64,000 bases of DNA from a bacterium (GTDB lineage: Bacteria; Cyanobacteriota; Vampirovibrionia; Vampirovibrionales; Vampirovibrionaceae). Shown in pieces: positions 1-64,000 of this stretch (its first letter is position 1; every line of letters starts with the position of its first letter). The stretch is taken from assembly GCA_030429585.1 (NCBI GenBank), contig JAUIEU010000001.1:62001-126000 (forward strand), read 5' to 3'. The notes beneath the pieces are model-generated. The model did no database searches. It was not told where the DNA came from and saw nothing but the letters and a program-made list of their open reading frames with translations. The position numbers and the translations under genes are program-made.

Positions 1-2
1 AA

Positions 3-77
3 TGGTCTGAAGAGATTGAATTTGTAGAAAAGCACCTACTTGACGACTTGAAAAGACTTGAAGCATCGGAAGAATAA
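3..77 (+). CDS. C-terminal end of an upstream protein (partial)
   Basis: An open frame enters from the left edge, runs 24 codons and stops with TAA 30 bases before the next gene. The visible tail is acidic and amphipathic (begins WSEEIEF, ends LEASEE). Its tryptophan plus helical end loosely resembles the tails of the two secreted paralogues that follow, so it may be a further copy, but 24 residues are too few to show this. Same strand and short spacing suggest it belongs to the same operon. Confidence 0.4.
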   Translation, partial: WSEEIEFVEKHLLDDLKRLEASEE

Positions 78-107
78 GTTCAAAGATTAGCGTTAGGATT
101 CAAAATT

Positions 108-1007
108 GTGTTTAAACCTTCACAATCAAAAGTGTTTCAATCGATTATTGCCTTTTCTGTCGGATTTCTAATGCTTTTGCTTTGTACAGCCAATGCTAAA
201 TGTACGGTGCTGGATGAAATCAAATGCCACCTAAAAGCCCAGGAAAGTATTGAATACATTCCCCAAAAGATAGTGCCGGTAGAAGGGAGTAAAAAAGGGC
301 GTTATAAACGTGGGTTTAACGATACCATTATGCAGGAGATGGTAGCCTTGTTTAAAAAACTCCCTGAAAAAGAATACCCGGCCTATTTGGCGTGGGTGGA
401 AGAAAATTTATACGATGTGCCCTCGCCGTATGTGTACAACGCGGTATTTGTTGCCTATTTGTTAGGGGAAGAGCAGAAAGCGAAAGAATTGCTGTACTGG
501 TATGGTCGCATTCATTTTTACGATGGAGAACGGTGCGTAGGAGAAACCTTTGTTCTAAATAAATATGGTAAAACAAGCTCTTCCTATACTAATGATCCTT
601 ATTCTTGGTACCATTCACGGGCTACCAGTGCATCGTTCCACTTGCAAAAACTTGTGAAAGAACTGTATGAACCGAGGGTTACAGGGAAAGATTTACATAA
701 ACTTCACTATGATTTATTTGAACCAGAGTTTTATATAAAAATGCACCGCGTAATGAGAGCACTTGTGGAAAATCCACCGGTACATACTCCCATTTGGGCA
801 TGCAGTCACCCTCCTCTCACCAAAAAAGACTGGCTGGTAATAAAATCCAAAGAAAAAGCCCTGAAACCGGTGGCCATTAAAGATTGGATTTCGCCACAAC
901 ATGAGTGGAAAGAAGATATTTTACATTGCTACCAGGTTTTAGAAAAGATTTTAATTCGTCAGAAAAAAATACAAAAAGATTGGCTAACTGAGGAGAATAC
1001 ACAATGA
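108..1007 (+). CDS. Secreted protein of unknown function, paralogue 1
   Basis: A 299-residue protein starting at GTG with AGGA nine bases upstream. The N-terminus is a clear Sec signal peptide: basic start, a hydrophobic stretch with FLMLLL, and likely cleavage after ANA. The mature protein has scattered cysteines (KCTVLDE, IKCHL, GERC, IWACS, LHCY) and many aromatic residues, which suggests a periplasmic or exported globular fold with disulfides. I do not recognise the family. It is a close duplicate of the next gene: residues up to GERC and the C-terminal part from PPLTKKDWLV are nearly the same, while about 80 residues in the middle differ. It overlaps the next gene by ATGA, so the two are probably translationally coupled and co-expressed with the giant RTX protein. 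Confidence 0.8.
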   Translation: MFKPSQSKVFQSIIAFSVGFLMLLLCTANAKCTVLDEIKCHLKAQESIEYIPQKIVPVEGSKKGRYKRGFNDTIMQEMVALFKKLPEKEYPAYLAWVEENLYDVPSPYVYNAVFVAYLLGEEQKAKELLYWYGRIHFYDGERCVGETFVLNKYGKTSSSYTNDPYSWYHSRATSASFHLQKLVKELYEPRVTGKDLHKLHYDLFEPEFYIKMHRVMRALVENPPVHTPIWACSHPPLTKKDWLVIKSKEKALKPVAIKDWISPQHEWKEDILHCYQVLEKILIRQKKIQKDWLTEENTQ

Positions 1008-1873
1008 GTATGATTTTCTCTAAGCCTGTACAGAAGCTACTTGCCGTTAGCTTATTACTTATTTTAACTGCTTTTAGTGTGGCTGATGCCAAGTGCACGG
1101 TATTGGATGAAATTAAGTGCCACTTAAAAGCCCAAGATAATATTGAGTATATTCCACAGAAGGTGATACCGGTAAAAGGCAGTAAAAAAGGCCGATACCA
1201 GCTTTGGTACAACGATACCATTATGCAAGAGATGGTAGACCTGTTTAAAAAACTACCCAAAGAAGAATACCCTGCCTATTTAGCATGGGTGGAAGAAAAC
1301 TTATACGACTTGCCCTCGCCGTATTTGTACAACGCCGTATTTGTAGCTTATTTGTTGGGGGAAGAACAAACTGCTAAAGAACTACTATATTGGTATGGTC
1401 GTATCCAGTTTTATGATGGGGAACGCTGTAAAGGAGAGAGATTTAAGGCTAAATCATCTGATTCTGACGACCCTTACTCATGGTATCACTCTCGTGCAAA
1501 ACAAGCCTCTGGTCATATGAAAGGACTGATAAAGGGAGCTTATAAAGATAAAGTTTCATCAAGAGAACTTTATAAATTAGATACTAACCTCTTTCCGGAT
1601 GCCTTTTTCCACAAAACTCTTCAAGCAATGAAAGCATTGACAGAAACCCCTCCTAAGCACAACCCGATTTGGGCCTGTAGTTATCCGCCTCTTACTAAAA
1701 AAGATTGGTTGGTAATAAAAAAAGCACCGCAACCAGTAGCTATTAAAAACTGGATTTCTCCACAAAACGAATGGGGTAGAGATATTGAGCATTGTTATGA
1801 ATCCCTTGTATGGATTCTAAAATTTAATAAAAAACTGCCACCTAACTGGAAAACTGAGGAGAGTGCACAATGA
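1004..1873 (+). CDS. Secreted protein of unknown function, paralogue 2
   Basis: A 289-residue duplicate of the preceding protein. It has its own signal peptide (SLLLILTAF, likely cleavage after ADA) and the same mature start KCTVLDEIKC. The ends are strongly conserved between copies (EEYPAYLAW, AVFVAYLLGEEQ, YWYGRI; then PPLTKKDWLV and NWISPQ). The middle, after GERC and up to about NPIWAC, has diverged apart from DPYSWYHSRA. Ribosome binding is provided by GAGGAG inside the previous gene. Its stop overlaps the start of the giant RTX gene by ATGA, with the same CACAATGAG junction seen at its own start. Two coupled copies before one giant exported protein suggest a helper, chaperone, partner or protective role, but nothing in the sequence fixes which. 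Confidence 0.8.
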   Translation: MSMIFSKPVQKLLAVSLLLILTAFSVADAKCTVLDEIKCHLKAQDNIEYIPQKVIPVKGSKKGRYQLWYNDTIMQEMVDLFKKLPKEEYPAYLAWVEENLYDLPSPYLYNAVFVAYLLGEEQTAKELLYWYGRIQFYDGERCKGERFKAKSSDSDDPYSWYHSRAKQASGHMKGLIKGAYKDKVSSRELYKLDTNLFPDAFFHKTLQAMKALTETPPKHNPIWACSYPPLTKKDWLVIKKAPQPVAIKNWISPQNEWGRDIEHCYESLVWILKFNKKLPPNWKTEESAQ

Positions 1874-4800
1874 GTTGCGATTTAAACGCTTATATTGATT
1901 ACAATAATCTTACAGACAAACAGAAATTTGCTGCGGATAATATTCAATTTAATAATTTGCAGGCATCTGTTGATGTGAGCTATAAAATCTCGCGGCTCCA
2001 TTACCAAGTATTTAAAGGGGGGCTTGATGAGCTTAAAACTCCTGGTGATAATGGTATTACGTTGAAAGATGATTTTGAAGCAGGTATCCAAGCACTATTA
2101 AATAGTGGTGGGGCCACCTTTGCAGAGTTCTACGATAATTTTAGTGGCAAAGAAACCATAGATAACGATGCCTTTGCTACCTTGGCGTCCAATGTAGAAC
2201 AGCTTAAAAAAACAGGGTTTTCTTACTTGGAATATCATGGCGATACCAGCCTGAGTCTCTCAATGAATACGTTTGTAAAAGCAGACCCTATTACTGGTAA
2301 AAACATTACCATTACTGCTGTTGATGGTACCAATGGTAACAACTCTTATGACACGTGGGTTAATGAGTGGATATTGCTCAATGGTCTCCATGCTTTTGAT
2401 ACGTTTAATAGAGATAGATTTAAGGAAGTTAAGGATTATTATATTAAACTTACAGAAGATTATAATATTGAGGCGCAAGCGCATACCTATCACTCTCAGG
2501 CGGCCATTCATTTATTAAACGATGCTGTTCCTCAGGATAGCGATAGTTATATCGGCTTTGGTTTTGATCCCTTAGGGGCGAATCATTTAATCGATAATGC
2601 GAATAGGATGGGGGCTTCTTTAAATACTACGATGCCCAATATTGCGAGCTTTACCACAGAAAGCGGCATTGTAGGCCCTGCTAGCAGAACAGTTGGAAAT
2701 ACGGCATATTATATAAAACACGCTGCAGGCCAAAGGCCTGAACGGCTTGACTGGGGCGGTAGGCACAGTGTTGAGTATTATGATACTGATGGTATTAACA
2801 CTACTTATGGCACATCTTTTCAGCCCGGTGCTACTATTTCTGAAATCTTTCAGAACGAGCATGTTCTTCCAGAATGTTTTCGCAATAGCATTCTGTCTCG
2901 AACGGCTCAGATAGGTCAAACACTAAATGCTGTTCCAGAGGTTTGGGGGCGTATTTTAAAATTACCGGACTATTTAAAGAGAGTAGCTGCAAAAATTGCT
3001 AAGCGGGAGAAAGACGACGGGACATTCGAAATAGTTGCTACTAATGATAATGGCGATGAAGTCAAAGTTGATGAACAAGTTAGAGGAAAAATTGTAGTTG
3101 AAGGAGATAATCCAAATTTTAGGAATGAAATCTATCAATACTTAATTGATCACGGAGCTGAACTTCTAGAAGGAAATGGTGTTAATAAGGTTGAAGAGGT
3201 AGATGGTAGCGGAAACGCAATTAATACCAGTACCCTTTTGTCTACCAGCGCTTCAGATGCCATAAAAGACAATTTAGGAGAAGATATTGAGCCGGGCGTT
3301 TCAGAAAATCAACCTGATAAAGTAATAGCAGATGGTAAGGATGTTGCCGATAAAATTGCTCAGCGTGGTACAGAGTTAGACAATCAATATGGTAACCCTA
3401 GCAATCATGATACGTCTTGTGTTGGGAAAGGGTTTTTGACATCGGCTGCTATCGAAACGGCTCGAATACTGTCACTAACCGGGGGGATTGATACCACATT
3501 ACTGGATAATGCTGTTTTTACCCAAGTCTCCAATGTTTATATCGATTACAGTTTGCCTGGTGAGCCGGGGAACCAGGATTATATTCGCGCAACAGAAACG
3601 AAAAGAAATGCCGTTGGCGACATTATTGAAAAAGACTTTAGAGCGTTTCTGCCTAAGACTTCTCAATACAACATATTTAGAAGTCAGGTAAATAATAGTA
3701 ATGCGGCGGCTAATCGTGCTGTGGATCAATATGCGGCATTGATTAGGGATTCGTTAGGTTGTCATGCCGAAGAATTTCAGCAAGAAGTTGAAACGCCATC
3801 CACGTCGGTGCCGAGCACACGTTTTACGGGCTATGTGCCTCGTCCCGGGTATAGCTTCCCAGGTAACCCAGGAAGCTCAGGGACCCCTGGTGATTCAGGA
3901 GGTTCAAGTTTATTTGGCCGAATTCTTGGTGGTGCTGCTCTCTTTGTGTCGGCTGTTTTAGGTCAACCTTCTTCAGGAGGCGGGGGTGGCTTATTTGTAG
4001 ACGCATATTCACCTCTGGTTATTGATTTAGATGGCGATGGAAAAATTGAAACTATTGGTCGCAATGAGTCACCTGTCTATTTTGATGCCGAAGGGAATGG
4101 CTTAAAAGTTAAAACAGGCTGGGCTGCTGCCGACGATGGCATGCTGGTCATGGACCACAATAGTAATGGCATTATCGATGATGTTGACGAGCACTTTGGT
4201 GGACAAGAACGCCTTGGCTTCGATCACCTGAGTAACTTTGACAAAGATTCTAATAATAATTCAGACGGTGTGATTGATAGTAATGACGTTCAGTTTAACA
4301 ATATCAAAATCTGGCAAGATGCCAATGAAGATGGGGTGACGGATGCTGGCGAGCTTCAATCACTAGCCTTTCATAATATTGCATCGATTAATCTAACAGC
4401 TACGGATGTTAATCAAACGCTTGCGGATGGTAATATTCTTCTACAACAAAGTACCTTTACGCGAACAGATAGTTCCACGGGTAATATTTCAGACATTGGC
4501 TTTACGTATAACCCCACCGAAACTTTTGATACAGGAACCTATGAAATTGATTTAGACACAGCGGATCTACCTTGGTTACGTGGCTCAGGGCATACTAGTG
4601 ATTTATTACGTATCGCTAGTGGAAATGATGATCTGAAAGCCGTGATTCGTGAGGTTGCAGGATCAGAATCGGCACAAGCACTGTATGACAATATCGATGA
4701 ACTTCTATTTGCCTGGACTGGCGCGAATACCATTGGTGAAGAAGCCCTGCAGGGGCTGGTCTCAAAGCGAAAAGTTCATATGATTGAACAGTTTACTGGG

Positions 4801-7800
4801 GTGACTGCGCCTACTGAAATCAATGAATTTCAAGCGTGGTATTTTGAATCGGCGTTTGTGCAACTGAAAGATAAATTTTATCTAGATGTTTTAGCCCAGA
4901 TTCCAGCAGGTGACGGCTATAATTTAGATTATGACTTTCTAGGTAATACCGTTCTTCTTCGGGAAGACGCAAACTTATACGATACTATTATTGATAACTT
5001 AGTAGATAGTCAGAATAATCATGGCGCGTTTGTACTAGCCAAAGTATTCAATACCATCGGTCTTTTTGATGCTGATGAATATGCTACCAAGGTGACTGAG
5101 CGTGGGTATGGGCAATCGATTCTAGACCATTTAAGTGGTGAAGCTCTGCTTTATACCAATAGTGATTTATCGTCTCGCAATAACTTTGCAGTATGGTTGT
5201 TGGATGGTAGTGAAGAAGCATCGTTTCAGGATGCCTTAGGCAATACGTGGGAGCGGTCTGGAGATCAAACAATTACCAATACCAATTCGTGGAAAACGGA
5301 TGAGTATGTTGTTGATCTGAGCGGTACGGATAGTCATATTAAAACAACAGATACCTCGCCATCAGGGGATGCCTGGACACTTCGCTGGCGGCAACGCTTT
5401 GATAATTTGAGTGGTCGCCAGACATTGGTGAGTGGTACAGAGTGGCATACATTTTCGATTGTTCATGGTGAGAATAACAAATTAGAAATATTCCTGTCTT
5501 CTGAGGGCAATGAATGGGACCTAGATTATTTTGGTCCGGGGAGTAAAACCAATTGGCAGGCCGATCAATGGTATGACTTTGAATTCTCCTACAGTGCTGA
5601 AGATGGTTATCGTTTGTTTGTGGATGGTGAGGAAGACTATTACCTTGACGACACCACTGCCTTGCACCAGGCTGAAGGGATTCAGTTTGGGGAAAACGGT
5701 AATACAGCAGCTCCTCTGCGGTTAGATGGTGCTGTCTCGGATATTCTCTTTGATAATACCCGAGTATTGCATACAGAGAATTTTACACCTTCAACAGAAC
5801 CCGTTATTGCGTATCAAGCAAGCAAAAACATTTACACGTCCGACGCAAGCGATGTCGTTAATGGGACCAACCATACTGACATTATCCACGCCGGTGACGG
5901 TGATGATTTTATAATTGGGGGCCTAGGTAGCGATAATCTATTTGGCGAAGCCGGTGATGACGAATATGTGATCAATCTGGGCGATGGCCATGATGTGATT
6001 CAGGACAACGATGGATCAAACCGTCTGATCCTCGGTCACGGGATTGATCTGGATGATCTGACATTTGAGCGTCTCTACAGCAACCAAGATGCAACCGATG
6101 ATCTCTTAATTACCATTAACACCACCGGGCAAAGCATTACCTTACAAGATCATTTTGTCAGTAGTGGCTCAGATAAAACCATTTCTGAAATGGTGTTCCA
6201 AACCGAGCAAACCTTACCGGATACAAGTACGAGTCATGTAGTTGCCATTACCGTTGCTGAAGATGCGGCGTTGTATCGGTATGTGGATGAAACTGTCATC
6301 ACGGGCACCACCGGTGATGATATGTTGGTGGTGGATCAGGCAGCGACGATTGATGGGGATCAAGGCAACGATACGATTCAAAGTAGTGATGATGACCACA
6401 CTTTTGTGTTTAATCCAGGTGATGGCACCGATACTATTACCGATGCAGGCGGCAATGATACCCTCGATCTCTCTGGTTTTAGTGATGACCTGGATGTGGA
6501 TCTGACTCAGACGAGCATGACGGAAAGTACCGATTCAGTCACTTGGAATACGGGTGCTATTGAAAATGTTATTGGTGGTTCTGGCGATGATACTCTAACG
6601 GGTAATGATGGCGACAACCTTCTTCAAGGCAACGGTGGTGCCGATACCCTTACGGGTGGGGACGGCGATGATACCTACCGCTTTGCTAACGGGTTTGGCA
6701 CGGATGTCATTACCGATTCAGCCGGTAACGATACCCTCGATGCCAGTGAGTTTACCGCTGGTGTGACAGTAGATTTATCAAATAACAGCTTTGCCGATGC
6801 TACGGATACGGTGAGTTGGAATTCGGGAGCTATCGAGAATGTTATCGGTAGTGCCTTTGATGATACCCTCAGTGGGAACACGGATGATAACATCATTGAT
6901 GGCGGTGCCGGGGATGATACTTTAGCCGGTGGAGCTGGAGATGATACTTATGTGGTGAATGCTGGCAATGATAGCATTACCGATTCGGCAGGGTCCGATA
7001 CGTTAGATGTGAGTGGGCTAAGCCAGGGCGTGACGGTTGACCTGTCGTCCACATCCATGAGCTATATTGAAAGTGGTTTGGACAGTACCCAATCCTTACT
7101 CCACTTTGATGGCGCGGTAGGTAGTCAAACCCTGACCGATGTCTATGGTAATGGTTGGACGGCTCATGGGGACGCAGAACTCGATGCGACTGATCCCTGG
7201 AAGACAGGTGAGCAGCACGTGACCATTGATGGAAACGGGGATTACATTCGGTCCAGTGTAGGGCCGAGTGGCGATGCCTGGACCATTCGCTGGCGACAGC
7301 GCTTTGATAGTGTGAGTGGTATCCGAAGTGTATTGAGTGCTGGGCAAGATTACAGTTTTAACATTGGTCTCAGAAATAATGGCGCTCTCTACATTGTGTT
7401 GTCATCCAATGGCAGTACCTGGAATATAGATAATGCAGATATTAAAACGGGTATGGTGACTGACCAATGGTATGACTTTGAATTTTCCTATTCAGTAACG
7501 AATGGTTATCAGGTTTTTGTGGATGGGGTGCAAGAGTACCATCTGTCATCGATTACCACGCCTGTTCACGATCCACAGTTCTTCCAAATGGGTCGCTACA
7601 TTCGCCAAGCGGATCCGTATTGGGCATCGGGGGCGATAGCGGATGTGTACTTTACCAATAACGAAGAACTCCATACAGCGAACTTTACCCCCTTAACGGA
7701 TTCGTTTGCCATTACCAATACCATCACGTGGAATACGGACGCCATTGATAATGTGATTGGTACGGATGCGGATGATGCCCTCACGGGTAATACGGGTAAC

Positions 7801-10800
7801 AACCGCTTGGTGGGTGGTGGCGGTACCAACACCCTTTCAGGTGGCGCTGGGGGTGATACGTATGCCTTTGATGCCCTCACCGGTGACAATACCATTACCG
7901 ATACCCAAGGCAGCAATACATTAGATTTTGCTGATCGCCAAACTGGGGTGTCGATTGATCTCAATACCACCAGTGCGCTAATCGATAGTCAAAACCTGAC
8001 CTGGAGCAGCAATGGCATTGCTAATGTGGTGGGTTCTAGTGGCGACGATACCCTGACGGGTAATACTCAGAACAATACCTTGGATGGTGGCGCTGGCGAT
8101 GATACCTACATCATTCAAGCGTCTTTTGGGTCCGATGTGATTGCTGATGCTAGTGGTTTTGATACGGTGGATTTGTCTGCCATTACATCCGGGATTACGA
8201 TAGATCTATCTCAAACCGGTTGGTCAGATGGGAGTGGCAATAGCCTCACTTGGAATATATCAGAATTAGAATCTCTCATCACAGGAGACGGAAACGATAC
8301 GGTCACGGCGGCTGATATCGACAGTACACTAACCACCGGTGCAGGTAATGATACCTTAACAGGTGGTACCGGTGATGATAATCTGATTGGTGGTACAGGT
8401 GACGACACCTATGAAGGCTTTACCACCACCTCTGGCTTTGATCAGATCTCTGATGAAGCGGGTACCGACACCCTGGATCTGACTGGCTTTAATACCACCG
8501 ATTTCTCATGGAGTCTATTAGATACCAATGCGGATGGCAATATCGATAGCTTGCTAATGCAGGGTGATGATGATCATAATCTGCTGATTGAAAATTATTT
8601 TGACGATTCTAGCGACACGATTGGTACTGCAGGGCAAGGCAGTGGTGTTATTGAATCCATGGTCTTTGATAACGATGCGGATGTCACTTTTAGTGAGGTC
8701 GTTGGCTTTGTGTCGCCTACCGCGTCTACGTCTGGCGATGATGTGATGGATGGGACGGCCTTTGTCGAAACCTTATCGGGCAGTGATGGGAACGATACCC
8801 TCAATAGTTCGGGTGGGGATGACACCTTAGATGGTGGCGCGGGTGACGATACCTATGTGATTCATGACTTCTTTGGCTTTGATACGATTGCGGATAGTAG
8901 TGGCACTGACACATTAGATTTCTCCAATCATTCGGGCGATATTGTCGTCGAGCTGGCTCAAGAATATTTTAGTTCCGGTCTTTTTAACTATCTCAGCTGG
9001 GAAGATGTGACCATTGAAAACCTGACTACAGGAGATGGCGACGATGCTTTAGCAGGCACCACTGGCAACAATACCTTGGATGGGGGTGCTGGCGATGATC
9101 TGTACCACTTTAAGGATAGCTTTGGTACTGATACCATCGTGGATTCGGCAGGCAACGATACCCTGGATTTCTCCAGCCTCACTGGCAATCTCTCGATTGA
9201 TTTAAGTCAAACGAGTTTCTCCGATGGCAATGGCAATACCGTCAGTTGGACAGGAAGTGTGATTGAAAATGCCATTGGCGGTACTGGCAACGACACCTTG
9301 ACCAGTAGCACCGACGATAATATTCTGGCGGGTTACGAAGGCGATGATACGTATGTGCTCACCTCTAGTTTTGGTGAAGACACCATTATTGATACGGACG
9401 GGATTAACCGTTTAGACATTAGCCACTTTGGTGGCGGTGTGACCATTGATATGAGTGGCACGGCTTGGACGGAAAGTGCGGGTAATACCATTACTTGGGG
9501 TGACAGTCTACTTCAGGAAGTGGTGACTGGGATCGGGAACGATACTCTCATCAGTGGCACCACCGATAACACCCTCATTGGTGGCTTAGGGAATGACAGC
9601 TACAGCGGCTTTGGTGACGGGCAAGGAGCTGACGTTATTTCAGATGCCGGGGGTACCGACACCGTAACTGTCAATGCGGATGTCTTGGATGGCCGATGGG
9701 CGGCTGCGGATAGCAACAATGACGGCAATGTCGATAACCTATTCATTGAATGGGACAACGGCAGCCTAACCGTTGAGGATTATTTTGATAACACCGCTGC
9801 CGATGCGAGTGGCAGTGGTCAGGGTTCCGGCTTTGTTGAAACCTTAATACTCAATGATGATGCGGATGTCACCTTTAGTGAAGTTCAGAATTTAGCCAAT
9901 ACGATCTTCGGAACCGATGGAGATGATACCCTCACCGGTGGTAGTACCAATGAAGTCTTCTTAGGGCTTTCTGGTGACGATACGGTGACTGGTAATGGCG
10001 GGGATGATACCTTTAGCGACACCAATAATTCGGGTAGCGATGATTATGACGGTGGCTTAGGAGCAGATATTGGCGACTATTCCGGTCATGGCTTCCAGGT
10101 GATTTACAACACCCATAACGATAGCGTGTCGATTCAAGATGATGTGGATACCCTGACCAGTGTGGAAACCTTACAGGCGGGTTCGAGCGCCCAAGACCAG
10201 ATTAATGGTTCTTTGAATAGCGCCGCACTCACCGTTAACTTGGATGCTGGCACCATTGTAGGTGGTGATGGTGATGTGACCACCCTTACTGGCTTTGAAG
10301 ATGTTATTGGGTCGACGTATGGCGATACCCTCACTGGGGATGCCAATAATAACTGGCTGAGCGGCCTGGAAGGCGATGATACGATCTCAGGTGGTGACGG
10401 TGACGATTACCTTATCGGTGCCTTTGGCCAAGACACCCTGAGTGGTGATGCTGGCAATGATGCGCTGGATGGCGGTGCGGATGATGATACCTTATCGGGT
10501 GGTGCTGGCGATGATATTTTACTCGCGGGCGAAGGTGACGATCTCCTCCAGGGTGGAGCCGATAATGATGTCTATACGGCCTTTGGTGTGAGTACCGGTG
10601 ACGATACCATTTCGGACACGTCTGGTGATGAAGATATTCTGGATCTCAGCAACTTAAGCACTGATGTGGTGACCGTCGAAGCCATTGATACCACCAGCAG
10701 TGGGTTTGTGGATCAACTAAAACTCTCTTGGGTGGATAGTAATAGCGACACCCAATCGGTGGTGATTAACGATTACTTTGATGACACGGATGCGGAAGCC

Positions 10801-13800
10801 AGCCTCAGTGGGTCAGGTACTGGAAATATTGAACGGATTGTATTTGAAAATCACAGTGATGTGGATTTTGATGAAATCATGAAACTGATCTACCGAGGTA
10901 CGGAAAATGCCGATACCATGGTGGGTGGCGTGAACGATGATTACCTGGACGGTGTGGCCGGGAATGACATCTTAAAAGGGAATGCCGGTGACGATATTCT
11001 TGTCGGTGGTGACGGCGACGACACACTTGAAGGTGGCGCAGATGATGACCTCCTCCTTGGTGGTGCCGGTAATGATGCGCTCCAAGGTGGCGACGGTGAT
11101 GATACCTATTACATAGAAGTCGGCGGTGGTTTTGACACCATCACCGATACCCAAGGCAATAACACATTAGAGTTGAGCTCATTAGAAGGTGGGGTAACGG
11201 TAGACTTAGCGAATAATGCGTTCGTCTTTGACGAACTTCCCGAAGACACCACCCAATCTTTGGTTCACTTTGATGGTGCCAATGGCAGTCAAGATATTGT
11301 GGATAAATTTGGTAATGAGTATCTAATATTTGGCAATGCCCAAATTGACGATACCAATCCATGGAAAACCGGTGAGAAGCATTTTGAATTGGCTTCCAAT
11401 GGGGATTTCTTCCGCTCCGATGTGGGGCCAAGTGGTGATGAATGGACCATTCGTTTTAGAAAACGTTTTGATTCCATGAGTGGATACCAAAGTGTTTTAA
11501 GCGCTGGTAAGGACTATAGTTTTAACATTGGTTTAAACGGCAGTAAATTGTATTTGGTTCTGGGCTCTAATGGTAGTACCTGGAATATTGTAAATACGAA
11601 CAATAGTGTGACCATTAAAAACGACTTTGTGGTGGACCAGTGGTATGAGTTTGAATTTTCTTACTCTTCTACGGATGGGTACCGTTTGTTCGTCGATGGC
11701 GACTTGGATTATAGCTTGTCGAACACGACGGCTATTTATGATCCAGACTTTTTCCAGATTGGTCGTTATATTCGAAGTTCAGCACCGTATTTTTCGACGG
11801 GTGCGGTTGCTGATATTTACTTTACTAATAATGAGGTGCTCCATACCAGTAGCTTTACCCCACTGTCCAATGCATACATTACCGATGGCGTGACGTGGAA
11901 TAGTGGTGCTATTGCGAATGTGACGGGTACCGATTATGCCGATACACTCATTGGCGATAGTGCCGCCAATGAGCTAAATGGTCTGGATGGGAACGATACC
12001 CTAGACGGTAATGACGGTGATGATACGCTGGGTGGTGGTCTCGGTGATGACACCTTGGACGGTGGGGCTGGCGCGGATACCCTGGAAGGGCATGGCGGCG
12101 ACGACACCTTAACGGGTGGTGCTGGTGATGACAGCCTGGATGGTGGCTCTGGTAATGATACCTATGTCTTTGAGTCTGGCTTTGGTAGCGATACGATTGA
12201 AGCCAGTGATGGGCAAGATACGATTGATGTGAGTTATCTCACGGCGAATACCACCATTGATTTAAGCTCCCAATCCGTCACCTTAGGCAGCGATGACATC
12301 ACCTGGACAGATAGCGCGGCTGTGGAAGGGGTGATTTCCGGTTCAGGTGATGACACCATTACGGGTGATGCAGGTAACAATATTTTAGATGGTGGTACTG
12401 GTGACGATAGCCTGTCGGGTGGTGCCGGTGATGATACCTATGTGGTAAATGGGATGTTTGGCACCGATACCATTGCTGAAACATCGGGTTTGGATACCTT
12501 AGATCTATCTAGCTTCACTCAGGATATTATTCTCGACTTAGGTACGGCAACTGAATATGATGATGGCGCAGGTAATGAGATTTCCTGGTCCTCTGGCGAT
12601 TTGGAAGGCCTGTTAACGGGTAGTGGCAATGACACGATTACCGGTACGTCTGGGAATAACATCCTTGGTGGCGGTATGGGGGATGATATCCTCAATGGTG
12701 GTGACGGGGATGACACTTATGTGTTTGTGCCTAATATTGGTACTGAAACCATTAATGACAGTAGCGGTAATGACACCTTAGATTTTAGCCGAATAAGCAC
12801 TAGCTTAACGGTGGATCTGAACAGTACCAGTTTTAACTACATCAATACCGCTAATTCTACAGATGAGTCTCTCCTTCGTTTTAACGAGGTTGTGGGCAGT
12901 TCAGATGTAATTGATGAATTTGGCAATACCTGGACAACCGGTGGTAGCCCAGAAATTGGTAGTACCGATCCTTGGGTCACCGGCCAAAAGCACATGGATT
13001 TGGATAGTGGCGATTACTTTAAGTCGGATGTGGGTCCGAGTGGCGATAACTGGACCATTCGCTTTAGACGACGTTTTGATAGTACCGGTGGTATCCAAAG
13101 TGTTATTAGTGGTGGTATTGATTACAGCTTTAACCTGGGCTTTAGAAGCAACGGTACTCTTTATATCGTACTCTCATCCAATGGCAGTACGTGGAACCTG
13201 GCTAATACTAATATTAAGAGCGGGTTTGTGGCGGACCAGTGGTATGAATTTGAAATGTCGTATTCTGCAGCGAATGGCTACAAAGTCTTTGTAGATGGCG
13301 CCTTAGAATACAGCCTGACCAATACCGCCAAAATTCTAGACCCTCAGTTTGTACAGATTGGTCGGTACATTCGTCCAGCCAATCCGTATTGGGCACCGGG
13401 TGCCGTGGCGGATGTGTATCTCACCAATAATGAGGTGCTTCATGAGGCTAGCTTTACCCCACTCTCGACACCATACAGTACGGATTCGATTACCTGGGCG
13501 AGTAATGCCATTGAAAATGTGATTGCCGGTGCAGGGGATGACACCCTCATTAGTAATGCATCCAATAATGCCTTTGAAGGTGGTGCCGGTGATGATACCT
13601 ATGTCTTTGAAGAAGACTTTGGGCTGGATACCGTATTCGATACCTCTGGTAATGATACCTTTGATTTTAGTGCCTTTGGCACCAATCTTAATATTGATTT
13701 GAATGCCACCAGCTTTGAAGAAAGCGCGGGTAATGTGGTCACCTGGAATGCGGGTGCCATTGAGAATGTGTATGGTGGGTCTGCTCAAGATGTCTTAGTT

Positions 13801-15792
13801 GGCGATACCTCTAATAACATCCTTACGGGTCATCATCTCTATGGTAACGACGGTGATGATACCCTCTTTGGGTCCACGTCTGATGACCGCTTAGAAGGCG
13901 GCAAAGATGATGACTTGCTCTATGGCGGCCAAGGGGATGACACCTATGTCTATGCACCTGGTGATGGGGTAGATGTCATTGACGATAGTGATGGTCAAAA
14001 TATTCTGGATTTAAGTGGGTTTAATCAGGATATGGTAATCAACCTGACGACTGATACATCCTTTGAAGAAAATATAGATAATTCTATTTCATGGGGTTTA
14101 GGTGATATCTCAGGCATTATTACCGGGACCGGTAATCACCATATTATTGGGGATGATACAGATAACCTGCTGCAAGGTGGGACCGGGAACGATACCTTGG
14201 AAGGTAAGCTCGGTGACGATACCTACCGGATGGATGAGGCCTTTGGCTCTGATGCCATTGTGGACACCGGTGGTTCGGATACGATCGATTTCAGCTTATT
14301 CTCTACCAACGTGACGGTGAATCTTGCCGATAATGAGTATAGTGATGCTAATAACAACGCGTTAGTTTGGACCGCCGATGCCATTGAGAATGTGACCACC
14401 GGTCAAGGTAATGATACGTTGTCGGGCAACGCTGGTAATAACCTGCTTAAAGGCGGGTATGGGAATGATACCTATCTGCTTGCTGAAGGTTTTGGTGAAG
14501 ATACCATTACGGATATTGGTGGCTCTGATACCATTGATGCCAGTGGCCTGTCTCAAGGTGTGGAGATTGATCTCAGCGAGAATCAATATATGCGTTATCT
14601 CACTTATACCCCAAGTACGGATCACGCCTTAGTCCGTTTTGATGGTACAGACGGTAGTTCAGCGATTGTGGATGAGTTTGGCAATACTTGGACAACGCAT
14701 GTAACGCCAGAAATTGGGAGTACCAACCCTTGGACTACGGGTCAAAAACACATGGAATTGGATAGTGGTGACTTCTTCCGCTCGGATATAGGACCGAGTG
14801 GCGATGAGTGGACCATTCGATTTAGAAAACGCTTTGACCATATGAGCGGTTATCAGAGTGTGCTGAGTACTGGTAGCGATTACAGCTTCAATATTGGCCT
14901 CACTGGCAGTAGCTTGTACCTCGTTATGGGTTCTAATGGTAGTAGTTGGAACATTGTGAATACATTAGGGAATACCACCATTAAAACGGACTTTGTAGCT
15001 GATCAATGGTATGAATTTGAGATGTCGTATTCATCAACGGATGGTTACCGCCTCTTTGTAGATGGTCAGGAAGAATACACCTTAAGCAATACCACAGCCA
15101 TCTATAACCCTCAGTTTTTCCAGTTTGGCAGGTATATTCGGACATCTAGTCCATATTTCTCTCCTGGTGCCATTGCTGATATCTACTTTACCAATGATGA
15201 AGTCTTGCATTCGGAAAACTTTACTCCGAATAATTCCCCGTATGATACAGATACATTGTTCTGGGATACGGATACTATTGAGAATCTGACGGGTAGTGCT
15301 CACAACGATACGCTGAGAGGGAACTCGGATGCCAATATACTAAATGGTGGCGATGGCAATGATTCGCTTGACGGTCAAACGGGTAACGATACCCTCATTG
15401 GCGGTGACGGTGATGATAGTTACCACTTTGCTATTAATGATGGTGTGGATACGATTACTGAATCTGGTGGTTCTGATAGCATCTTCTTGGATGCCTCACT
15501 TACTGATGATGATATTGCTCTGTTTATGGATGGCGACAACCTACAGATTGGTCATAAGCTGAATGGAACCGACTTAATCACAATTAATAGCTTTGATGTG
15601 TCCACAGATAATCAGATTGAGCGAATTGAATTGAGTTCGGGCGAGTATTTGACTAATACTGATATTAACCAAGTGATCCAGGATATTGCCACTTATGCCA
15701 GCAATAACAGTATTGATCTCACAGATATTAGTGTGGTGAAGAATGAATCAGCTCTCATGCAAATCGTTACCAACGCCTGGAACGTGGCATAA
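1870..15792 (+). CDS. Giant RTX/LamG repeat protein, 4640 residues
   Basis: A very large acidic protein with no N-terminal signal peptide. Residues 1-650 are unrecognised. About 657-707 is a Pro/Gly-rich linker with a short hydrophobic stretch (ALFVSAVLG). About 715-877 is a calcium-binding block of EF-hand-like loops (IDLDGDGK, MDHNSNGIID, DANEDGVTD) typical of RTX exoproteins. From about 1335 on there are some twenty clusters of GGxGxDxLx nonapeptides. Most are followed by a serralysin-like stretch ending in IENVIGG. Five concanavalin A/LamG-like domains are inserted (about 1101-1307, 1734-1951, 3123-3336, 3657-3867, 4246-4457). The C-terminus (about 4500-4640) resembles the haemolysin-related domain that precedes a type I secretion signal. 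By family knowledge such proteins leave through a type I secretion system, fold on binding external calcium and act as adhesins or surface-layer components. No type I transporter genes are in the window. The start overlaps the previous stop (ATGA). Confidence 0.88.
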   Translation: MSCDLNAYIDYNNLTDKQKFAADNIQFNNLQASVDVSYKISRLHYQVFKGGLDELKTPGDNGITLKDDFEAGIQALLNSGGATFAEFYDNFSGKETIDNDAFATLASNVEQLKKTGFSYLEYHGDTSLSLSMNTFVKADPITGKNITITAVDGTNGNNSYDTWVNEWILLNGLHAFDTFNRDRFKEVKDYYIKLTEDYNIEAQAHTYHSQAAIHLLNDAVPQDSDSYIGFGFDPLGANHLIDNANRMGASLNTTMPNIASFTTESGIVGPASRTVGNTAYYIKHAAGQRPERLDWGGRHSVEYYDTDGINTTYGTSFQPGATISEIFQNEHVLPECFRNSILSRTAQIGQTLNAVPEVWGRILKLPDYLKRVAAKIAKREKDDGTFEIVATNDNGDEVKVDEQVRGKIVVEGDNPNFRNEIYQYLIDHGAELLEGNGVNKVEEVDGSGNAINTSTLLSTSASDAIKDNLGEDIEPGVSENQPDKVIADGKDVADKIAQRGTELDNQYGNPSNHDTSCVGKGFLTSAAIETARILSLTGGIDTTLLDNAVFTQVSNVYIDYSLPGEPGNQDYIRATETKRNAVGDIIEKDFRAFLPKTSQYNIFRSQVNNSNAAANRAVDQYAALIRDSLGCHAEEFQQEVETPSTSVPSTRFTGYVPRPGYSFPGNPGSSGTPGDSGGSSLFGRILGGAALFVSAVLGQPSSGGGGGLFVDAYSPLVIDLDGDGKIETIGRNESPVYFDAEGNGLKVKTGWAAADDGMLVMDHNSNGIIDDVDEHFGGQERLGFDHLSNFDKDSNNNSDGVIDSNDVQFNNIKIWQDANEDGVTDAGELQSLAFHNIASINLTATDVNQTLADGNILLQQSTFTRTDSSTGNISDIGFTYNPTETFDTGTYEIDLDTADLPWLRGSGHTSDLLRIASGNDDLKAVIREVAGSESAQALYDNIDELLFAWTGANTIGEEALQGLVSKRKVHMIEQFTGVTAPTEINEFQAWYFESAFVQLKDKFYLDVLAQIPAGDGYNLDYDFLGNTVLLREDANLYDTIIDNLVDSQNNHGAFVLAKVFNTIGLFDADEYATKVTERGYGQSILDHLSGEALLYTNSDLSSRNNFAVWLLDGSEEASFQDALGNTWERSGDQTITNTNSWKTDEYVVDLSGTDSHIKTTDTSPSGDAWTLRWRQRFDNLSGRQTLVSGTEWHTFSIVHGENNKLEIFLSSEGNEWDLDYFGPGSKTNWQADQWYDFEFSYSAEDGYRLFVDGEEDYYLDDTTALHQAEGIQFGENGNTAAPLRLDGAVSDILFDNTRVLHTENFTPSTEPVIAYQASKNIYTSDASDVVNGTNHTDIIHAGDGDDFIIGGLGSDNLFGEAGDDEYVINLGDGHDVIQDNDGSNRLILGHGIDLDDLTFERLYSNQDATDDLLITINTTGQSITLQDHFVSSGSDKTISEMVFQTEQTLPDTSTSHVVAITVAEDAALYRYVDETVITGTTGDDMLVVDQAATIDGDQGNDTIQSSDDDHTFVFNPGDGTDTITDAGGNDTLDLSGFSDDLDVDLTQTSMTESTDSVTWNTGAIENVIGGSGDDTLTGNDGDNLLQGNGGADTLTGGDGDDTYRFANGFGTDVITDSAGNDTLDASEFTAGVTVDLSNNSFADATDTVSWNSGAIENVIGSAFDDTLSGNTDDNIIDGGAGDDTLAGGAGDDTYVVNAGNDSITDSAGSDTLDVSGLSQGVTVDLSSTSMSYIESGLDSTQSLLHFDGAVGSQTLTDVYGNGWTAHGDAELDATDPWKTGEQHVTIDGNGDYIRSSVGPSGDAWTIRWRQRFDSVSGIRSVLSAGQDYSFNIGLRNNGALYIVLSSNGSTWNIDNADIKTGMVTDQWYDFEFSYSVTNGYQVFVDGVQEYHLSSITTPVHDPQFFQMGRYIRQADPYWASGAIADVYFTNNEELHTANFTPLTDSFAITNTITWNTDAIDNVIGTDADDALTGNTGNNRLVGGGGTNTLSGGAGGDTYAFDALTGDNTITDTQGSNTLDFADRQTGVSIDLNTTSALIDSQNLTWSSNGIANVVGSSGDDTLTGNTQNNTLDGGAGDDTYIIQASFGSDVIADASGFDTVDLSAITSGITIDLSQTGWSDGSGNSLTWNISELESLITGDGNDTVTAADIDSTLTTGAGNDTLTGGTGDDNLIGGTGDDTYEGFTTTSGFDQISDEAGTDTLDLTGFNTTDFSWSLLDTNADGNIDSLLMQGDDDHNLLIENYFDDSSDTIGTAGQGSGVIESMVFDNDADVTFSEVVGFVSPTASTSGDDVMDGTAFVETLSGSDGNDTLNSSGGDDTLDGGAGDDTYVIHDFFGFDTIADSSGTDTLDFSNHSGDIVVELAQEYFSSGLFNYLSWEDVTIENLTTGDGDDALAGTTGNNTLDGGAGDDLYHFKDSFGTDTIVDSAGNDTLDFSSLTGNLSIDLSQTSFSDGNGNTVSWTGSVIENAIGGTGNDTLTSSTDDNILAGYEGDDTYVLTSSFGEDTIIDTDGINRLDISHFGGGVTIDMSGTAWTESAGNTITWGDSLLQEVVTGIGNDTLISGTTDNTLIGGLGNDSYSGFGDGQGADVISDAGGTDTVTVNADVLDGRWAAADSNNDGNVDNLFIEWDNGSLTVEDYFDNTAADASGSGQGSGFVETLILNDDADVTFSEVQNLANTIFGTDGDDTLTGGSTNEVFLGLSGDDTVTGNGGDDTFSDTNNSGSDDYDGGLGADIGDYSGHGFQVIYNTHNDSVSIQDDVDTLTSVETLQAGSSAQDQINGSLNSAALTVNLDAGTIVGGDGDVTTLTGFEDVIGSTYGDTLTGDANNNWLSGLEGDDTISGGDGDDYLIGAFGQDTLSGDAGNDALDGGADDDTLSGGAGDDILLAGEGDDLLQGGADNDVYTAFGVSTGDDTISDTSGDEDILDLSNLSTDVVTVEAIDTTSSGFVDQLKLSWVDSNSDTQSVVINDYFDDTDAEASLSGSGTGNIERIVFENHSDVDFDEIMKLIYRGTENADTMVGGVNDDYLDGVAGNDILKGNAGDDILVGGDGDDTLEGGADDDLLLGGAGNDALQGGDGDDTYYIEVGGGFDTITDTQGNNTLELSSLEGGVTVDLANNAFVFDELPEDTTQSLVHFDGANGSQDIVDKFGNEYLIFGNAQIDDTNPWKTGEKHFELASNGDFFRSDVGPSGDEWTIRFRKRFDSMSGYQSVLSAGKDYSFNIGLNGSKLYLVLGSNGSTWNIVNTNNSVTIKNDFVVDQWYEFEFSYSSTDGYRLFVDGDLDYSLSNTTAIYDPDFFQIGRYIRSSAPYFSTGAVADIYFTNNEVLHTSSFTPLSNAYITDGVTWNSGAIANVTGTDYADTLIGDSAANELNGLDGNDTLDGNDGDDTLGGGLGDDTLDGGAGADTLEGHGGDDTLTGGAGDDSLDGGSGNDTYVFESGFGSDTIEASDGQDTIDVSYLTANTTIDLSSQSVTLGSDDITWTDSAAVEGVISGSGDDTITGDAGNNILDGGTGDDSLSGGAGDDTYVVNGMFGTDTIAETSGLDTLDLSSFTQDIILDLGTATEYDDGAGNEISWSSGDLEGLLTGSGNDTITGTSGNNILGGGMGDDILNGGDGDDTYVFVPNIGTETINDSSGNDTLDFSRISTSLTVDLNSTSFNYINTANSTDESLLRFNEVVGSSDVIDEFGNTWTTGGSPEIGSTDPWVTGQKHMDLDSGDYFKSDVGPSGDNWTIRFRRRFDSTGGIQSVISGGIDYSFNLGFRSNGTLYIVLSSNGSTWNLANTNIKSGFVADQWYEFEMSYSAANGYKVFVDGALEYSLTNTAKILDPQFVQIGRYIRPANPYWAPGAVADVYLTNNEVLHEASFTPLSTPYSTDSITWASNAIENVIAGAGDDTLISNASNNAFEGGAGDDTYVFEEDFGLDTVFDTSGNDTFDFSAFGTNLNIDLNATSFEESAGNVVTWNAGAIENVYGGSAQDVLVGDTSNNILTGHHLYGNDGDDTLFGSTSDDRLEGGKDDDLLYGGQGDDTYVYAPGDGVDVIDDSDGQNILDLSGFNQDMVINLTTDTSFEENIDNSISWGLGDISGIITGTGNHHIIGDDTDNLLQGGTGNDTLEGKLGDDTYRMDEAFGSDAIVDTGGSDTIDFSLFSTNVTVNLADNEYSDANNNALVWTADAIENVTTGQGNDTLSGNAGNNLLKGGYGNDTYLLAEGFGEDTITDIGGSDTIDASGLSQGVEIDLSENQYMRYLTYTPSTDHALVRFDGTDGSSAIVDEFGNTWTTHVTPEIGSTNPWTTGQKHMELDSGDFFRSDIGPSGDEWTIRFRKRFDHMSGYQSVLSTGSDYSFNIGLTGSSLYLVMGSNGSSWNIVNTLGNTTIKTDFVADQWYEFEMSYSSTDGYRLFVDGQEEYTLSNTTAIYNPQFFQFGRYIRTSSPYFSPGAIADIYFTNDEVLHSENFTPNNSPYDTDTLFWDTDTIENLTGSAHNDTLRGNSDANILNGGDGNDSLDGQTGNDTLIGGDGDDSYHFAINDGVDTITESGGSDSIFLDASLTDDDIALFMDGDNLQIGHKLNGTDLITINSFDVSTDNQIERIELSSGEYLTNTDINQVIQDIATYASNNSIDLTDISVVKNESALMQIVTNAWNVA
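5170..15240 (+). repeat. Five LamG-like copies of two alternating kinds
   Basis: Five related copies of about 210 codons lie at roughly 5170-5790, 7069-7720, 11236-11875, 12840-13470 and 14605-15240. All share PSGDxW, the QWY(D/E)FE core and VFVDG or LFVDG. Copies 2 and 4 agree with each other (LYIVLSSNGSTWN, PYWA, ADVY). Copies 3 and 5 agree with each other (FRKRFD, SGYQSVLS, LSNTTAIY, PYFS, ADIYFTN). Copy 1 is the most diverged and lacks the GRYIR block. The B-A-B-A order of copies 2-5 suggests duplication of a two-domain unit. Confidence 0.8.
5880..15420 (+). repeat. RTX nonapeptide clusters
   Basis: Runs of GGxGDDTL-type calcium-binding nonapeptides recur across this span, for example around 5890-5960, 6575-6680, 8290-8410, 9910-10060, 10320-10570, 10905-11110, 11935-12170, 12350-12445, 13785-13945 and 15295-15420. 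Between them sits a repeated stretch of about 70 residues with DTLDFS, VDLS, VTWN and IENVIGG. The DNA is internally repetitive, so copy number is prone to recombination or assembly error. Confidence 0.85.
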
Positions 15793-15806
15793 TTTTGATA
15801 GTATCT

Positions 15807-16409
15807 CTAGTTGGTAACGGATGACTCTTCACAGTGAGTGTATTGTCGATTAATACTAGCAAGATAATATTTTCTAAGCACCTGTGGTGAAACCTCAACA
15901 CCAGAGGATTGCCGAAGCCTCATCAATCGCCTATAAACTGCAGAGCGATCGATTGGCCTTCCATTTTGATTAACAAGAAGATACTTACTATCCGTATTGG
16001 GCCGGAACATTAAATAAGCTTGAAATGCATGAATGACAGATGGTGTTAGGTTGACGCAACGGTTTCTCGTAAATGGCATAATAAGAACACCTTCTACCAG
16101 ATCAATATGCTCGAAGGTCAGTTCACGCATCTCGGTGATTAGCAAGCCCACTTGGCTTAATAGTTCAACCAGAACCGTTTCTAATCTCGTCGTACAAGCT
16201 AATAAAAGTTGCTCAATATCTATTTCACTCAGTTCTTTTTGCTTTATTGGCGTAGAGTTCCTAAATCTACGGTATCCTTTCACCAGAGGTGCCTCTGTGT
16301 TTAGCCTGTGTACGATGATGGCAGAATAATGCTTTCTCAAGACGAGTATTTTGTAGAAGACCTTCCCATAGTGATACAAGGTCATGCACCATTCACAAAG
16401 TGTTTTCAA
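15807..16409 (-). pseudogene. Tyrosine recombinase-like protein lacking catalytic residues
   Basis: A 200-residue protein that aligns by eye with the catalytic half of the complete tyrosine recombinase just upstream of it. The N-terminal SAM-like DNA-binding domain is missing. The first catalytic arginine (GVRNAEL in the neighbour) is replaced: here the segment reads VGLLITEMREL. The HGLRR box has become SPQVLRK, and the GH box and terminal tyrosine are absent. It should therefore be unable to cut or join DNA. The TTG start at 16409 has a good AAAGGAG nine bases upstream, so it may still be translated. It could be a decaying gene, or a dead paralogue kept as a DNA-binding or regulatory partner. 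Same strand, 69 bases downstream of the complete recombinase. Confidence 0.6.
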
Positions 16410-16478
16410 TCCATGATGCTCCTTTATCTTTACGGAACAAATGCATTCATTACTCTCAATAGAACTTAAGTCAATAGG

Positions 16479-17438
16479 CTAATCCCAACCTTGCATGGCA
16501 TTAATGACGGCTTGTTCATCTGACATCAGGTAGCCTTGGGTGGTTCGGATATCTGTATGACCAAGTGCCTTCTGGATCAGATGAAGAGGTCGCCCAGCTT
16601 CTGCATGGCGGGTAGCAAAAGTTCGTCGTAACCCATGAGGGGTAATCTCAACCCCAGCCACCTTAGAGAGTTTGAGAAACCGTCGTGTAATATCAGCAGT
16701 TTTAATCCGGCTGCCCCGCCGATTAATAAACACCGCTTGGCTATCTCTTGGTGCCTTAGTGGCTCTAATGGTGAGATAGTTTTGAAGTGACTGTTTTAAT
16801 TGAGCAGATAAACCCACCCTTCTTGTTTTTCGCCCTTTACCCAAGCGAATCGTAATAACGTTCTGCACGAAATCCACATCATCTAGGTCCAAATTACAGA
16901 GTTCCGCATTGCGTACCCCGGTATGAAGAATAGTATCCACAATGGCATGATCCAGGTGACGGCTATAATCCGCTTCATATCGCTTCCTCTGGATGGCATC
17001 TTTCAAGGATGTAATCTGGTCTAGGTTCTTTAAAACCGTCTTTTTGGCAGGTACCACACGTTTTGGCCGTAATCGCCGAAGGCTGTCGATAACAGTAGGT
17101 TCGAGTTGTCCCATGCTTACCAAAAACTTAGCAAAACTGATGAGGCTATACAGCATGTTATGGCGGTTAGAAAAGCTTTCTACCGAATACATGCTCAATA
17201 CCCGGTATACATTCGGAGTATGGAACACATCATCTAGTGTTAACGCTTTGGGTGGGTCATCCTCCCAGCCATTACGGGTATAGAGAATAAACCGTCGCTT
17301 AAAGGTACGAACCGTGGTGGGGGCATACGGCTGCATCCCCTGCTTCATGTCCAATACCCACAGTTCAAAGTAGGCGCGTAGATCCTTATCCCACCATTCC
17401 GGGGGTATCATCCGCTTACGCTCGTAAGTTCGTGGCAC
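16479..17438 (-). CDS. Tyrosine recombinase/integrase (XerC/D type)
   Basis: Site-specific recombinase that cuts and rejoins DNA through a 3'-phosphotyrosine link. All signature residues are visible: R in HTGVRNAEL, K in LGKGRKTRR, H and R in HGLRRTFATRH, H in LGHTDIRTT and the nucleophile Y in QGYLM. The N-terminal half (FELWVLDMKQG, then an RRFILYTRNGW stretch) is the expected helical core-binding domain. I place the start at GTG 17438 because AGGAG lies seven bases before it. An in-frame GTG at 17504 would add 22 residues but has no visible ribosome site. This gives 319 residues, normal for the family. Beside accessory genes and a degenerate paralogue, it may be the integrase of an element inserted here, or a Xer-like house recombinase. 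Confidence 0.85.
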   Translation of the reverse strand: MPRTYERKRMIPPEWWDKDLRAYFELWVLDMKQGMQPYAPTTVRTFKRRFILYTRNGWEDDPPKALTLDDVFHTPNVYRVLSMYSVESFSNRHNMLYSLISFAKFLVSMGQLEPTVIDSLRRLRPKRVVPAKKTVLKNLDQITSLKDAIQRKRYEADYSRHLDHAIVDTILHTGVRNAELCNLDLDDVDFVQNVITIRLGKGRKTRRVGLSAQLKQSLQNYLTIRATKAPRDSQAVFINRRGSRIKTADITRRFLKLSKVAGVEITPHGLRRTFATRHAEAGRPLHLIQKALGHTDIRTTQGYLMSDEQAVINAMQGWD

Positions 17439-17527
17439 GGTCTGTCTCCTGGTATCAATGATGACAGCACATTCATTGCTCCGAAGAATAGTTATAGCAA
17501 CCACTAAAATGGTGTAGTAGCTGTTGT

Positions 17528-17536
17528 TGGTATAAT
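17528..17536 (+). promoter_or_regulatory. Extended -10 promoter for the Cys-rich peptide gene
   Basis: TGG immediately followed by a consensus TATAAT (17531-17536), an extended -10 element, 51 bases before the ATG at 17588. No good TTGACA is seen 16-18 bases upstream, which fits an extended -10 promoter. Confidence 0.4.
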
Positions 17537-17587
17537 ATTGGCAGTATATAGATAAATGGTTGTACTACCAAATATGAGGAGCTGCCC

Positions 17588-17848
17588 ATGAAACGTTTAT
17601 TACTCAAGAGCTTATTACTTGGGGTTCTCCTGATATTGCCTTATGCATCAGCAGAAGATGGCATTATTCCAGTGGATGCTGAGCGTAGAGGTTGCTGTTC
17701 CCATCATAGTGGTGTGTGTGGTTGTTCTGGTGGGCGTGCCGCTTGCTGCGATGGCACACTGAGCCCTAGCTGTGGATGTAACCTAACAGAGCAGTGCGGA
17801 CAGAATACAAAAGAAGAGCAAGATGAAGAGGCTATTCCTCAGAATTAA
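17588..17848 (+). CDS. Small secreted cysteine-rich protein
   Basis: An 86-residue protein with a signal peptide (KRLLLKSLLLGVLLILPYASA), a cysteine-rich middle and an acidic tail (EEQDEE). The middle has nine cysteines in the pattern CCSHHSGVCGC, then CCDGTLSPSCGC. This CCSxHxGVCGC...CCDGTxSPxC pattern recurs in short exported proteins of many bacteria; no function is established to my knowledge. The cysteine and histidine spacing suggests a metal site or a disulfide knot. GAGGAG precedes the ATG. The 3' end overlaps the convergent gene at 17832 by 17 bases. Confidence 0.75.
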   Translation: MKRLLLKSLLLGVLLILPYASAEDGIIPVDAERRGCCSHHSGVCGCSGGRAACCDGTLSPSCGCNLTEQCGQNTKEEQDEEAIPQN

Positions 17849-18428
17849 TGTCTGAGTCCTTATTCTCTGTTTCTATTGCTTCTTCATTATCATCATTTAC
17901 AGTGATAACTTGTGGGGCTGTCGTAAAGGTATCAAAAACCTGCCCACCCTGAATGCTGGCAGGTTTTCCACTCATTGCAAAGGCGGCAGCAATAGGGATA
18001 ACGCCTAAGCCAAATAATACTAATAATGGCAAGCCAATAATAAACAAGGTAATTGCGGTACCTCGCTTACCGTTCCCTTTTGCCTTGTAGCTAAAATTAA
18101 CTGGAATAGGTTTATTGCCGTTCACAGGCTTAATGGTTCCACCGGATAGTTCGAGCTTTCCTGCTTTGCCAAGTGTTCCTGAGTCTCTTACTTTAGAAAT
18201 TGCCAGTTCAACGGGTGCCCCTTTTTTGAAGACTACCATATTATCTACGATAACATCTCTTTGCACTTGAGCTTGAATGGCGAGCTGGTCTTCCAACACA
18301 TCACTGCTTACCGTGTTTGGTAAAACGATGGGAACACGTGTGCCAGCATTAACATGAACTTCAGCAGCATATGCAGGCGTGATGAAAGCAATGAGTGTGA
18401 GTAATGCACCAAACAGGGCTTTGAACAT
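17832..18428 (-). CDS. Secreted, membrane-anchored protein of unknown family (copy 1)
   Basis: 198 residues. A signal peptide (ends AYA) is followed by a beta-rich domain with the motif GTRVPIVLPNTVSS, then VVFKKGAPVELAISKV, then a Gly-rich hydrophobic segment (LFIIGLPLLVLFGLGVI), GKPASIQGGQVFDTFTTAP and an acidic tail. It is paralogous to the gene immediately upstream, with matching motif order. The pattern of an exported domain asking for a fixed value (VVFKKG-type turns) followed by one membrane segment resembles small envelope proteins that set up a barrel-like fold, but I do not recognise the family. GGAGG lies before the ATG. The two copies are 39 bases apart and probably co-transcribed. 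Confidence 0.7.
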   Translation of the reverse strand: MFKALFGALLTLIAFITPAYAAEVHVNAGTRVPIVLPNTVSSDVLEDQLAIQAQVQRDVIVDNMVVFKKGAPVELAISKVRDSGTLGKAGKLELSGGTIKPVNGNKPIPVNFSYKAKGNGKRGTAITLFIIGLPLLVLFGLGVIPIAAAFAMSGKPASIQGGQVFDTFTTAPQVITVNDDNEEAIETENKDSDINSEE

Positions 18429-18467
18429 GGCATTTTTCCTCCAATTAAATATAAGCGTAGCAAGGGC

Positions 18468-19103
18468 TTAGTTAGGAATTACAATGGTTTTTGGTGCTGT
18501 GATCATGGCATCAAATTGAGCCCCACCTTGCAACATGGCAGGCTTACCATCAATCCATATACCGAATGGCACAAGAATCAATAAAATACCAAATATTGTA
18601 GCAACCACAGCCCATCCCCTTTTGCTGACTCCCTCACGGTTGATGGACAGATTTAATTGGTAATCATTACCGTAAACGTCGTAAATTCGGCCCCCATTTA
18701 CTTCTAAAACACCTTTACCGCCATGTCCTCGGCCTTTTTTAGCTTTAGAAACGTACAAGACGCCTTCACTACCTTTCTTAAAGATCGTATGACCTTCAAC
18801 TTTGACATCTTGACTGACAGATATAGATACCATATCGCCTTCATTGAGGTTGTTTGAGCTTACCGTGTTGTAGACAACGATAGGAACCCTTGTCCCTGTA
18901 TTAATCGTTAACTCTTTCTTCGCAGGTTCTTCGGAAATGTCATTACTTTGTGTCTCATCTTCAGAAGACTGAGAGTATGCATCTACAAAAGAGAACCTTT
19001 TTTGTGGGGGTTGTTCAGCTACTTCCGCATAGGCAGGAGATAGCTGCATTGGGAAGATTAGACCTACTAAAATAGAAAGTAATAAAACAATTGTTCGGAG
19101 CAT
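18468..19103 (-). CDS. Secreted, membrane-anchored protein of unknown family (copy 2)
   Basis: 211 residues with a signal peptide (LLLSILVGLIFPMQLSPAYA), a polar acidic linker (SSEDETQSNDISEEPAKK), then the same domain as the next gene: NTGTRVPIVVYNTVSS, HTIFKKGSEGVLYVSKA, a hydrophobic segment (VATIFGILLILVPFGIWI) and GKPAMLQGGAQFDAMITAPK. The conserved block GKPAxxQGGxxFDxxxTAP after the membrane segment in both copies marks them as one family. The linker is unique to this copy. The pair lies between a recombinase and the Hxs locus, so it is probably part of the accessory region. Confidence 0.7.
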   Translation of the reverse strand: MLRTIVLLLSILVGLIFPMQLSPAYAEVAEQPPQKRFSFVDAYSQSSEDETQSNDISEEPAKKELTINTGTRVPIVVYNTVSSNNLNEGDMVSISVSQDVKVEGHTIFKKGSEGVLYVSKAKKGRGHGGKGVLEVNGGRIYDVYGNDYQLNLSINREGVSKRGWAVVATIFGILLILVPFGIWIDGKPAMLQGGAQFDAMITAPKTIVIPN

Positions 19104-19231
19104 AAAGGACCAATCCTAATATATATACTGAGACACTAAATGATACTACCAATAATATTAGAAGTCTTAAAACATCAAATGGAATAAGATTATATTTAAA
19201 CGGCAATACTTCAAAGAGTATATTAAAATTA

Positions 19232-19966
19232 CTATTCGGCAAGGACAGAGAGCCAAGTGGCTAAGTTCATTTTTTGGCACCCATCTTTCATCGCTTTATT
19301 GGGATAACTTTTTTCCTTGTTCCAATAAATTAAAGGGTTTGACCAACCCCAGCTTAAATCTGGATCACCTACTAATAAGGCAGATGGCCTGGAGTATTTC
19401 TCATCTATTTCAACATCTCGTTCCCATATACCACTGTGTACATGGTCTTCTGACTGAGGTTCCTCATAAGAACTGGCAGAAAGAAAGTTTTCAGCACCTT
19501 TTTTAAGGCTATACATATCGCCACGAGGATTCAACGATGCCAACTTGCTTTCAAGTACTTTGCCATAAATTAGTTTGCTGGATGTATATAATTCCCCGTA
19601 AGAGTTAAACGCTTCACCAATACGCATCAAATACGCCAAACTTTGACATTTGGTATGCTTAAGCCCACTAAACCCAGCAACCCAGTATCCTTTTTGCCAA
19701 TCTTCGGGAGTTTTATAGCTCCGCATTTGATGTTTACATGTACATAGTGTAAATACACCACCGTCTACATTAGGCGCTGAACCATACTGAACAAAGGTGC
19801 CATTTTCCAGATCAATTGTGTCTACAATATAGCTATAAACTTCTTCACCCTGGTACTCTTTTAAGAAATTCTGTAATTTAGTTATACTTAGATTGTCGTT
19901 TGGCCAATCCGAGTATAATACACTATTATTGTGGCATTTCTCTTTACTCATAGGAGCACACGGCAT
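19232..19966 (-). CDS. Protein with possible Nmad2-like domain
   Basis: 244 residues, soluble, no signal peptide. The order of motifs (YSYIVDTID, then FTLCTCKHQMR, GYWVAGFSG, LAYLMRIGEAF, and late LLVGDPDLSWGW) recalls the nucleotide-modification-associated domain Nmad2, in which a Cys-Lys-x-x-(Ile)-Arg segment and a GDW-like strand are typical. That family was described computationally in phage and mobile-element contexts linked to DNA base modification. The match here is from memory of the motif pattern and needs a profile search. It stands alone on the minus strand, divergent from the Hxs genes, with AAGG seven bases before the ATG. Confidence 0.5.
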   Translation of the reverse strand: MPCAPMSKEKCHNNSVLYSDWPNDNLSITKLQNFLKEYQGEEVYSYIVDTIDLENGTFVQYGSAPNVDGGVFTLCTCKHQMRSYKTPEDWQKGYWVAGFSGLKHTKCQSLAYLMRIGEAFNSYGELYTSSKLIYGKVLESKLASLNPRGDMYSLKKGAENFLSASSYEEPQSEDHVHSGIWERDVEIDEKYSRPSALLVGDPDLSWGWSNPLIYWNKEKSYPNKAMKDGCQKMNLATWLSVLAE

Positions 19967-20153
19967 ATTACAAGCCTTATTGCAACGATTCTTTAAAATT
20001 GATTATAACTTAAATAGTTACTCAAAGTTATAAACGTCAAATTTCATACAAAAAACATTTTTTAACGTTATGTTACACTTATTGCCGTGCCTTCTAGCTT
20101 TAAGGGGTTTATTTTTGTAGTATTAAGAACGAAAAAGTGAGGAAAATGTCTGT

Positions 20154-20438
20154 ATGAAAAAACATCGCTTTCTAGCACCATTAACATTAGCTGTGGCTGC
20201 TTTAATCTCTACTGTTTCTGGTCATGACAAGGCGGCAATAGCGCAAGCAGCTATGATGCCAACTCCTAAAGTAATGCCTCATCAGGTGGCACCAACCATT
20301 GATGATGGCCGTATACTACATGACTTTGTATTAGTGCGTAACGAAAATAACGAAATGATGGCTTATCACCGGTCACATTACTCACACCGCTCGCACTCTA
20401 GCCACTCTAGCCACCGTTCGCATTATTCAGGGTATTAA
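20154..20438 (+). CDS. hxsA: His-Xaa-Ser repeat peptide HxsA
   Basis: A 94-residue precursor. The N-terminus (KKHRFLAPLTLAVAALIST) looks like a signal peptide. The middle is an unremarkable linker. The C-terminus carries seven consecutive H-x-S triplets with x = R, Y, R, S, S, R, Y, and ends in GY. Such histidine-serine repeats define HxsA, the presumed substrate of the Hxs radical SAM enzymes; the modification and final function are unknown. The start at 20154 has GAGGAAA upstream; an earlier ATG at 20146 reads into a stop after two codons. It is followed after four bases by hxsD and then hxsB and hxsC on the same strand, giving the complete set of named components. The 187-base upstream gap is AT-rich and divergent to the Nmad2-like gene, so it should hold the operon promoter. 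Confidence 0.9.
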   Translation: MKKHRFLAPLTLAVAALISTVSGHDKAAIAQAAMMPTPKVMPHQVAPTIDDGRILHDFVLVRNENNEMMAYHRSHYSHRSHSSHSSHRSHYSGY

Positions 20439-20442
20439 ATTG

Positions 20443-20775
20443 ATGGCAGATTCAATTTTCGAGAGTGGTAAGGGTATCCAAGCCACAAATTTTGTCATTG
20501 AGACCAGTATTTATTCGCTTGAAGTGATTAAAAAAGCAGCCTATTGCTTTTTAGATCAGGCAACCTTTGAATTTAAAGCTGTGGGTGAAAAAGTAGAATG
20601 TCAGGTTAGCTTTAATCAACCCTTAGCTGAAAAAGAAGTGATAGATTTTAAAAAAGCCTTTGATACAGAGCTTTTGGATCAAGATTTACGCCAAACGGTA
20701 TCCAACGAAACAGAATCGATGAGAAATGCGGTATTGGCGTATGCATTTTCTCGGACAGGACTGCAAAGTGAGTAA
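20443..20775 (+). CDS. hxsD: His-Xaa-Ser system protein HxsD
   Basis: A 110-residue soluble protein between hxsA and hxsB. It matches the HxsD type by length, position and pattern: a strand-helix start (TSIYSLEVIKKAAYCFLD), alternating strands (FEFKAVGEKVECQVSF), then helices with NETESMRNAVLAYAF. Its small alpha/beta shape and place beside radical SAM genes suggest, by analogy with other RiPP systems, a peptide-binding or recognition partner; this is inference. I chose ATG 20443 over an in-frame TTG three bases earlier. Its last eight bases overlap the hxsB start, consistent with coupled translation. Confidence 0.85.
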   Translation: MADSIFESGKGIQATNFVIETSIYSLEVIKKAAYCFLDQATFEFKAVGEKVECQVSFNQPLAEKEVIDFKKAFDTELLDQDLRQTVSNETESMRNAVLAYAFSRTGLQSE

Positions 20776-22228
20776 GTTTAAAACGCTAGACACATATAAT
20801 GAAAGCTTGAATGGTGGGTATAGGCTAGCCCCGTTAAATTTTACAACCCTAGATGGTGATGATTATGTCATCAGCAACATGGCTGGAGAATATCTCGTTG
20901 TTTCAAAGCCTAACCTGCATGCCTTTATTAAGCATAAACTAAGCCCAGCTGAACCAATCTACAATGAACTTAAATCCAAACATTTTTTAATCGACTCAGA
21001 TTCGAATGTAGCCATGGATTTAATGGCTTTAAAAGTTCGAACAAAAATGAGCCGATTAGCCGACTTCACAGGCCTGCATATCTTTGTTGTGACATTACGC
21101 TGTGAGCATTCCTGTCCTTATTGCCAAGTCAGTCGGCAAAGTGAAGACCGTGCAGCCTATGATATGAGTAAAGAAACGGCTGACAAAGGCTTAGAGCTTG
21201 TTTTTAAATCGCCCTCACCAGCTATAAAGATTGAATTTCAGGGTGGTGAGTCCATGCTGAATTTTGATATCGTCAAATATATTGTGGAAGAGGCTGAAAA
21301 GATAAATGTTATTGAGCGGCGTGACTTACAGTTCGTTATTGCCACTAACTTAGCTGTATTGACTGATGAAATTTTAGAGTATTGTCGTGACCATAGAATA
21401 CACATTTCATCGTCACTGGATGGGCCAAAAGAGCTTCACAATAAAAACCGTCCAAGGCCAGGTGGTGATAGTTATGAGCGTACCATTCAAGGAATAAAAA
21501 GGGTTCGAGATAAGCTTGGCAGGGACCAAGTTAGTGCCCTGATGACAACAACCGAAGCGAGCCTTGAGCAACCTATTGAAATTATCAATGAATACCTAAA
21601 GCAAGGATTTGATGGTATTTTCCTTCGACCATTATCCCCTTATGGCTTTGCCATTAAAACAAAGTCTTACAAGGCCTATGATGTGGATGAATGGCTCGAT
21701 TTCTACTTTAAGGGTCTAGAATACATCATTGAACTCAATCGAAGTGGGACGTTCTTTGTTGAGCAATATGCCGCCATTATTTTGAACAAAATGTTAACCC
21801 CGTTTGGAACAGGGTATGTAGATTTAACCAGTCCTGCTGGCATTGGCATAGGCGCACTGGTCTACAACTATAATGGTGACGTATATGCCTCAGATGAAAG
21901 CCGTATGTTGGCTGAAATGGGCGATAAACACTTCAGGCTCGGTAATGTTCATGAGAATAACTGGGAAGAGATGCTAACGTCAGAACAGCTTTTAGGGCCG
22001 CTTGAAGAATCGTTTGCTGGCTCGGCCCCGATGTGTAGTGATTGTGCCTTTGAGCCTTATTGTGGTTCAGAACCTGTCTTTCACCATGCAACACAAGGCG
22101 ATTATCTAGGGTTAAAACCAACCTCATCATTCTGTCGCAGAAATATGGCTATTTTTAGACGACTAATTAAATTGATGGAAACAGATAGTGAGGTTAAATC
22201 CATATTTATGAAGTGGGTGAGGATTTAG
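20768..22228 (+). CDS. hxsB: Radical SAM maturase HxsB
   Basis: About 486 residues. The radical SAM cluster motif is CEHSCPYC (CxxxCxxC), and the SAM-binding GGES appears as FQGGESML. The C-terminal region has the SPASM-like cysteine set (APMCSDCAFEPYCGS, later SSFC) that usually holds extra Fe-S clusters in peptide-modifying enzymes. An N-terminal extension of about 100 residues before the barrel is the likely peptide-handling part. I place the start at GTG 20768, with CAGGA seven bases upstream and an 8-base overlap with hxsD. A longer in-frame ATG at 20726 lies inside hxsD and has no ribosome site. Expected to modify the H-x-S repeats of HxsA together with HxsC; the chemistry is not established. 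Confidence 0.9.
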   Translation: MSKFKTLDTYNESLNGGYRLAPLNFTTLDGDDYVISNMAGEYLVVSKPNLHAFIKHKLSPAEPIYNELKSKHFLIDSDSNVAMDLMALKVRTKMSRLADFTGLHIFVVTLRCEHSCPYCQVSRQSEDRAAYDMSKETADKGLELVFKSPSPAIKIEFQGGESMLNFDIVKYIVEEAEKINVIERRDLQFVIATNLAVLTDEILEYCRDHRIHISSSLDGPKELHNKNRPRPGGDSYERTIQGIKRVRDKLGRDQVSALMTTTEASLEQPIEIINEYLKQGFDGIFLRPLSPYGFAIKTKSYKAYDVDEWLDFYFKGLEYIIELNRSGTFFVEQYAAIILNKMLTPFGTGYVDLTSPAGIGIGALVYNYNGDVYASDESRMLAEMGDKHFRLGNVHENNWEEMLTSEQLLGPLEESFAGSAPMCSDCAFEPYCGSEPVFHHATQGDYLGLKPTSSFCRRNMAIFRRLIKLMETDSEVKSIFMKWVRI

Positions 22229-22229
22229 C

Positions 22230-23405
22230 ATGCTGACTCTAGGAAGCTCAAACATAACGGTTAAGAATGTCGCTGAAGGCACAGGCCCGTTTGTCATTCG
22301 ATTATGTGACGATGCCTCATTACCATTACCCTTGAGAGAATCTGAGGCTTATATTATTCAGCCTAATCAGCCGATTCCTGAGGGCTTTGCGCTATACATA
22401 TTCCTTGAAGAGGAATCAGGCAGGCTCGATGAAATAAGTCACAAAGCCCCAGTAATGGTACTGCCCAATGCATACGATTATTTAGCGTCGGGTGACGTGA
22501 TTCGGTTGAATTTGAAGAACAATTCAATACGAGTTTTATACCGTCGAAATTCTAACCACAATAGCTTTTTAACGACTGAGCGGTGCAACAACTATTGTTT
22601 AATGTGTTCTCAGCCACCTAAAACAGCGGATGATTCATGGATTGTGGATGAAATACTCGCCACTATTCCCCTAATTTCGCGCGAGACACAGGAAATAGGT
22701 TTTACTGGTGGTGAACCAACCATCTTAGGTGACGATTTCATAAAAATTCTTGAAACGTGCAAGAACTGGTTACCAAACACGTCAATTCATATTTTATCTA
22801 ATGGTCGTAACTTTGCTAACCCAGAGTTTGCCAGCAAATATGCTGCTATTAACCACCATGACATGATGGTTGGCATACCGCTCTATTCAGACATCTCAAA
22901 TATCCATGATTATGTTGTACAAGCAGATGGTGCTTATGATGAGACAATTAGAGGCATCCTCAACTTAAAACGACTGGGGCAAAAAGTAGAAATACGGGTT
23001 GTTATCCATAAGCAAACCTATGAACGGTTACCCCAGCTAGCTGAATTTCTTGCTCGAAACCTCTTATTCGTTGATCACATAGCTCTGATGGGGCTTGAGA
23101 TGATGGGCTTTACCAAGGCTAACCTTGAAGAGCTTTGGATTGATCCCGCCGATTACCAGCTTCAGCTACAGAAAGCTGTCGATATTCTTGCTAACTACCG
23201 GATGAACGTATCAATCTACAACCACCAACTGTGTTTGCTAGACCGTTCATTATGGCCATTTGCACGGAAGTCCATTTCAGATTGGAAAAATGAATATATG
23301 GATGAATGCACTGGGTGCGGTGAGATGGATGCCTGTGGCGGCTTTTTCTCCTCTGCATTGCTCCGGTATAGCGACCATATCAAACCTATAGGGGCCAACG
23401 CATGA
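22230..23405 (+). CDS. hxsC: Radical SAM protein HxsC
   Basis: 391 residues, starting one base after the hxsB stop. The cluster motif is CNNYCLMC in TTERCNNYCLMCSQPP, followed by FTGGEPT, the SAM-binding GGE motif. The N-terminal 120 residues are not part of the radical SAM fold. A short C-terminal cysteine group (ECTGCGEMDACGG) may hold an auxiliary cluster or zinc. It is the second radical SAM enzyme of the His-Xaa-Ser system; having two such enzymes implies either two sequential modifications of HxsA or a heteromeric enzyme. The stop overlaps the start of the next small gene by ATGA. Confidence 0.9.
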   Translation: MLTLGSSNITVKNVAEGTGPFVIRLCDDASLPLPLRESEAYIIQPNQPIPEGFALYIFLEEESGRLDEISHKAPVMVLPNAYDYLASGDVIRLNLKNNSIRVLYRRNSNHNSFLTTERCNNYCLMCSQPPKTADDSWIVDEILATIPLISRETQEIGFTGGEPTILGDDFIKILETCKNWLPNTSIHILSNGRNFANPEFASKYAAINHHDMMVGIPLYSDISNIHDYVVQADGAYDETIRGILNLKRLGQKVEIRVVIHKQTYERLPQLAEFLARNLLFVDHIALMGLEMMGFTKANLEELWIDPADYQLQLQKAVDILANYRMNVSIYNHQLCLLDRSLWPFARKSISDWKNEYMDECTGCGEMDACGGFFSSALLRYSDHIKPIGANA

Positions 23406-23608
23406 AATTTGGAATGAGAAAACCATCGTTAAAGAAGCGAATTAGCGCGAAAACTTCTGTAAATAGAGCTATAAGAAATGCCCTCGGTTTAAAGGCTCCA
23501 AAAGGCTGGGGATGGCTTACAAACCCTAAAAAAGCGGCTTACAATAGTGTGTATAGCAAAACAACATTCTCTATTGATAGGCTATTAAAAGCTTTGTTTG
23601 GGCTTTAA
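23402..23608 (+). CDS. Small basic protein coupled to hxsC
   Basis: 68 residues, strongly basic (MRKPSLKKRISAKTS start, then GLKAPKGWGWLTNPKKAAYN and VYSKTTFS), with a hydrophobic amphipathic end (DRLLKALFGL). Its ATG overlaps the hxsC stop by four bases, so it is very probably translated with the Hxs operon. I know no function. The segment NPKKAAYNxVYxKTTFS feels like a conserved small family rather than random sequence. It may be a fifth Hxs component or an unrelated passenger. No membrane segment or signal peptide. Confidence 0.65.
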   Translation: MKFGMRKPSLKKRISAKTSVNRAIRNALGLKAPKGWGWLTNPKKAAYNSVYSKTTFSIDRLLKALFGL

Positions 23609-23807
23609 AAAAAGCTGGCCAGCAGAGTTCCCAAAACAACACCAATATCTTACTTGTATTGAATAAACTTTCATAGCGAATGAAATTTATGATTATGACA
23701 AGCTACCTTTCGAAATTTTTACCACAACTTATCAGATGGCCGTCTGAACAATAGAAAAGTTGAAAAGATTATCTAATAGAATGGCTGTAGGGCTTGTTGG
23801 ACAGTAA

Positions 23808-24079
23808 TGTAACTCTAAAACAAAGGATACACCTGCGGTAACCCTTAACCCCACCCTTTGGCCAGCTATTTGTTACAGCCTCCTTGGGGTGTTTATATCG
23901 AATACACGCCATTTAATGGTATTGGCAGTACGGCATCCCATATCGTTAATGCGGGTACAAATTACATCATAGGCCAACATCACCAACTGGATGCCAGAAT
24001 TGGTGTGGGGCTAACACGACACTCGCCGGATCTGTTTGTTGGGGTAGGTTATTCTTTTAAAATAGACACCTTACTTTAA
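23808..24079 (+). pseudogene. Remnant of an outer-membrane transporter-like gene
   Basis: The second frame (23858-24079) encodes the last strands of a beta-barrel: WGVYIEYTPF, INAGT-like VNAGTNYIIG, QLDARIGVGL, PDLFVGVGYSF. This is typical of the C-terminus of the 'transporter' family related to the MetA-pathway phenol degradation proteins. The frame just before, with TPAVTLNPTLWP, fits the preceding strand in another register, so a frameshift near 23858 is likely. There is no start and no 5' part; only a small C-terminal piece survives. Confidence 0.5.
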
Positions 24080-24089
24080 TCGAGTAGCT

Positions 24090-24338
24090 TTATATCAGCT
24101 TTTTGGCTTTAAAGTATGTAAAAATGCTAATGGACATTAAAATCATTACCGCCCAAGTCGCTAAATAACCCCATTCCCAATGTAATTCGGGCATATAATC
24201 AAAGTTCATCTCGTAAATGCCTGCAATAAACGTGAGTGGCATAAAGATGGAGGCAAAAACCGTGAGTGTTTGCATGGTTTCATGCATGCGTTGGCTGGTT
24301 TGTCCAAGGTAATGGTTATCCAAGTCTTGAATGACTCC
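24090..24338 (-). pseudogene. 5'-truncated corA (magnesium/cobalt channel) remnant
   Basis: About 80 codons survive, encoding the C-terminal end of a CorA channel: HETMQTLTVFASIFMPLTFIAG, the pore loop region, MPELHWEWGY and the second membrane helix with a basic tail (FKAKKLI). The N-terminal cytoplasmic domain is missing and an in-frame TAA lies just upstream of 24338. The normally invariant GMN pore motif reads EMN (IYEMNF), so ion selection would be altered even if expressed. It sits next to tRNA-Phe and another gene fragment, pointing to rearrangement at this site. Confidence 0.65.
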
Positions 24339-24418
24339 CCCTTAAAAAAGATTCCGTAAATACTCCATAACTGGATTATTTAATAAAAACACTCATTCGC
24401 CGAAACGCTTGGTATAAG

Positions 24419-24494
<76 letters not shown>

Positions 24495-24627
24495 ACCGAA
24501 TAGAGATTTATACTGTAAACACCCCTTTAAAACAAGCAATAGCCAAAAAATGTTTTTAGGGTGTAATAAAATTTATGTTTTGTCGTAGGAGCAGCTTCTT
24601 AGTGACTAGAAGCTAATGAATGACCCG

Positions 24628-27600
24628 CTAGTACTGTTTCTGGTGGTAATTTGCGCTTACCATGGCCAGTAATTCTGCTTGATTAAGAGGCTTTGGTAGA
24701 TAGTCATCCATGCCCGCTTCCAGGCATTTTTCCATGTCGCCTTTCATGGCATTGGCGGTAACCGCAATAATGGGTATATGGCTTTCGGTTGTTTTTTCTT
24801 GTTGGCGGATAAGTCTCGTCGCTTCAAATCCATCCATTATAGGCATTTGGCAATCCATTAGGATGAGATCAAATTCAGCGCTCGCTAGTTTCTCTAGAGC
24901 TACCTCGCCGTTTTCGGCAATGGTGACGGTATAACCTGCTTTCTCTAATAAGCGGGTGGCGACGACCTGATTAACGGCGTTATCTTCCGCCACTAAAATG
25001 CGGTAATTACTATTGTCGGCAGCAGTATCGGAGGGCGTGTTTTTAGTAGCCGGTAGTGATGGTGATGCCTCGTGGGATAATGCTTTACCGAGGGTGGCGA
25101 GTAATTCTGGCTGGCCAACGGGTTTGGTAATTGCCAATGTGCCTTGAAGTAGCGAATGCTTATTTAACTCTGCTTCAATCGTACTAGAAGTTAAAAACAC
25201 CATGTGTGTTTGACTAATCTCTGGCGATTGTTTAATGGCTAAAGCAACCTCAATGCCATCGTGGGTGGGCATATGGTAGTCTAAGATAATAACATCGTAG
25301 GGTTGTCCGGTGCGTTTAGCGTTTTTCAGTGTTTTGATGACGGTGGTGCTGTCATCTAAGCAAGTTACGGTGTGTGGTTGATGTGCAGCCAATATTTTTT
25401 GCAATACCTCTAAGTTGGTATGGTTGTCATCTACCACTAAAACCCGTTTGTTATTCAGGCAATTAGTATCAATATCTGTAGGGCTTTTTATCGTATCGTC
25501 ATACCCTAGTTCTAAGCTAAAAAAGAACCGACTTCCTTTACCCAGTTCGCTCTCAACCTTTAATGTGCCGCCCATAAGTTGGATAAGCTCTTTTGAGATG
25601 CTAAGCCCAAGACCCGTTCCGCCATACTGACGCGTTGTTGAGGCATCCGCTTGGTTAAAGGCGCCAAAAATATTGTTTTGTTGTTCGGGGGTTAGGCCAA
25701 TGCCTGTATCGCGCACACTAAATTCTAATACCGCGGTATTCGCAGTTTTATTAACAAGTGAGACAGAAACAAGTACGTCACCCGTATGGGTAAATTTAAC
25801 CGCATTACCAACTAGGTTGTTAATAATTTGGCGTAAGCGAGAATCATCGCCGATGACACCGTTGGGTACATCTGCATCAATATCAAAGAGGAGTTCAATC
25901 TTTTTGCTGTAGGCCGCTTGCTGAAATAATTTTAAATGGTCGCTAATGCTTTCACGCAAGGTAAAGGGCTGGGGGTAAATTTCCATTTTACCCGCCTCTA
26001 TTTTAGAAAAATCTAAAATATCATTAATAATCGTCATTAATGCGTTGGCAGAAGAGCTTACCATGGAGAGGTGTTTGTGCTGTTCATCCGTCAGGGATGA
26101 ACCCATCACCAATTCGGTTAATCCTAAAATACCATTCATTGGCGTTCTAATTTCATGGCTCATATTGGCCAAAAATTCGGATTTAGTGCGGTTTGCTTTT
26201 TCTGCTTGTTCTTTGGCGGTTACTAATTCTTTTGAAGCCATCTTTCGTTGGGTAATATCACGATGAGATCCCGTCATGCGGTAGGGCTGGTTGTTATCAT
26301 CAAATTGCGCTTGCCCCATGGCAGAAAACCAATGGTAGTCGCCCGATTTGTGCTTCATGCGGAATTCAACATTATAATCTCCGTTGCCTTCTAAATGGGC
26401 ATTTAATTTTTCAATGGTTTTGTCATAGTCATCCGGGTGAACCCGGTTGGCCCACTCATCAAAATGGTTGTTAAATTCACTATCTGTATAGCCTAGTAAT
26501 TGCTTGTATACAGGCGAAAAATATACGGTGTCGTTGGTAATATCCCAATCCCAAATGCCCTCCTGGGCTACATTAACTGCCCGAGAAAAGCGCTCTTCAC
26601 TTTCTGCTAACCGTTTGTTGGCTTCAACACGTTCTAGTACTCGGGTAAACCGTTCGGCAATACTAGCGGCCATTTTTAACAGCTGTGGGTCGGATTGTAG
26701 CGATTCAAAATAGAAAAACTCTAAAACGGCCAACACCTTATTATTAAGCAAAATAGGGAAGCCAAACGCCCCTTTAACCCCAAGCTTACTGGCTTTTTTG
26801 TTTCTCGGAAAGTTATTATCCACGTTTACATCTACAATCCATGCAGGTTTGCCAGTAGCAAGCACCCGGCCTGGCAATCCTTCATTAATAGAGAAGCTGG
26901 TTTCGTTGGTTACTTTTTTAAAGAGGTGGAATCGTTCATCGTCTTCACAGTGCCAAATACCTGATGGCTCTAACAGTCTGTCATCTTTTGGGGATACAAG
27001 GTACACGTGTCCTACAGGCCATCCAATGGCTAAACATATTTTTTCTAGTGTAAAGGCCAACATATCATTTAAATTAACGGCGGAGTTGGCTTTTTCTGAT
27101 ACTTGGTTAATTAAGGTGGCAATTAAGGCAGAAAGGCGCTCCTGGCGCTCAACTTCTTTCCGCTCGGTAATATCTCTAAAGCTAACCACAGCCCCTATAA
27201 TGTGGCCACTTTCTATAATCGGGCGGCTAGTGTATTCCACAGGTATGGGGGTGCCATCTTTATGCCAAAACACTTCTTGGTCTTCTGTATGAATTTTTCC
27301 ATCTTTAAAGGCGGCATAAATATTACAGTCTTTTTTAATATAAGGCGTGCCATCGGTGTGATGATAATGAATTAAGTCGTGTTGAGAGACGTTCAGCATT
27401 TCTTCTAAGCTGTAGCCCAAAATATCCACGGCAGCCTGGTTAGAAAAGGTGGTGTACCCGTTTAAATCTAAGCCATAAATGCCATCGCCACTGTTCGCTA
27501 AAATTAAATCCAATTTTTGGGTGGTTTGCTTTTGACGATAGAGCACAAAGGCAACGACCCAAATAGCCACAATGGAAAGCAATCTGTTAAATATGGGGAG

Positions 27601-28440
27601 CCCAGATGTTACGATTTCTTCTGCGGATAGAAAATACCCTGCTAAGGTAGATAGGGACGAAACGGCGCCGAGTATTAAGGGGGTACGTTTGTTTTGGAGC
27701 CATAGGCTACATAAAATTAACGATACGTAAGCTACGCCGGTGGCAGCACCTAGCGGTAGTGCTAAATCTAAAAATAGTACGCCAACATACAGTACAAAAG
27801 GGATCCACAGTGGCATGGATTGGTGTTGAGTACGCTTGGGTAGGTGGTGGTTAAACAGCCCTATGGCCAGTATGCTAAACCCTACTGCCGTATGGACAGC
27901 CATTGCTGTTAGCTCGCCCCACGTATGGGCTAGAGGTTTATCCGTTAGGTAACCCATAAAAGAAAATAACGATAAAAATAGGATGCAGAGCCCTAGTAGT
28001 TGCCCCAGTAGTTTTTTAAACTGTGATGCAGGTAGCCAGGCAGATACAAGTAATGTGCTGCCGGAAAGCAAAAAACATAAAGCAGAATTGGGCGCCATTC
28101 GGCCGGGATGCGAGGTGGCCACCGTAATGGTGTGATGCATAAATAGTTCATCAATGCCAAAATCCACCCCAAGGGCATATTGCAGTAGTGTTAGTGTGCC
28201 CACAAGGGCCACTATGCTGCCACAGGCGATGGGTATGGTGCGGCGTGATTGCCCCACTGCCATAAGCCCTATGCCAGAAAGTAAAAACCCTAACGCAGTG
28301 TTGTACTGCATAGGGGCAAACTGTGGCAGCACCTGAACAAGGCTTGGGTTGTGGGTGTACCAGCCAAACAGTACGGCTAGCCCTAGCGCGCTAGCAAAGG
28401 CCCCACACCATACGGGTAGTTTTTTGAAAAAGTGATTCAT
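24628..28440 (-). CDS. Membrane hybrid sensor histidine kinase with two receivers
   Basis: 1270 residues. About 1-300 is a polytopic sensor region of about eight membrane helices. PAS domain 1 is at about 305-428 (ends DITERK), then GAF at about 435-600, PAS domain 2 at about 615-735 (ends DITQRK), and HisKA with the phospho-acceptor His near 762 in [10 protein letters not shown]. The ATPase has DTGIGL and [10 protein letters not shown]. Two receiver domains follow, with acceptor Asp in IILDYHMP (near 1053) and LILMDCQMP (near 1195). It should sense membrane or small-ligand signals and relay phosphate through its own receivers. There is no histidine phosphotransfer domain in the protein and no response regulator next door, so the downstream partner is elsewhere. 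The gene is monocistronic. Confidence 0.9.
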
Positions 28441-28698
28441 GATGACCTAATCTCTCTTACCTTACTTAGTATAAAGCGTATGGTTGGATTGATTAGCGAA
28501 CAGGCGGGGTATTTAGGTTGTTTGGTGTGGTCGTTAGAGAACTAGTATGAATGGCCTAATGTTGTACAAAGTGGAGGCTTGCACCAAGCTTAAGATTTGT
28601 TTTAGATTTCAACTAGCAATATTGAGGATATAAAAGTTTTTATTATAATACAGAGAGATTGCATCACACAGAGCGTTTAACTTAAATTATTTATCAAC

Positions 28699-28707
28699 TT
28701 ATCCACA
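28699..28707 (+). promoter_or_regulatory. Perfect DnaA-box sequence
   Basis: TTATCCACA, the consensus DnaA-binding nonamer, stands alone beside an AT-rich stretch. A degenerate TTATCAACT lies directly before it. A single box is more likely a regulatory or chance site than an origin. Confidence 0.35.
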
Positions 28708-28929
28708 CAGAGAGAAATGCCTAACACCTGCGTTAGGTACATTAAAAGGCTTAACTTACCCTTAATCTAATTTAAATTATTAAAAACGACTTAAATTAAC
28801 GTCAATGAATTAAAACTATAGGTTTAATTATGGTTGCCGTTTTTCTGTTTAATAATTAGCGGGGCGGTTTTGTACGGCTGGGATAAAGAAGATTAACAAT
28901 ATCATGCCTAGGGAGAGTCAGGCTTATTT

Positions 28930-28959
28930 AATCATCTTAAGTTGAGATGATTCTTTTTT
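28930..28959 (+). terminator. Rho-independent terminator with no gene before it
   Basis: An 8-bp perfect stem AATCATCT/AGATGATT with a 7-base loop, followed after one base by six Ts. It works on the plus strand only; the minus strand has no T-run. No plus-strand gene precedes it. Confidence 0.7.
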
Positions 28960-29070
28960 GGTAATAAAAGCGAGTAGGCTTATACAAATCTAGCTCGATT
29001 TTGTACCCACCCCTTTTAAAGTGTTGTTTGGTTTAACCGTGCCCGCCGATGGCTTCTCGTTGAAACCTAC

Positions 29071-29155
29071 TGCCCCGGGCCGGACTTGAACCGGCACAGT
29101 ACTAAGTACCGAGGGATTTTAAGTCCCTTGTGTCTACCAATTCCACCACCGGGGC
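29071..29155 (-). tRNA. tRNA-Leu (UAA)
   Basis: Read on the minus strand: acceptor GCCCCGG/CCGGGGC, anticodon stem GGGA/TCCC with loop CTTAAAA (anticodon TAA), a long variable arm (class II, as for leucine) and T-arm with GGTTCAAGTCC. Discriminator A; no encoded CCA follows. Confidence 0.95.
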
Positions 29156-29318
29156 AGCAGGACGATTACTTTAACAAAAGGGCCCTGCGGGCACAATCCA
29201 TTTGGGCAAATTAGCTAAAAAATAGCTTAGCCCCTCCCGATTGGTAGGGGTTTTGTCTACAATAGGCGGGTATGGTTTGGTATGGTGGCCCCGCCCACCC
29301 ACAGAAAGCGCAGTAAGC

Positions 29319-30125
29319 ATGAGTATCCAACTGGTGGCCATAGATTTAGACGGTACCACCGTTCGGCATGATTTAACCATTGCCCCGGCGGTGTTAAAAG
29401 CAGTACACCAACTCGTGCACCACACGCCGGTTAAGGTGGTGGTGGCCACTGGGCGCATGCACCCATCCGCCTTAACTTATGTGCGCCAGCTACAAACCCC
29501 AGAGCCGGTGGTGAGCTACCAAGGCGGCATGGTTACCACACAATGTAATCAGCAAAAAACGCTGCACCATAGCCCTATTCATCTACCCACCGCTCAAGCC
29601 CTGCTTGCCGAGCTAAAGGCCGATAATTTTAACGTCAATGTGTATATTAATAACCAGCTGTATACTAACCATAGTAATGATAAGGCGGCTTATTACGCTA
29701 AAATGGCAGGCGTGGAGCCGGTATTGGTAGATGACTTAGCCACCGTGCTAACCGCCCCCCCCACAAAAATGATGGTGATTGACGATAACCGGATTGACGA
29801 GCTGTTGCTGCATATCCGCGCTACGTATGGCGATACAGTGGATTGTATCCGCAGCCGTACCGATTTTTGCGAGGTGGTGGCCAAAAACACCAGTAAGTGG
29901 AATGCGGTAAAGCTGCTGGCGGATGACTGGGGTATTCCTGATGAATCCATTATGGCGGTGGGCGATCAGGAAAATGATCTCTCTATGATTACGGCTGCCG
30001 GCCTTGGCGTGGCTATGGGTAATGCGCCGGCGTGGATTCAGGCCCAAGCCAAAGTGGTTGCCCCGAGTATTGATGAAGATGGCTTGGCCGCTGTGTTAGA
30101 CGAATACGTGTTGAGTGTGGTGTAA
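29319..30125 (+). CDS. Cof-type HAD-superfamily phosphatase
   Basis: 268 residues from ATG 29319; a longer open frame from 29241 adds a Gly/Trp-rich segment that does not fit the family. Haloacid dehalogenase motifs are present: DLDGTT (motif I with nucleophile Asp), VATGR (motif II), a Lys in NTSKWNAV (motif III) and GDQENDLSMI (motif IV). The C2-type cap lies between motifs II and III. These enzymes dephosphorylate sugar phosphates, FMN or other small phosphates in the cytoplasm; the substrate cannot be read from the sequence. ispF starts two bases after the stop, so the two are co-transcribed. Confidence 0.85.
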   Translation: MSIQLVAIDLDGTTVRHDLTIAPAVLKAVHQLVHHTPVKVVVATGRMHPSALTYVRQLQTPEPVVSYQGGMVTTQCNQQKTLHHSPIHLPTAQALLAELKADNFNVNVYINNQLYTNHSNDKAAYYAKMAGVEPVLVDDLATVLTAPPTKMMVIDDNRIDELLLHIRATYGDTVDCIRSRTDFCEVVAKNTSKWNAVKLLADDWGIPDESIMAVGDQENDLSMITAAGLGVAMGNAPAWIQAQAKVVAPSIDEDGLAAVLDEYVLSVV

Positions 30126-30127
30126 CC

Positions 30128-30637
30128 ATGACAGCAGCAGCGCAACACATCCGTATTGGCCAAGGCTACGATTTACACCGGTTAGTAAACCGCACGGAAG
30201 AACCCACGGCAGGCCCACTAATAGTGGGTGGTGTAGACATTAGCGCTGCAATGGGTACCGTGGCCCATAGTGATGGCGATGTGGTGCTACATGCCCTGAT
30301 TGATGCCTTGCTGGGGGCGTTAGCCCTGGGTGATATTGGCGACCATTTTCCGCCAAGTGATGCGCGCTATGCCAATGTGGATAGCGCCACGCTGTTAGCC
30401 GATGTACTGGCTATGGTAACGAAACACAAGGCCAGTATTATTAATGTGGATAGCACCATTTTTTTAGAAAAACCTAAGCTGGGCAACAATAAGCAGAAAA
30501 TCCGCCAGCGGCTAGCCGAACTATTGGGGCTGACAATCGAGCAGGTATCGGTAAAAGCCAAAACCATGGAGCAGCTGGGGGCCATTGGCCAAGGCCAAGC
30601 TATTGCCGTTAGTGTAAGTGTATTGCTTAATTTGTAA
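30128..30637 (+). CDS. ispF: 2-C-methyl-D-erythritol 2,4-cyclodiphosphate synthase
   Basis: 169 residues, normal length. It converts CDP-methylerythritol 2-phosphate to the cyclic diphosphate, releasing CMP, in the MEP isoprenoid route. The family signatures are all visible: GQGYDLHRL with metal ligands Asp and His, AHSDGDVVLHALIDALLGA, DIGDHFPPSD, NVDSTIFLEKPKL and KAKTMEQLGAIGQGQ. Forms a trimer with zinc in this family. Stands two bases downstream of the HAD gene; ispH, a later step of the same pathway, is about 480 bases further on the opposite strand. ispD is not next to it. Confidence 0.95.
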   Translation: MTAAAQHIRIGQGYDLHRLVNRTEEPTAGPLIVGGVDISAAMGTVAHSDGDVVLHALIDALLGALALGDIGDHFPPSDARYANVDSATLLADVLAMVTKHKASIINVDSTIFLEKPKLGNNKQKIRQRLAELLGLTIEQVSVKAKTMEQLGAIGQGQAIAVSVSVLLNL

Positions 30638-30729
30638 TATAGAATTTAAAAAAAATTAATGATCAGCCGAATCTATAGGCAAAAATAATGGTGCTACGTT
30701 TTTTATATTAATACCCAGAGTTAATACAA

Positions 30730-31083
30730 ATGTTTATGCCGTTAATAAAATCTTCTATACATACCCTGCAACTATACCCAACTTTTACCGGAAGAGGGAG
30801 AAGTAATACTATACCGATAGATGTTTATTATGTGCTTTCTTTTATGGAGGATGGGCCCAAAACAGCGCGCCAGCTTTTAGAAAAATTAGGAGCGCTACCT
30901 TTTGGAACGTTGCCTATTGCTGATTATAACATTACACATGTGCGAAATATTGTTAACCGGTATACAACTTCAGGAGAGATTAAATCAGAGGGTAAAGACC
31001 CCAATCTCGTAGGAACATTAAGAGGACTGACAGCAGCGGGTAAGACAATGTTGGCTAAAGCTAAAAAAGATTATTCAAAATAA
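30730..31083 (+). CDS. Hypothetical protein, possible winged-helix
   Basis: 117 residues. The middle has a helix-turn-helix-like arrangement (YYVLSFMEDGPKTARQLLEKLG, then ITHVRNIVNRYTTSGEIKSEG) followed by a terminal basic helix (GLTAAGKTMLAKAKK), which resembles a small winged-helix DNA-binding protein. I do not recognise the family. The DNA is AT-richer than the ispF and ispH genes on either side, so it may be a late insertion. No clear ribosome site before the ATG. Confidence 0.5.
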   Translation: MFMPLIKSSIHTLQLYPTFTGRGRSNTIPIDVYYVLSFMEDGPKTARQLLEKLGALPFGTLPIADYNITHVRNIVNRYTTSGEIKSEGKDPNLVGTLRGLTAAGKTMLAKAKKDYSK

Positions 31084-31115
31084 ACTTTTGATTAGTGAGA
31101 GGATAAGTTAGTGAC

Positions 31116-32054
31116 TTATAGGGCTTTTAAATAATTGACGACTTCGTCTACTAAAAACTGGGGGGTGCTGGCCCCGGCGGTAACGCCGATATTTTTAGCG
31201 CTGGCTATAATGGCGTTGCCTTCCAGCTCGGCGTAGGTTTCCACGTGGATGGCAGGTGTCCCAACATCTTCGCTGGTTTCGGCTAGGTGGGTGGTATTGC
31301 TGCTGTTTTTGCCCCCAATTACTACCATCACATCCACGTCTCGGGCCAAATCTTGCGCGCTGTTTTGCCTAAAAAAGGTAGCAGGGCAAATGGTGTTAAA
31401 CACTTTTAGTTCTTTAGCCACCATGCTTAGGGCGCGTACCATATCAAAAAAGTTATCTTCTAATTGGGTGGTTTGGCTAACCACGCCAATGCGACGCTTG
31501 GGCACGTCTTTCAAGGCTTCAGGTATATCGGCAATTTTATTAATGGCCACAATATGGGCATTGGGTATGCGGGCCGCATGGGCGCGAATGCCAATGACCT
31601 CTGGGTGGTTGTCTTTACCGGCAATCACCACGGTGTAGCCGTCTTCGGCCAGTTCAATGGCTTTATTTTGCACTAGGCGTACATCCGGGCAGGTGGCATC
31701 TTGTACGGCAATCCCGCGGGCTTTGGCGGCGTCCACCAACTCTGGGGTAGAGCCATGGGTACGAATCACCACCATGGCGCCATCTGGCACGTCATCTAGG
31801 TTTTCTACCGTGTTAATGCCGTCTTCGGCCAGCTTAGCAATCATTTGCGGGTTATGGATAAGTTGCCCTAGCACGTATACTGGGCGCCCTTCCGCTTGGC
31901 GTTGCAGTTCGCCCGCGTCAATGGTTTTATCCACTGCTTTTTTAACCCCATGGCAAAAGCCGTGGTGTTTGGCTAGCACCACTGTTTTAGGGCTTACCAT
32001 GGTGATGGGTTCAGTTGTTGCGAGTGTCATGTCTCTAATGCCGGTTAGCGTCAA
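31116..32054 (-). CDS. ispH: 4-hydroxy-3-methylbut-2-enyl diphosphate reductase
   Basis: 312 residues. Final enzyme of the MEP pathway: reduces HMBPP to IPP and DMAPP with a [4Fe-4S] cluster. The three cluster cysteines are visible at about 34 (HGFCHGV), 122 (DATCPDV) and 223 (NTICPAT). The substrate histidines are in GQLIHN and DNHPE, with further family blocks at SQTTQ and GGKNSSNT. A second ATG eight codons in (before LATTEP) is an alternative start. Isolated on the minus strand, facing a short hypothetical gene. Confidence 0.95.
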   Translation of the reverse strand: MTLTGIRDMTLATTEPITMVSPKTVVLAKHHGFCHGVKKAVDKTIDAGELQRQAEGRPVYVLGQLIHNPQMIAKLAEDGINTVENLDDVPDGAMVVIRTHGSTPELVDAAKARGIAVQDATCPDVRLVQNKAIELAEDGYTVVIAGKDNHPEVIGIRAHAARIPNAHIVAINKIADIPEALKDVPKRRIGVVSQTTQLEDNFFDMVRALSMVAKELKVFNTICPATFFRQNSAQDLARDVDVMVVIGGKNSSNTTHLAETSEDVGTPAIHVETYAELEGNAIIASAKNIGVTAGASTPQFLVDEVVNYLKAL

Positions 32055-32076
32055 TTAGGTGCTATTCTAACCGAAT

Positions 32077-32580
32077 CTACGGCTGTCCGTACAGCTGCTT
32101 TAAGCTGGCCGGGGCGTCTAGTAGGCTCATCACGGTTACCATCACCACGCGCGGCTGCTCGCCGGGGCGATCGATTAAAAACTGGATATTATCGCCAGGG
32201 ATATCGCTAATAGCGGCATCTACCGTGGGCCTTGGCTGGTTTAGGGTGCTGCCGCCGTTAATCGAAATCACCACATCCCCCACGCGTAAGCCGGCTTTTG
32301 CCGCTGGCGATAGCGGAAACACACCGCGTACCATGGGGTAGTTGCCGGGCCTTATAGCTAAATCTACGCCTACAATGCCGTGGTCCGTCATGCGGGTGGT
32401 AACGCCCACGCCGCCCTGTAAGGGCTTGCCAGCATAACTTTGGCTCCAGCCCAGTTGGGGTAGGCCCCATGTAATTAGTGCATAGGCCAGTAAAATTACC
32501 CAAAAATAACGTACCATCACACAAGGCTGGCAGTTGGTGGCCTTGTCATCGGTGCTGCATTGGGTGGGTTTTTTCTTCAT
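32077..32580 (-). CDS. Membrane-anchored PDZ-domain protein
   Basis: 167 residues. A short cytoplasmic N-terminus with four cysteines (two in CQPC), one membrane helix (VILLAYALITWGL) and a single PDZ domain in the periplasm (residues about 75-150): GVFPLSPAAKAGLRVGDVVISINGGS is the peptide-binding carboxylate loop region. No protease domain is attached, so it is likely a scaffold or adaptor. It starts directly at the stop of the upstream gene (TAA then ATG), so the two are coupled. Confidence 0.8.
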   Translation of the reverse strand: MKKKPTQCSTDDKATNCQPCVMVRYFWVILLAYALITWGLPQLGWSQSYAGKPLQGGVGVTTRMTDHGIVGVDLAIRPGNYPMVRGVFPLSPAAKAGLRVGDVVISINGGSTLNQPRPTVDAAISDIPGDNIQFLIDRPGEQPRVVMVTVMSLLDAPASLKQLYGQP

Positions 32581-33249
32581 TTATAAAATTCTGTTGTTGT
32601 TAATGTGGAAGGAGATTGGCTCCATGGTGCTATCTTCAGCATAGTCGTAAAAGGTAATATCGTACTCGTCTAAATGGAGCAGGGTCTTCATGGGGAAGTA
32701 ATACGCATTAACGCCTTCCCACTGGGTAGCGGTTTTTTTATCGCCATCAATTGGTTGGGCAAAGCGGCCAATAATGCGCTTGCTAGGCTTTAGGGTAAAG
32801 GTTTTTCCGTGGCCAATACCTTCTATTTTGGCGGCAATCGTGCGTTGGAATTTATTGCTATCGCCGTACAGGCTCAATACAAACTTAGCTTCTGATTGAT
32901 AGCGAATATTCGTCATGCTGCGGATAACCCGCGAGTGCATTTTATGAGCTTTTTTAATTTCTTTAGGGGTAGGGTTAGCCGGGTGGCCGCCTTTGGCTAC
33001 GTTGGCGGCAATCATCATAAAGGGGGTGTATATGTTTAGCAGGGTGCCATCGGCGCGCTCCATCCAGTTAGGTCCCAGTAGCTCGCTAAGGCCGTAGTGG
33101 CCACGTTCCATGCCATACCGCACAGCCTGATTAATGCCTTTGGCATCCACCGGTACTAAGGCGTTGGCGGCTGGTGTGGCAAGGGCTAGGGTGCTAACAA
33201 GCAAAGCGGCCAGTAAGCCGTGGGTAAAACGAAGTAAGTGTAGGGTCAT
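32581..33249 (-). CDS. Secreted protein of unknown function
   Basis: 222 residues with a signal peptide (LLAALLVSTLALATPAANA). The mature part has no motif I recognise; it is mixed alpha/beta with FMMIAANVAKGG, FTLKPSKRIIGRF and a C-terminal ITFYDYAEDS. The last part may be a lipocalin-like or similar strand-rich region. It is directly upstream of the PDZ gene on the minus strand, and overlaps the small PY-rich ORF before it by ATGA, suggesting a three-gene envelope unit. Confidence 0.7.
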   Translation of the reverse strand: MTLHLLRFTHGLLAALLVSTLALATPAANALVPVDAKGINQAVRYGMERGHYGLSELLGPNWMERADGTLLNIYTPFMMIAANVAKGGHPANPTPKEIKKAHKMHSRVIRSMTNIRYQSEAKFVLSLYGDSNKFQRTIAAKIEGIGHGKTFTLKPSKRIIGRFAQPIDGDKKTATQWEGVNAYYFPMKTLLHLDEYDITFYDYAEDSTMEPISFHINNNRIL

Positions 33250-33395
33250 AAGTACGGGTCAGCCAATGGAGGAAAATACAAATAATAATACGGGTAAAAC
33301 AGATTGTAATAATAAACCGGATAGGTTGGGGGATGTGGTGAGCAATACACTAAAGTTACAATAACCATAGTTAAATATAGGAACACGACCACCAT
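33246..33395 (-). CDS. Small membrane protein with Tyr/Pro-rich tail (candidate)
   Basis: A 49-codon frame with one membrane helix (VVVFLYLTMVIVTLVYC) and a tail unusually rich in Tyr and Pro (PHPPTYPVYYYN, FYPYYYLYFPP). Its TGA overlaps the ATG of the next gene (ATGA), the spacing expected of a coupled gene. Against it: no clear ribosome site, and its first ATG lies head-to-head with the methyltransferase ATG across the sequence CCATGG. An internal ATG at 33368 would give 40 residues and no overlap with the neighbour. Confidence 0.35.
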   Translation of the reverse strand: MVVVFLYLTMVIVTLVYCSPHPPTYPVYYYNLFYPYYYLYFPPLADPYL

Positions 33396-34125
33396 GGCAA
33401 TTCGACCGGAATTAACCCCACCGGATGTACGGCACCATATTGATGCCTTTTTTGGAAGAGGCTCGTTACAGTATGATGCTGATATCCTGCGCATTGTTCC
33501 CGTATACCAAACCATGTTTGAACAATTGCTGGACCATTTATGGGTAGAACCCGATGCGCCGTGGCAATTGGTAGAATTAGGCTGCGGCACTGGCAACCTA
33601 ACCCGCTTGCTGTTAAAGGCATTTCCTAATGCCAAATTAACCGTGGTAGATGCCAGCCAAGAGATGTTGGACCGCACCGCCGAAAAACTAACCCCTGCTG
33701 ATAGCAGCCGTACCGAGCTGCACGCGGCCTATTTTAATGATTTTGACGTAGAGCCCGGCAGTGTGGATTTAATTATCAGTAGTTTAGCCCTGCACCACGT
33801 GCCTGATGATAAAAAACCCGATTTATATAACCGCATGTTTGAGTGGTTAAAGCCAGGGGGTAAGTTTAGGTGCGCCGACCAATGCCTTACCTTGCCCGGC
33901 GAAATAGGCAATGCCCATAACCTAACCCGCTGGCAAGAGTGGGCTACCGAAAAAGGCGCCGACCGTGCCACGCTGGATAGGTGGCTAGAGCATATTCATA
34001 CGGCGGACCATTATGCCAGTTTGGCCAACCACTTTACGTGGATGCAGCAGGCTGGTTTTACGGAAACGGATTGTTATTGGCGGGTGCTGTTTTGGGCCGT
34101 ATTTGGTGCGGAGAAACCGGCTTAG
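33394..34125 (+). CDS. SAM-dependent methyltransferase
   Basis: 243 residues, class I Rossmann methyltransferase. Motif I is LVELGCGTGNLTRLLL (SAM-binding glycines), then LTVVDASQEML (the acidic residue binding the ribose), VDLIISSLALHHV (motif IV) and WLKPGGKF (motif V). The C-terminal 90 residues are variable, probably covering the substrate. The small-molecule substrate cannot be told from the sequence; ubiquinone/menaquinone and other small-molecule enzymes share these motifs. GGAAC lies before the ATG. Confidence 0.8.
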   Translation: MAIRPELTPPDVRHHIDAFFGRGSLQYDADILRIVPVYQTMFEQLLDHLWVEPDAPWQLVELGCGTGNLTRLLLKAFPNAKLTVVDASQEMLDRTAEKLTPADSSRTELHAAYFNDFDVEPGSVDLIISSLALHHVPDDKKPDLYNRMFEWLKPGGKFRCADQCLTLPGEIGNAHNLTRWQEWATEKGADRATLDRWLEHIHTADHYASLANHFTWMQQAGFTETDCYWRVLFWAVFGAEKPA

Positions 34126-34175
34126 TTTTTAGAACGCAGTTTGACGAAAACGTCATTAATGTATCGAGGATGTGT

Positions 34176-34571
34176 ATGAAATATGCAAAGGGGTTTACCC
34201 TAATGGAATTGGCCGTAGTGATTGCCATTATTGGTATTTTGGCAGGCACGGCCTTATTTCAGTATGCTCAGGTTGTTCGTAACAGCTATATTTCTCATGC
34301 CCATACGGTACGGGCGTATTTAGATAGTGGCTTAATCACCTATGTTTTAAACACAGGGGGCAACGCTGCGGATTTTTCTGATTTTGTAACGGCAGGCACT
34401 ATCCCGTCAGGTAGTAATATATCCATTAGCCTGGCAGGTAACGAGGCGTGTACCCAGTCTGCTATTGGTGCCCAAATTGTGTGCGAATACACGTCGTTGG
34501 GCATGAATTTTGACGTGACCTTTTCTTTTGATGCCAATGGTAATATCCAGGATGACATCCCTGCGGTGTAA
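34176..34571 (+). CDS. Type IV prepilin-like protein
   Basis: 131 residues. The prepilin signal is textbook: short basic leader MKYAKG, cleavage after Gly, then FTLMELAVVIAIIGILAGTA with the Glu at +5 (N-methylated Phe at +1 by family knowledge). Two cysteines in the globular part (ACTQ and VCEY) may form the C-terminal disulfide loop. A much longer open frame starts at 33981 inside the methyltransferase; I choose ATG 34176 because AGG lies seven bases before it. It faces the prepilin peptidase gene, whose stop is only five bases away, an arrangement typical of pilus genes. Which machine it serves (motility pilus, secretion or DNA uptake) is open. Confidence 0.85.
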   Translation: MKYAKGFTLMELAVVIAIIGILAGTALFQYAQVVRNSYISHAHTVRAYLDSGLITYVLNTGGNAADFSDFVTAGTIPSGSNISISLAGNEACTQSAIGAQIVCEYTSLGMNFDVTFSFDANGNIQDDIPAV

Positions 34572-34575
34572 CCCT

Positions 34576-35658
34576 TTATAGGCGAAATAACATGACCCCT
34601 ACCGAGCCGAGTATTAAGGCTGGGCCTAGGGGCACGTACACATAATTTTCTTGGTTGCGTAGTTGGCGCAAAAATACCAATAAGGCTGCCATCGCCCCTA
34701 CTAAAGAAATCATCATCACCGTCATGGCATCCATGCCTAGGGTGGTTAGCCAGGTTTTGCCAAAATATGGCAGCAAAGCAAAAAAGCCGCTGGCTAACCC
34801 ACTAAACAGGATAGTCCATTGACCGTGCCGCACCCACTGTACCGCCAGGATAGGAAAGGCAAGCACGGTTTGTAGAATAAACCCCAGGAATAAGCCTACT
34901 AACATGCCTTCGGCACCAATAAAGGCCCCTATTCCCATCATCAAATGGGTATCGCCGTGGCCAAAGCCATCGGTGCCTAAAAATCGTCGACTAAGGGCAA
35001 TGGTGCCTTCAAAAAATACAATGCTTAGCAGTATGCCGCCAATCGCACTGGCAATGCTGTAGGGTATTACCACATCGCCCCAGGCTAGCGGCAGGGTGGC
35101 GATGGCATAGTTGGCTGGGTATAGGGCAAAATCTGGTAACACGCCTGCGCCAAGTAGGTGTAGCAGCAGCCCGGCAGGGATAAGTGATAGAGAGTTGATT
35201 TGAAAGATTAGGTGCTCTTTTAAATCGGTAATAAAAATCACAATCAGGTTGCAGGCCAAAAATAACCACAGCAAGGTGGGCCATCCTAGGCCAACTTTCC
35301 ATATCACGGCTAAAAAGGCCAGGGCGGTTACTATTTCCGTTATCCACACCTCAATAGGGATGGGTGCCTTACAGTAGCGGCATTTGCCACCCAGTAGTGC
35401 CCAACCCAGCAAGGGGATATTGTCATACCAGCGGAGGGCATGGTTACAGCTAGTGCACCGAGATGGCGGCGATACAATGGATTCATCCGCTAAAAAACGG
35501 CTGGCCACCACATGCAAAAAGCTGCCAAAAATAGCTCCTAGTAGCCCGGTGGTTACCCAAATAGTAATGGGTGCTAAGCCAGTACCGGCCCCAACAGGGT
35601 GGGCGCCGGGCAAGGGTGCGACCCATTGGGCTAGTAATGCTAAAAATTCCTCAACCAT
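34576..35658 (-). CDS. pilD: Prepilin peptidase (A24 family, PilD-like)
   Basis: 360 residues, longer than the usual 260-290. It cleaves type IV prepilin leaders and methylates the new N-terminus, in the inner membrane. Visible: GSFLHVVASR, the cytoplasmic zinc-type cysteines (SRCTSC and CRYC), membrane helices, and the two catalytic aspartates in ITDLKEH and FGHGDTHLM. A C-terminal extension with two further helices accounts for the additional length. Converges on the pilin gene 34176-34571, its probable substrate. Confidence 0.9.
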   Translation of the reverse strand: MVEEFLALLAQWVAPLPGAHPVGAGTGLAPITIWVTTGLLGAIFGSFLHVVASRFLADESIVSPPSRCTSCNHALRWYDNIPLLGWALLGGKCRYCKAPIPIEVWITEIVTALAFLAVIWKVGLGWPTLLWLFLACNLIVIFITDLKEHLIFQINSLSLIPAGLLLHLLGAGVLPDFALYPANYAIATLPLAWGDVVIPYSIASAIGGILLSIVFFEGTIALSRRFLGTDGFGHGDTHLMMGIGAFIGAEGMLVGLFLGFILQTVLAFPILAVQWVRHGQWTILFSGLASGFFALLPYFGKTWLTTLGMDAMTVMMISLVGAMAALLVFLRQLRNQENYVYVPLGPALILGSVGVMLFRL

Positions 35659-35808
35659 GGTATTGGCCCGCCTTTTGGCAATATAACCGCATTATTACCG
35701 TGGCGTTGCCATGGGTAATACTATTAGTTTACTGCCTAACGCCCCCCTGCGGAATAAACCAGAGGAAAATAAGGTATTGATAGGATATAAAACGTGGGGC
35801 CGGGCCTG

Positions 35809-36588
35809 CTAGGCAATCATTTCTGTGGCGAGCAAGCGCTGGATTTTACTAATAGCCTTTTTACACTTACGGCTAACCTGAATTTGCGAAATCCCCATGA
35901 GATCCCCAACATATTGTTGGGTATAGCCATCCACGTATACATAAATCAGCATATTGCGTTCTTCTTCTGGCAACCGACTTAGGGCGGGTTCAATGCTTAG
36001 GCAGTTTTCATGTATTTCCATAAACAAGCTGGCATGTTCATCCATTAGTTCTTCGGCAAACTGGTTGTTGTCGTCGCATAACCAATCTAACGAGACAATA
36101 TCTTGTCGGCGCTCCACCGTGCGGGCTTCCGTTACTTGGCGCTCGCTGCATTCCAGGGCCTGAGCTAGTTCCGTATCGGTGGGGGTTCGTTTCAGCTTGG
36201 TAGAGAGTTGATCCACCACTTGGTTAAGTCGTACATACAATTGGCGTAGCACCATAGGGGCTTTTACCAGTTGTATTTTATCTCGTAGGTAGTGGCGAAT
36301 TTCGCCGGTAATGCACACGGTGGCATAGGTTTTAAAACAGGCCCCCTTATCGGAAGAAAACCTATCCAAGGCCTTGAGAAGCCCGATGGTACCTACCTGC
36401 ACTAAATCATCCAAGGGGTCCGTTTGTCGGCGTGCCAGGCCGCTAGCAATGCGCTTAACATAGGGCAGTAATTGTTCCACCACTCTGTTTTGCAGGTGTT
36501 GGCGCTGCTTTTTGGTTTCTGGCGTGTTGGGTAGGGCTTCGTAGCGTTGTACCCATTGGGTAATATCCGCACTAAAAAATTGGTCCAT
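35809..36588 (-). CDS. Sigma-70 family factor (SigB/SigF/FliA-like)
   Basis: 259 residues, short for sigma-70 and without region 1. Region 2 is clear (DDLVQVGTIGLLKALDRF, then FKTYATVCITGEIRHYLRD). Region 3 follows (LKRTPTDTELAQALECSE), then region 4 with a recognition helix (YTQQYVGDLMGISQIQVSRKCKKAISK). GEIRHYLRD is the hallmark of the SigB/SigF/SigG/FliA branch, and cyanobacterial SigF is close in pattern. Such factors run stress, pilus or flagellar regulons; the nearby pilin and flagellin genes make a motility or surface role attractive, but this is inference. No anti-sigma gene adjoins it. Confidence 0.85.
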   Translation of the reverse strand: MDQFFSADITQWVQRYEALPNTPETKKQRQHLQNRVVEQLLPYVKRIASGLARRQTDPLDDLVQVGTIGLLKALDRFSSDKGACFKTYATVCITGEIRHYLRDKIQLVKAPMVLRQLYVRLNQVVDQLSTKLKRTPTDTELAQALECSERQVTEARTVERRQDIVSLDWLCDDNNQFAEELMDEHASLFMEIHENCLSIEPALSRLPEEERNMLIYVYVDGYTQQYVGDLMGISQIQVSRKCKKAISKIQRLLATEMIA

Positions 36589-36769
36589 GGCAATGACACT
36601 TCCTGGGCGTTACCCCGGTTGATAGCTGGCTAATTAAGGTTAGACAGTTATGGTTAAAAATCCCACAGTGACAATAATTTAGGTGTCACTAAGGCCAGTA
36701 TCGGCGGGGGTTTGCCTATCCTCCACACAAAAAGGCCTAATATTAATGTTTTTTAACAAAATGGAATAA

Positions 36770-37417
36770 CTATGGCCCTGTCTGGGTACTATGGCGGTGG
36801 TAGCTAGTGTGCCAATGGGGCTTAGGGGTGGTTAATTGCTGGGTTACTTCTGTTAACAGGTGTTGGCAAAGGGGCGCTACAATGGCGGTGTGGGTGTTAT
36901 TCGCCACGGTGGGCTTTACTTGGATGCAAGCAATGGCAATGTTGGCATCTTGTTTGGCTAGTGTGGGGGCGCCCCACCAGTTAAGGCCAATGCCAATAAC
37001 GTAACCCACTAAATCGCTGCCTTGCACCATACTTTCTACCAAAATGCCGCCCGCTTTACCGTAGGTGTGGGGTTGGGTGGGCAGGGGTAGCATTAAATCG
37101 TTTATGGGTTTAATGGCCATGGGTAGCTGGTAAGTGTGGTGGAAATGCTCTACACAGGCCACGGCCACCATTTGGGTAATATCTGATGACAGTGGCAAGG
37201 CAGTGGGCGAGTGGTTAGGAATGACAAGGGAAAAATACAGCCCGCCGTTATGGGGGGCGTTATGCCAGGCTCGCCCCTGTGTGCCCCGCCCAGCGGTTTG
37301 GGTCGTCGCCAGAATAATAACGGGCTCGGTTAGGGTGCCCAACTGAAGTTGGCGCTTGCCTTCCGCATTCGTGGAATCTAATGATTTAAATGAGTAAAGA
37401 GGTAGAAGTGATGTCAT
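36770..37417 (-). CDS. birA: Biotin--[acetyl-CoA carboxylase] ligase
   Basis: 215 residues from ATG 37417; an upstream in-frame extension to 37489 overlaps the HIT gene and is rejected. The biotinyl-AMP motif is GRGTQGRAWHN, then GGLYFSLV, and the active-site KxxND segment here reads KPINDL, with KAGGILVE after. It attaches biotin to the carrier of acetyl-CoA carboxylase via biotinyl-AMP. No N-terminal DNA-binding domain, so it is the monofunctional type. Follows the HIT gene by 20 bases and is probably co-transcribed. Confidence 0.85.
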   Translation of the reverse strand: MTSLLPLYSFKSLDSTNAEGKRQLQLGTLTEPVIILATTQTAGRGTQGRAWHNAPHNGGLYFSLVIPNHSPTALPLSSDITQMVAVACVEHFHHTYQLPMAIKPINDLMLPLPTQPHTYGKAGGILVESMVQGSDLVGYVIGIGLNWWGAPTLAKQDANIAIACIQVKPTVANNTHTAIVAPLCQHLLTEVTQQLTTPKPHWHTSYHRHSTQTGP

Positions 37418-37437
37418 AGGTAAGGCCACTCTGTGGC

Positions 37438-37779
37438 TTAGCCGGGGGGCCAGGCAAGGGGGCGCCCGGCGAGGATATGGCAGTGCCAATGGAAGACGCT
37501 TTGCCCGGCCTGTGCGCCTGTGTTCATCACCACGCGATAATCGGTTAGGTTTAGGTGTTGGGCAGTCTCTCGCACGGCTTGCAGCACGTGGTAGTCGGTG
37601 TGGGTGTCGCTCACATCTGCCACACTAACCACATGGGCCTTAGGGATGACAAGTACATGCACGGGGGCCTGGGGGGCTATATCGTTAAAGGCTAGGGCGT
37701 GGTCGGTTTCATGCACAATATCGGCAGGGATAGTACCGGCCATCATGTTGCAAAATAGGCAGTTGGAATCGCGTGTCAT
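37438..37779 (-). CDS. HIT-family nucleotide-binding protein
   Basis: 113 residues. The histidine triad is FHWHCHILAG (HxHxH followed by a small tail), the catalytic core of nucleoside phosphoramidases and diadenosine hydrolases of the HINT type. A CLFCN pair near the N-terminus fits the zinc site seen in many HINT-like proteins. Cytoplasmic; general role in removing aminoacyl-AMP or other adenylates. First gene of a two-gene unit with birA. Confidence 0.9.
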   Translation of the reverse strand: MTRDSNCLFCNMMAGTIPADIVHETDHALAFNDIAPQAPVHVLVIPKAHVVSVADVSDTHTDYHVLQAVRETAQHLNLTDYRVVMNTGAQAGQSVFHWHCHILAGRPLAWPPG

Positions 37780-37849
37780 GTAGAGTACCCAGGTTGGCTA
37801 ACGGCATGGCGCTAGTCTAAAGAAAACAACGGTTGGGTACAAAAATAGC

Positions 37850-37896
37850 GCATAAAATAACACCTGCCGACAGAAAATATCGTGTTCAGCAGGTGT
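37850..37896 (-). terminator. Possible terminator of bcsA
   Basis: ACACCTGC (37860-37867) pairs perfectly with GCAGGTGT (37889-37896). On the minus strand, the direction of bcsA, the hairpin is followed by a T-rich TTATTTTATG. The loop is longer than usual (21 bases) but may hold an inner helix. Confidence 0.5.
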
Positions 37897-37993
37897 ATAA
37901 AAGTCGGTGCCTTATCTTGGCGCTACGTGTAATAGGGTACGGAGTGTTTGCCGCAACCAAACGCTACGCAGCAGTGCCTATGCCGGGTTTGGC

Positions 37994-40864
37994 TTAGGCG
38001 GCAGGTAAGTGCAATTGCCGACTTAGTAAATCCAAGGATCGTAAATCCACATCTTTAAAGTAAACCAAAACTAATCCAGGCGACCCGTCAGGTTGTTCCG
38101 CAATATCTTTAATCACGGCCTGGTAGGTGCTTTGCTCGCCGTTAGTCCAATCAAAGGTAACGGTAAGTCGGTCGTTTAGGCGGATGTTATTGCTGCTATT
38201 GCGCAGACGAATCACAGCGCCCATTTCGCTAATTTCTTGGGTGACACCATCCATATGGATATTATTAGGGCCTTCTAAGTTAGCGTTTACTTGCATAGAA
38301 ACAACTGGCGCAACACGCACCACGTCTTCGGCTTCTTGGTACAAGTAACGAATCACTTTTAGGCGTTCTTCCTTGGTAATGTCGGCAAAGTTCATGCCAA
38401 ACAGGGTTTGCCCGCCACCGAGTGGCACCCGTCGTTTAATTTCGGCATTTAAGGTTTGTTGTTCGCCCTGTTGTTGGCTTGGTGAGTCACCATCAGTACT
38501 GCCGGGGGCAGGCCATTGGATGGTAACCGTGACGGTATCGCCAACGGTGAGTTCGTTAGCGCCATCTTTAATCACCACAGCAATACCGGTTTCGCTCACT
38601 TGGTCGCTAAAGCCTTGGATATCTTGCCCGCGGAAATTTACGGTACAGGGTAAGTTTTGTCTCACACGCAAGGTACGGCGACGACTGGCTTCTTCTTTAG
38701 CCGTCATCATCCGTAGTGGGGTGCCTAACCATTTGCTAAAGGCAGCCAGGGTGCTGGTATGGTTGTGGGAGCGAGCCCACACGCGCTCATCGCCAAACAT
38801 GTGGCGTACTAGCGCTTGGTGTTGCTCATCGGTGCGATTAACCACGCGGAAGCCGACATAGAAGCGCCCGTTTTCATCACGGCTGCTTCGTACGGCTTGT
38901 ACTTGGAACACGCTTAACTCATCCAAATCCCAATCCAGTAGCTTAATACTTAGGGTGCCACTAACGGGGATGGGTTGGTCAAACACAACGGCTAGGCCAC
39001 TTTCGCTAACATTAGTGGTGTAGCCTACGGCAATGGTGTCATCCAGCAAGCGTAATTCGCAACGCACTTGGCGGAAAATACGAGGCGATAAGCGGAACTG
39101 AGGCCGCTCTTGGGCCACATACACGGCCCCAATAATAAGGGCCAGGTTATAGAGTGACCAGAACACGTTGGTAAAAATACCACCGAGGGACGCTGTATCC
39201 ACAATGCCGCGGATGATGGCAAAGCCCAAGCCAAAGGCAATTAAAATGCCTAGTACAATTTGGGGGAAGACGATCATCCAGTTAAAGCTCATCCCGTCGT
39301 TCATACCCTCTTTAGGGGTAACGCGGAACTTAGCATGCCAGGGGAAAAGTAGGGTAAGAACGTTGGTTTGAAACATGTAGACACAGGTCGCCGTTTCATA
39401 CACCTCTGCCCAAAAGGTATGGCGTAACCCTTTAGATAGCAAGGTGTAGCCGTAGGTGCTGGCAATAAAGGCCGGTAAGAAAAAGGTGAGGATTTCGAAG
39501 ATGCCAGCATCAATGGGTTTTAGCCCAAAGAAAAGGTAGGCCAGCGGCGCTACTAAAAAGATGATGCGGGCAAAGCCGAAGAAGAAATACCAAATGCCGC
39601 TAAAGTAGCAAATACGCTGAGCTAACGTTAAGCCCTTAACCAGCCAGGGGTTATCAAAAAATAAAATTTGCGCCATGCCGCGGCCCCAACGCACACGCTG
39701 TTTGACGAAATCGCTAAAGTTATCTTGGGCCATGCCTGCCGATAAATCTTTATCGTAATAAAGGGCTTTCCAGCCGTTGCTGTGTAAGCGTAGCCCGGTG
39801 TGCACGTCTTCTGTAATGGTTTCTATGGCAAATCCGCCAATATCTTCCAGCGCACTGCGGCGGAAGGTGGCACCACTACCTGCAAAAAAGGCAGCATCCC
39901 AGTAATCGTTACCGGGTTCAATAATATGGAAGAACAAATCTTGCTCGTTGTTCATCACATCTTCGCTTACCAGGTTCCGTTGGAAGGGGTCGCTGGTGTA
40001 GAAGTGTTGAGGGGTTTGCACAAAGGCCATTTTGTCGTTATCAAAAAAGCCCATCACTTCGTTTAGATAACTTTGGGCGGGCACGTGGTCGGCATCGAAA
40101 ATTGCAATGTATTCGCCCTGGGTTTGGGGCATGGCATTGTTCATGTTGCCGGCTTTGGCGTGGTCGTTATTGTCGCGGCTAATGTAATTAACGCCCAGGT
40201 TATCGGCCAATTCTTTCATTTCAGCTCGGTCGCCATCATCCAGCAGGTACACCTGCTTGTTGGCGTAATCCATGGCTTTACAACCTACTAGCGAGCGGTA
40301 AATAACGTTGACGGGCTCGTTGTAGGTGCATAGGTATACATCCACACTGGGCAAGCTGCCGCCTAGTTTTTGGGCCAGTTCGTTTTTAGGGATGGCTTTG
40401 TGGTTTTTGTTGCCCACCATTTGGAAGTACCCCAGTAACATCGTTACAAAGGAGAGCACTTCTGCCCCGTAAATAATGTAGCCTAGGATGGTGCTTTCCG
40501 AGGTTTGGAATTGCAAGGTTTCCATGGTTCGCCAAGCTAAGTAGCGAATCATCAGCAAGATGGTAATGCTCATAATGGCAACAGGCACGTTGCGGAAAAT
40601 GGCAAATAAAATAATAATGCCTACAATGGCAATAACAGAAATGCCTACCTGTAGCCAAAAGGGCAAAAACAAGGAGAATTCCGGAATCATGGGGCGAGAG
40701 AGCCCTTCTTGGTACCGGGTGGCCAAATCCATAATGGAGTTAATGGGGGCGTTGGGGTCTACGGCGGCCCAACTGGTTAGCGGAAACACCCAAGCAATGG
40801 CCAGTACAGCCATTAGGGCTGGCAACAGCCACTTGGAAGAAAATATCCGGGTTAATGTGCGCAC
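37994..40864 (-). CDS. bcsA: Cellulose synthase-like glycosyltransferase with three PilZ-like domains
   Basis: 956 residues, larger than the usual 700-900. Inner-membrane GT2 processive synthase: N-terminal helices, then the active-site series LDDGDR (about 210), FDADH (about 256), TED (about 352) and QRVRWGRGM (about 392), and further helices to about 590. It should polymerise UDP-glucose into beta-1,4-glucan. The C-terminus carries three PilZ-like beta-barrels (near 590-700, 720-825, 845-950), where standard BcsA has one. The first has an RIFRQVR arginine stretch and NVSESG, the second RRRTLRVR and QVSETG, the third EISEMG without the arginines. The aspartate of the c-di-GMP-binding DxSxxG box is replaced in all three. 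Monocistronic, with no bcsB, bcsC or bcsZ beside it. Confidence 0.9.
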   Translation of the reverse strand: MRTLTRIFSSKWLLPALMAVLAIAWVFPLTSWAAVDPNAPINSIMDLATRYQEGLSRPMIPEFSLFLPFWLQVGISVIAIVGIIILFAIFRNVPVAIMSITILLMIRYLAWRTMETLQFQTSESTILGYIIYGAEVLSFVTMLLGYFQMVGNKNHKAIPKNELAQKLGGSLPSVDVYLCTYNEPVNVIYRSLVGCKAMDYANKQVYLLDDGDRAEMKELADNLGVNYISRDNNDHAKAGNMNNAMPQTQGEYIAIFDADHVPAQSYLNEVMGFFDNDKMAFVQTPQHFYTSDPFQRNLVSEDVMNNEQDLFFHIIEPGNDYWDAAFFAGSGATFRRSALEDIGGFAIETITEDVHTGLRLHSNGWKALYYDKDLSAGMAQDNFSDFVKQRVRWGRGMAQILFFDNPWLVKGLTLAQRICYFSGIWYFFFGFARIIFLVAPLAYLFFGLKPIDAGIFEILTFFLPAFIASTYGYTLLSKGLRHTFWAEVYETATCVYMFQTNVLTLLFPWHAKFRVTPKEGMNDGMSFNWMIVFPQIVLGILIAFGLGFAIIRGIVDTASLGGIFTNVFWSLYNLALIIGAVYVAQERPQFRLSPRIFRQVRCELRLLDDTIAVGYTTNVSESGLAVVFDQPIPVSGTLSIKLLDWDLDELSVFQVQAVRSSRDENGRFYVGFRVVNRTDEQHQALVRHMFGDERVWARSHNHTSTLAAFSKWLGTPLRMMTAKEEASRRRTLRVRQNLPCTVNFRGQDIQGFSDQVSETGIAVVIKDGANELTVGDTVTVTIQWPAPGSTDGDSPSQQQGEQQTLNAEIKRRVPLGGGQTLFGMNFADITKEERLKVIRYLYQEAEDVVRVAPVVSMQVNANLEGPNNIHMDGVTQEISEMGAVIRLRNSSNNIRLNDRLTVTFDWTNGEQSTYQAVIKDIAEQPDGSPGLVLVYFKDVDLRSLDLLSRQLHLPAA

Positions 40865-41315
40865 AGTGTCTAGCCTCGTTCCATTATGGTGCTATATAAA
40901 GTTTAAGTGTTGCAGGGTGTATAAAGGCACTAATACGATTATTGATGATGGCCATCGCATCGATTTCCTACGATAGTCATAACAAAACCACACCAGTGGC
41001 TAAATTGCTTGTGAAGCGACCGTTACGAAGGGGTAACAGCAGGCCGCTTAGGCGTTTGGGTACAGTCTCTATCCTTTGGGGGTGTACCCGGCCTATAAGT
41101 AGGGCCAGTTTACAAACAAGTGGCCGTATCATCCCAATTTTTACACTCGGTTACACCCCCCGTACGGTGTAACTTGCCTGTTTAAATAGCTAAACATGGG
41201 GGCCGGAAAGAACTCTTTAGGGGGTGTGGTTTGCGCTTTTTGTGCGTGCATGGCACCATACCTGGTATTCCTTGTGGTTTTATTGGTTTATCCTGCATTT
41301 GGGGGAGCATCCGGC
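40865..41315. other. Divergent intergenic region bcsA / exonuclease III
   Basis: About 450 bases holding the promoters of the two divergent genes. It includes an inverted repeat at 41150-41173. From 41196 an open frame in register with the exonuclease encodes a hydrophobic segment (FLVVLLVYPAF), but it has no ribosome site. No other gene or recognised riboswitch is seen. Confidence 0.5.
41150..41173. promoter_or_regulatory. Inverted repeat upstream of exonuclease III
   Basis: GTTACACC and GGTGTAAC, an 8-bp perfect inverted repeat with an 8-base loop. No T-run follows on either strand, so an operator or a hairpin in the leader is more likely than a terminator. Confidence 0.35.
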
Positions 41316-42101
41316 ATGGGCGACGCGGCAACACAGCACCTAGTATCGTGGAATGTGAATGGTATTCGGGCTGGCATTAAAAAAGGCTTTTTTGATTGGT
41401 TTGATGCTACCCAACCAGACATGCTGGCCTTGCAAGAAACCAAAATCCAGGGCCACCAACTCACCTTAGAAATGACCCAGCGGCCCGGCTACCATAGCTA
41501 TTGGGCCCATGCAGACAAAGCCGGTTATAGTGGCGTGGCGGTGTTTACCAAAACAGAACCCGATAACGTGCTGTATGGCTTTGACTTAGACCCTATTTTT
41601 GACAGTGAGGGCCGCATTTTAATGCTGGAATACCCCACCTATGTGTTTTACGGTATCTACTTCCCGAATGGGCAGCGGGGGGATGACCGCCTGCAATACA
41701 AAATGGATTTTTACGACGCCTTTTTAGAGCATGCCCAAGCCCAACGCGCCAAAGGCAAGGGCGTGATTGTGTGTGGGGATGTGAATACCGCCCATAAACC
41801 GATAGATTTGGCCCGCCCCAAGGCGAATGAAAAAGTAAGCGGCTTTTTACCCCAAGAGCGTGCCTGGATGGACAAACTGATTGCCCACGGTTATACCGAT
41901 ACCTTTCGTCAGTTTAACGATGAGCCGGACCAATACAGCTGGTGGAACATGCGCAGCCGTGCCCGCGAGCGCAACGTGGGCTGGCGGATTGACTACTTTT
42001 TTGTCAGCGAAGAGTTAACCCCCAACCTTAAAGGGGCAGCTATTCATCAAGATGTGATGGGTAGCGACCACTGCCCTGTGAGCTTGGATATTGCTTTATA
42101 A
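41316..42101 (+). CDS. xth: Exodeoxyribonuclease III
   Basis: 261 residues from ATG 41316, with GGGGGAG about eight bases upstream. Base-excision repair enzyme: AP endonuclease and 3'-5' exonuclease. The EEP-fold motifs are all present: WNVNGIRA, LQETKI (metal Glu), GDVNTAHKPIDLA (Asp-x-Asn), RIDYFFVS and SDHCPV with the catalytic Asp-His. A 40-codon hydrophobic extension is open upstream in the same frame but is unlikely to be used. The gene converges on the minus-strand hypothetical at 42102, with no gap. Confidence 0.92.
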   Translation: MGDAATQHLVSWNVNGIRAGIKKGFFDWFDATQPDMLALQETKIQGHQLTLEMTQRPGYHSYWAHADKAGYSGVAVFTKTEPDNVLYGFDLDPIFDSEGRILMLEYPTYVFYGIYFPNGQRGDDRLQYKMDFYDAFLEHAQAQRAKGKGVIVCGDVNTAHKPIDLARPKANEKVSGFLPQERAWMDKLIAHGYTDTFRQFNDEPDQYSWWNMRSRARERNVGWRIDYFFVSEELTPNLKGAAIHQDVMGSDHCPVSLDIAL

Positions 42102-42563
42102 CTAGTTTTTGTACTTATTAACATTTAGCCTATGTCGGTTTATTTCGCCTAAAGTGTCTATTACAACTTGGGGTATATCAACCTTCTGTTGAGGATTACC
42201 AGTGGCGTGGGCACTAACCTTAGTAGAATTAAATGAAAATGATGGTGGCTGTATTGACACAACAGTATTGCCGTCGGGGGCTGTGGCTTGAAGTATCTTT
42301 TTATCATATTGAGCAGGTTGCCAATTATATCCATCTAATGACAAGAGTAGGTTTTTCACAGAATTGTAGGTAGGCTTACCATCCGCCTTTCTAAATGTAG
42401 TGCGCTCTAAATCGCGGGAATAAATATTTTCTGGTTCGAAATAAATTCGTTTAATGCCTCTATCACCCTCTGACTCACTACTTTTTTTACTGCGTGGTGG
42501 GCTAGAGTTACCAAACCGTTGAGCAGCTTGCATAGGGGCACTGGTATAAAAGTTAAGGTTCAT
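42102..42563 (-). CDS. Hypothetical protein, MNLNF-type
   Basis: 153 residues from ATG 42563, chosen because GGAGGAACC directly precedes it; an extension to 42632 is in frame but less likely. N-terminus MNLNFYTSAPMQAAQRFGN, then a Ser/Lys-rich linker and a possible globular middle (IYFEPENIYSRDLERTTF, NLLLSLDGYNW). No signal peptide. Many short proteins of Vampirovibrionia-like bacteria begin with a similar Asn/Phe-rich stretch ending in FG; that resemblance is impressionistic. Function unknown. It is separated by 149 bases from the next minus-strand gene. Confidence 0.6.
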   Translation of the reverse strand: MNLNFYTSAPMQAAQRFGNSSPPRSKKSSESEGDRGIKRIYFEPENIYSRDLERTTFRKADGKPTYNSVKNLLLSLDGYNWQPAQYDKKILQATAPDGNTVVSIQPPSFSFNSTKVSAHATGNPQQKVDIPQVVIDTLGEINRHRLNVNKYKN

Positions 42564-42712
42564 GGTTCCTCCGTAGGTACGCATTAAAAGTTGGGGGGTA
42601 AGGTTAGATGCAATTGTACTAAAACCCCTCAATCAAAAACATGCTCATTTTTTAAAGGGTGTTTTTAATCATCCTCAACCACGGTAATGGTAATGCTGTC
42701 TTTAATAGACTC

Positions 42713-42952
42713 TCAGAGGGATTCTTCGGCGTGCTCGGCTACTTCTAGCGCGCAATATACCAAGTAACCGCCTAATATCAGGCTTTTTGGGTCGTCGGCG
42801 GCTTTGGCGGCCTCTAACAACAAGGTGTTTACTTCCGGGTTGTCTTCGCGGATGCGTTGTACCAGTGCCCGTTTCCAGTCTTCGCTGCTGGCTTCTAACT
42901 CAGAACGCAGCATGGTAATAATGTCTTCAGTAACCACGGGCAGCATGGGCAT
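42713..42952 (-). CDS. Small acidic helical protein of unknown function
   Basis: 79 residues, predicted all-helical and acidic (ITMLRSELEASSEDW, RIREDNPEVNTLLLEAA, GYLVYCALEVAEHAEESL). No domain recognised, no signal peptide. Stands alone between the hypothetical at 42102 and the helicase gene that is divergent to it, within a G-rich gap. Confidence 0.5.
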   Translation of the reverse strand: MPMLPVVTEDIITMLRSELEASSEDWKRALVQRIREDNPEVNTLLLEAAKAADDPKSLILGGYLVYCALEVAEHAEESL

Positions 42953-43106
42953 GTATATCCTGCTTAACTCTTAACGGTTTAGGGGGGGGAGGAGAGGTGG
43001 GGTAAAATAATAACCTAGCAAACCATGGCGGGCGGTAAAATGCAACGCATTTTCGCTAACGTGGGTTAAATATAGGGGCCCACCTTGCCTGTGAGACAAT
43101 AGGCGG

Positions 43107-46100
43107 ATGCCTCGCCAGTTACCATGTTCTATCGCATTGCATAATGGGCCTACCGGGTCGGGTAAAACCCGGCGGTTGGTGCATGCTGTGGCGCAGTGGC
43201 TACAGGGTACGGCGCCAGGTACCGCCATGGTGGCCAGCGACCAACTATTGGTGTTGTGCAGTAACCATGCCCGTCAGCATGCTTTTCAGCAACAATTGCT
43301 AGCCGCCTTAATGGCACCGTCAGCTGATGGCCATATGGCTGGGTTTGGCCAATTGCCGGTGTATACCTTTAGTGGCTTTGTGCGCCAAATGCTAACGGAT
43401 TGCTGGCCCTTCGCCGAGCAATTACTCATTAAGCATAGCAATCCAGAAGAAGGCGTTTCTCCCCAAATATTGCCGACACTGTGCGGGTTTGAAGTAACAG
43501 AACAACTGCTTCGCCAGTTAATTGCAGGCCAAGAGGTCCAAGCGCCAGGGCTATTTTCAGAATTCCCTGGGAATGAGTCGGCACTGATTAAGCAACTCAT
43601 TCGTCGGCATCGTCTTCGGGCAGAATGTCATATCGATCGGGCCACCATAGCCCAGCGCGATAGCTTGTTAATGGTGCCTTGCCAAGGTGCTATTGCCGCG
43701 ATAGAAACCCAGTTGGATGCCACCACGGCTCGGTTGCGGATGCTAGACCCGGCCCGCCAGTTGGGCTTGTTTGCCACCTTGTTGCAGCATGAGCCTCGGT
43801 TTGCCGAGCAAGTAGCACAGCGGTGCCAGGCGGTGGTGGTGGATGATGTGGATGAAACCCACCCTGCCCAACAACAGTTTGTGGATTGGGTGCTAGACCG
43901 TGCCATCACGGCTATACTGGCAGGTGATGCGGATGGTGGGGCACGGCAGGGGTACTTAAACGCTTACCCTCAGGGATGGCATGCCTTGTTGGCTGCTCAC
44001 CCTGAAGCGGTGACGTCTCACACAGTGCCACATACGGGGTACCAGCGGGCGGTGGCCATTGGGCAAGGGTGGCAGGCCTCCCTACCAAGCGATACTTCGG
44101 TGGCGGGCATTGCACCTATTCGTACCTACCCTACCCGCTGGGAGATGTTGGCGGCGGCAATGACGCAGGTTAGCCACCATATAGCCGGTGGCGGCCAACC
44201 GGGGGATGTGGCTATTTTGCTGCCCCGCCTGGATGAACTAACGGCCTACGGGCTAACCCATGCGGCCCGGCAACAGGGTATACCGTTGCAATGCCTTAGC
44301 GGTGGCGCCACCCCCATGACGGATCCGCTGGCACGGAGCTTATTGTATGCCTTGCAAGTATTATATCGCCCCCAGTGGCAGCGCCCCCTAACCATTACAG
44401 AGTGGCAATTGCTGTGGTTTGCCGTACACCCCAACACGTTGCCCTACCGGCAGGCGGTGGTGGCGTGTTTGGCTCCACTGGCTGTTGGCGGCATGTTGGC
44501 CAATCATCCCCAGCCACTGCCCCCGTGGGAGATGTTGGCTTCTCAACTTGCCTCAACGGCATGGGCTAAAGCCCCTGATGTTGCTACCCGGGCCATTCAG
44601 CAGGGGTACCATCAGCTCCTATCCGTCTTTACTCGCTGTCATAACAAAACGCCTTCTCAGTCTGCGTATGCGTTGTGGCAATCCATGTTATCGCCCCAGG
44701 TATGGCCGCGCCAGCCAGTGCCCGCGGTAGAACAACTCTTCCGCAGCTTGCACCATACCCTTACTTTGCACCAACGCTTGGCAGCCTTGCATGGCCAGAC
44801 AGCCCCAGAAGATACGGAGACTGCTTACCATTGGTTGTTGCAGGTTAAACAAGGCATTGTGGCAGAAACTCCTTCGATGCCGCCGGCGATTAATGCCAAT
44901 GCGGTGGTAGTGGCCACGCCCCAAAAATGGGTGGATATGAACCAGGCTCGCCCCCATGCGTTATGGCTAGATGTTACCTCTCCGGAATGGGCTCGAACTG
45001 ACGATGCCCCCTTATACCATGCGTGGGTGCATGGGGCCCAAACAGAGGCGGACGCCGAAGCGTATGGCCAACTGCCCCCAGAAACTTTACGCATTCGGCG
45101 GGCGGCCCATGTTACCCGAAATTTGGCCTTACTGGCGACAGAAACCCTGACCCCTTATGCCAGCCAGTTGGATGATACGGGGCAAGACACCCCCACCATA
45201 ACGCTGGGTACCCTGGCTGGGGTGTTACAACCACTGGCCGGCCAACCCGTGGAAACCCCGGTGGTTACCGCACAACGGGCTATTTTGCGAGACGACCAAA
45301 AACCTGTGCTAGATTACCGCGGGGGCACCATGGCCATTAGCGCTGTGCCGGGGGCCGGCAAAACCTTTGTGAATGTAGAGCTTATTTGCGAGTTGGCCAG
45401 CCGGGGGGTTAATCCGGCGGATATTTTGGTGCTGACCTATATGGAAAGCGCTGCCCGTACGTTACAAGGGCGGCTACAAACAAAACTGCAAACGGCTCAG
45501 TTGCCTACTGTGTCTACCATCCACGGGTTGGCGTTTAAAATGCTAACGGAAAATGAACATTTCCGCCGTTTCCCAGAGTTAGGCGATACCTTGGTGGTGA
45601 TGGACGATTACGCCCAGGAGCAGCGCCTATCTAAAATTACCCATAGCTTGCATGGGCGCCACTTACAAGGCCACCGTATTAATGCCAATAGTTTCCATAA
45701 GCTGGTGCGCCGTTGCATTAACGATGCGAAGTATTACCGCCTTTCGCCACAAGCGGTGGCGGATGGATTGGATAACCCAGCCACAGATACTGCTGCCGCC
45801 GCTAACCCCTTGTACCGTTGGTGTGCACGGGCCTATTACCAGTACCAGCAGCAGTGTCGCCAAGCGGGCGAAATTGATTTTACCGATTTGATTGTGTACG
45901 CCACCCGGCTGTTAGAAGACGCCCCTGAGGTACGTGCCTATTACCAACAGCAATACCCCTGGGTAATAGAAGATGAAGCCCAGGATTCTTCTACCTTGTT
46001 GCAACAGTTTATTAGTTTGTTGGGGGGCGATACCCCAAACTTGATCCGCACAGGGGATACGAACCAATCCATTACCACGACTTTTAGCGCGGCAGACCCT

Positions 46101-47462
46101 GAGGTGTTTCGGACCTTTGCCCGTACGGCAGATAAATCTGTATTGATGGATCGCAGTGGCCGGTGTGCTGAACCGGTGATGGATTTAGCTAACGCTTGGC
46201 TGCGTCATTGCTTGGATGTGCCCCAACTATCCGATGCTTTTACGGCGGTGCGCATGAAACCGGTGGCGGACCGTAACCCAGCGTTGTTGTGGCCGATACA
46301 AGCCCTAACTTTTGCCACAGAAATAGATGAGCAAGCTTATTGGATGGAAACCATCGCCCAGTGGCGAAACCAATACCCCAAGGCTAGCATTGCGGTGTTG
46401 GTTAGCGCTAACCGAGAGGCTGTTACCTTGGCCAAGGCGTTGCAACAGGCGGGTATCCCGGCGGTGTGCTTTAGCGATGGCTTCCAAACCAATGCGGTGT
46501 TTGGGGTTATTCGGGCGGTGATGCATTGCATTGTGCACCCCTTTAGTAAACCTGCCCAACAACAGTTGGTAGAGGCCATGACGGATAGTGGTGTGTTGTT
46601 TCAGCCGCCCTTTGTAGATGAGGATAACTGGCAACCTGCTTTAGATGCAGAGCTGGCCTGGTTAGGTAAGCATTTGTTGTTGGCGGGCCCGGCTGGGGAT
46701 ATCCCCCATGCGGTGGTGCAGCGCTTGGCCTTTGATATGCAAGAATTTTGCCAGCTTGCCACCACAGAAAGTTTGCCAACCCTGGTGGCCACCATTGCCT
46801 GCCGCTACTTTACCGATGCGATTGCGCGCAGTAATGGGTTGTTGTGTGCCATGGAATCGCGCCGATTTTTGCAACGTTTAACAGAAGAAGTTGGCCCCCA
46901 GCAGGCCAGTAGCCATGCCCCTATTGAACTATTGTTACAGCATATGGATAGGCTATACCAAGGGCGCAGTGTACGCCGGGTGTTTAACGATGCGTTAAAC
47001 GAGCAGGATGAACAGGTGGTGCAAGTCATGACGCTTCATAAATCCAAAGGGCAAGAGTTTGATATGGTGGTGATGCCTCGGTTGATTGAAGGGTACCAAA
47101 CCCGTGGCGGCCTAAAACCAGAAGATGAACTGGCCCTTCGTATTCGTCAACTGGCCCAGCAGGGTAGTGCTGTGGTTAATACCGCTGTACCCAACGACCA
47201 ACTGGCCGAGCAGTTTACCCGCCAACAATTGGGCGAGCGGGCCCGCTTAATGTATGTGGGCATTACACGGGCTAAGCGGGCGTTGGTGTGTTCTACGGTG
47301 GGGCAGGTGGTACGCTTTGGTAACAAGTTAGAAAAAGCCAACCCGAGTGATTTTTACCAGTTTATCGAGCATTATGTGGCGAACCCCTCGCCTGCTGGGC
47401 TAGATGATGCTGAGCGGTTATCTGCCTTGCTTGGCGACGATACGGCAGAGGTGTGTGTATGA
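43107..47462 (+). CDS. Double SF1 helicase, AddAB/UvrD-like fusion
   Basis: 1451 residues. The N-terminal half is an SF1 helicase-like module: Walker A GPTGSGKT (14-21), a Walker B-like VVVDDVDE and AILAGDADGG. It resembles AddB/RexB more than UvrD. The C-terminal half is a second, standard UvrD-type helicase: Walker A GAGKT (about 748-752), Walker B/DEAQD (about 955), motif IV-V TLHKSKGQEFD and motif VI YVGITRAKRAL (about 1385). Such tandem domains in one chain are not the classic AddA or RecB layout. A PD-(D/E)XK nuclease gene overlaps its end by ATGA. Together they should process double-strand DNA ends for RecA loading. Role in repair is established for the family; the exact partner assignment is inference. 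No clear ribosome site before the ATG. Confidence 0.75.
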   Translation: MPRQLPCSIALHNGPTGSGKTRRLVHAVAQWLQGTAPGTAMVASDQLLVLCSNHARQHAFQQQLLAALMAPSADGHMAGFGQLPVYTFSGFVRQMLTDCWPFAEQLLIKHSNPEEGVSPQILPTLCGFEVTEQLLRQLIAGQEVQAPGLFSEFPGNESALIKQLIRRHRLRAECHIDRATIAQRDSLLMVPCQGAIAAIETQLDATTARLRMLDPARQLGLFATLLQHEPRFAEQVAQRCQAVVVDDVDETHPAQQQFVDWVLDRAITAILAGDADGGARQGYLNAYPQGWHALLAAHPEAVTSHTVPHTGYQRAVAIGQGWQASLPSDTSVAGIAPIRTYPTRWEMLAAAMTQVSHHIAGGGQPGDVAILLPRLDELTAYGLTHAARQQGIPLQCLSGGATPMTDPLARSLLYALQVLYRPQWQRPLTITEWQLLWFAVHPNTLPYRQAVVACLAPLAVGGMLANHPQPLPPWEMLASQLASTAWAKAPDVATRAIQQGYHQLLSVFTRCHNKTPSQSAYALWQSMLSPQVWPRQPVPAVEQLFRSLHHTLTLHQRLAALHGQTAPEDTETAYHWLLQVKQGIVAETPSMPPAINANAVVVATPQKWVDMNQARPHALWLDVTSPEWARTDDAPLYHAWVHGAQTEADAEAYGQLPPETLRIRRAAHVTRNLALLATETLTPYASQLDDTGQDTPTITLGTLAGVLQPLAGQPVETPVVTAQRAILRDDQKPVLDYRGGTMAISAVPGAGKTFVNVELICELASRGVNPADILVLTYMESAARTLQGRLQTKLQTAQLPTVSTIHGLAFKMLTENEHFRRFPELGDTLVVMDDYAQEQRLSKITHSLHGRHLQGHRINANSFHKLVRRCINDAKYYRLSPQAVADGLDNPATDTAAAANPLYRWCARAYYQYQQQCRQAGEIDFTDLIVYATRLLEDAPEVRAYYQQQYPWVIEDEAQDSSTLLQQFISLLGGDTPNLIRTGDTNQSITTTFSAADPEVFRTFARTADKSVLMDRSGRCAEPVMDLANAWLRHCLDVPQLSDAFTAVRMKPVADRNPALLWPIQALTFATEIDEQAYWMETIAQWRNQYPKASIAVLVSANREAVTLAKALQQAGIPAVCFSDGFQTNAVFGVIRAVMHCIVHPFSKPAQQQLVEAMTDSGVLFQPPFVDEDNWQPALDAELAWLGKHLLLAGPAGDIPHAVVQRLAFDMQEFCQLATTESLPTLVATIACRYFTDAIARSNGLLCAMESRRFLQRLTEEVGPQQASSHAPIELLLQHMDRLYQGRSVRRVFNDALNEQDEQVVQVMTLHKSKGQEFDMVVMPRLIEGYQTRGGLKPEDELALRIRQLAQQGSAVVNTAVPNDQLAEQFTRQQLGERARLMYVGITRAKRALVCSTVGQVVRFGNKLEKANPSDFYQFIEHYVANPSPAGLDDAERLSALLGDDTAEVCV

Positions 47463-48304
47463 CGGCGCCCCAATCGTATTCACCTATAATGCCGTTACCG
47501 GCCCAAACCCCAGGGTGGGAAACGTTTCGTAACCCTTTTGCGGGCAACGAGGGTACGGTTAGCACCCCTTTATTGCTAAGCCCTAGCCATTTAAAAACAT
47601 GGCAGCGGTGCAAAAAAAAGTTTGCTTACCACGTGTTGCAACAATGCCGCTGGCCGACGGATCAATCTAACTTTGAGCTGGGTCAATCCGTCCACCAGTT
47701 AATGGATAACACGGCCCGGCAGTTACCAATAGACCCTTTATTGCAAAGCGCCAAACCACAGATTGTATCGGCCTACCGGGCATTACAACAGCACCCGATG
47801 GCCCAAGCACCTATTCTTGCCAGTGAGTGGGGTTTTACCGTGCCTGTGCCTGGTGTGGCCAATGTATGGCTAACGGGGCGCATGGATAGAGTGGTGGATA
47901 ATAACGGTGTGCTAACGGTGGTGGATTGGAAAACAGGCACGGCGATTCCGAAGGCTCCGGTAGAAGATTGGCAAACCCGTGTGTATTTATACGCTTTGTT
48001 TGTGGCGCAACAAGCCTTGCTTGTTACTCATTCTTTAGCCCAGCCCTACCTGGTGGATAAGCTGGCCTTTACCTATGTGGGGGTTAGCCGCTTAGGCGAT
48101 GTGCGTGAGGTGACGGTGCCTTATACTCAGGCCATGCACGATAAAACAGAAGCGGGTATTGTGGCCCTGCTGCGTGAGATTGCGGCGGAATCATCCTTTG
48201 CGCTGCCTAATCGCTGCCCAGATAGTTACTGCCCGTACCGTGGGGTGTGTGGTATTGAAGATAATCCCCCTAGCGAGTATGGGTTAGCAGCACCCGTGCC
48301 CTAG
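47459..48304 (+). CDS. PD-(D/E)XK nuclease, Fe-S type (AddB/Cas4-like)
   Basis: 281 residues from ATG 47459 (ATGA overlap with the helicase; AGAGG upstream). An in-frame GTG at 47453 is a weaker start. The nuclease core is LTGRMDRVVDN then LTVVDWKTG (Asp and the Asp-x-Lys of the active site), with a Gln in the QTRVYLYAL helix. Cysteines in CKKKF near the N-terminus and the C-terminal set CPDSYCPYRGVC form the [4Fe-4S] knot seen in AddB, Cas4 and RecB-family exonucleases. Cuts single strands made by the fused helicase upstream. Its 3' end overlaps the convergent membrane protein gene by 35 bases. Confidence 0.85.
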   Translation: MTAPQSYSPIMPLPAQTPGWETFRNPFAGNEGTVSTPLLLSPSHLKTWQRCKKKFAYHVLQQCRWPTDQSNFELGQSVHQLMDNTARQLPIDPLLQSAKPQIVSAYRALQQHPMAQAPILASEWGFTVPVPGVANVWLTGRMDRVVDNNGVLTVVDWKTGTAIPKAPVEDWQTRVYLYALFVAQQALLVTHSLAQPYLVDKLAFTYVGVSRLGDVREVTVPYTQAMHDKTEAGIVALLREIAAESSFALPNRCPDSYCPYRGVCGIEDNPPSEYGLAAPVP

Positions 48305-50222
48305 GAGTGGCGTGTGGGTTAATGGCGTGTTGCCAAAAAGGAATGGGAAAAACCCCCCACTGGGTACCGAGGGGTAGGGCCGCTAAGGGCCACGGTTGCC
48401 ACTGGTGGATAACGTGCTGTTGTTGCCGCTGGGTGGCAGGCAGGGCAAAGTAGGCGTTTTCGGTTATTAGGGCCCACTGGGGTGTGAGGCGTAACCCAGC
48501 GGGGTGTGGGTGGGGTTGTTGCGATAGTAAGGGGGCAATATCCGGTAAGGTTTGCAGGGCCAAGGCCGTGGACACACGGTGAATTATCGTGTGGCTTGTT
48601 ACCGCAGGGTTTAGGTGGGTAGGGGCGCCAGGGATAGGGTTGCTTCGGCTAAAGGTGGGCACCACGCTGCCGTACCAGCATAACCACATAAACACACCAC
48701 AGGCCCATAAACCGGCGAGCTTAGGTAATAGAGTGGTTCGGCTATACAGCCAGTACAATAGCCCTGCTAAGGCCAGTAAGCCCATGCTAATGGGTACCAG
48801 CCACCATTGCCAAACCGCCAGCGGGATGGGGATTAATAAAGGGAAGGGGTCCCACATGGCGGTGCCGGGGCCGCGCCATTGGCTGCCTGGGAAAACATCG
48901 CCTAAGGCGTAAAATAGGGTAAATAGCCATACAATGCTGCCCAGTAACCCACTAAACAGGGCAATATCTATTAGTCGGTTAGTAAAGGCGTTTTGTGGTG
49001 TGGTAAGGGTTAAACGGTGTGCTAAACGGGCGCACAGTGCCATGGGGGGTAGTAGGGCTGGCCATGGCAAGGCGGGTAGTAAGGCAGCAGCTAGCAGTAA
49101 CCATACAGCCCAAGCTGTTTGGGCAAATAGTTGTTGCAAGGTTAAGGGCTGCCTGCGGGTGTGTTGTGGTGCGGGGCAAACAGCGAGTACTAGGGCTAAG
49201 ACCCACAGCGGCCCGGCAGCCCATAGGCTCCATAGTAGGGTTTTGGCGGCGACATTCCAATCCCATTGGGCGATAGTGTGGCCTAGGCTAACGGCGATTT
49301 GGTGGCCAGCAAGCCAGTAATGCCAACCATGGGCCTTGAGTAAGGCGATGACCCCGGTGGTTAAATAAGGCAGGCCTTGGGTGGTTACTAACGCAGGCGT
49401 TGCCACTATGTAAAGGGTAATTGGCAGCAGTACCATTAGGCTTGCCCACCATAATAGGGTACTGCTAATTAAGGTTAGCTTGCCTAATAACGGTTGGCTT
49501 GGTTGTCGGTTGCGCGCTTTGGGGGTGGTGGGCTTTTTTATAAGCAGGGCAAGGTGGCCTAGTAAGCCAAACCCAAGGCAAGCTAGCCCAAGTAACACCC
49601 CCCCCTGCCATAGTAGCCCGGTGGCAAGTATGGCGAGTAGTAACGGGGTATGCCAAGGCCAGGGGTGTTTTTGTTGTTTTGGTGTGCCGGTTAGTGGTGT
49701 GGTGCGTACGGTGTTTTGTAGCACGGCGATAAAGGAGGAGACTAACCAAAACAGGGTCATCGGAAGTAACCCTGGCAAGGATAATGGTAGTAAAAAACCA
49801 GGGCAAATGGCCATTACTGCTATGGTGGCCAGGGTGCCAGGCGCCAGGCCACCGGAATGGCGCCGGTGGGGTGGGGTGGATGCTGCTTGGAGGAGTTGGC
49901 CCCATTGCCATAACCCGTGGAACAATAATGCTACCCATAGGGTGGTTCGCCAGCCACTAGCGATTGGTACCGGGTAGGTGGGCCATTGCCATATAGGTGT
50001 AAGGGCCCACGGCAAGGTGTTGTTGTCCGCCCAAAGTGTGGTGGGCACCCCCATACCGTTGGTTAGGGCAGTAGTGGCCCATTGCAATACATGGTGGTGG
50101 GTAGCCAGTGTGCCGTAGTGGGGTGTGGCCCCATGGATAAGCCCAGCTAGCCCGCAAATAGCAGCCACTATTAGCAGCATGCAGCGTGGCGAGGATAACA
50201 AAGAGGCAAGCATGACAGGCAA
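48270..50222 (-). CDS. Large polytopic membrane protein, unknown function
   Basis: 650 residues with perhaps twelve or more membrane helices (for example LLIVAAICGLAGLIHG, GFLLPLSLPGLLPMTLFWLV, LLLAILATGLLWQGGVLLG, LLWWASLMVLLPITLYIV), rich in Leu, Pro, Trp and His, with very little charge. A soluble C-terminal stretch follows the last helix. No conserved motif was recognised. It could be a GT-C-type glycosyltransferase or a lipid-linked transferase, but that is a guess. Convergent with and overlapping the nuclease gene by 35 bases. Confidence 0.65.
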   Translation of the reverse strand: MPVMLASLLSSPRCMLLIVAAICGLAGLIHGATPHYGTLATHHHVLQWATTALTNGMGVPTTLWADNNTLPWALTPIWQWPTYPVPIASGWRTTLWVALLFHGLWQWGQLLQAASTPPHRRHSGGLAPGTLATIAVMAICPGFLLPLSLPGLLPMTLFWLVSSFIAVLQNTVRTTPLTGTPKQQKHPWPWHTPLLLAILATGLLWQGGVLLGLACLGFGLLGHLALLIKKPTTPKARNRQPSQPLLGKLTLISSTLLWWASLMVLLPITLYIVATPALVTTQGLPYLTTGVIALLKAHGWHYWLAGHQIAVSLGHTIAQWDWNVAAKTLLWSLWAAGPLWVLALVLAVCPAPQHTRRQPLTLQQLFAQTAWAVWLLLAAALLPALPWPALLPPMALCARLAHRLTLTTPQNAFTNRLIDIALFSGLLGSIVWLFTLFYALGDVFPGSQWRGPGTAMWDPFPLLIPIPLAVWQWWLVPISMGLLALAGLLYWLYSRTTLLPKLAGLWACGVFMWLCWYGSVVPTFSRSNPIPGAPTHLNPAVTSHTIIHRVSTALALQTLPDIAPLLSQQPHPHPAGLRLTPQWALITENAYFALPATQRQQQHVIHQWQPWPLAALPLGTQWGVFPIPFWQHAINPHATPRARVLLTHTR

Positions 50223-50379
50223 GGCAGCGCAAAATAAAAATAACAGTACGGTAAGGGCTGCAGCAGGTAACGCCTTAAAATCTGCTTGGCGAAATAGAGC
50301 AACACCTTGTTATTGTAAAAGCTGCCCGCCTAAAATGCCACTAGTGGTGGGCACCGCGCTATGTAATTTAGGTTGGCTG

Positions 50380-51186
50380 CTATTCGCCAGCCCAGTCAAA
50401 TTGTTGTAATAGTTGCAGTTTGGTTTTGTAGCACTCAATCAGCTTAGAAAGGGATAGCCGGTTCAGGGGCTTGGTAATCACTTCAAACCCAGCGTTGCTA
50501 AGCCGCTGTAGTTGGCCTTCGCGGTCAATTAACCCGTCATCTAGCACGGTGGCGGGTGGGTCTACAGTAACCACAATGTGCTCTAGGTTAAAGGTTCGTT
50601 TTAGGGTGTTTAGCTTGGGCACCATGCTGGTCAGTGGGTGGCTGTGCTCATCCACAATAAGTAGGGCGGGTTTAAATTGACGCAACCATGCCACCAGGTT
50701 TTCTGGCGAGTGGGTGCAATGCATATGGGCTAAACGCACCCCGCTTAGCGAAAGGGTATCCATTAGGCGCTTGCGGTGGTTATCGCTGGTATCCACAATA
50801 ACAATATCGGCCCGATGGCTAACGGTATTGTTGGTTAGGTTGGGGGGTAGGGCTAGGGTTTCTGGCACGGTGGTGCCGGGCGGGGTATGGTGGGGCGCCG
50901 ATAATGTGGCAGCCATGGCTTCTGGCTGGGTGGGCATGGCCGTTTCGGTGCTTCTTAGCATAAATTGTTGTGGTTTAGCCCCATGGCGCAACAGTTTGGG
51001 GAGTTGCTGCGTGGTTACCGTGGCGCCTTCTTTAATCAGCAATAGGCCGCTGGCATAAATGTCTTCGCGGACTTCTAGCTCGTACCCTTCAGGCATCCAA
51101 TGGGTGGCATCGGTCAAGTCGTCGGTGGGTGTGGTGGCCATGGTGTCGGCCCAGTCGCGGGCGCGTTCAATAAACTGTGGAAACAT
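50380..51186 (-). CDS. Receiver-domain-like protein
   Basis: 268 residues. About 30-80 is an unrecognised domain (YELEVREDIYASGLLLIKEG, a strand-rich segment with KLLRHGAKPQQF). A Pro/Thr-rich linker follows. About 125-265 is a CheY-like receiver: VIVDTSDNHRKRLMD at the start, LLIVDEHSHPL with the phospho-Asp, and ITKPLNRLSLSKLI with the conserved Lys. No output domain is attached, so it should act as a relay or by protein contact, with the N-terminal part as a possible partner domain. No kinase gene is adjacent; the kinase at 24628 is 22 kb away. Confidence 0.65.
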   Translation of the reverse strand: MFPQFIERARDWADTMATTPTDDLTDATHWMPEGYELEVREDIYASGLLLIKEGATVTTQQLPKLLRHGAKPQQFMLRSTETAMPTQPEAMAATLSAPHHTPPGTTVPETLALPPNLTNNTVSHRADIVIVDTSDNHRKRLMDTLSLSGVRLAHMHCTHSPENLVAWLRQFKPALLIVDEHSHPLTSMVPKLNTLKRTFNLEHIVVTVDPPATVLDDGLIDREGQLQRLSNAGFEVITKPLNRLSLSKLIECYKTKLQLLQQFDWAGE

Positions 51187-51624
51187 AATCAGGGTGTCCC
51201 TCTCTGTGTGGTTCTCTACTCTTGCTTATAGGTATCGGCGCGTTAGCCGTTCTCTATAGTGGTGTTTCGGCGTTATCATCAAAATGTCATGTGGTTGGAG
51301 GAGCGGTATGGTAAAATAAGGGCATTGTTTTAGGCCCACCGAAATAGGGCTTGTGTGTAGGGTTTTCATAGAATCGTATTGAGATAGTAAAACGCAACTA
51401 GGGGGTGCATAAGCACCCTAGGCCAACGGCCTACCAGCACGGGTAGCGTTGCCCATGGCGCTGTTGTGTAAAAAAACTGTAAAAAACCCGCACAAAAACC
51501 ACGGAGTATTGCGTTTATGCCCTTACCAACGGAACCCCACCACCGTGCAACGGATAACGCGGCGTTTGGGGCTAGAGAACAACCAAATACCAACAACCAA
51601 CGCTTTTGGATGGGAGCAACCGCA
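51187..51624. other. Structured intergenic region
   Basis: About 438 bases before a small gene. From 51391 to about 51475 there are nested inverted repeats: AACGC with GCGTT enclosing GGGTGC/GCACCC (loop ATAA) and AGGCC/GGCCT (loop AAC). This could be a leader or small RNA on the plus strand. No gene is supported. Confidence 0.35.
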
Positions 51625-51777
51625 ATGAATAAAACAACCAATACGGATGATATTTTGAAGAAGTATCTGGATGATCGCTTTTTAAACGTGGCGAAAGAAA
51701 CGTTAGTGGCCACAGACCAAAGCGAAGAAGCCTTTTTGGGTGCCAAAGCTATTTTGTTAATGCATGGCATTCTGTAG
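51625..51777 (+). CDS. Small hypothetical protein
   Basis: 50 residues from ATG 51625, with GGGAG about eight bases upstream. Polar N-terminus (MNKTTNTDDILKKYLDDRF), then a helix (AKETLVATDQSEEAFLGAKA) ending in a short hydrophobic tail (ILLMHGIL). A longer frame from 51517 lacks a ribosome site. Not a family I recognise; predicted helical and soluble. It follows a structured leader-like stretch. Confidence 0.45.
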   Translation: MNKTTNTDDILKKYLDDRFLNVAKETLVATDQSEEAFLGAKAILLMHGIL

Positions 51778-51906
51778 GCGATAAGCACTACTAATATTTA
51801 CCAACGCATGGTCGATCTCGCATTGACCATGCGTTTTGGCATCTCTACCGGTTTAGGGGCGTTACCTTAGGTATTAGTGTGTTATGACTTTAGGTAAGTG
51901 TTTGCC

Positions 51907-52389
51907 ATGATGATGCCCTTTTTTCGCCCCATGCTGCCTGTTGCCTTGGTACGGCCTGCCATGGGCCCACGAATGATGCCTACCGTGCCCCACATGGTGG
52001 CCAATGGTAGGCAAGGGGTAGGGTCGTTGTCGCGTCCTTATCAGCGGCAATTACCTTGGCTAAAGCGGTTGTGGCAAGGGTTAAACACGCCCGCGTATGG
52101 CCGCCAATGGTTACGGCCTTTGCCTGGGTTTAATAATCGGGGTTTCTCTTTGGTGGATATCGATCTCCCTGGCGTGTTTCAGCATGGTTTAGGGGGCATA
52201 CACCTAAACCCGCGGTGGAATGCCGGGCCCTTAAGTTTGGATTTTAGGGGTGGCGATATTGATTTACGACCATTGGCTGGGCCTGGGCTAATACTGGATG
52301 TAACCCCAGAGGCAGCAACCGCAGCAGGCGAATCCACTGGGTGGTTGGGCCAGTTAGGGGAATGGGTTACCGGCGCTTTTGGAGGGTAG
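51907..52389 (+). CDS. Hypothetical protein, Pro/Gly/Arg-rich
   Basis: 160 residues from ATG 51907 (an in-frame GTG at 51898 is an alternative). The N-terminus is Met/Pro/Arg-rich with a weak hydrophobic stretch (MLPVALVRP). The rest is Gly- and Leu-rich with aspartates (LVDIDLPGVF, LDFRGGDIDLR), ending in WVTGAFGG. No family recognised. It ends two bases before the convergent ftsI stop. Confidence 0.4.
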   Translation: MMMPFFRPMLPVALVRPAMGPRMMPTVPHMVANGRQGVGSLSRPYQRQLPWLKRLWQGLNTPAYGRQWLRPLPGFNNRGFSLVDIDLPGVFQHGLGGIHLNPRWNAGPLSLDFRGGDIDLRPLAGPGLILDVTPEAATAAGESTGWLGQLGEWVTGAFGG

Positions 52390-52390
52390 C

Positions 52391-54445
52391 TTATTGCACC
52401 TTGGTGCTTAAGGGGCGTAGGCCAAGGTGCTCTAACGAGTTTTCGGCAATCTCTTTAAAAATAGGGCCGGCTACCGTACTGCCCCAGCTTTGGGCCATTT
52501 TGGGGCTATCCACCACCACAAATACCAACACGCTAGGGTGGTCCGCTGGGTAAAACCCAACGAAGGAGGTAAAAATATCTTTGCTGTAGCCCTTACCATT
52601 GTCGTTTGGCTTGCGGCTGGTACCGGTTTTGCCGGCTACCCTAATACCCTTAACCCGAACGGTACTGCGGGTGGGTTTGGCAATGCTTTTTTCTAATAAG
52701 GTTTTTACCGTACGGGCCGTTTCGCGTTTTAATACTCGGCGCCGAGTGAGTTTTTCCAGGGGTTGTTTAATTAGGTGGGGTTGTACCCACACCCCGTCGT
52801 TGGCAATGGCTGCCACAGCAGCGGCCATTTGTAGTGGCGTGGCTGCTAGGCCATAACCATACCCTAGGCTGGCATGGCCGCTTTTATCCCACTCGGTATA
52901 GGGGGGTAAAATCCCGGCGGATTCTCCCGGTAGTTCAATGCCGGTGGGCTGACCCAGGCCAAATTGGCTAAGCAATTCGTATTGTTGTTTGCGGGGGGTC
53001 ATCATGGAGACTTTAGCGCTGGCAATATTGCTAGAGTGTTGGAACAAGTACACCAAATCAATCATGCCAGGGTTGGGGTGGCGGTAGTAATCGTAATTTT
53101 GGATACTCCAGCCGCCCACCATCATGCGCCCGGTATCCAATAGGCGAGAGGTAGGCGAGATTGCCCCTGTTTCTAGCCCGTTAGCCACCGTTAAAATTTT
53201 CATGGTGCTGCCGGGGGGGTACACATCACTTAAGGCCCAGTTTTTTAGGTTGGCGTAATCTTCTCTAAAATACCGCTCGGGGGCGTAAGTGGGTGCCACG
53301 GCAAAGGCCAACACATCCCCAGTGTGGGGTTGCAGCATAATAACAGAGCCCCGCTCAGCCTTAGCGCGAGCTAGCCCTTTTTTTAGGGCTTCTTCGGCAA
53401 TAAATTGCAGGCGGGCATCCAGGGTTAGTACCACATCATCGCTGCGGCTCACGTCAATCACATCGGGCGGGTGCAGCTCTTCTACAGACATGAGTCGACC
53501 ACGGCCATCAAGCAGGGTGCGGGCATTGTTGGCAGGGGTGTTATCGTCAGTGGCCAAGTGTTTTAAGGTGGCGCGCTGAGACCATTCAATGCCGCTGCTC
53601 ACCCCAGCATCATCATTCACATAACCTAGCACGTGGGCCGCTAAGGTATCTTGTGGGTAACGGCGTAGTAATTTTTTAGGAAAATCGAGCCCGCCGATAG
53701 GCACTTTTTTGCCACTTTCTTGGGTCACTCGTAGGTGCCGTAGTTGATTGACGGTTTCGTGGGTAATGTTGCTGGCTAACCGTATGGTGCTGTAGGGCCG
53801 AGACAGTAGCTCCACCAAGCGTTTTTCTGGGATGTTTAGCACAGGGGCCATGGCCGACGACATGGTGGTGGGGGATAAATCGCCAAAGTAGCGGGGGTGG
53901 GCAAAGGCGTCGAATACCACTTGGTCTTGGGCCAATACTAAGCCGCGTCTATCCACCACGTTGCCTCGGTGGAATAAGGCCACGGAGTGGTTTCTGCTTT
54001 GTTGGGCCTTGGTGGCTAGCTCTGGGCCTTGGATAAGTTGCAGGTATACCAGGCGGCCAATAATACCTAGTACAGCAACTAATAACAGCACAATAAGCCC
54101 GGTAATGCGTTGGTTGGTTTGTTGCAGTAGGGTTTGGGGCTTGGGCTCTTTAACGGTTGTCTTGGGGGGGCTAACGCGCTGCTGCTTGGGCGCCACTATT
54201 TTTTTGGGTGGGGTGGCTCGCTTTGTTGCGGGGCGTTTTTTGCTGGGGGGGCGTTGAGGTTGTTTGGTGTTAGGGCGGCTGGCAAAAAGTTTGCTTACCA
54301 ATCGCTGGAGGAGATTCCCTTTGGTAGCTCGTTTTGGCGTGTTTTTGCGCGGCGCGTGTGCCGTTGCGGTGCGGTTGGCAGAAGAGGATGATGTCGGCTT
54401 GGCCCGCTTAGAGGGGCGAGAAGAAGGCGGTTGTCTGCGGCGCAT
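52391..54445 (-). CDS. ftsI: Septal peptidoglycan transpeptidase (class B PBP)
   Basis: 684 residues. A basic Lys/Pro/Arg/Ser-rich cytoplasmic segment of about 105 residues precedes the single membrane helix (GLIVLLLVAVLGIIGRLVYLQ), longer than in most FtsI. The pedestal follows, and then the transpeptidase: active Ser in PGSTMKI (about 412), SSN in HSSNIAS (about 472) and KTGTS (about 607). It crosslinks septal murein. ftsL lies five bases upstream. In many bacteria murE would follow, but here murE is 7 kb away. No mraY or mraW is adjacent. Confidence 0.92.
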   Translation of the reverse strand: MRRRQPPSSRPSKRAKPTSSSSANRTATAHAPRKNTPKRATKGNLLQRLVSKLFASRPNTKQPQRPPSKKRPATKRATPPKKIVAPKQQRVSPPKTTVKEPKPQTLLQQTNQRITGLIVLLLVAVLGIIGRLVYLQLIQGPELATKAQQSRNHSVALFHRGNVVDRRGLVLAQDQVVFDAFAHPRYFGDLSPTTMSSAMAPVLNIPEKRLVELLSRPYSTIRLASNITHETVNQLRHLRVTQESGKKVPIGGLDFPKKLLRRYPQDTLAAHVLGYVNDDAGVSSGIEWSQRATLKHLATDDNTPANNARTLLDGRGRLMSVEELHPPDVIDVSRSDDVVLTLDARLQFIAEEALKKGLARAKAERGSVIMLQPHTGDVLAFAVAPTYAPERYFREDYANLKNWALSDVYPPGSTMKILTVANGLETGAISPTSRLLDTGRMMVGGWSIQNYDYYRHPNPGMIDLVYLFQHSSNIASAKVSMMTPRKQQYELLSQFGLGQPTGIELPGESAGILPPYTEWDKSGHASLGYGYGLAATPLQMAAAVAAIANDGVWVQPHLIKQPLEKLTRRRVLKRETARTVKTLLEKSIAKPTRSTVRVKGIRVAGKTGTSRKPNDNGKGYSKDIFTSFVGFYPADHPSVLVFVVVDSPKMAQSWGSTVAGPIFKEIAENSLEHLGLRPLSTKVQ

Positions 54446-54450
54446 ACGGT

Positions 54451-54906
54451 TTAGTACCCCTGTGTAATAGGGGCGGGCTGGGGCAAGGCACCAATAAGGG
54501 TACTTGCTTCGTGGCCGTTGGGGGGTGTTAGGGGTCGGCTCATGCTATTAATGGCCAGGGTGCGGGTAGGGGCGGCCAAGGCCTTGTTGTGTTGCCTTTG
54601 GCGGGCGATAACCCCTTGGTAAGCTTGTGCTTGGTTAAGCTGCACGTGCAGGCTGTTGTTTTCTTCGTTCATGCGTTGGGTTTGTTCTATAACGGTTTGC
54701 AGGTGGGTTTTGCGCTCTACTACTTGGCTGTAGGCCACCACGGTTAGGCAAATGGTAATAATCAGCCCCATGGTTAGCATGCCATTGGTTTGCTTGCTAA
54801 GCCGGTATAGCGCGGTAATTGTGTTGGCAATGGGGTGGCTTTTGGCCTTGCTAGGCGGGGTTGGCCCTTGTGGCGTGTGAGGCGTGGGTGGTGGGGTGTG
54901 AGGCAT
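54451..54906 (-). CDS. ftsL: Cell division protein FtsL-like
   Basis: 151 residues. A Pro/Thr-rich N-terminus (TPPPTPHTPQG) is followed by one membrane helix (LTMGLIITICLTVVAYSQVV) and then a coiled coil (THLQTVIEQTQRMNEENNSLHVQL), the FtsL layout. A low-complexity C-terminal tail follows the coil. FtsL recruits FtsB/FtsQ and activates FtsI/FtsW at the septum. It starts immediately before ftsI, so the pair is co-expressed. Identity rests on layout and neighbour rather than sequence, which is typical for this poorly conserved family. Confidence 0.75.
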   Translation of the reverse strand: MPHTPPPTPHTPQGPTPPSKAKSHPIANTITALYRLSKQTNGMLTMGLIITICLTVVAYSQVVERKTHLQTVIEQTQRMNEENNSLHVQLNQAQAYQGVIARQRQHNKALAAPTRTLAINSMSRPLTPPNGHEASTLIGALPQPAPITQGY

Positions 54907-55318
54907 AAATGTGGGGAGCCGTTAGGTGCAAGGGTTGGGGCGCTTTTTATATTATACGGAAGGGAGGCTATTACTGCCAATGGAGGAGAGCGGCTTGTTA
55001 CGCACTAACGCATTAGGTGTAGATGTTTTGTTTTTAAAAACTTTAAAATCCCTTGTGGAGACAGGGTTTTAGCCTTGTTTCTAAAAAATAGAGCGCTCCC
55101 TTGGGTGGTGGAGTTTTAGGCCCATGACCCTGATGAGCCCTGCGTTTTGCTCGATACCTCTGTCAACTCCGCCAAAGTAATTTATACGATTACTAAGGTT
55201 GAGTTGTTATACACCCCCATAATCGATAGAAGCGCATGTCTTAACAGGCTTTGGGTTGCTTGGTAACAGGCCCCAAAGTGGATGCTGTTTAAGACAGATT
55301 CATCAAGGAGTAATCACT
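54907..55318 (+). promoter_or_regulatory. Flagellin upstream region and 5' leader
   Basis: About 412 bases between ftsL and flagellin. It holds an inverted repeat AGTAAT/ATTACT (55176-55194), a hairpin at about 55045-55070, the long leader hairpin at 55237-55296 and an AAGGAG ribosome site (55305-55310). No clean sigma-28 promoter is seen. Confidence 0.5.
55237..55296 (+). promoter_or_regulatory. Long hairpin in the flagellin leader
   Basis: TGTCTTAACAG (55237-55247) pairs with CTGTTTAAGACA (55285-55296, one bulged T), and CTTTGGG (55249-55255) pairs with CCCAAAG (55272-55278), about 18 pairs around an asymmetric internal loop and a 16-base terminal loop. It ends nine bases before the AAGGAG site, so it may control translation or mRNA stability of flagellin. 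Confidence 0.6.
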
Positions 55319-56176
55319 ATGCCTCTCGTTATTAACACCAACACAGCCTCCATTAACGCTCAGCGTAATTTAGGCTATAACACCAATATGCTGGCTAAAA
55401 GCATCGAACGCTTGTCATCCGGTTATCGTATTAACCGTGCTGGCGATGATGCGGCTGGTTTGCAAATTTCAGAAAACTTACGTTCCCAGATTCGTGGTTC
55501 TAAAAAAGCCCTGGATAACGTGCAAGATGGTATTAACGTATTAAACATTGCCGATGGCGCCCTAGGCACCATTACCGAAAACCTACAGCGGATGCGCGAA
55601 CTAGCGGTACAAGGCGCTAACGATACCTACGATACCTCTTCTAGAGCTGCCATTGAGGTAGAACTAGACCAGCTAGCGTCAGAGATTACCCGTATTGCGG
55701 ATTCTACCCAATACAATGGCGTAAACCTGATTGATGGTAGCCAAAACGGTAGCGGCAACATGGTATTGCAGGTGGGTTATGACAATAACTCTGCCCAAAA
55801 TACCATTGATGTGGGCGCCACCGGTGCTTTTGCGGATGTGGCCGCGGCTGATTTGGCGGTAGATGATACCAACATTGATGTAACCAACAACACCACAGCG
55901 CGTGCTTCGCTTAACCTGATTGATACTGCGATTAGTACGGTAAACACGCAGCGTTCTAACATTGGTGCCATTGTAAACCGTTTAGAACGTACGGCGACCA
56001 ACCTGTCGACTCAAATTGAGAACACCAGTTCTGCCGAAAGCCGAATCCGTGACGTGGATGTGGCGAGTGAAAGTGCAAGCTTGGTTAAATTCCAAATATT
56101 GCAGCAATCATCGTCTGCCATGTTGGCCCAAGCCAACCAGTTCCCCTCTATTGCCCTACAGTTACTGGGCGGATAG
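55319..56176 (+). CDS. fliC: Flagellin
   Basis: 285 residues from ATG 55319, eight bases after AAGGAG; the in-frame start at 55256 lies inside the leader hairpin and is rejected. N-terminal D0/D1 are typical: INTNTASINAQRNL, LSSGYRINRAGDDAAGLQIS, then LRMRELAVQ-like ENLQRMRELAVQGAND. The C-terminal D1/D0 has SAESRIRDVDVA and LVKFQILQQSSSAMLAQAN. The variable middle is short (about 60 residues), so this is a minimal flagellin. Exported through the flagellum and polymerised into the filament. A terminator follows at 56232-56273; no fliD or fliS is adjacent. Confidence 0.95.
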   Translation: MPLVINTNTASINAQRNLGYNTNMLAKSIERLSSGYRINRAGDDAAGLQISENLRSQIRGSKKALDNVQDGINVLNIADGALGTITENLQRMRELAVQGANDTYDTSSRAAIEVELDQLASEITRIADSTQYNGVNLIDGSQNGSGNMVLQVGYDNNSAQNTIDVGATGAFADVAAADLAVDDTNIDVTNNTTARASLNLIDTAISTVNTQRSNIGAIVNRLERTATNLSTQIENTSSAESRIRDVDVASESASLVKFQILQQSSSAMLAQANQFPSIALQLLGG

Positions 56177-56231
56177 GTTTAATCCCCTATATCTCCCGTC
56201 TGTTTGCATCGCGTCAAACAGAATCGTTATC

Positions 56232-56273
56232 AAGCGTCGTTGCCCTTTTCAGGCTTCGGCGCTTGTTCTTTTT
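56232..56273 (+). terminator. Rho-independent terminator of flagellin
   Basis: AAGCGTCG (56232-56239) pairs with CGGCGCTT (56257-56264; one G-T pair), and a T-run (GTTCTTTTT) follows directly. It lies 55 bases after the flagellin stop. Confidence 0.65.
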
Positions 56274-56400
56274 GTGTCGTTGCTTTGTAGGGGATATGGA
56301 ACCTGCTTTACCGGTGCGCGTCCAATAAACACCAGCTTGTCTGTTATGGATGTGGTATAAACAGGCCATTAGCTATACTTTTTTAGATAGGCCGTATTCA

Positions 56401-56811
56401 ATGAATCGTTTTCTTCCTCCTGTTGTTGCTGTGTTAATGGTGTTGGTTGCCGTTGCGGGTTTTATGCTGTTACCCCACAGCCTAAAGCACCCACCAGCCC
56501 ATGCGGCGGCCATGCCTGGCGACCAATTATTGGTATTTACTGCCAATTGGTGTGCTAATTGCCGCCAAGTGGTGCCGGTGGTTAATGATGTTGCCCGCCA
56601 ACAGCGTGTAGAAGTGGTTACCATTGATGTGGATTCATCCAATGCCCCTAGCCAGGCTAAACGTTATGGGGTGGGTATTTTAGAAACGGATTTACCCCAC
56701 GTGTACTTGCTCCGTAATGGCAAACCCACGTTGGTGATTGATGGTAAAAATTATATTTATGGCGAAGACACCATGGTGCGGGGCGAAATTTTATCCGCCT
56801 TGGGCCGGTAG
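56401..56811 (+). CDS. Thioredoxin-like exported protein
   Basis: 136 residues from ATG 56401. The N-terminus is a membrane anchor or signal (VVAVLMVLVAVAGFMLL). The thioredoxin fold has FTANWCANCRQVVP as its active site (WCxxC with WCANC), then VVTIDVDSS and a cis-Pro-like LPHVYLL. It should act in the periplasm as a disulfide reductase/isomerase or in cytochrome c maturation. An extension to 56350 adds a non-matching segment and is rejected. A TATACT-like -10 lies about 20 bases upstream. Confidence 0.8.
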   Translation: MNRFLPPVVAVLMVLVAVAGFMLLPHSLKHPPAHAAAMPGDQLLVFTANWCANCRQVVPVVNDVARQQRVEVVTIDVDSSNAPSQAKRYGVGILETDLPHVYLLRNGKPTLVIDGKNYIYGEDTMVRGEILSALGR

Positions 56812-56935
56812 TAAGGCGTAATATCGGGCCAGTCACCGTAACATCCTGTTGCACCGGATGGTGTTGTAGGCGTGGTTTGGTTAGCATGGGGGCGTTATAT
56901 ATTCTGTTGCCCACTCGGTGTTGGAGACCCCACCC

Positions 56936-57829
56936 ATGAGTATACTTGCCGGTAACCCTGTTGTGGATAGTGATATGAGCATGAACGATTATTTACCGTA
57001 TCAACAAATGGCCGCCAAATTGCGTGGCGTGGCCCTAGAGATGATATACGACTGCCAGTCTGGGCATCCGGGTACCAGTTTTAGTTGTATGGATATTTTG
57101 GTGGCCCTGTGGGCCAAGCACATGCGCCATAAGCCAGAACAACCCGACTGGGCTGGCCGCGACCGCTTTGTCATGAGCAAAGGCCACGGTGCACCGGCGT
57201 TGTATGCCGTACTCATGGAAATGGGCTACATTCCGTGGGATGAAAAACTAACCCTGAGAAAAATTAATTCTAACCTGCAAGGCCACCCAGCCAGCAAATA
57301 TATTAATGGTGTAGATGTGTCTACCGGTTCGCTTGGCCAAGGGCTAAGTTGCGCGGTGGGTATGGCCCTCGGCTTGCGCTTAGATAATTCCGATGCCCGG
57401 GTATACGCCCTAATGGGCGACGGCGAATGCCAAGAAGGCAACATTTGGGAAGCTGCCATGAGTGCGCCTCATCATAAACTCAGCCGACTCACCGCCATTG
57501 TGGATCGTAATAATCTGCAAATTGATGGCGATACAGAAAAAGTAAAAGCCGTCGGCGATATTGGTGAAAAATTTGCCGCTTTTGGCTGGCATGTACTGCA
57601 TGCCAATGGCCATAATTTTGAGGAATTGCTACAGGCCCTTAACGAAGCGGATAGTTTAGCCAATAGTGGCGAAAAACCTACCGTTATTGTGGCAGATTGC
57701 ACTAAAGGTAAAGGCGTTAGCTTTATGGAAAATGTAGCGGGCTGGCACGGCAAGGCGCCGAATGATGAGCAATATGCCGACGCTAAAAAAGAGCTTGATG
57801 CCACGTATAATGAATTGATGGGGAAATAA
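56936..57829 (+). CDS. tktA: Transketolase, N-terminal (thiamine-binding) subunit
   Basis: 297 residues from ATG 56936. It carries the thiamine diphosphate-binding half: QSGHPGTSFS, SKGHGAPALYAVLMEMG, GSLGQGLSCAVGMALG, and the ThDP motif GDGECQEGNIWEAA...NNLQIDG. The C-terminal subunit is the next gene, with four bases between. Transfers two-carbon units in the pentose phosphate pathway. Two-gene transketolases are common in Firmicutes, Archaea and several other phyla. The active enzyme is expected to be a heterotetramer. Confidence 0.92.
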   Translation: MSILAGNPVVDSDMSMNDYLPYQQMAAKLRGVALEMIYDCQSGHPGTSFSCMDILVALWAKHMRHKPEQPDWAGRDRFVMSKGHGAPALYAVLMEMGYIPWDEKLTLRKINSNLQGHPASKYINGVDVSTGSLGQGLSCAVGMALGLRLDNSDARVYALMGDGECQEGNIWEAAMSAPHHKLSRLTAIVDRNNLQIDGDTEKVKAVGDIGEKFAAFGWHVLHANGHNFEELLQALNEADSLANSGEKPTVIVADCTKGKGVSFMENVAGWHGKAPNDEQYADAKKELDATYNELMGK

Positions 57830-57833
57830 GCGA

Positions 57834-58802
57834 ATGACTACTGTGGTAACCGATTTGAAATCCCCAGAGAAAGCGGCGCTGCGTAACCAGTTTGGCGATA
57901 CATTAGCCGAGCTTGGCCACACCGTTAAGGATTTAGTGGTGCTGGATGCCGATTTATCGTGCAGTACCCAAACGGCGCGCTTTGCTAAAGTGCACCCCGA
58001 GCGATTTTTTAACCAAGGCATTGCCGAAATGGATTTGGTAAACACGGCGGCTGGTTTAGCTGCTGTGGGTAAAATCCCGGTAATTAGCACCTTTGCGTTA
58101 TTTGCCAGTGGTAAAGCGTGGGAAGCCGTGCGCAACACGGTGTGTTACAGCAACCTGAATGTAAAAATTATGCCCACCCACAGCGGCCTAAGTTTGGGCG
58201 AAGATGGCGCCAGTCACCAATCCATTGAAGATATCGCCCTGATGCGGGTTATCCCCAATATGACGGTGGTGGTGCCAGCCGATGCGGTAGAAACCGAGCA
58301 CGCTGTTCGTTGGGCCATACAAGACCATGTTGGCCCGTGCTATGTGCGTTTAGTGCGGCCTGCATGCCCCGTAATTTTTGATAAAGATAAGTATCAGTGG
58401 ACACCGGGCGCTATGCCAGTGGTTCGCGAGGGGAAAGATATTACCTTGGTGGGCACCGGCGAAACTGTTTACCATGCCCTACGCGCCGCGGAAGAGCTTA
58501 GCGAAAAACATGGTATTGAAGCTGACGTGTTAAATGCCGTGTTTATTAAACCCATGGCTACCGATACTTTGGTTGCCAGCGCTCAAAAAACCGGCAAAGT
58601 TATAACCATTGAGAGTCATCAGGCTATCGCGGGCCTTGGTGGCGCTGTGTGCGAAGTGCTTAGCGAGCATCATCCTGTACCGGTTAAACGCTTAGGCACC
58701 CAAGACCGCTTTGGCCAAAGTGGCAAAGGCGATGAGCTGTTTAAAGAGTACGGTATCCACTGGGAAAACATTGTTAATGCCGTTAAGGCTTTTGTGGGTT
58801 AG
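57834..58802 (+). CDS. tktB: Transketolase, C-terminal subunit
   Basis: 322 residues with the pyrimidine-binding half: VLDADLSCSTQTARF, FFNQGIAEMDLVNTAAGLA (the catalytic Glu), PTHSGLSLGEDGASHQSIED (the His loop) and the C-terminal regulatory domain with ITIESHQAIAGLGG. The start lies four bases after the upstream stop. Acts only as a complex with the N-terminal subunit. Confidence 0.92.
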   Translation: MTTVVTDLKSPEKAALRNQFGDTLAELGHTVKDLVVLDADLSCSTQTARFAKVHPERFFNQGIAEMDLVNTAAGLAAVGKIPVISTFALFASGKAWEAVRNTVCYSNLNVKIMPTHSGLSLGEDGASHQSIEDIALMRVIPNMTVVVPADAVETEHAVRWAIQDHVGPCYVRLVRPACPVIFDKDKYQWTPGAMPVVREGKDITLVGTGETVYHALRAAEELSEKHGIEADVLNAVFIKPMATDTLVASAQKTGKVITIESHQAIAGLGGAVCEVLSEHHPVPVKRLGTQDRFGQSGKGDELFKEYGIHWENIVNAVKAFVG

Positions 58803-58938
58803 GCACAGCCGCTTGGCGCGTTTAGTTTTGCCGTACCCCCCTGCCGCATTGTTGCGTTCAGTGGTAAACTAGCGTGATGGAACCAATGGTGCCCGATAGC
58901 GCCATTGAGGTTAGATGCAACCCGTTGGAGCAACAATA

Positions 58939-59250
58939 ATGGTGAAACAATGGCTGATGGCCCCCCTTCAGTTAGCCCTACTACTGGCAGTGCTGCTGTT
59001 TTTCGCACTCATTGCCACCATGAATGGCGTGGCTGGTGCGTATGTACCAGAAGCCGACTTTCTGCAAATTAAAGGCTACTCGCCAGAAATTATCGATAGC
59101 ATTGTAACCCAGCGGTACCGGCAAGAGTGGCGCTATCCACCGCCGCCAAAGCGTCGCCCCAAGCACCAAATTTTACGCAATATTTGGATTAACGACCCTC
59201 TTGGTAATGTGGACCCCTTTGGCTCGTATAAAATCCGCGAGCGCATGTAA
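58939..59250 (+). CDS. Small membrane protein of unknown function
   Basis: 103 residues from ATG 58939, with GGAG about eight bases upstream. One N-terminal membrane helix (LQLALLLAVLLFFALIA) then a polar part with AYVPEADFLQIKGYSPEIID, a basic Pro-rich segment (RYPPPPKRRPKHQ) and INDPLGNVDPFG. No family recognised. The basic, Pro-rich face may bind nucleic acid or membrane. Lies between the transketolase pair and murE on the same strand, with 88 bases to murE. Confidence 0.6.
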   Translation: MVKQWLMAPLQLALLLAVLLFFALIATMNGVAGAYVPEADFLQIKGYSPEIIDSIVTQRYRQEWRYPPPPKRRPKHQILRNIWINDPLGNVDPFGSYKIRERM

Positions 59251-59332
59251 CGGCAGCCTGTTTGCTTAACCCTTTGCAGTCAGCTTGTTTCCCCGTCATA
59301 ATAAAGCGGCTTTATGATGAGGAAAAATTATT

Positions 59333-60868
59333 ATGACCACTGCCGTTGCTGCTGTGTTGTTAAACACATTGCTGACCGAATGCCCCATCCCCATGGAGGT
59401 GATTACAGGCGATGTTGCTACGGTGGCCATAACGGGGGTAACGAGTGATTCTCGTGAGGTGATGAATGGCAGTGTGTTTGTCGCCTTAGTGGGCGAGCGC
59501 ACGGATGGGCACCAGTATTTACAACAAGCCGCCGATAAAGGCGCCGCCGTTGTGGTGGTGCAGCAAAACCGTTTATGCGCTACAGAGCTGCCTAAGGGTG
59601 TGGTGGTACTGGCCACGGATAATACCTATGCGGTCTTGGGCTACTTGGCCAGTGGGTTTTATGGCCACCCAGGTAAGGTACTAAACCTAGTGGGGGTGAC
59701 GGGTACTAATGGCAAAACCACGGTTACCCATTTGTTAGCGGCGATGTTACAGCAAGCCGGTATGGCGTATGGCTTAATGGGTACCTTGGGTGTGGCTACC
59801 CAAGGTAAGCAGGATAAAGAAGCCAAAAACACAGTAACCGCCCACACCACCCTTATGGCCCCCCAAATGCATGCTGCCTTGGCAAACATGCACCAAGATG
59901 GCTTAACCCACGTGGTGATGGAGGTTAGTTCCCATGCTTTAGACCAATTTCGTGTGGCGGGGTGCGAATATAATGTGGCGATTCACACCAACGTCACCCA
60001 GGATCATTTGGATTACCACCGCACCATGGCCCGCTATGCGGCGGCCAAGGCGGTGTTGTTTGCCGGGCTAAAGCCGGGTGCCAAGGCGGTAATCAATGTA
60101 GATGACGAGTGGGCAGGTACCATGCAGCAAGCGTGTGGCGAGGGCGTGGAGCAGCTTACCTATGGCATCCATACGGAGCATAACGTAACTTTTAGGGCTA
60201 CCCATATTACTTATAGCCTGCGCGGCACCACGTTTACCCTAGTACACCCGCAAGGCGACACACCCGTCACGGTAAAACTGGCTGGTGAATTTGGCGTGTA
60301 CAATGTGCTGGCCGCGTTAGCTGGTGGCGTGGCCCTCGGGCTGCCGTTAGCCCAATGCCTAGCGGCCATACAAGAGATGCCTGGTGTGCGTGGCCGTTTT
60401 GAACGAGTGGCCGATGAACCGGTGGTAATTGTGGATTACGCCCACACCCCAGATGGGTTAGAGAATGTGCTAGAAACCGCCCGTGCGATTTTGCCTAGGG
60501 GCAGCCGCCTGATTACCGTATTTGGTTGCGGTGGCGATAGAGATGCAACGAAACGACCAAAAATGGGGGCCATTGCTGCGCGGTTGTCTCATATTATTGT
60601 GGCCACCAGTGATAACCCCCGCACGGAAGACCCGCAGCAAATTATTACCGATGTGGTCCACGGGATTGATGCGTTTGATGGTGAACGTATGCATGTGCAG
60701 GTAGATAGGCGCGCTGCCATACGGTTGGCCTTAGATTTAGCCGAGCCGAACGACATGGTGGTGGTGGCCGGTAAAGGCCACGAAGATTATCAAATTTTAG
60801 GCACCCAAACCATCCACTTTGACGACCGCGAAGAAGTGCAGGTGTACCTTGCTGAACAACCTAACTAA
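59333..60868 (+). CDS. murE: UDP-MurNAc-tripeptide synthetase (meso-DAP type)
   Basis: 511 residues. Adds meso-diaminopimelate to UDP-MurNAc-L-Ala-D-Glu in the cytoplasm. Visible: the N-terminal UDP-binding part with SDSREV, the ATP loop VTGTNGKTTVTHLL, VMEVSSHALDQ (with the Mg-binding Glu and His), TNVTQDHLDYHR, VDYAHTPDGLENVL and the DAP-specific DNPRTEDP. The DNPR box indicates meso-DAP rather than lysine. It is separated from ftsLI by 4.4 kb of other genes, so the division/wall cluster is split here. The stop overlaps the convergent TPR gene by four bases. Confidence 0.95.
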   Translation: MTTAVAAVLLNTLLTECPIPMEVITGDVATVAITGVTSDSREVMNGSVFVALVGERTDGHQYLQQAADKGAAVVVVQQNRLCATELPKGVVVLATDNTYAVLGYLASGFYGHPGKVLNLVGVTGTNGKTTVTHLLAAMLQQAGMAYGLMGTLGVATQGKQDKEAKNTVTAHTTLMAPQMHAALANMHQDGLTHVVMEVSSHALDQFRVAGCEYNVAIHTNVTQDHLDYHRTMARYAAAKAVLFAGLKPGAKAVINVDDEWAGTMQQACGEGVEQLTYGIHTEHNVTFRATHITYSLRGTTFTLVHPQGDTPVTVKLAGEFGVYNVLAALAGGVALGLPLAQCLAAIQEMPGVRGRFERVADEPVVIVDYAHTPDGLENVLETARAILPRGSRLITVFGCGGDRDATKRPKMGAIAARLSHIIVATSDNPRTEDPQQIITDVVHGIDAFDGERMHVQVDRRAAIRLALDLAEPNDMVVVAGKGHEDYQILGTQTIHFDDREEVQVYLAEQPN

Positions 60869-62841
60869 CCACGCGGCGTGTGAGGGTTGTTGGATTGTAC
60901 GCTAGCCTGTGTAGCTAATTTTCGAGATAACGTGGAAATACGGCGTTGAGCGTGGCGGGCTTTGTTGTGGGTAGGGGCCAGTGTGCTAAACACATGGTAG
61001 TGGCGGATAGCCCTATCATATTGGTGGGCGTTATCGTAGTGGACGGCAAGCAACTGGTGGGCCAGGGCGTTGGTGTAATCCACGGCGAGGGCCTTGTGCA
61101 GGGTGGTTTTAAAACGCGGGTCTTTGTTATGGAAGGTTTCGCTGGCTGCCAGTACTAAATGGTGGCTTTTTTCGCGCTGGGCGCTGGCTTGCTGTAGCCC
61201 TTTGTGGGCCGCCTGTTGGGCTGCGGCCATATTAAATTCGCCCTTGCTGCCATTAAAATCGCCGCGTAGTACCCGCTTAAAGGCATGGCGGGCTTGTTCC
61301 GGTTGCCCCATCGTCAATAACATATCCCCAACACGGATGGCATCATCGGGGGTATCCGCACTGCGCACAGCCACGGTATAGGCGTGGGTGGCGCGGGTCA
61401 CATCGTGGCGGGCCTGCCATACTTCTCCTTCGGCCACGGCATCGTTGGCGGTCAGTACAGGTTGGTTAATAATCTCGCGTTGGGTTTGGGCGCCTAGCTC
61501 TTGGGTATTTCGGGCATGGCCGTAGAGCTTGGTGGCAATTAACTTGGCGCTCGTGTTGCCACGGTTTGCTTGTAAGGCCTGGTTTAATGCACTCTGGGCA
61601 TTGGCTTCCGTCCATAAATCGCCGCCGTAGCCTTGGGCTTCGGCCAGGTGTTGGGTGGCTTCTTTAACATGGGCGGTGGATAATCCGCGTTTTGCTGCCA
61701 GGCTATTGGGGTTGTGGCTTAGGGCTTGTTGATAATAGGCTTGGGCTACTTTTGGCTGGCGATTTTGTAAGGCTGTATCGGCAATGGCTAAGGCCATGGA
61801 TTCTTTTTCAGGTTGATCGCCGGGTAAAATGCTGTGGTAGGCATTTTTTAGGGTTTCCAGGGCTTGGGGCCAATCGGCACGCATGCGGTACAGGTTGGCT
61901 AAATCTAGGCTGGCCGGCAGGTATTCAGGCTTAATTGTTAGGGCTTTTTTATAGAATGCGGCAGCGGCGGCCTGGTTGCCTTGGGCCTGGTAAATAGTGG
62001 CCATAAAGTGATGATTGGGCGCACTATTCGGGTTTAGCCACTGGGCCGTATTAAGGGTTTGTAGGGCTTTGGTGTAGTCTCGGTTAGCGGCATAGGCGCG
62101 GCCTAATTGGGTGTAGGCGTGGGCATTTTTACTATTGCGTTGGGTAGCTTGCTCTAATAGTTCAATGGCGTGTTGTATATCGCCGTCATCAATCAGCATT
62201 TCGCCAACCAAGGTAAGTACCCCACTGCTGTTTGGGGCCATGGCGTAGGCATTGGCGGCGTATTCCTGGGCATCGGGGGTGCGGCTCAGTAATTCGTGGT
62301 ACAAGCGGGCGAGCGTAATGTTGGCATCCACATAGGTGGGTTGTAGGCGCAGGGCGGTCATGGCATGTTGCACCGCATCTGCCAGCATGGCGTTATGCTG
62401 GGTGCGAATCTCGCCGTTACTGCTGGTGGTTCGGTAATAGGTCACCAAGGCTAAGCCGTGGTGGGCCCCCGCGTTGTTGGGGTTTTGTTGGAGGAGTTGC
62501 TTAAACCGGGCTTCAGCGGCATCCAGTTTGTATTGGCGCACCATGGTTTCGGCGTGTCGGGTGGGGCTATCGCTCGGGCGGTAGGTGGGGCCGTGGGTCT
62601 CTGGTGATACTCGCCCAGCGTTATACCAGGCGGTAGTCTGTTGTAGGTGGCCTTTAAGGGCGGTATCGCTTTTGCTGTAGCTGGGTTGGTGGATGTTGAC
62701 AGGTTGCCCACCAAAGCCATCGTCTAACAAGGTTTTGGGTGTTTGCGAATGGCCCATCGTGGGTAAGCTGCTGAGCCCAAGCCCTATGGCAACTAAACTG
62801 GTTATTAATAAACGATGGTAAAACGGATGATGGCATAGCAT
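60865..62841 (-). CDS. Secreted tetratricopeptide-repeat protein
   Basis: 658 residues with a signal peptide (LLITSLVAIGLGLSSLPTMG). The rest is a long series of TPR motifs (for example NNAGAHHGLALVTYY, PTYVDANITLARLYHEL, NAHAYTQLGRAYAANRDYTKALQTL, AAAAFYKKALTIKPEYLPA), about a dozen units in all, giving a superhelical scaffold in the periplasm. Such proteins act in secretion, pilus or exopolysaccharide assembly. No catalytic domain. Stands alone on the minus strand, downstream of the APC permease. Confidence 0.8.
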   Translation of the reverse strand: MLCHHPFYHRLLITSLVAIGLGLSSLPTMGHSQTPKTLLDDGFGGQPVNIHQPSYSKSDTALKGHLQQTTAWYNAGRVSPETHGPTYRPSDSPTRHAETMVRQYKLDAAEARFKQLLQQNPNNAGAHHGLALVTYYRTTSSNGEIRTQHNAMLADAVQHAMTALRLQPTYVDANITLARLYHELLSRTPDAQEYAANAYAMAPNSSGVLTLVGEMLIDDGDIQHAIELLEQATQRNSKNAHAYTQLGRAYAANRDYTKALQTLNTAQWLNPNSAPNHHFMATIYQAQGNQAAAAAFYKKALTIKPEYLPASLDLANLYRMRADWPQALETLKNAYHSILPGDQPEKESMALAIADTALQNRQPKVAQAYYQQALSHNPNSLAAKRGLSTAHVKEATQHLAEAQGYGGDLWTEANAQSALNQALQANRGNTSAKLIATKLYGHARNTQELGAQTQREIINQPVLTANDAVAEGEVWQARHDVTRATHAYTVAVRSADTPDDAIRVGDMLLTMGQPEQARHAFKRVLRGDFNGSKGEFNMAAAQQAAHKGLQQASAQREKSHHLVLAASETFHNKDPRFKTTLHKALAVDYTNALAHQLLAVHYDNAHQYDRAIRHYHVFSTLAPTHNKARHAQRRISTLSRKLATQASVQSNNPHTPRG

Positions 62842-62983
62842 ACCGATGGAATCCCCTGATAATAATGGCTGTGCGGCATACCGAACAACGAGGCATGCAA
62901 AAATTGATACGTATAAAACGTATCGACTAAATAATGCCGATATAAATGGCCGCTATGTGGCATTGTTACGGGTTGTTACAGCG

Positions 62984-64000
62984 TTACTCTTTTAGGTAAT
63001 AGCGGATGGAAGTGACCACTTTCCCTTTTTTCATGCGGAGTAGGGTTTTAATCATTAGGCTGGTTTGGTTATGCAACAGGTTATGCCACCATTTTTTAGT
63101 CACAAATTCTGGAATAATTACCGTCACAATATCGTGGTCGTAGCGGTCTTCTACTTCGTCCACATAATCTAAAATAGGGGTCACCAAACTGCGGTAGGGC
63201 GATTTAAGAATCGTAAGCGGTATCCCGCAACCCCATTCATCCCAGTGGTCTCTTAGGTTTTGGGTGGAGCGCTTGTTCAGCTCCACATGCACCGCTTCTA
63301 CATGGTGGCCAATGGATTTGGCATATTCCAGCGCCGGAATGGTACCGCTATTAAGCGATGACACCAGTACCAAAACAGTATGTTCAAAGGGCGTGGGGCA
63401 GTAGTCACTTTCTGTCGGTAGGGCCAGTTGGCGGCCAATAGATTGGTAGTGGTTGTTAATACTGCGGAAAATCCAAATGAGAATAGGAATGGCCACCAGC
63501 ACAATCCACGCACCAGCAGTAAACTTCTCAATCGTCAAAATAATGGTCACAATGCCGGTCGTCATAGCGCCAATAAAGTTAATCACCAAGCCCTGTTTCC
63601 AGCCCTTATGCTTATCTTGGTAATGCACCAATACCATGCCCGCTTGGGCTAAGGTAAAGGAAAGAAACACCCCAACGGCGTATAGCGGAATTAGGGCGTG
63701 GGTATCTGCCTGATACACCCAAACCAAGAGAATGGATAGGACGCCTAAAATGAAGATACCGTTGCTGAAGACGAGTTTATCGCCAAGGCCCATGAGCTGG
63801 CGGGGTAAAAACCCGTCGTGGGCAAGGATGTTGGCCAAGTGGGGGAAGCCGCTAAAGCTGGTATTTGCGGCCAGCACCAAAATAATGGTGGTTGCGGCCT
63901 GGAACACATAAAACAGGGGGCTGCCTGGGCCAAATACTTGCCCGGCTACCAGCGAAATAACGGTTTTGTGATGATCCGGCTGAATATGCAGGTGATAGGC
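62984..64000 (-). CDS. APC-family permease, C-terminal part (runs off the window)
   Basis: The frame is open from 64000 down to a stop at 62984; about 339 residues of the C-terminal part are visible. The membrane part includes ILVLAANTSFSGFPHLANILAHDGFLP, a typical segment of APC amino acid/potassium transporters, followed by paired helices (GIFILGVLSILLVWVY, LYAVGVFLSFTLAQAG). The soluble C-terminal tail (from about TPFEHTVLVLVSSLNSG) looks like a cytoplasmic USP-like regulatory domain. The N-terminal helices lie beyond the window. Substrate cannot be told from the sequence. Confidence 0.85.
   Translation of the reverse strand, partial: AYHLHIQPDHHKTVISLVAGQVFGPGSPLFYVFQAATTIILVLAANTSFSGFPHLANILAHDGFLPRQLMGLGDKLVFSNGIFILGVLSILLVWVYQADTHALIPLYAVGVFLSFTLAQAGMVLVHYQDKHKGWKQGLVINFIGAMTTGIVTIILTIEKFTAGAWIVLVAIPILIWIFRSINNHYQSIGRQLALPTESDYCPTPFEHTVLVLVSSLNSGTIPALEYAKSIGHHVEAVHVELNKRSTQNLRDHWDEWGCGIPLTILKSPYRSLVTPILDYVDEVEDRYDHDIVTVIIPEFVTKKWWHNLLHNQTSLMIKTLLRMKKGKVVTSIRYYLKE

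Follow-up and report, generated by a model that had tools for sequence, protein, structure and literature searches.

Background

The Hxs system is an orphan radical SAM pathway that was defined from sequence more than a decade ago, and the family was reportedly defined in a 2011 paper in the Journal of Bacteriology. The open literature gave only passing mentions of Hxs, in agreement with the original prediction for this DNA, to whose knowledge neither a product structure nor a biological role had been shown. Histidine triceptides were reportedly described in a 2022 paper in JACS. The FxsA/FxsB (Phe-x-Ser) system offers a further likeness, its C-terminal aromatic-x-Ser motif resembling H-x-S, while to our knowledge FxsA has no tandem repeats.

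Hxs genes have been noted in an island of V. parahaemolyticus (PMC6537148), in P. aeruginosa (PMC8446631), and as hxsDBCA, in the order D-B-C-A, among the cargo of an S. Typhi prophage (PMC10686908). The triceptide or 3-CyFE enzymes (XncB, OscB/GrrM, MscB, HaaB and YhhB, and also ScaB) cross-link an aromatic residue to the residue at i+2 (PMC11002830). HaaB and ScaB, both radical SAM enzymes, form a bond from C2 of His to C-beta of Ala at i,i+2, the radical SAM enzyme MscB forms one from C4 of Phe to C-beta of Ser, and triceptide roles are documented for His and Ser each (PMC11002830).

The locus described here lies in a window of 64,000 nucleotides, by which we mean the whole stretch of DNA analysed. 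As in known Hxs systems, all four families are adjacent and in the same direction; the gene order, however, is A-D-B-C, where the Klebsiella plasmid Hxs locus has D-B-C-A. Relative to Hxs loci with a long HxsA, this one has a short precursor of the A2 subtype and a small probable passenger, orf5, overlapping hxsC. Its seven H-x-S triplets conform to the triceptide precursor motif of an aromatic residue with a partner at i+2, but they form several adjoining repeats, unlike triceptide precursors. HxsB also scores below the cut-off for the triceptide enzyme families tested (YhhB, GrrM/OscB, FxsB) and, unlike triceptide enzymes, has cysteines for one auxiliary cluster, a second radical SAM partner, and HxsD.

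Locus organization and family assignment

The window holds an intact HxsA2-type Hxs operon, an ordinary member of the known four-gene system, composed as follows:

20154..20438, + strand: hxsA (subtype HxsA2), 94-aa precursor, ATG start (NF038296, 60 bits)
20367..20429, + strand: core, seven H-x-S triplets followed by GY-COOH (from the sequence)
20443..20775, + strand: hxsD, 110 aa, ATG start (TIGR03976, 63 bits)
20768..22228, + strand: hxsB, 486-aa radical SAM maturase, GTG start (TIGR03978, 632.7 bits)
22230..23405, + strand: hxsC, 391-aa second radical SAM enzyme, ATG start (TIGR03977, 419.4 bits)

Successive genes are separated by 4 bases (hxsA/hxsD), overlap by 8 (hxsD/hxsB), and are separated by 1 (hxsB/hxsC); the coordinates and spacings first proposed for the locus were exact to the base. 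The ORF finder lists an alternative in-frame hxsD start, a TTG at 20440. The profile search against the Hxs families that the original prediction had called for matched all four proteins, with HxsD, HxsB, HxsC and the HxsA2 precursor each above its own curated NCBIfam cut-off (50 bits for TIGR03976, 370 for TIGR03978, 267.9 for TIGR03977, and 48 for NF038296). The names HxsD, HxsB and HxsC thereby stand. The repeat protein does not belong to HxsA proper (TIGR03979), for which it scored 40.7 bits against a cut-off of 121.65, and is filed as HxsA2. The Hxs system as such was known; what is new is this copy, which had been correctly named save for the A2 subtype. It had been described as complete, which is correct as regards its four core genes; the extra methyltransferase or di-haem peroxidase of other lineages is absent here.

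Pfam detected the cores of the radical SAM enzymes and, in HxsB, a SPASM match under its threshold, and nothing else on the locus. Promoter and terminator sites were no more frequent than in shuffled sequences. A role as a defence system was dropped, PADLOC having returned weak viperin matches alone, through the shared SAM core.

The precursor and its H-x-S array

HxsA ends in AY-HRS-HYS-HRS-HSS-HSS-HRS-HYS-GY, so that the predicted seven consecutive triplets are present, unbroken, and two residues from the C-terminus. Its N-terminus has a basic n-region, MKKHRF, followed by a hydrophobic stretch, LAPLTLAVAALIST, and a linker. Directly ahead of the core lies a motif that gives the window's precursor the arrangement DFVLVRNENNEMMAY-[HxS]7-GY; leader and pre-core motif are common to relatives. 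The chance of seven triplets at a given position is roughly estimated at ~1e-20, assuming 2.2% H and 6.5% S. The third-position Ser codons are, in order, TCA TCA TCG AGC AGC TCG TCA, drawn from both codon families, and the X residues run R Y R S S R Y. As a single base change between TCN and AGY must leave Ser, the array is kept at the amino-acid level, and the mixed codon families and varying X together show selection on amino acids as opposed to a freshly copied DNA repeat. A codon-pattern search (CAYNNNWSN x3) found no second array of equal length in the 2.2-Mb genome, and thus no second precursor; the other matches were short and near the level of a reversed-pattern control.

The repeat regions of relatives, whose comparison had also been proposed, favour the triplet as the unit. 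Across 72 precursors there are 3-9 triplets each, most commonly 5 or 6. Position X holds S (151), A (133), R (43), Y (29), G (25), V (14), H (9) or T (6), more rarely C, Q, N, M, K or E, and in none of these precursors D, F, W, I, L or P. Arrays open at H behind Q/Y/G and close at S ahead of S/G. Among 58 short precursors, A occupies position -2 before the array in 42 and G position -6 in 33, a hydrophobic F-V-M/L stretch spans -14 to -12, and the precursor ends in R in 27 cases, in Y in 18 and in F in five. Spacers separate intact triplets in three loci (L053, L022 and L023), and actinobacterial precursors continue for ~100 more residues beyond the array.

A signal-like N-terminus had been predicted for HxsA, and the comparison of relatives backs it. 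An AXA-like site, scored by a home-made rule, follows the hydrophobic stretch in 53/58 precursors where shuffles lead one to expect 39.8, a modest excess for a signal peptide, and 27/58 short precursors bear an [FY][LM]xP motif at this end. These sequence patterns support a Sec-like N-terminus as a common feature of the precursors.

HxsB, HxsC and HxsD

Both radical SAM enzymes have the intact CxxxCxxC motif first reported for them, as CEHSCPYC in HxsB (C112/116/119) and CNNYCLMC in HxsC (C119/123/126). The only other near-invariant cysteines among 69 HxsB relatives are 423/426/432/456, in the pattern C423-x2-C-x5-C-x23-C456; among 66 HxsC relatives they are 335/360/363/369. Judged by these residues, each enzyme probably binds the SAM [4Fe-4S] cluster and has ligands for one auxiliary cluster.

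The solved folds nearest to the HxsB model (mean pLDDT 85.7) are CteB (E 5e-18), TigE, anSME, ChlB and SuiB. CteB aligned almost end to end, over 464-483 columns, and TigE is ~17% identical over its alignment. HxsB resembles maturases that bind a peptide leader (CteB, TigE, anSME). As the five neighbours are peptide or protein maturases of several chemistries, the fold leaves the type of bond undecided. Ahead of the SAM barrel the model places strands at 18-46 and helices at 47-54, 63-70 and 82-99; this N-terminal domain, compared within the whole-length CteB alignment, is a candidate recognition-like (RRE-like) domain. Among NCBIfam families, PapB, CcpM, nif11-type and SCIFF scored above the cyclophane-forming families, whose models gave 73.5 (YhhB), 53.5 (GrrM/OscB) and 44.6 bits (FxsB, against a cut-off of 370), all far under cut-off. 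HxsC matched viperin and SkfB among solved sequences, through their cores alone.

HxsD is predicted by AlphaFold2 (mean pLDDT 91.3) to form a ferredoxin-like beta-alpha-beta-beta domain whose C-terminal part is a single long helix. The model has no PDB match at E <= 0.001, and its nearest folds are ferredoxin-like and Pcc1. The predicted fold differs from a winged helix, and we thus set aside HxsD as a winged-helix recognition element; since HxsD lacks the fold usual for precursor recognition, the better candidate is the N-terminal part of HxsB.

Relatives and accessory genes

One HxsB scan of a species genome collection yielded 64 loci, and counts of 65 add the window. HxsB is accompanied by hxsC in 64/65 loci and by hxsD in 63/65, some of the misses being contig ends, and nearly all loci have an adjacent H-x-S ORF. 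The 8-base overlap of hxsD and hxsB is kept in 23/65 scorable relatives, which points to coupled translation of the two proteins.

Nine loci (L017, L024, L029, L038, L039, L041, L055, L063 and L080) carry a member of a class I methyltransferase family close to hxs; its start falls inside the hxsC stop, with a 4-base overlap, in L017 and L063, and it adjoins a second hxsA in L055. Four loci (L019, L026, L027 and L028), from Polynucleobacter, SAR116 and PS1-clade records, have a CCP_MauG di-haem peroxidase and two small membrane-like ORFs 3' of hxsC. The window locus has neither enzyme, and a single query, a weak negative, found no match to the methyltransferase partner elsewhere in its genome. 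These neighbours suggest a product that is modified further and that, in some lineages, may reside outside the cytoplasm near c-type haem.

Mobility and neighbouring elements

Several elements flank the operon:

16479..17504, - strand: tyrosine recombinase (integrase), ~2.6 kb upstream of hxsA (PF00589, 126.7 bits)
17588..17848, + strand: small secreted Cys-rich ORF, with a relative near hxs in L079 (phmmer)
17832..18428 and 18468..19103, - strand: two tandem paralogues, with relatives near hxs in L079 and L001 (phmmer)
23402..23608, + strand: orf5, 68 aa, its start overlapping the hxsC stop by 4 bases (ATGA)

The locus looks mobile, being patchy here and found elsewhere on plasmids, a phage and islands. 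HxsC exceeds its cut-off in 3/58 related genomes, the window's own included, and phyla are intermixed in the HxsB tree. In that tree the window's HxsB pairs, at 71% identity and with a support of 86, with the HxsB of a MAG whose label is Eremiobacterota, and two copies from the window's family and class group with Planctomycetota, placements in which bins may be mislabelled. Plasmid records with hxsB relatives number 332, of which 308 are from Klebsiella (about 33% identity among the matches listed); further relatives lie on Leptospira phage LE1 and in six viral contigs. The integrase upstream is a hint of mobility only. The tandem paralogue pair is rare in its own genome.

No match to orf5 was found in Pfam or NCBIfam, and its PHROG matches are to families of unknown function. 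Relatives turned up in 118 records from phages and 14 from plasmids, among them one at a cassette position of an integron. Identity to Paenibacillus phage proteins is 56%, and to ORFs on Cupriavidus, Citrobacter and Variovorax plasmids ~70%; the Citrobacter ORF belongs to an integron array, next to blaGES-5 and aac(6')-Ib4. In L012 and L082 a relative of orf5 also lies no more than a few kb from hxs, and in none of the fetched loci does one directly follow hxsC. Found alone on phages, on plasmids and in an integron, orf5 was rejected as a conserved fifth Hxs component; on the simplest reading it is probably a passenger from a mobile element.

Proposed pathway and alternatives

Arguing by analogy with triceptides, we tentatively propose, at somewhat less than even confidence, that HxsA2 acquires three-residue cross-links from His to the C-beta of Ser (cyclophanes) and is then exported by the Sec route. 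The maturases would read the Sec-like N-terminus and the conserved F-V-hydrophobic-x-K/R...G...A-[YQG] stretch of the precursor, HxsB binding it through the N-terminal recognition-like domain with co-translated HxsD as its partner. The two enzymes HxsB and HxsC might then work successively on the triplets. The likeliest product would be a run of three-residue cyclophanes in which an imidazole carbon of each His(i) is bonded to Ser(i+2) at its beta-carbon; the second enzyme could add a further change, such as epimerisation or a second bond. Modified HxsA may then be exported, so that its tail, stiff and rich in imidazole, would lie outside the cytoplasm and might plausibly bind metal or haem there. 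Each half of an H-x-S triplet has a precedent, the first residue of an array is H and the last is S, and triplets can be spaced apart, all of which favours, by analogy, one cross-link per triplet. Against the cyclophane account we count the better scores of HxsB for PapB, CcpM, nif11-type and SCIFF families, and its four SPASM-region cysteines, which fit one auxiliary cluster only. Moreover, as two radical SAM enzymes are always kept, a single cyclophane reaction cannot explain the whole pathway.

Thioether cross-links can be ruled out here. Sactipeptides and ranthipeptides require core cysteines, and the best-fold neighbour CteB makes Cys thioethers, but the window's HxsA has no Cys. Known anSMEs oxidise Ser or Cys, and anSME is among the best matches of HxsB by fold (TMt up to 0.81), PDB profile (62.9 bits) and family (81.5 bits), so that HxsB might instead oxidise the Ser of each triplet to formylglycine, the aldehyde reacting with or adjoining His and HxsC following up. 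This would leave unexplained why His is kept as strictly as Ser, and would put unusually many free aldehydes on one tail; the cysteines of HxsB, moreover, suffice for one auxiliary cluster, where anSME has two. We consider this route improbable. We would give the same low credence to epimerisation or another backbone change, for example to D-Ser or D-His in each triplet, with the tail serving simply as a His-rich segment that is structured and binds metal. Epimerases of the radical SAM type are known, epimerases can modify many residues, metal binding suits such a tail, and EpeE-type folds are among the HxsB matches; they rank far under CteB and TigE, however, and paired enzymes with HxsD are not obviously needed.

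Slightly less improbable, though still unlikely, is that HxsB and HxsC form a His-Ser ether (C-O) or C-N bond, or a bond between triplets, instead of a C-C cyclophane. The P450 SgrB makes a known His-His ether (PMC11002830), and the radical SAM enzyme DarE forms ether cross-links (PMC9055067), although the DarE ether joins two Trp; bonds that would require an unbroken ladder are disfavoured by the spaced groups of triplets. Finally, the locus may be a mobile passenger, intact in sequence but unexpressed or non-functional, as might be read from its patchiness among relatives (3/58), the integrases nearby, and promoter-like sites that are not in excess. Open frames, the full set of catalytic cysteines, tight overlaps, and purifying selection in the repeat codons speak against this, and we regard it as very unlikely.

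Significance

Hxs was seen here in a wide range of phyla as well as on phages and clinical plasmids, and no product was found in the open literature. The present locus is a compact test case, with a short Cys-free precursor, seven clean triplets and four core genes, in which the chemistry could be directly readable, and the accessory methyltransferase and MauG-type peroxidase of its relatives are concrete clues to the place and use of the product. More speculatively, and in our view rather unlikely as a whole, tandem cyclophanes from His to the C-beta of Ser would form a rigid imidazole ladder on an exported protein, and in some lineages a dedicated methyltransferase or di-haem peroxidase would tune that ladder. 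Hxs products would then be genetically encoded tails of a new class, binding metal or haem, in place of a released peptide.

Genes surrounding the hxs locus

The following features flank the hxs locus of the window (hxsA-D-B-C, 20154-23405, +):

1870-15792: undivided ORF of 4640 aa with many GGxGxD repeats of the calcium-binding type
15807-17504: pair of tandem tyrosine recombinase ORFs
17588-19103: Cys-rich secreted small ORF (17588-17848, +), together with two secreted paralogues in tandem (17832-18428, -; 18468-19103, -)
19232-19966: protein weakly matching Nmad2 (nucleotide modification associated), divergent from hxsA
23402-23608 (+): orf5, 68 aa, of an unnamed mobile family of wide distribution
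23858-24323: short fragments of a Phenol_MetA_deg-type protein and of a CorA C-terminus

Relatives of both the Cys-rich ORF and the paralogue pair lie near hxs in L079, one of the hxs-bearing loci of other genomes compared here, as do relatives of the pair in L001, which suggests that these secreted ORFs and hxs form a neighbourhood common to these loci. Further upstream, the 4640-aa ORF carries several near-identical inserted domains of ~150 residues each, and the shorter recombinase ORF is probably truncated.

Downstream of hxsC, the fragments at 23858-24323 look like gene remnants. Members of the orf5 family occur in Firmicutes phages, on plasmids and at one integron cassette position next to blaGES-5; in loci L012 and L082, orf5 relatives are again found close to hxs.

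hxs loci in other genomes

A class I methyltransferase family adjoins hxs in nine loci (L017, L024, L029, L038, L039, L041, L055, L063 and L080), a neighbourhood recurring across several phyla; in two loci the methyltransferase gene overlaps hxsC by 4 bases. Behind hxsC, the records L019, L026, L027 and L028 (~10500-12600), of beta- and alphaproteobacterial origin, carry a pair of small membrane-like ORFs and a gene for a CCP_MauG di-haem peroxidase. A divergent hxsD-B-C-A operon, flanked by IS elements, is carried on conjugative Klebsiella plasmids (L085, CP067827.1, and 308 Klebsiella plasmid records).

The hxsB of L060, a Gracilibacteria contig, is broken when read under table 11, probably an effect of the alternative code of this group (UGA as glycine). 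L045 and L047 are near-identical hxs loci, but their bins are labelled Mycolicibacterium and Planctomycetaceae; one of the two bins is probably contaminated.

The H-x-S triplets of one further locus are paired:

L053, 7145-7390: H-x-S array with one extra Ser between pairs (HAS-HHS-S repeated)

Such spacing would help to decide the unit of modification.
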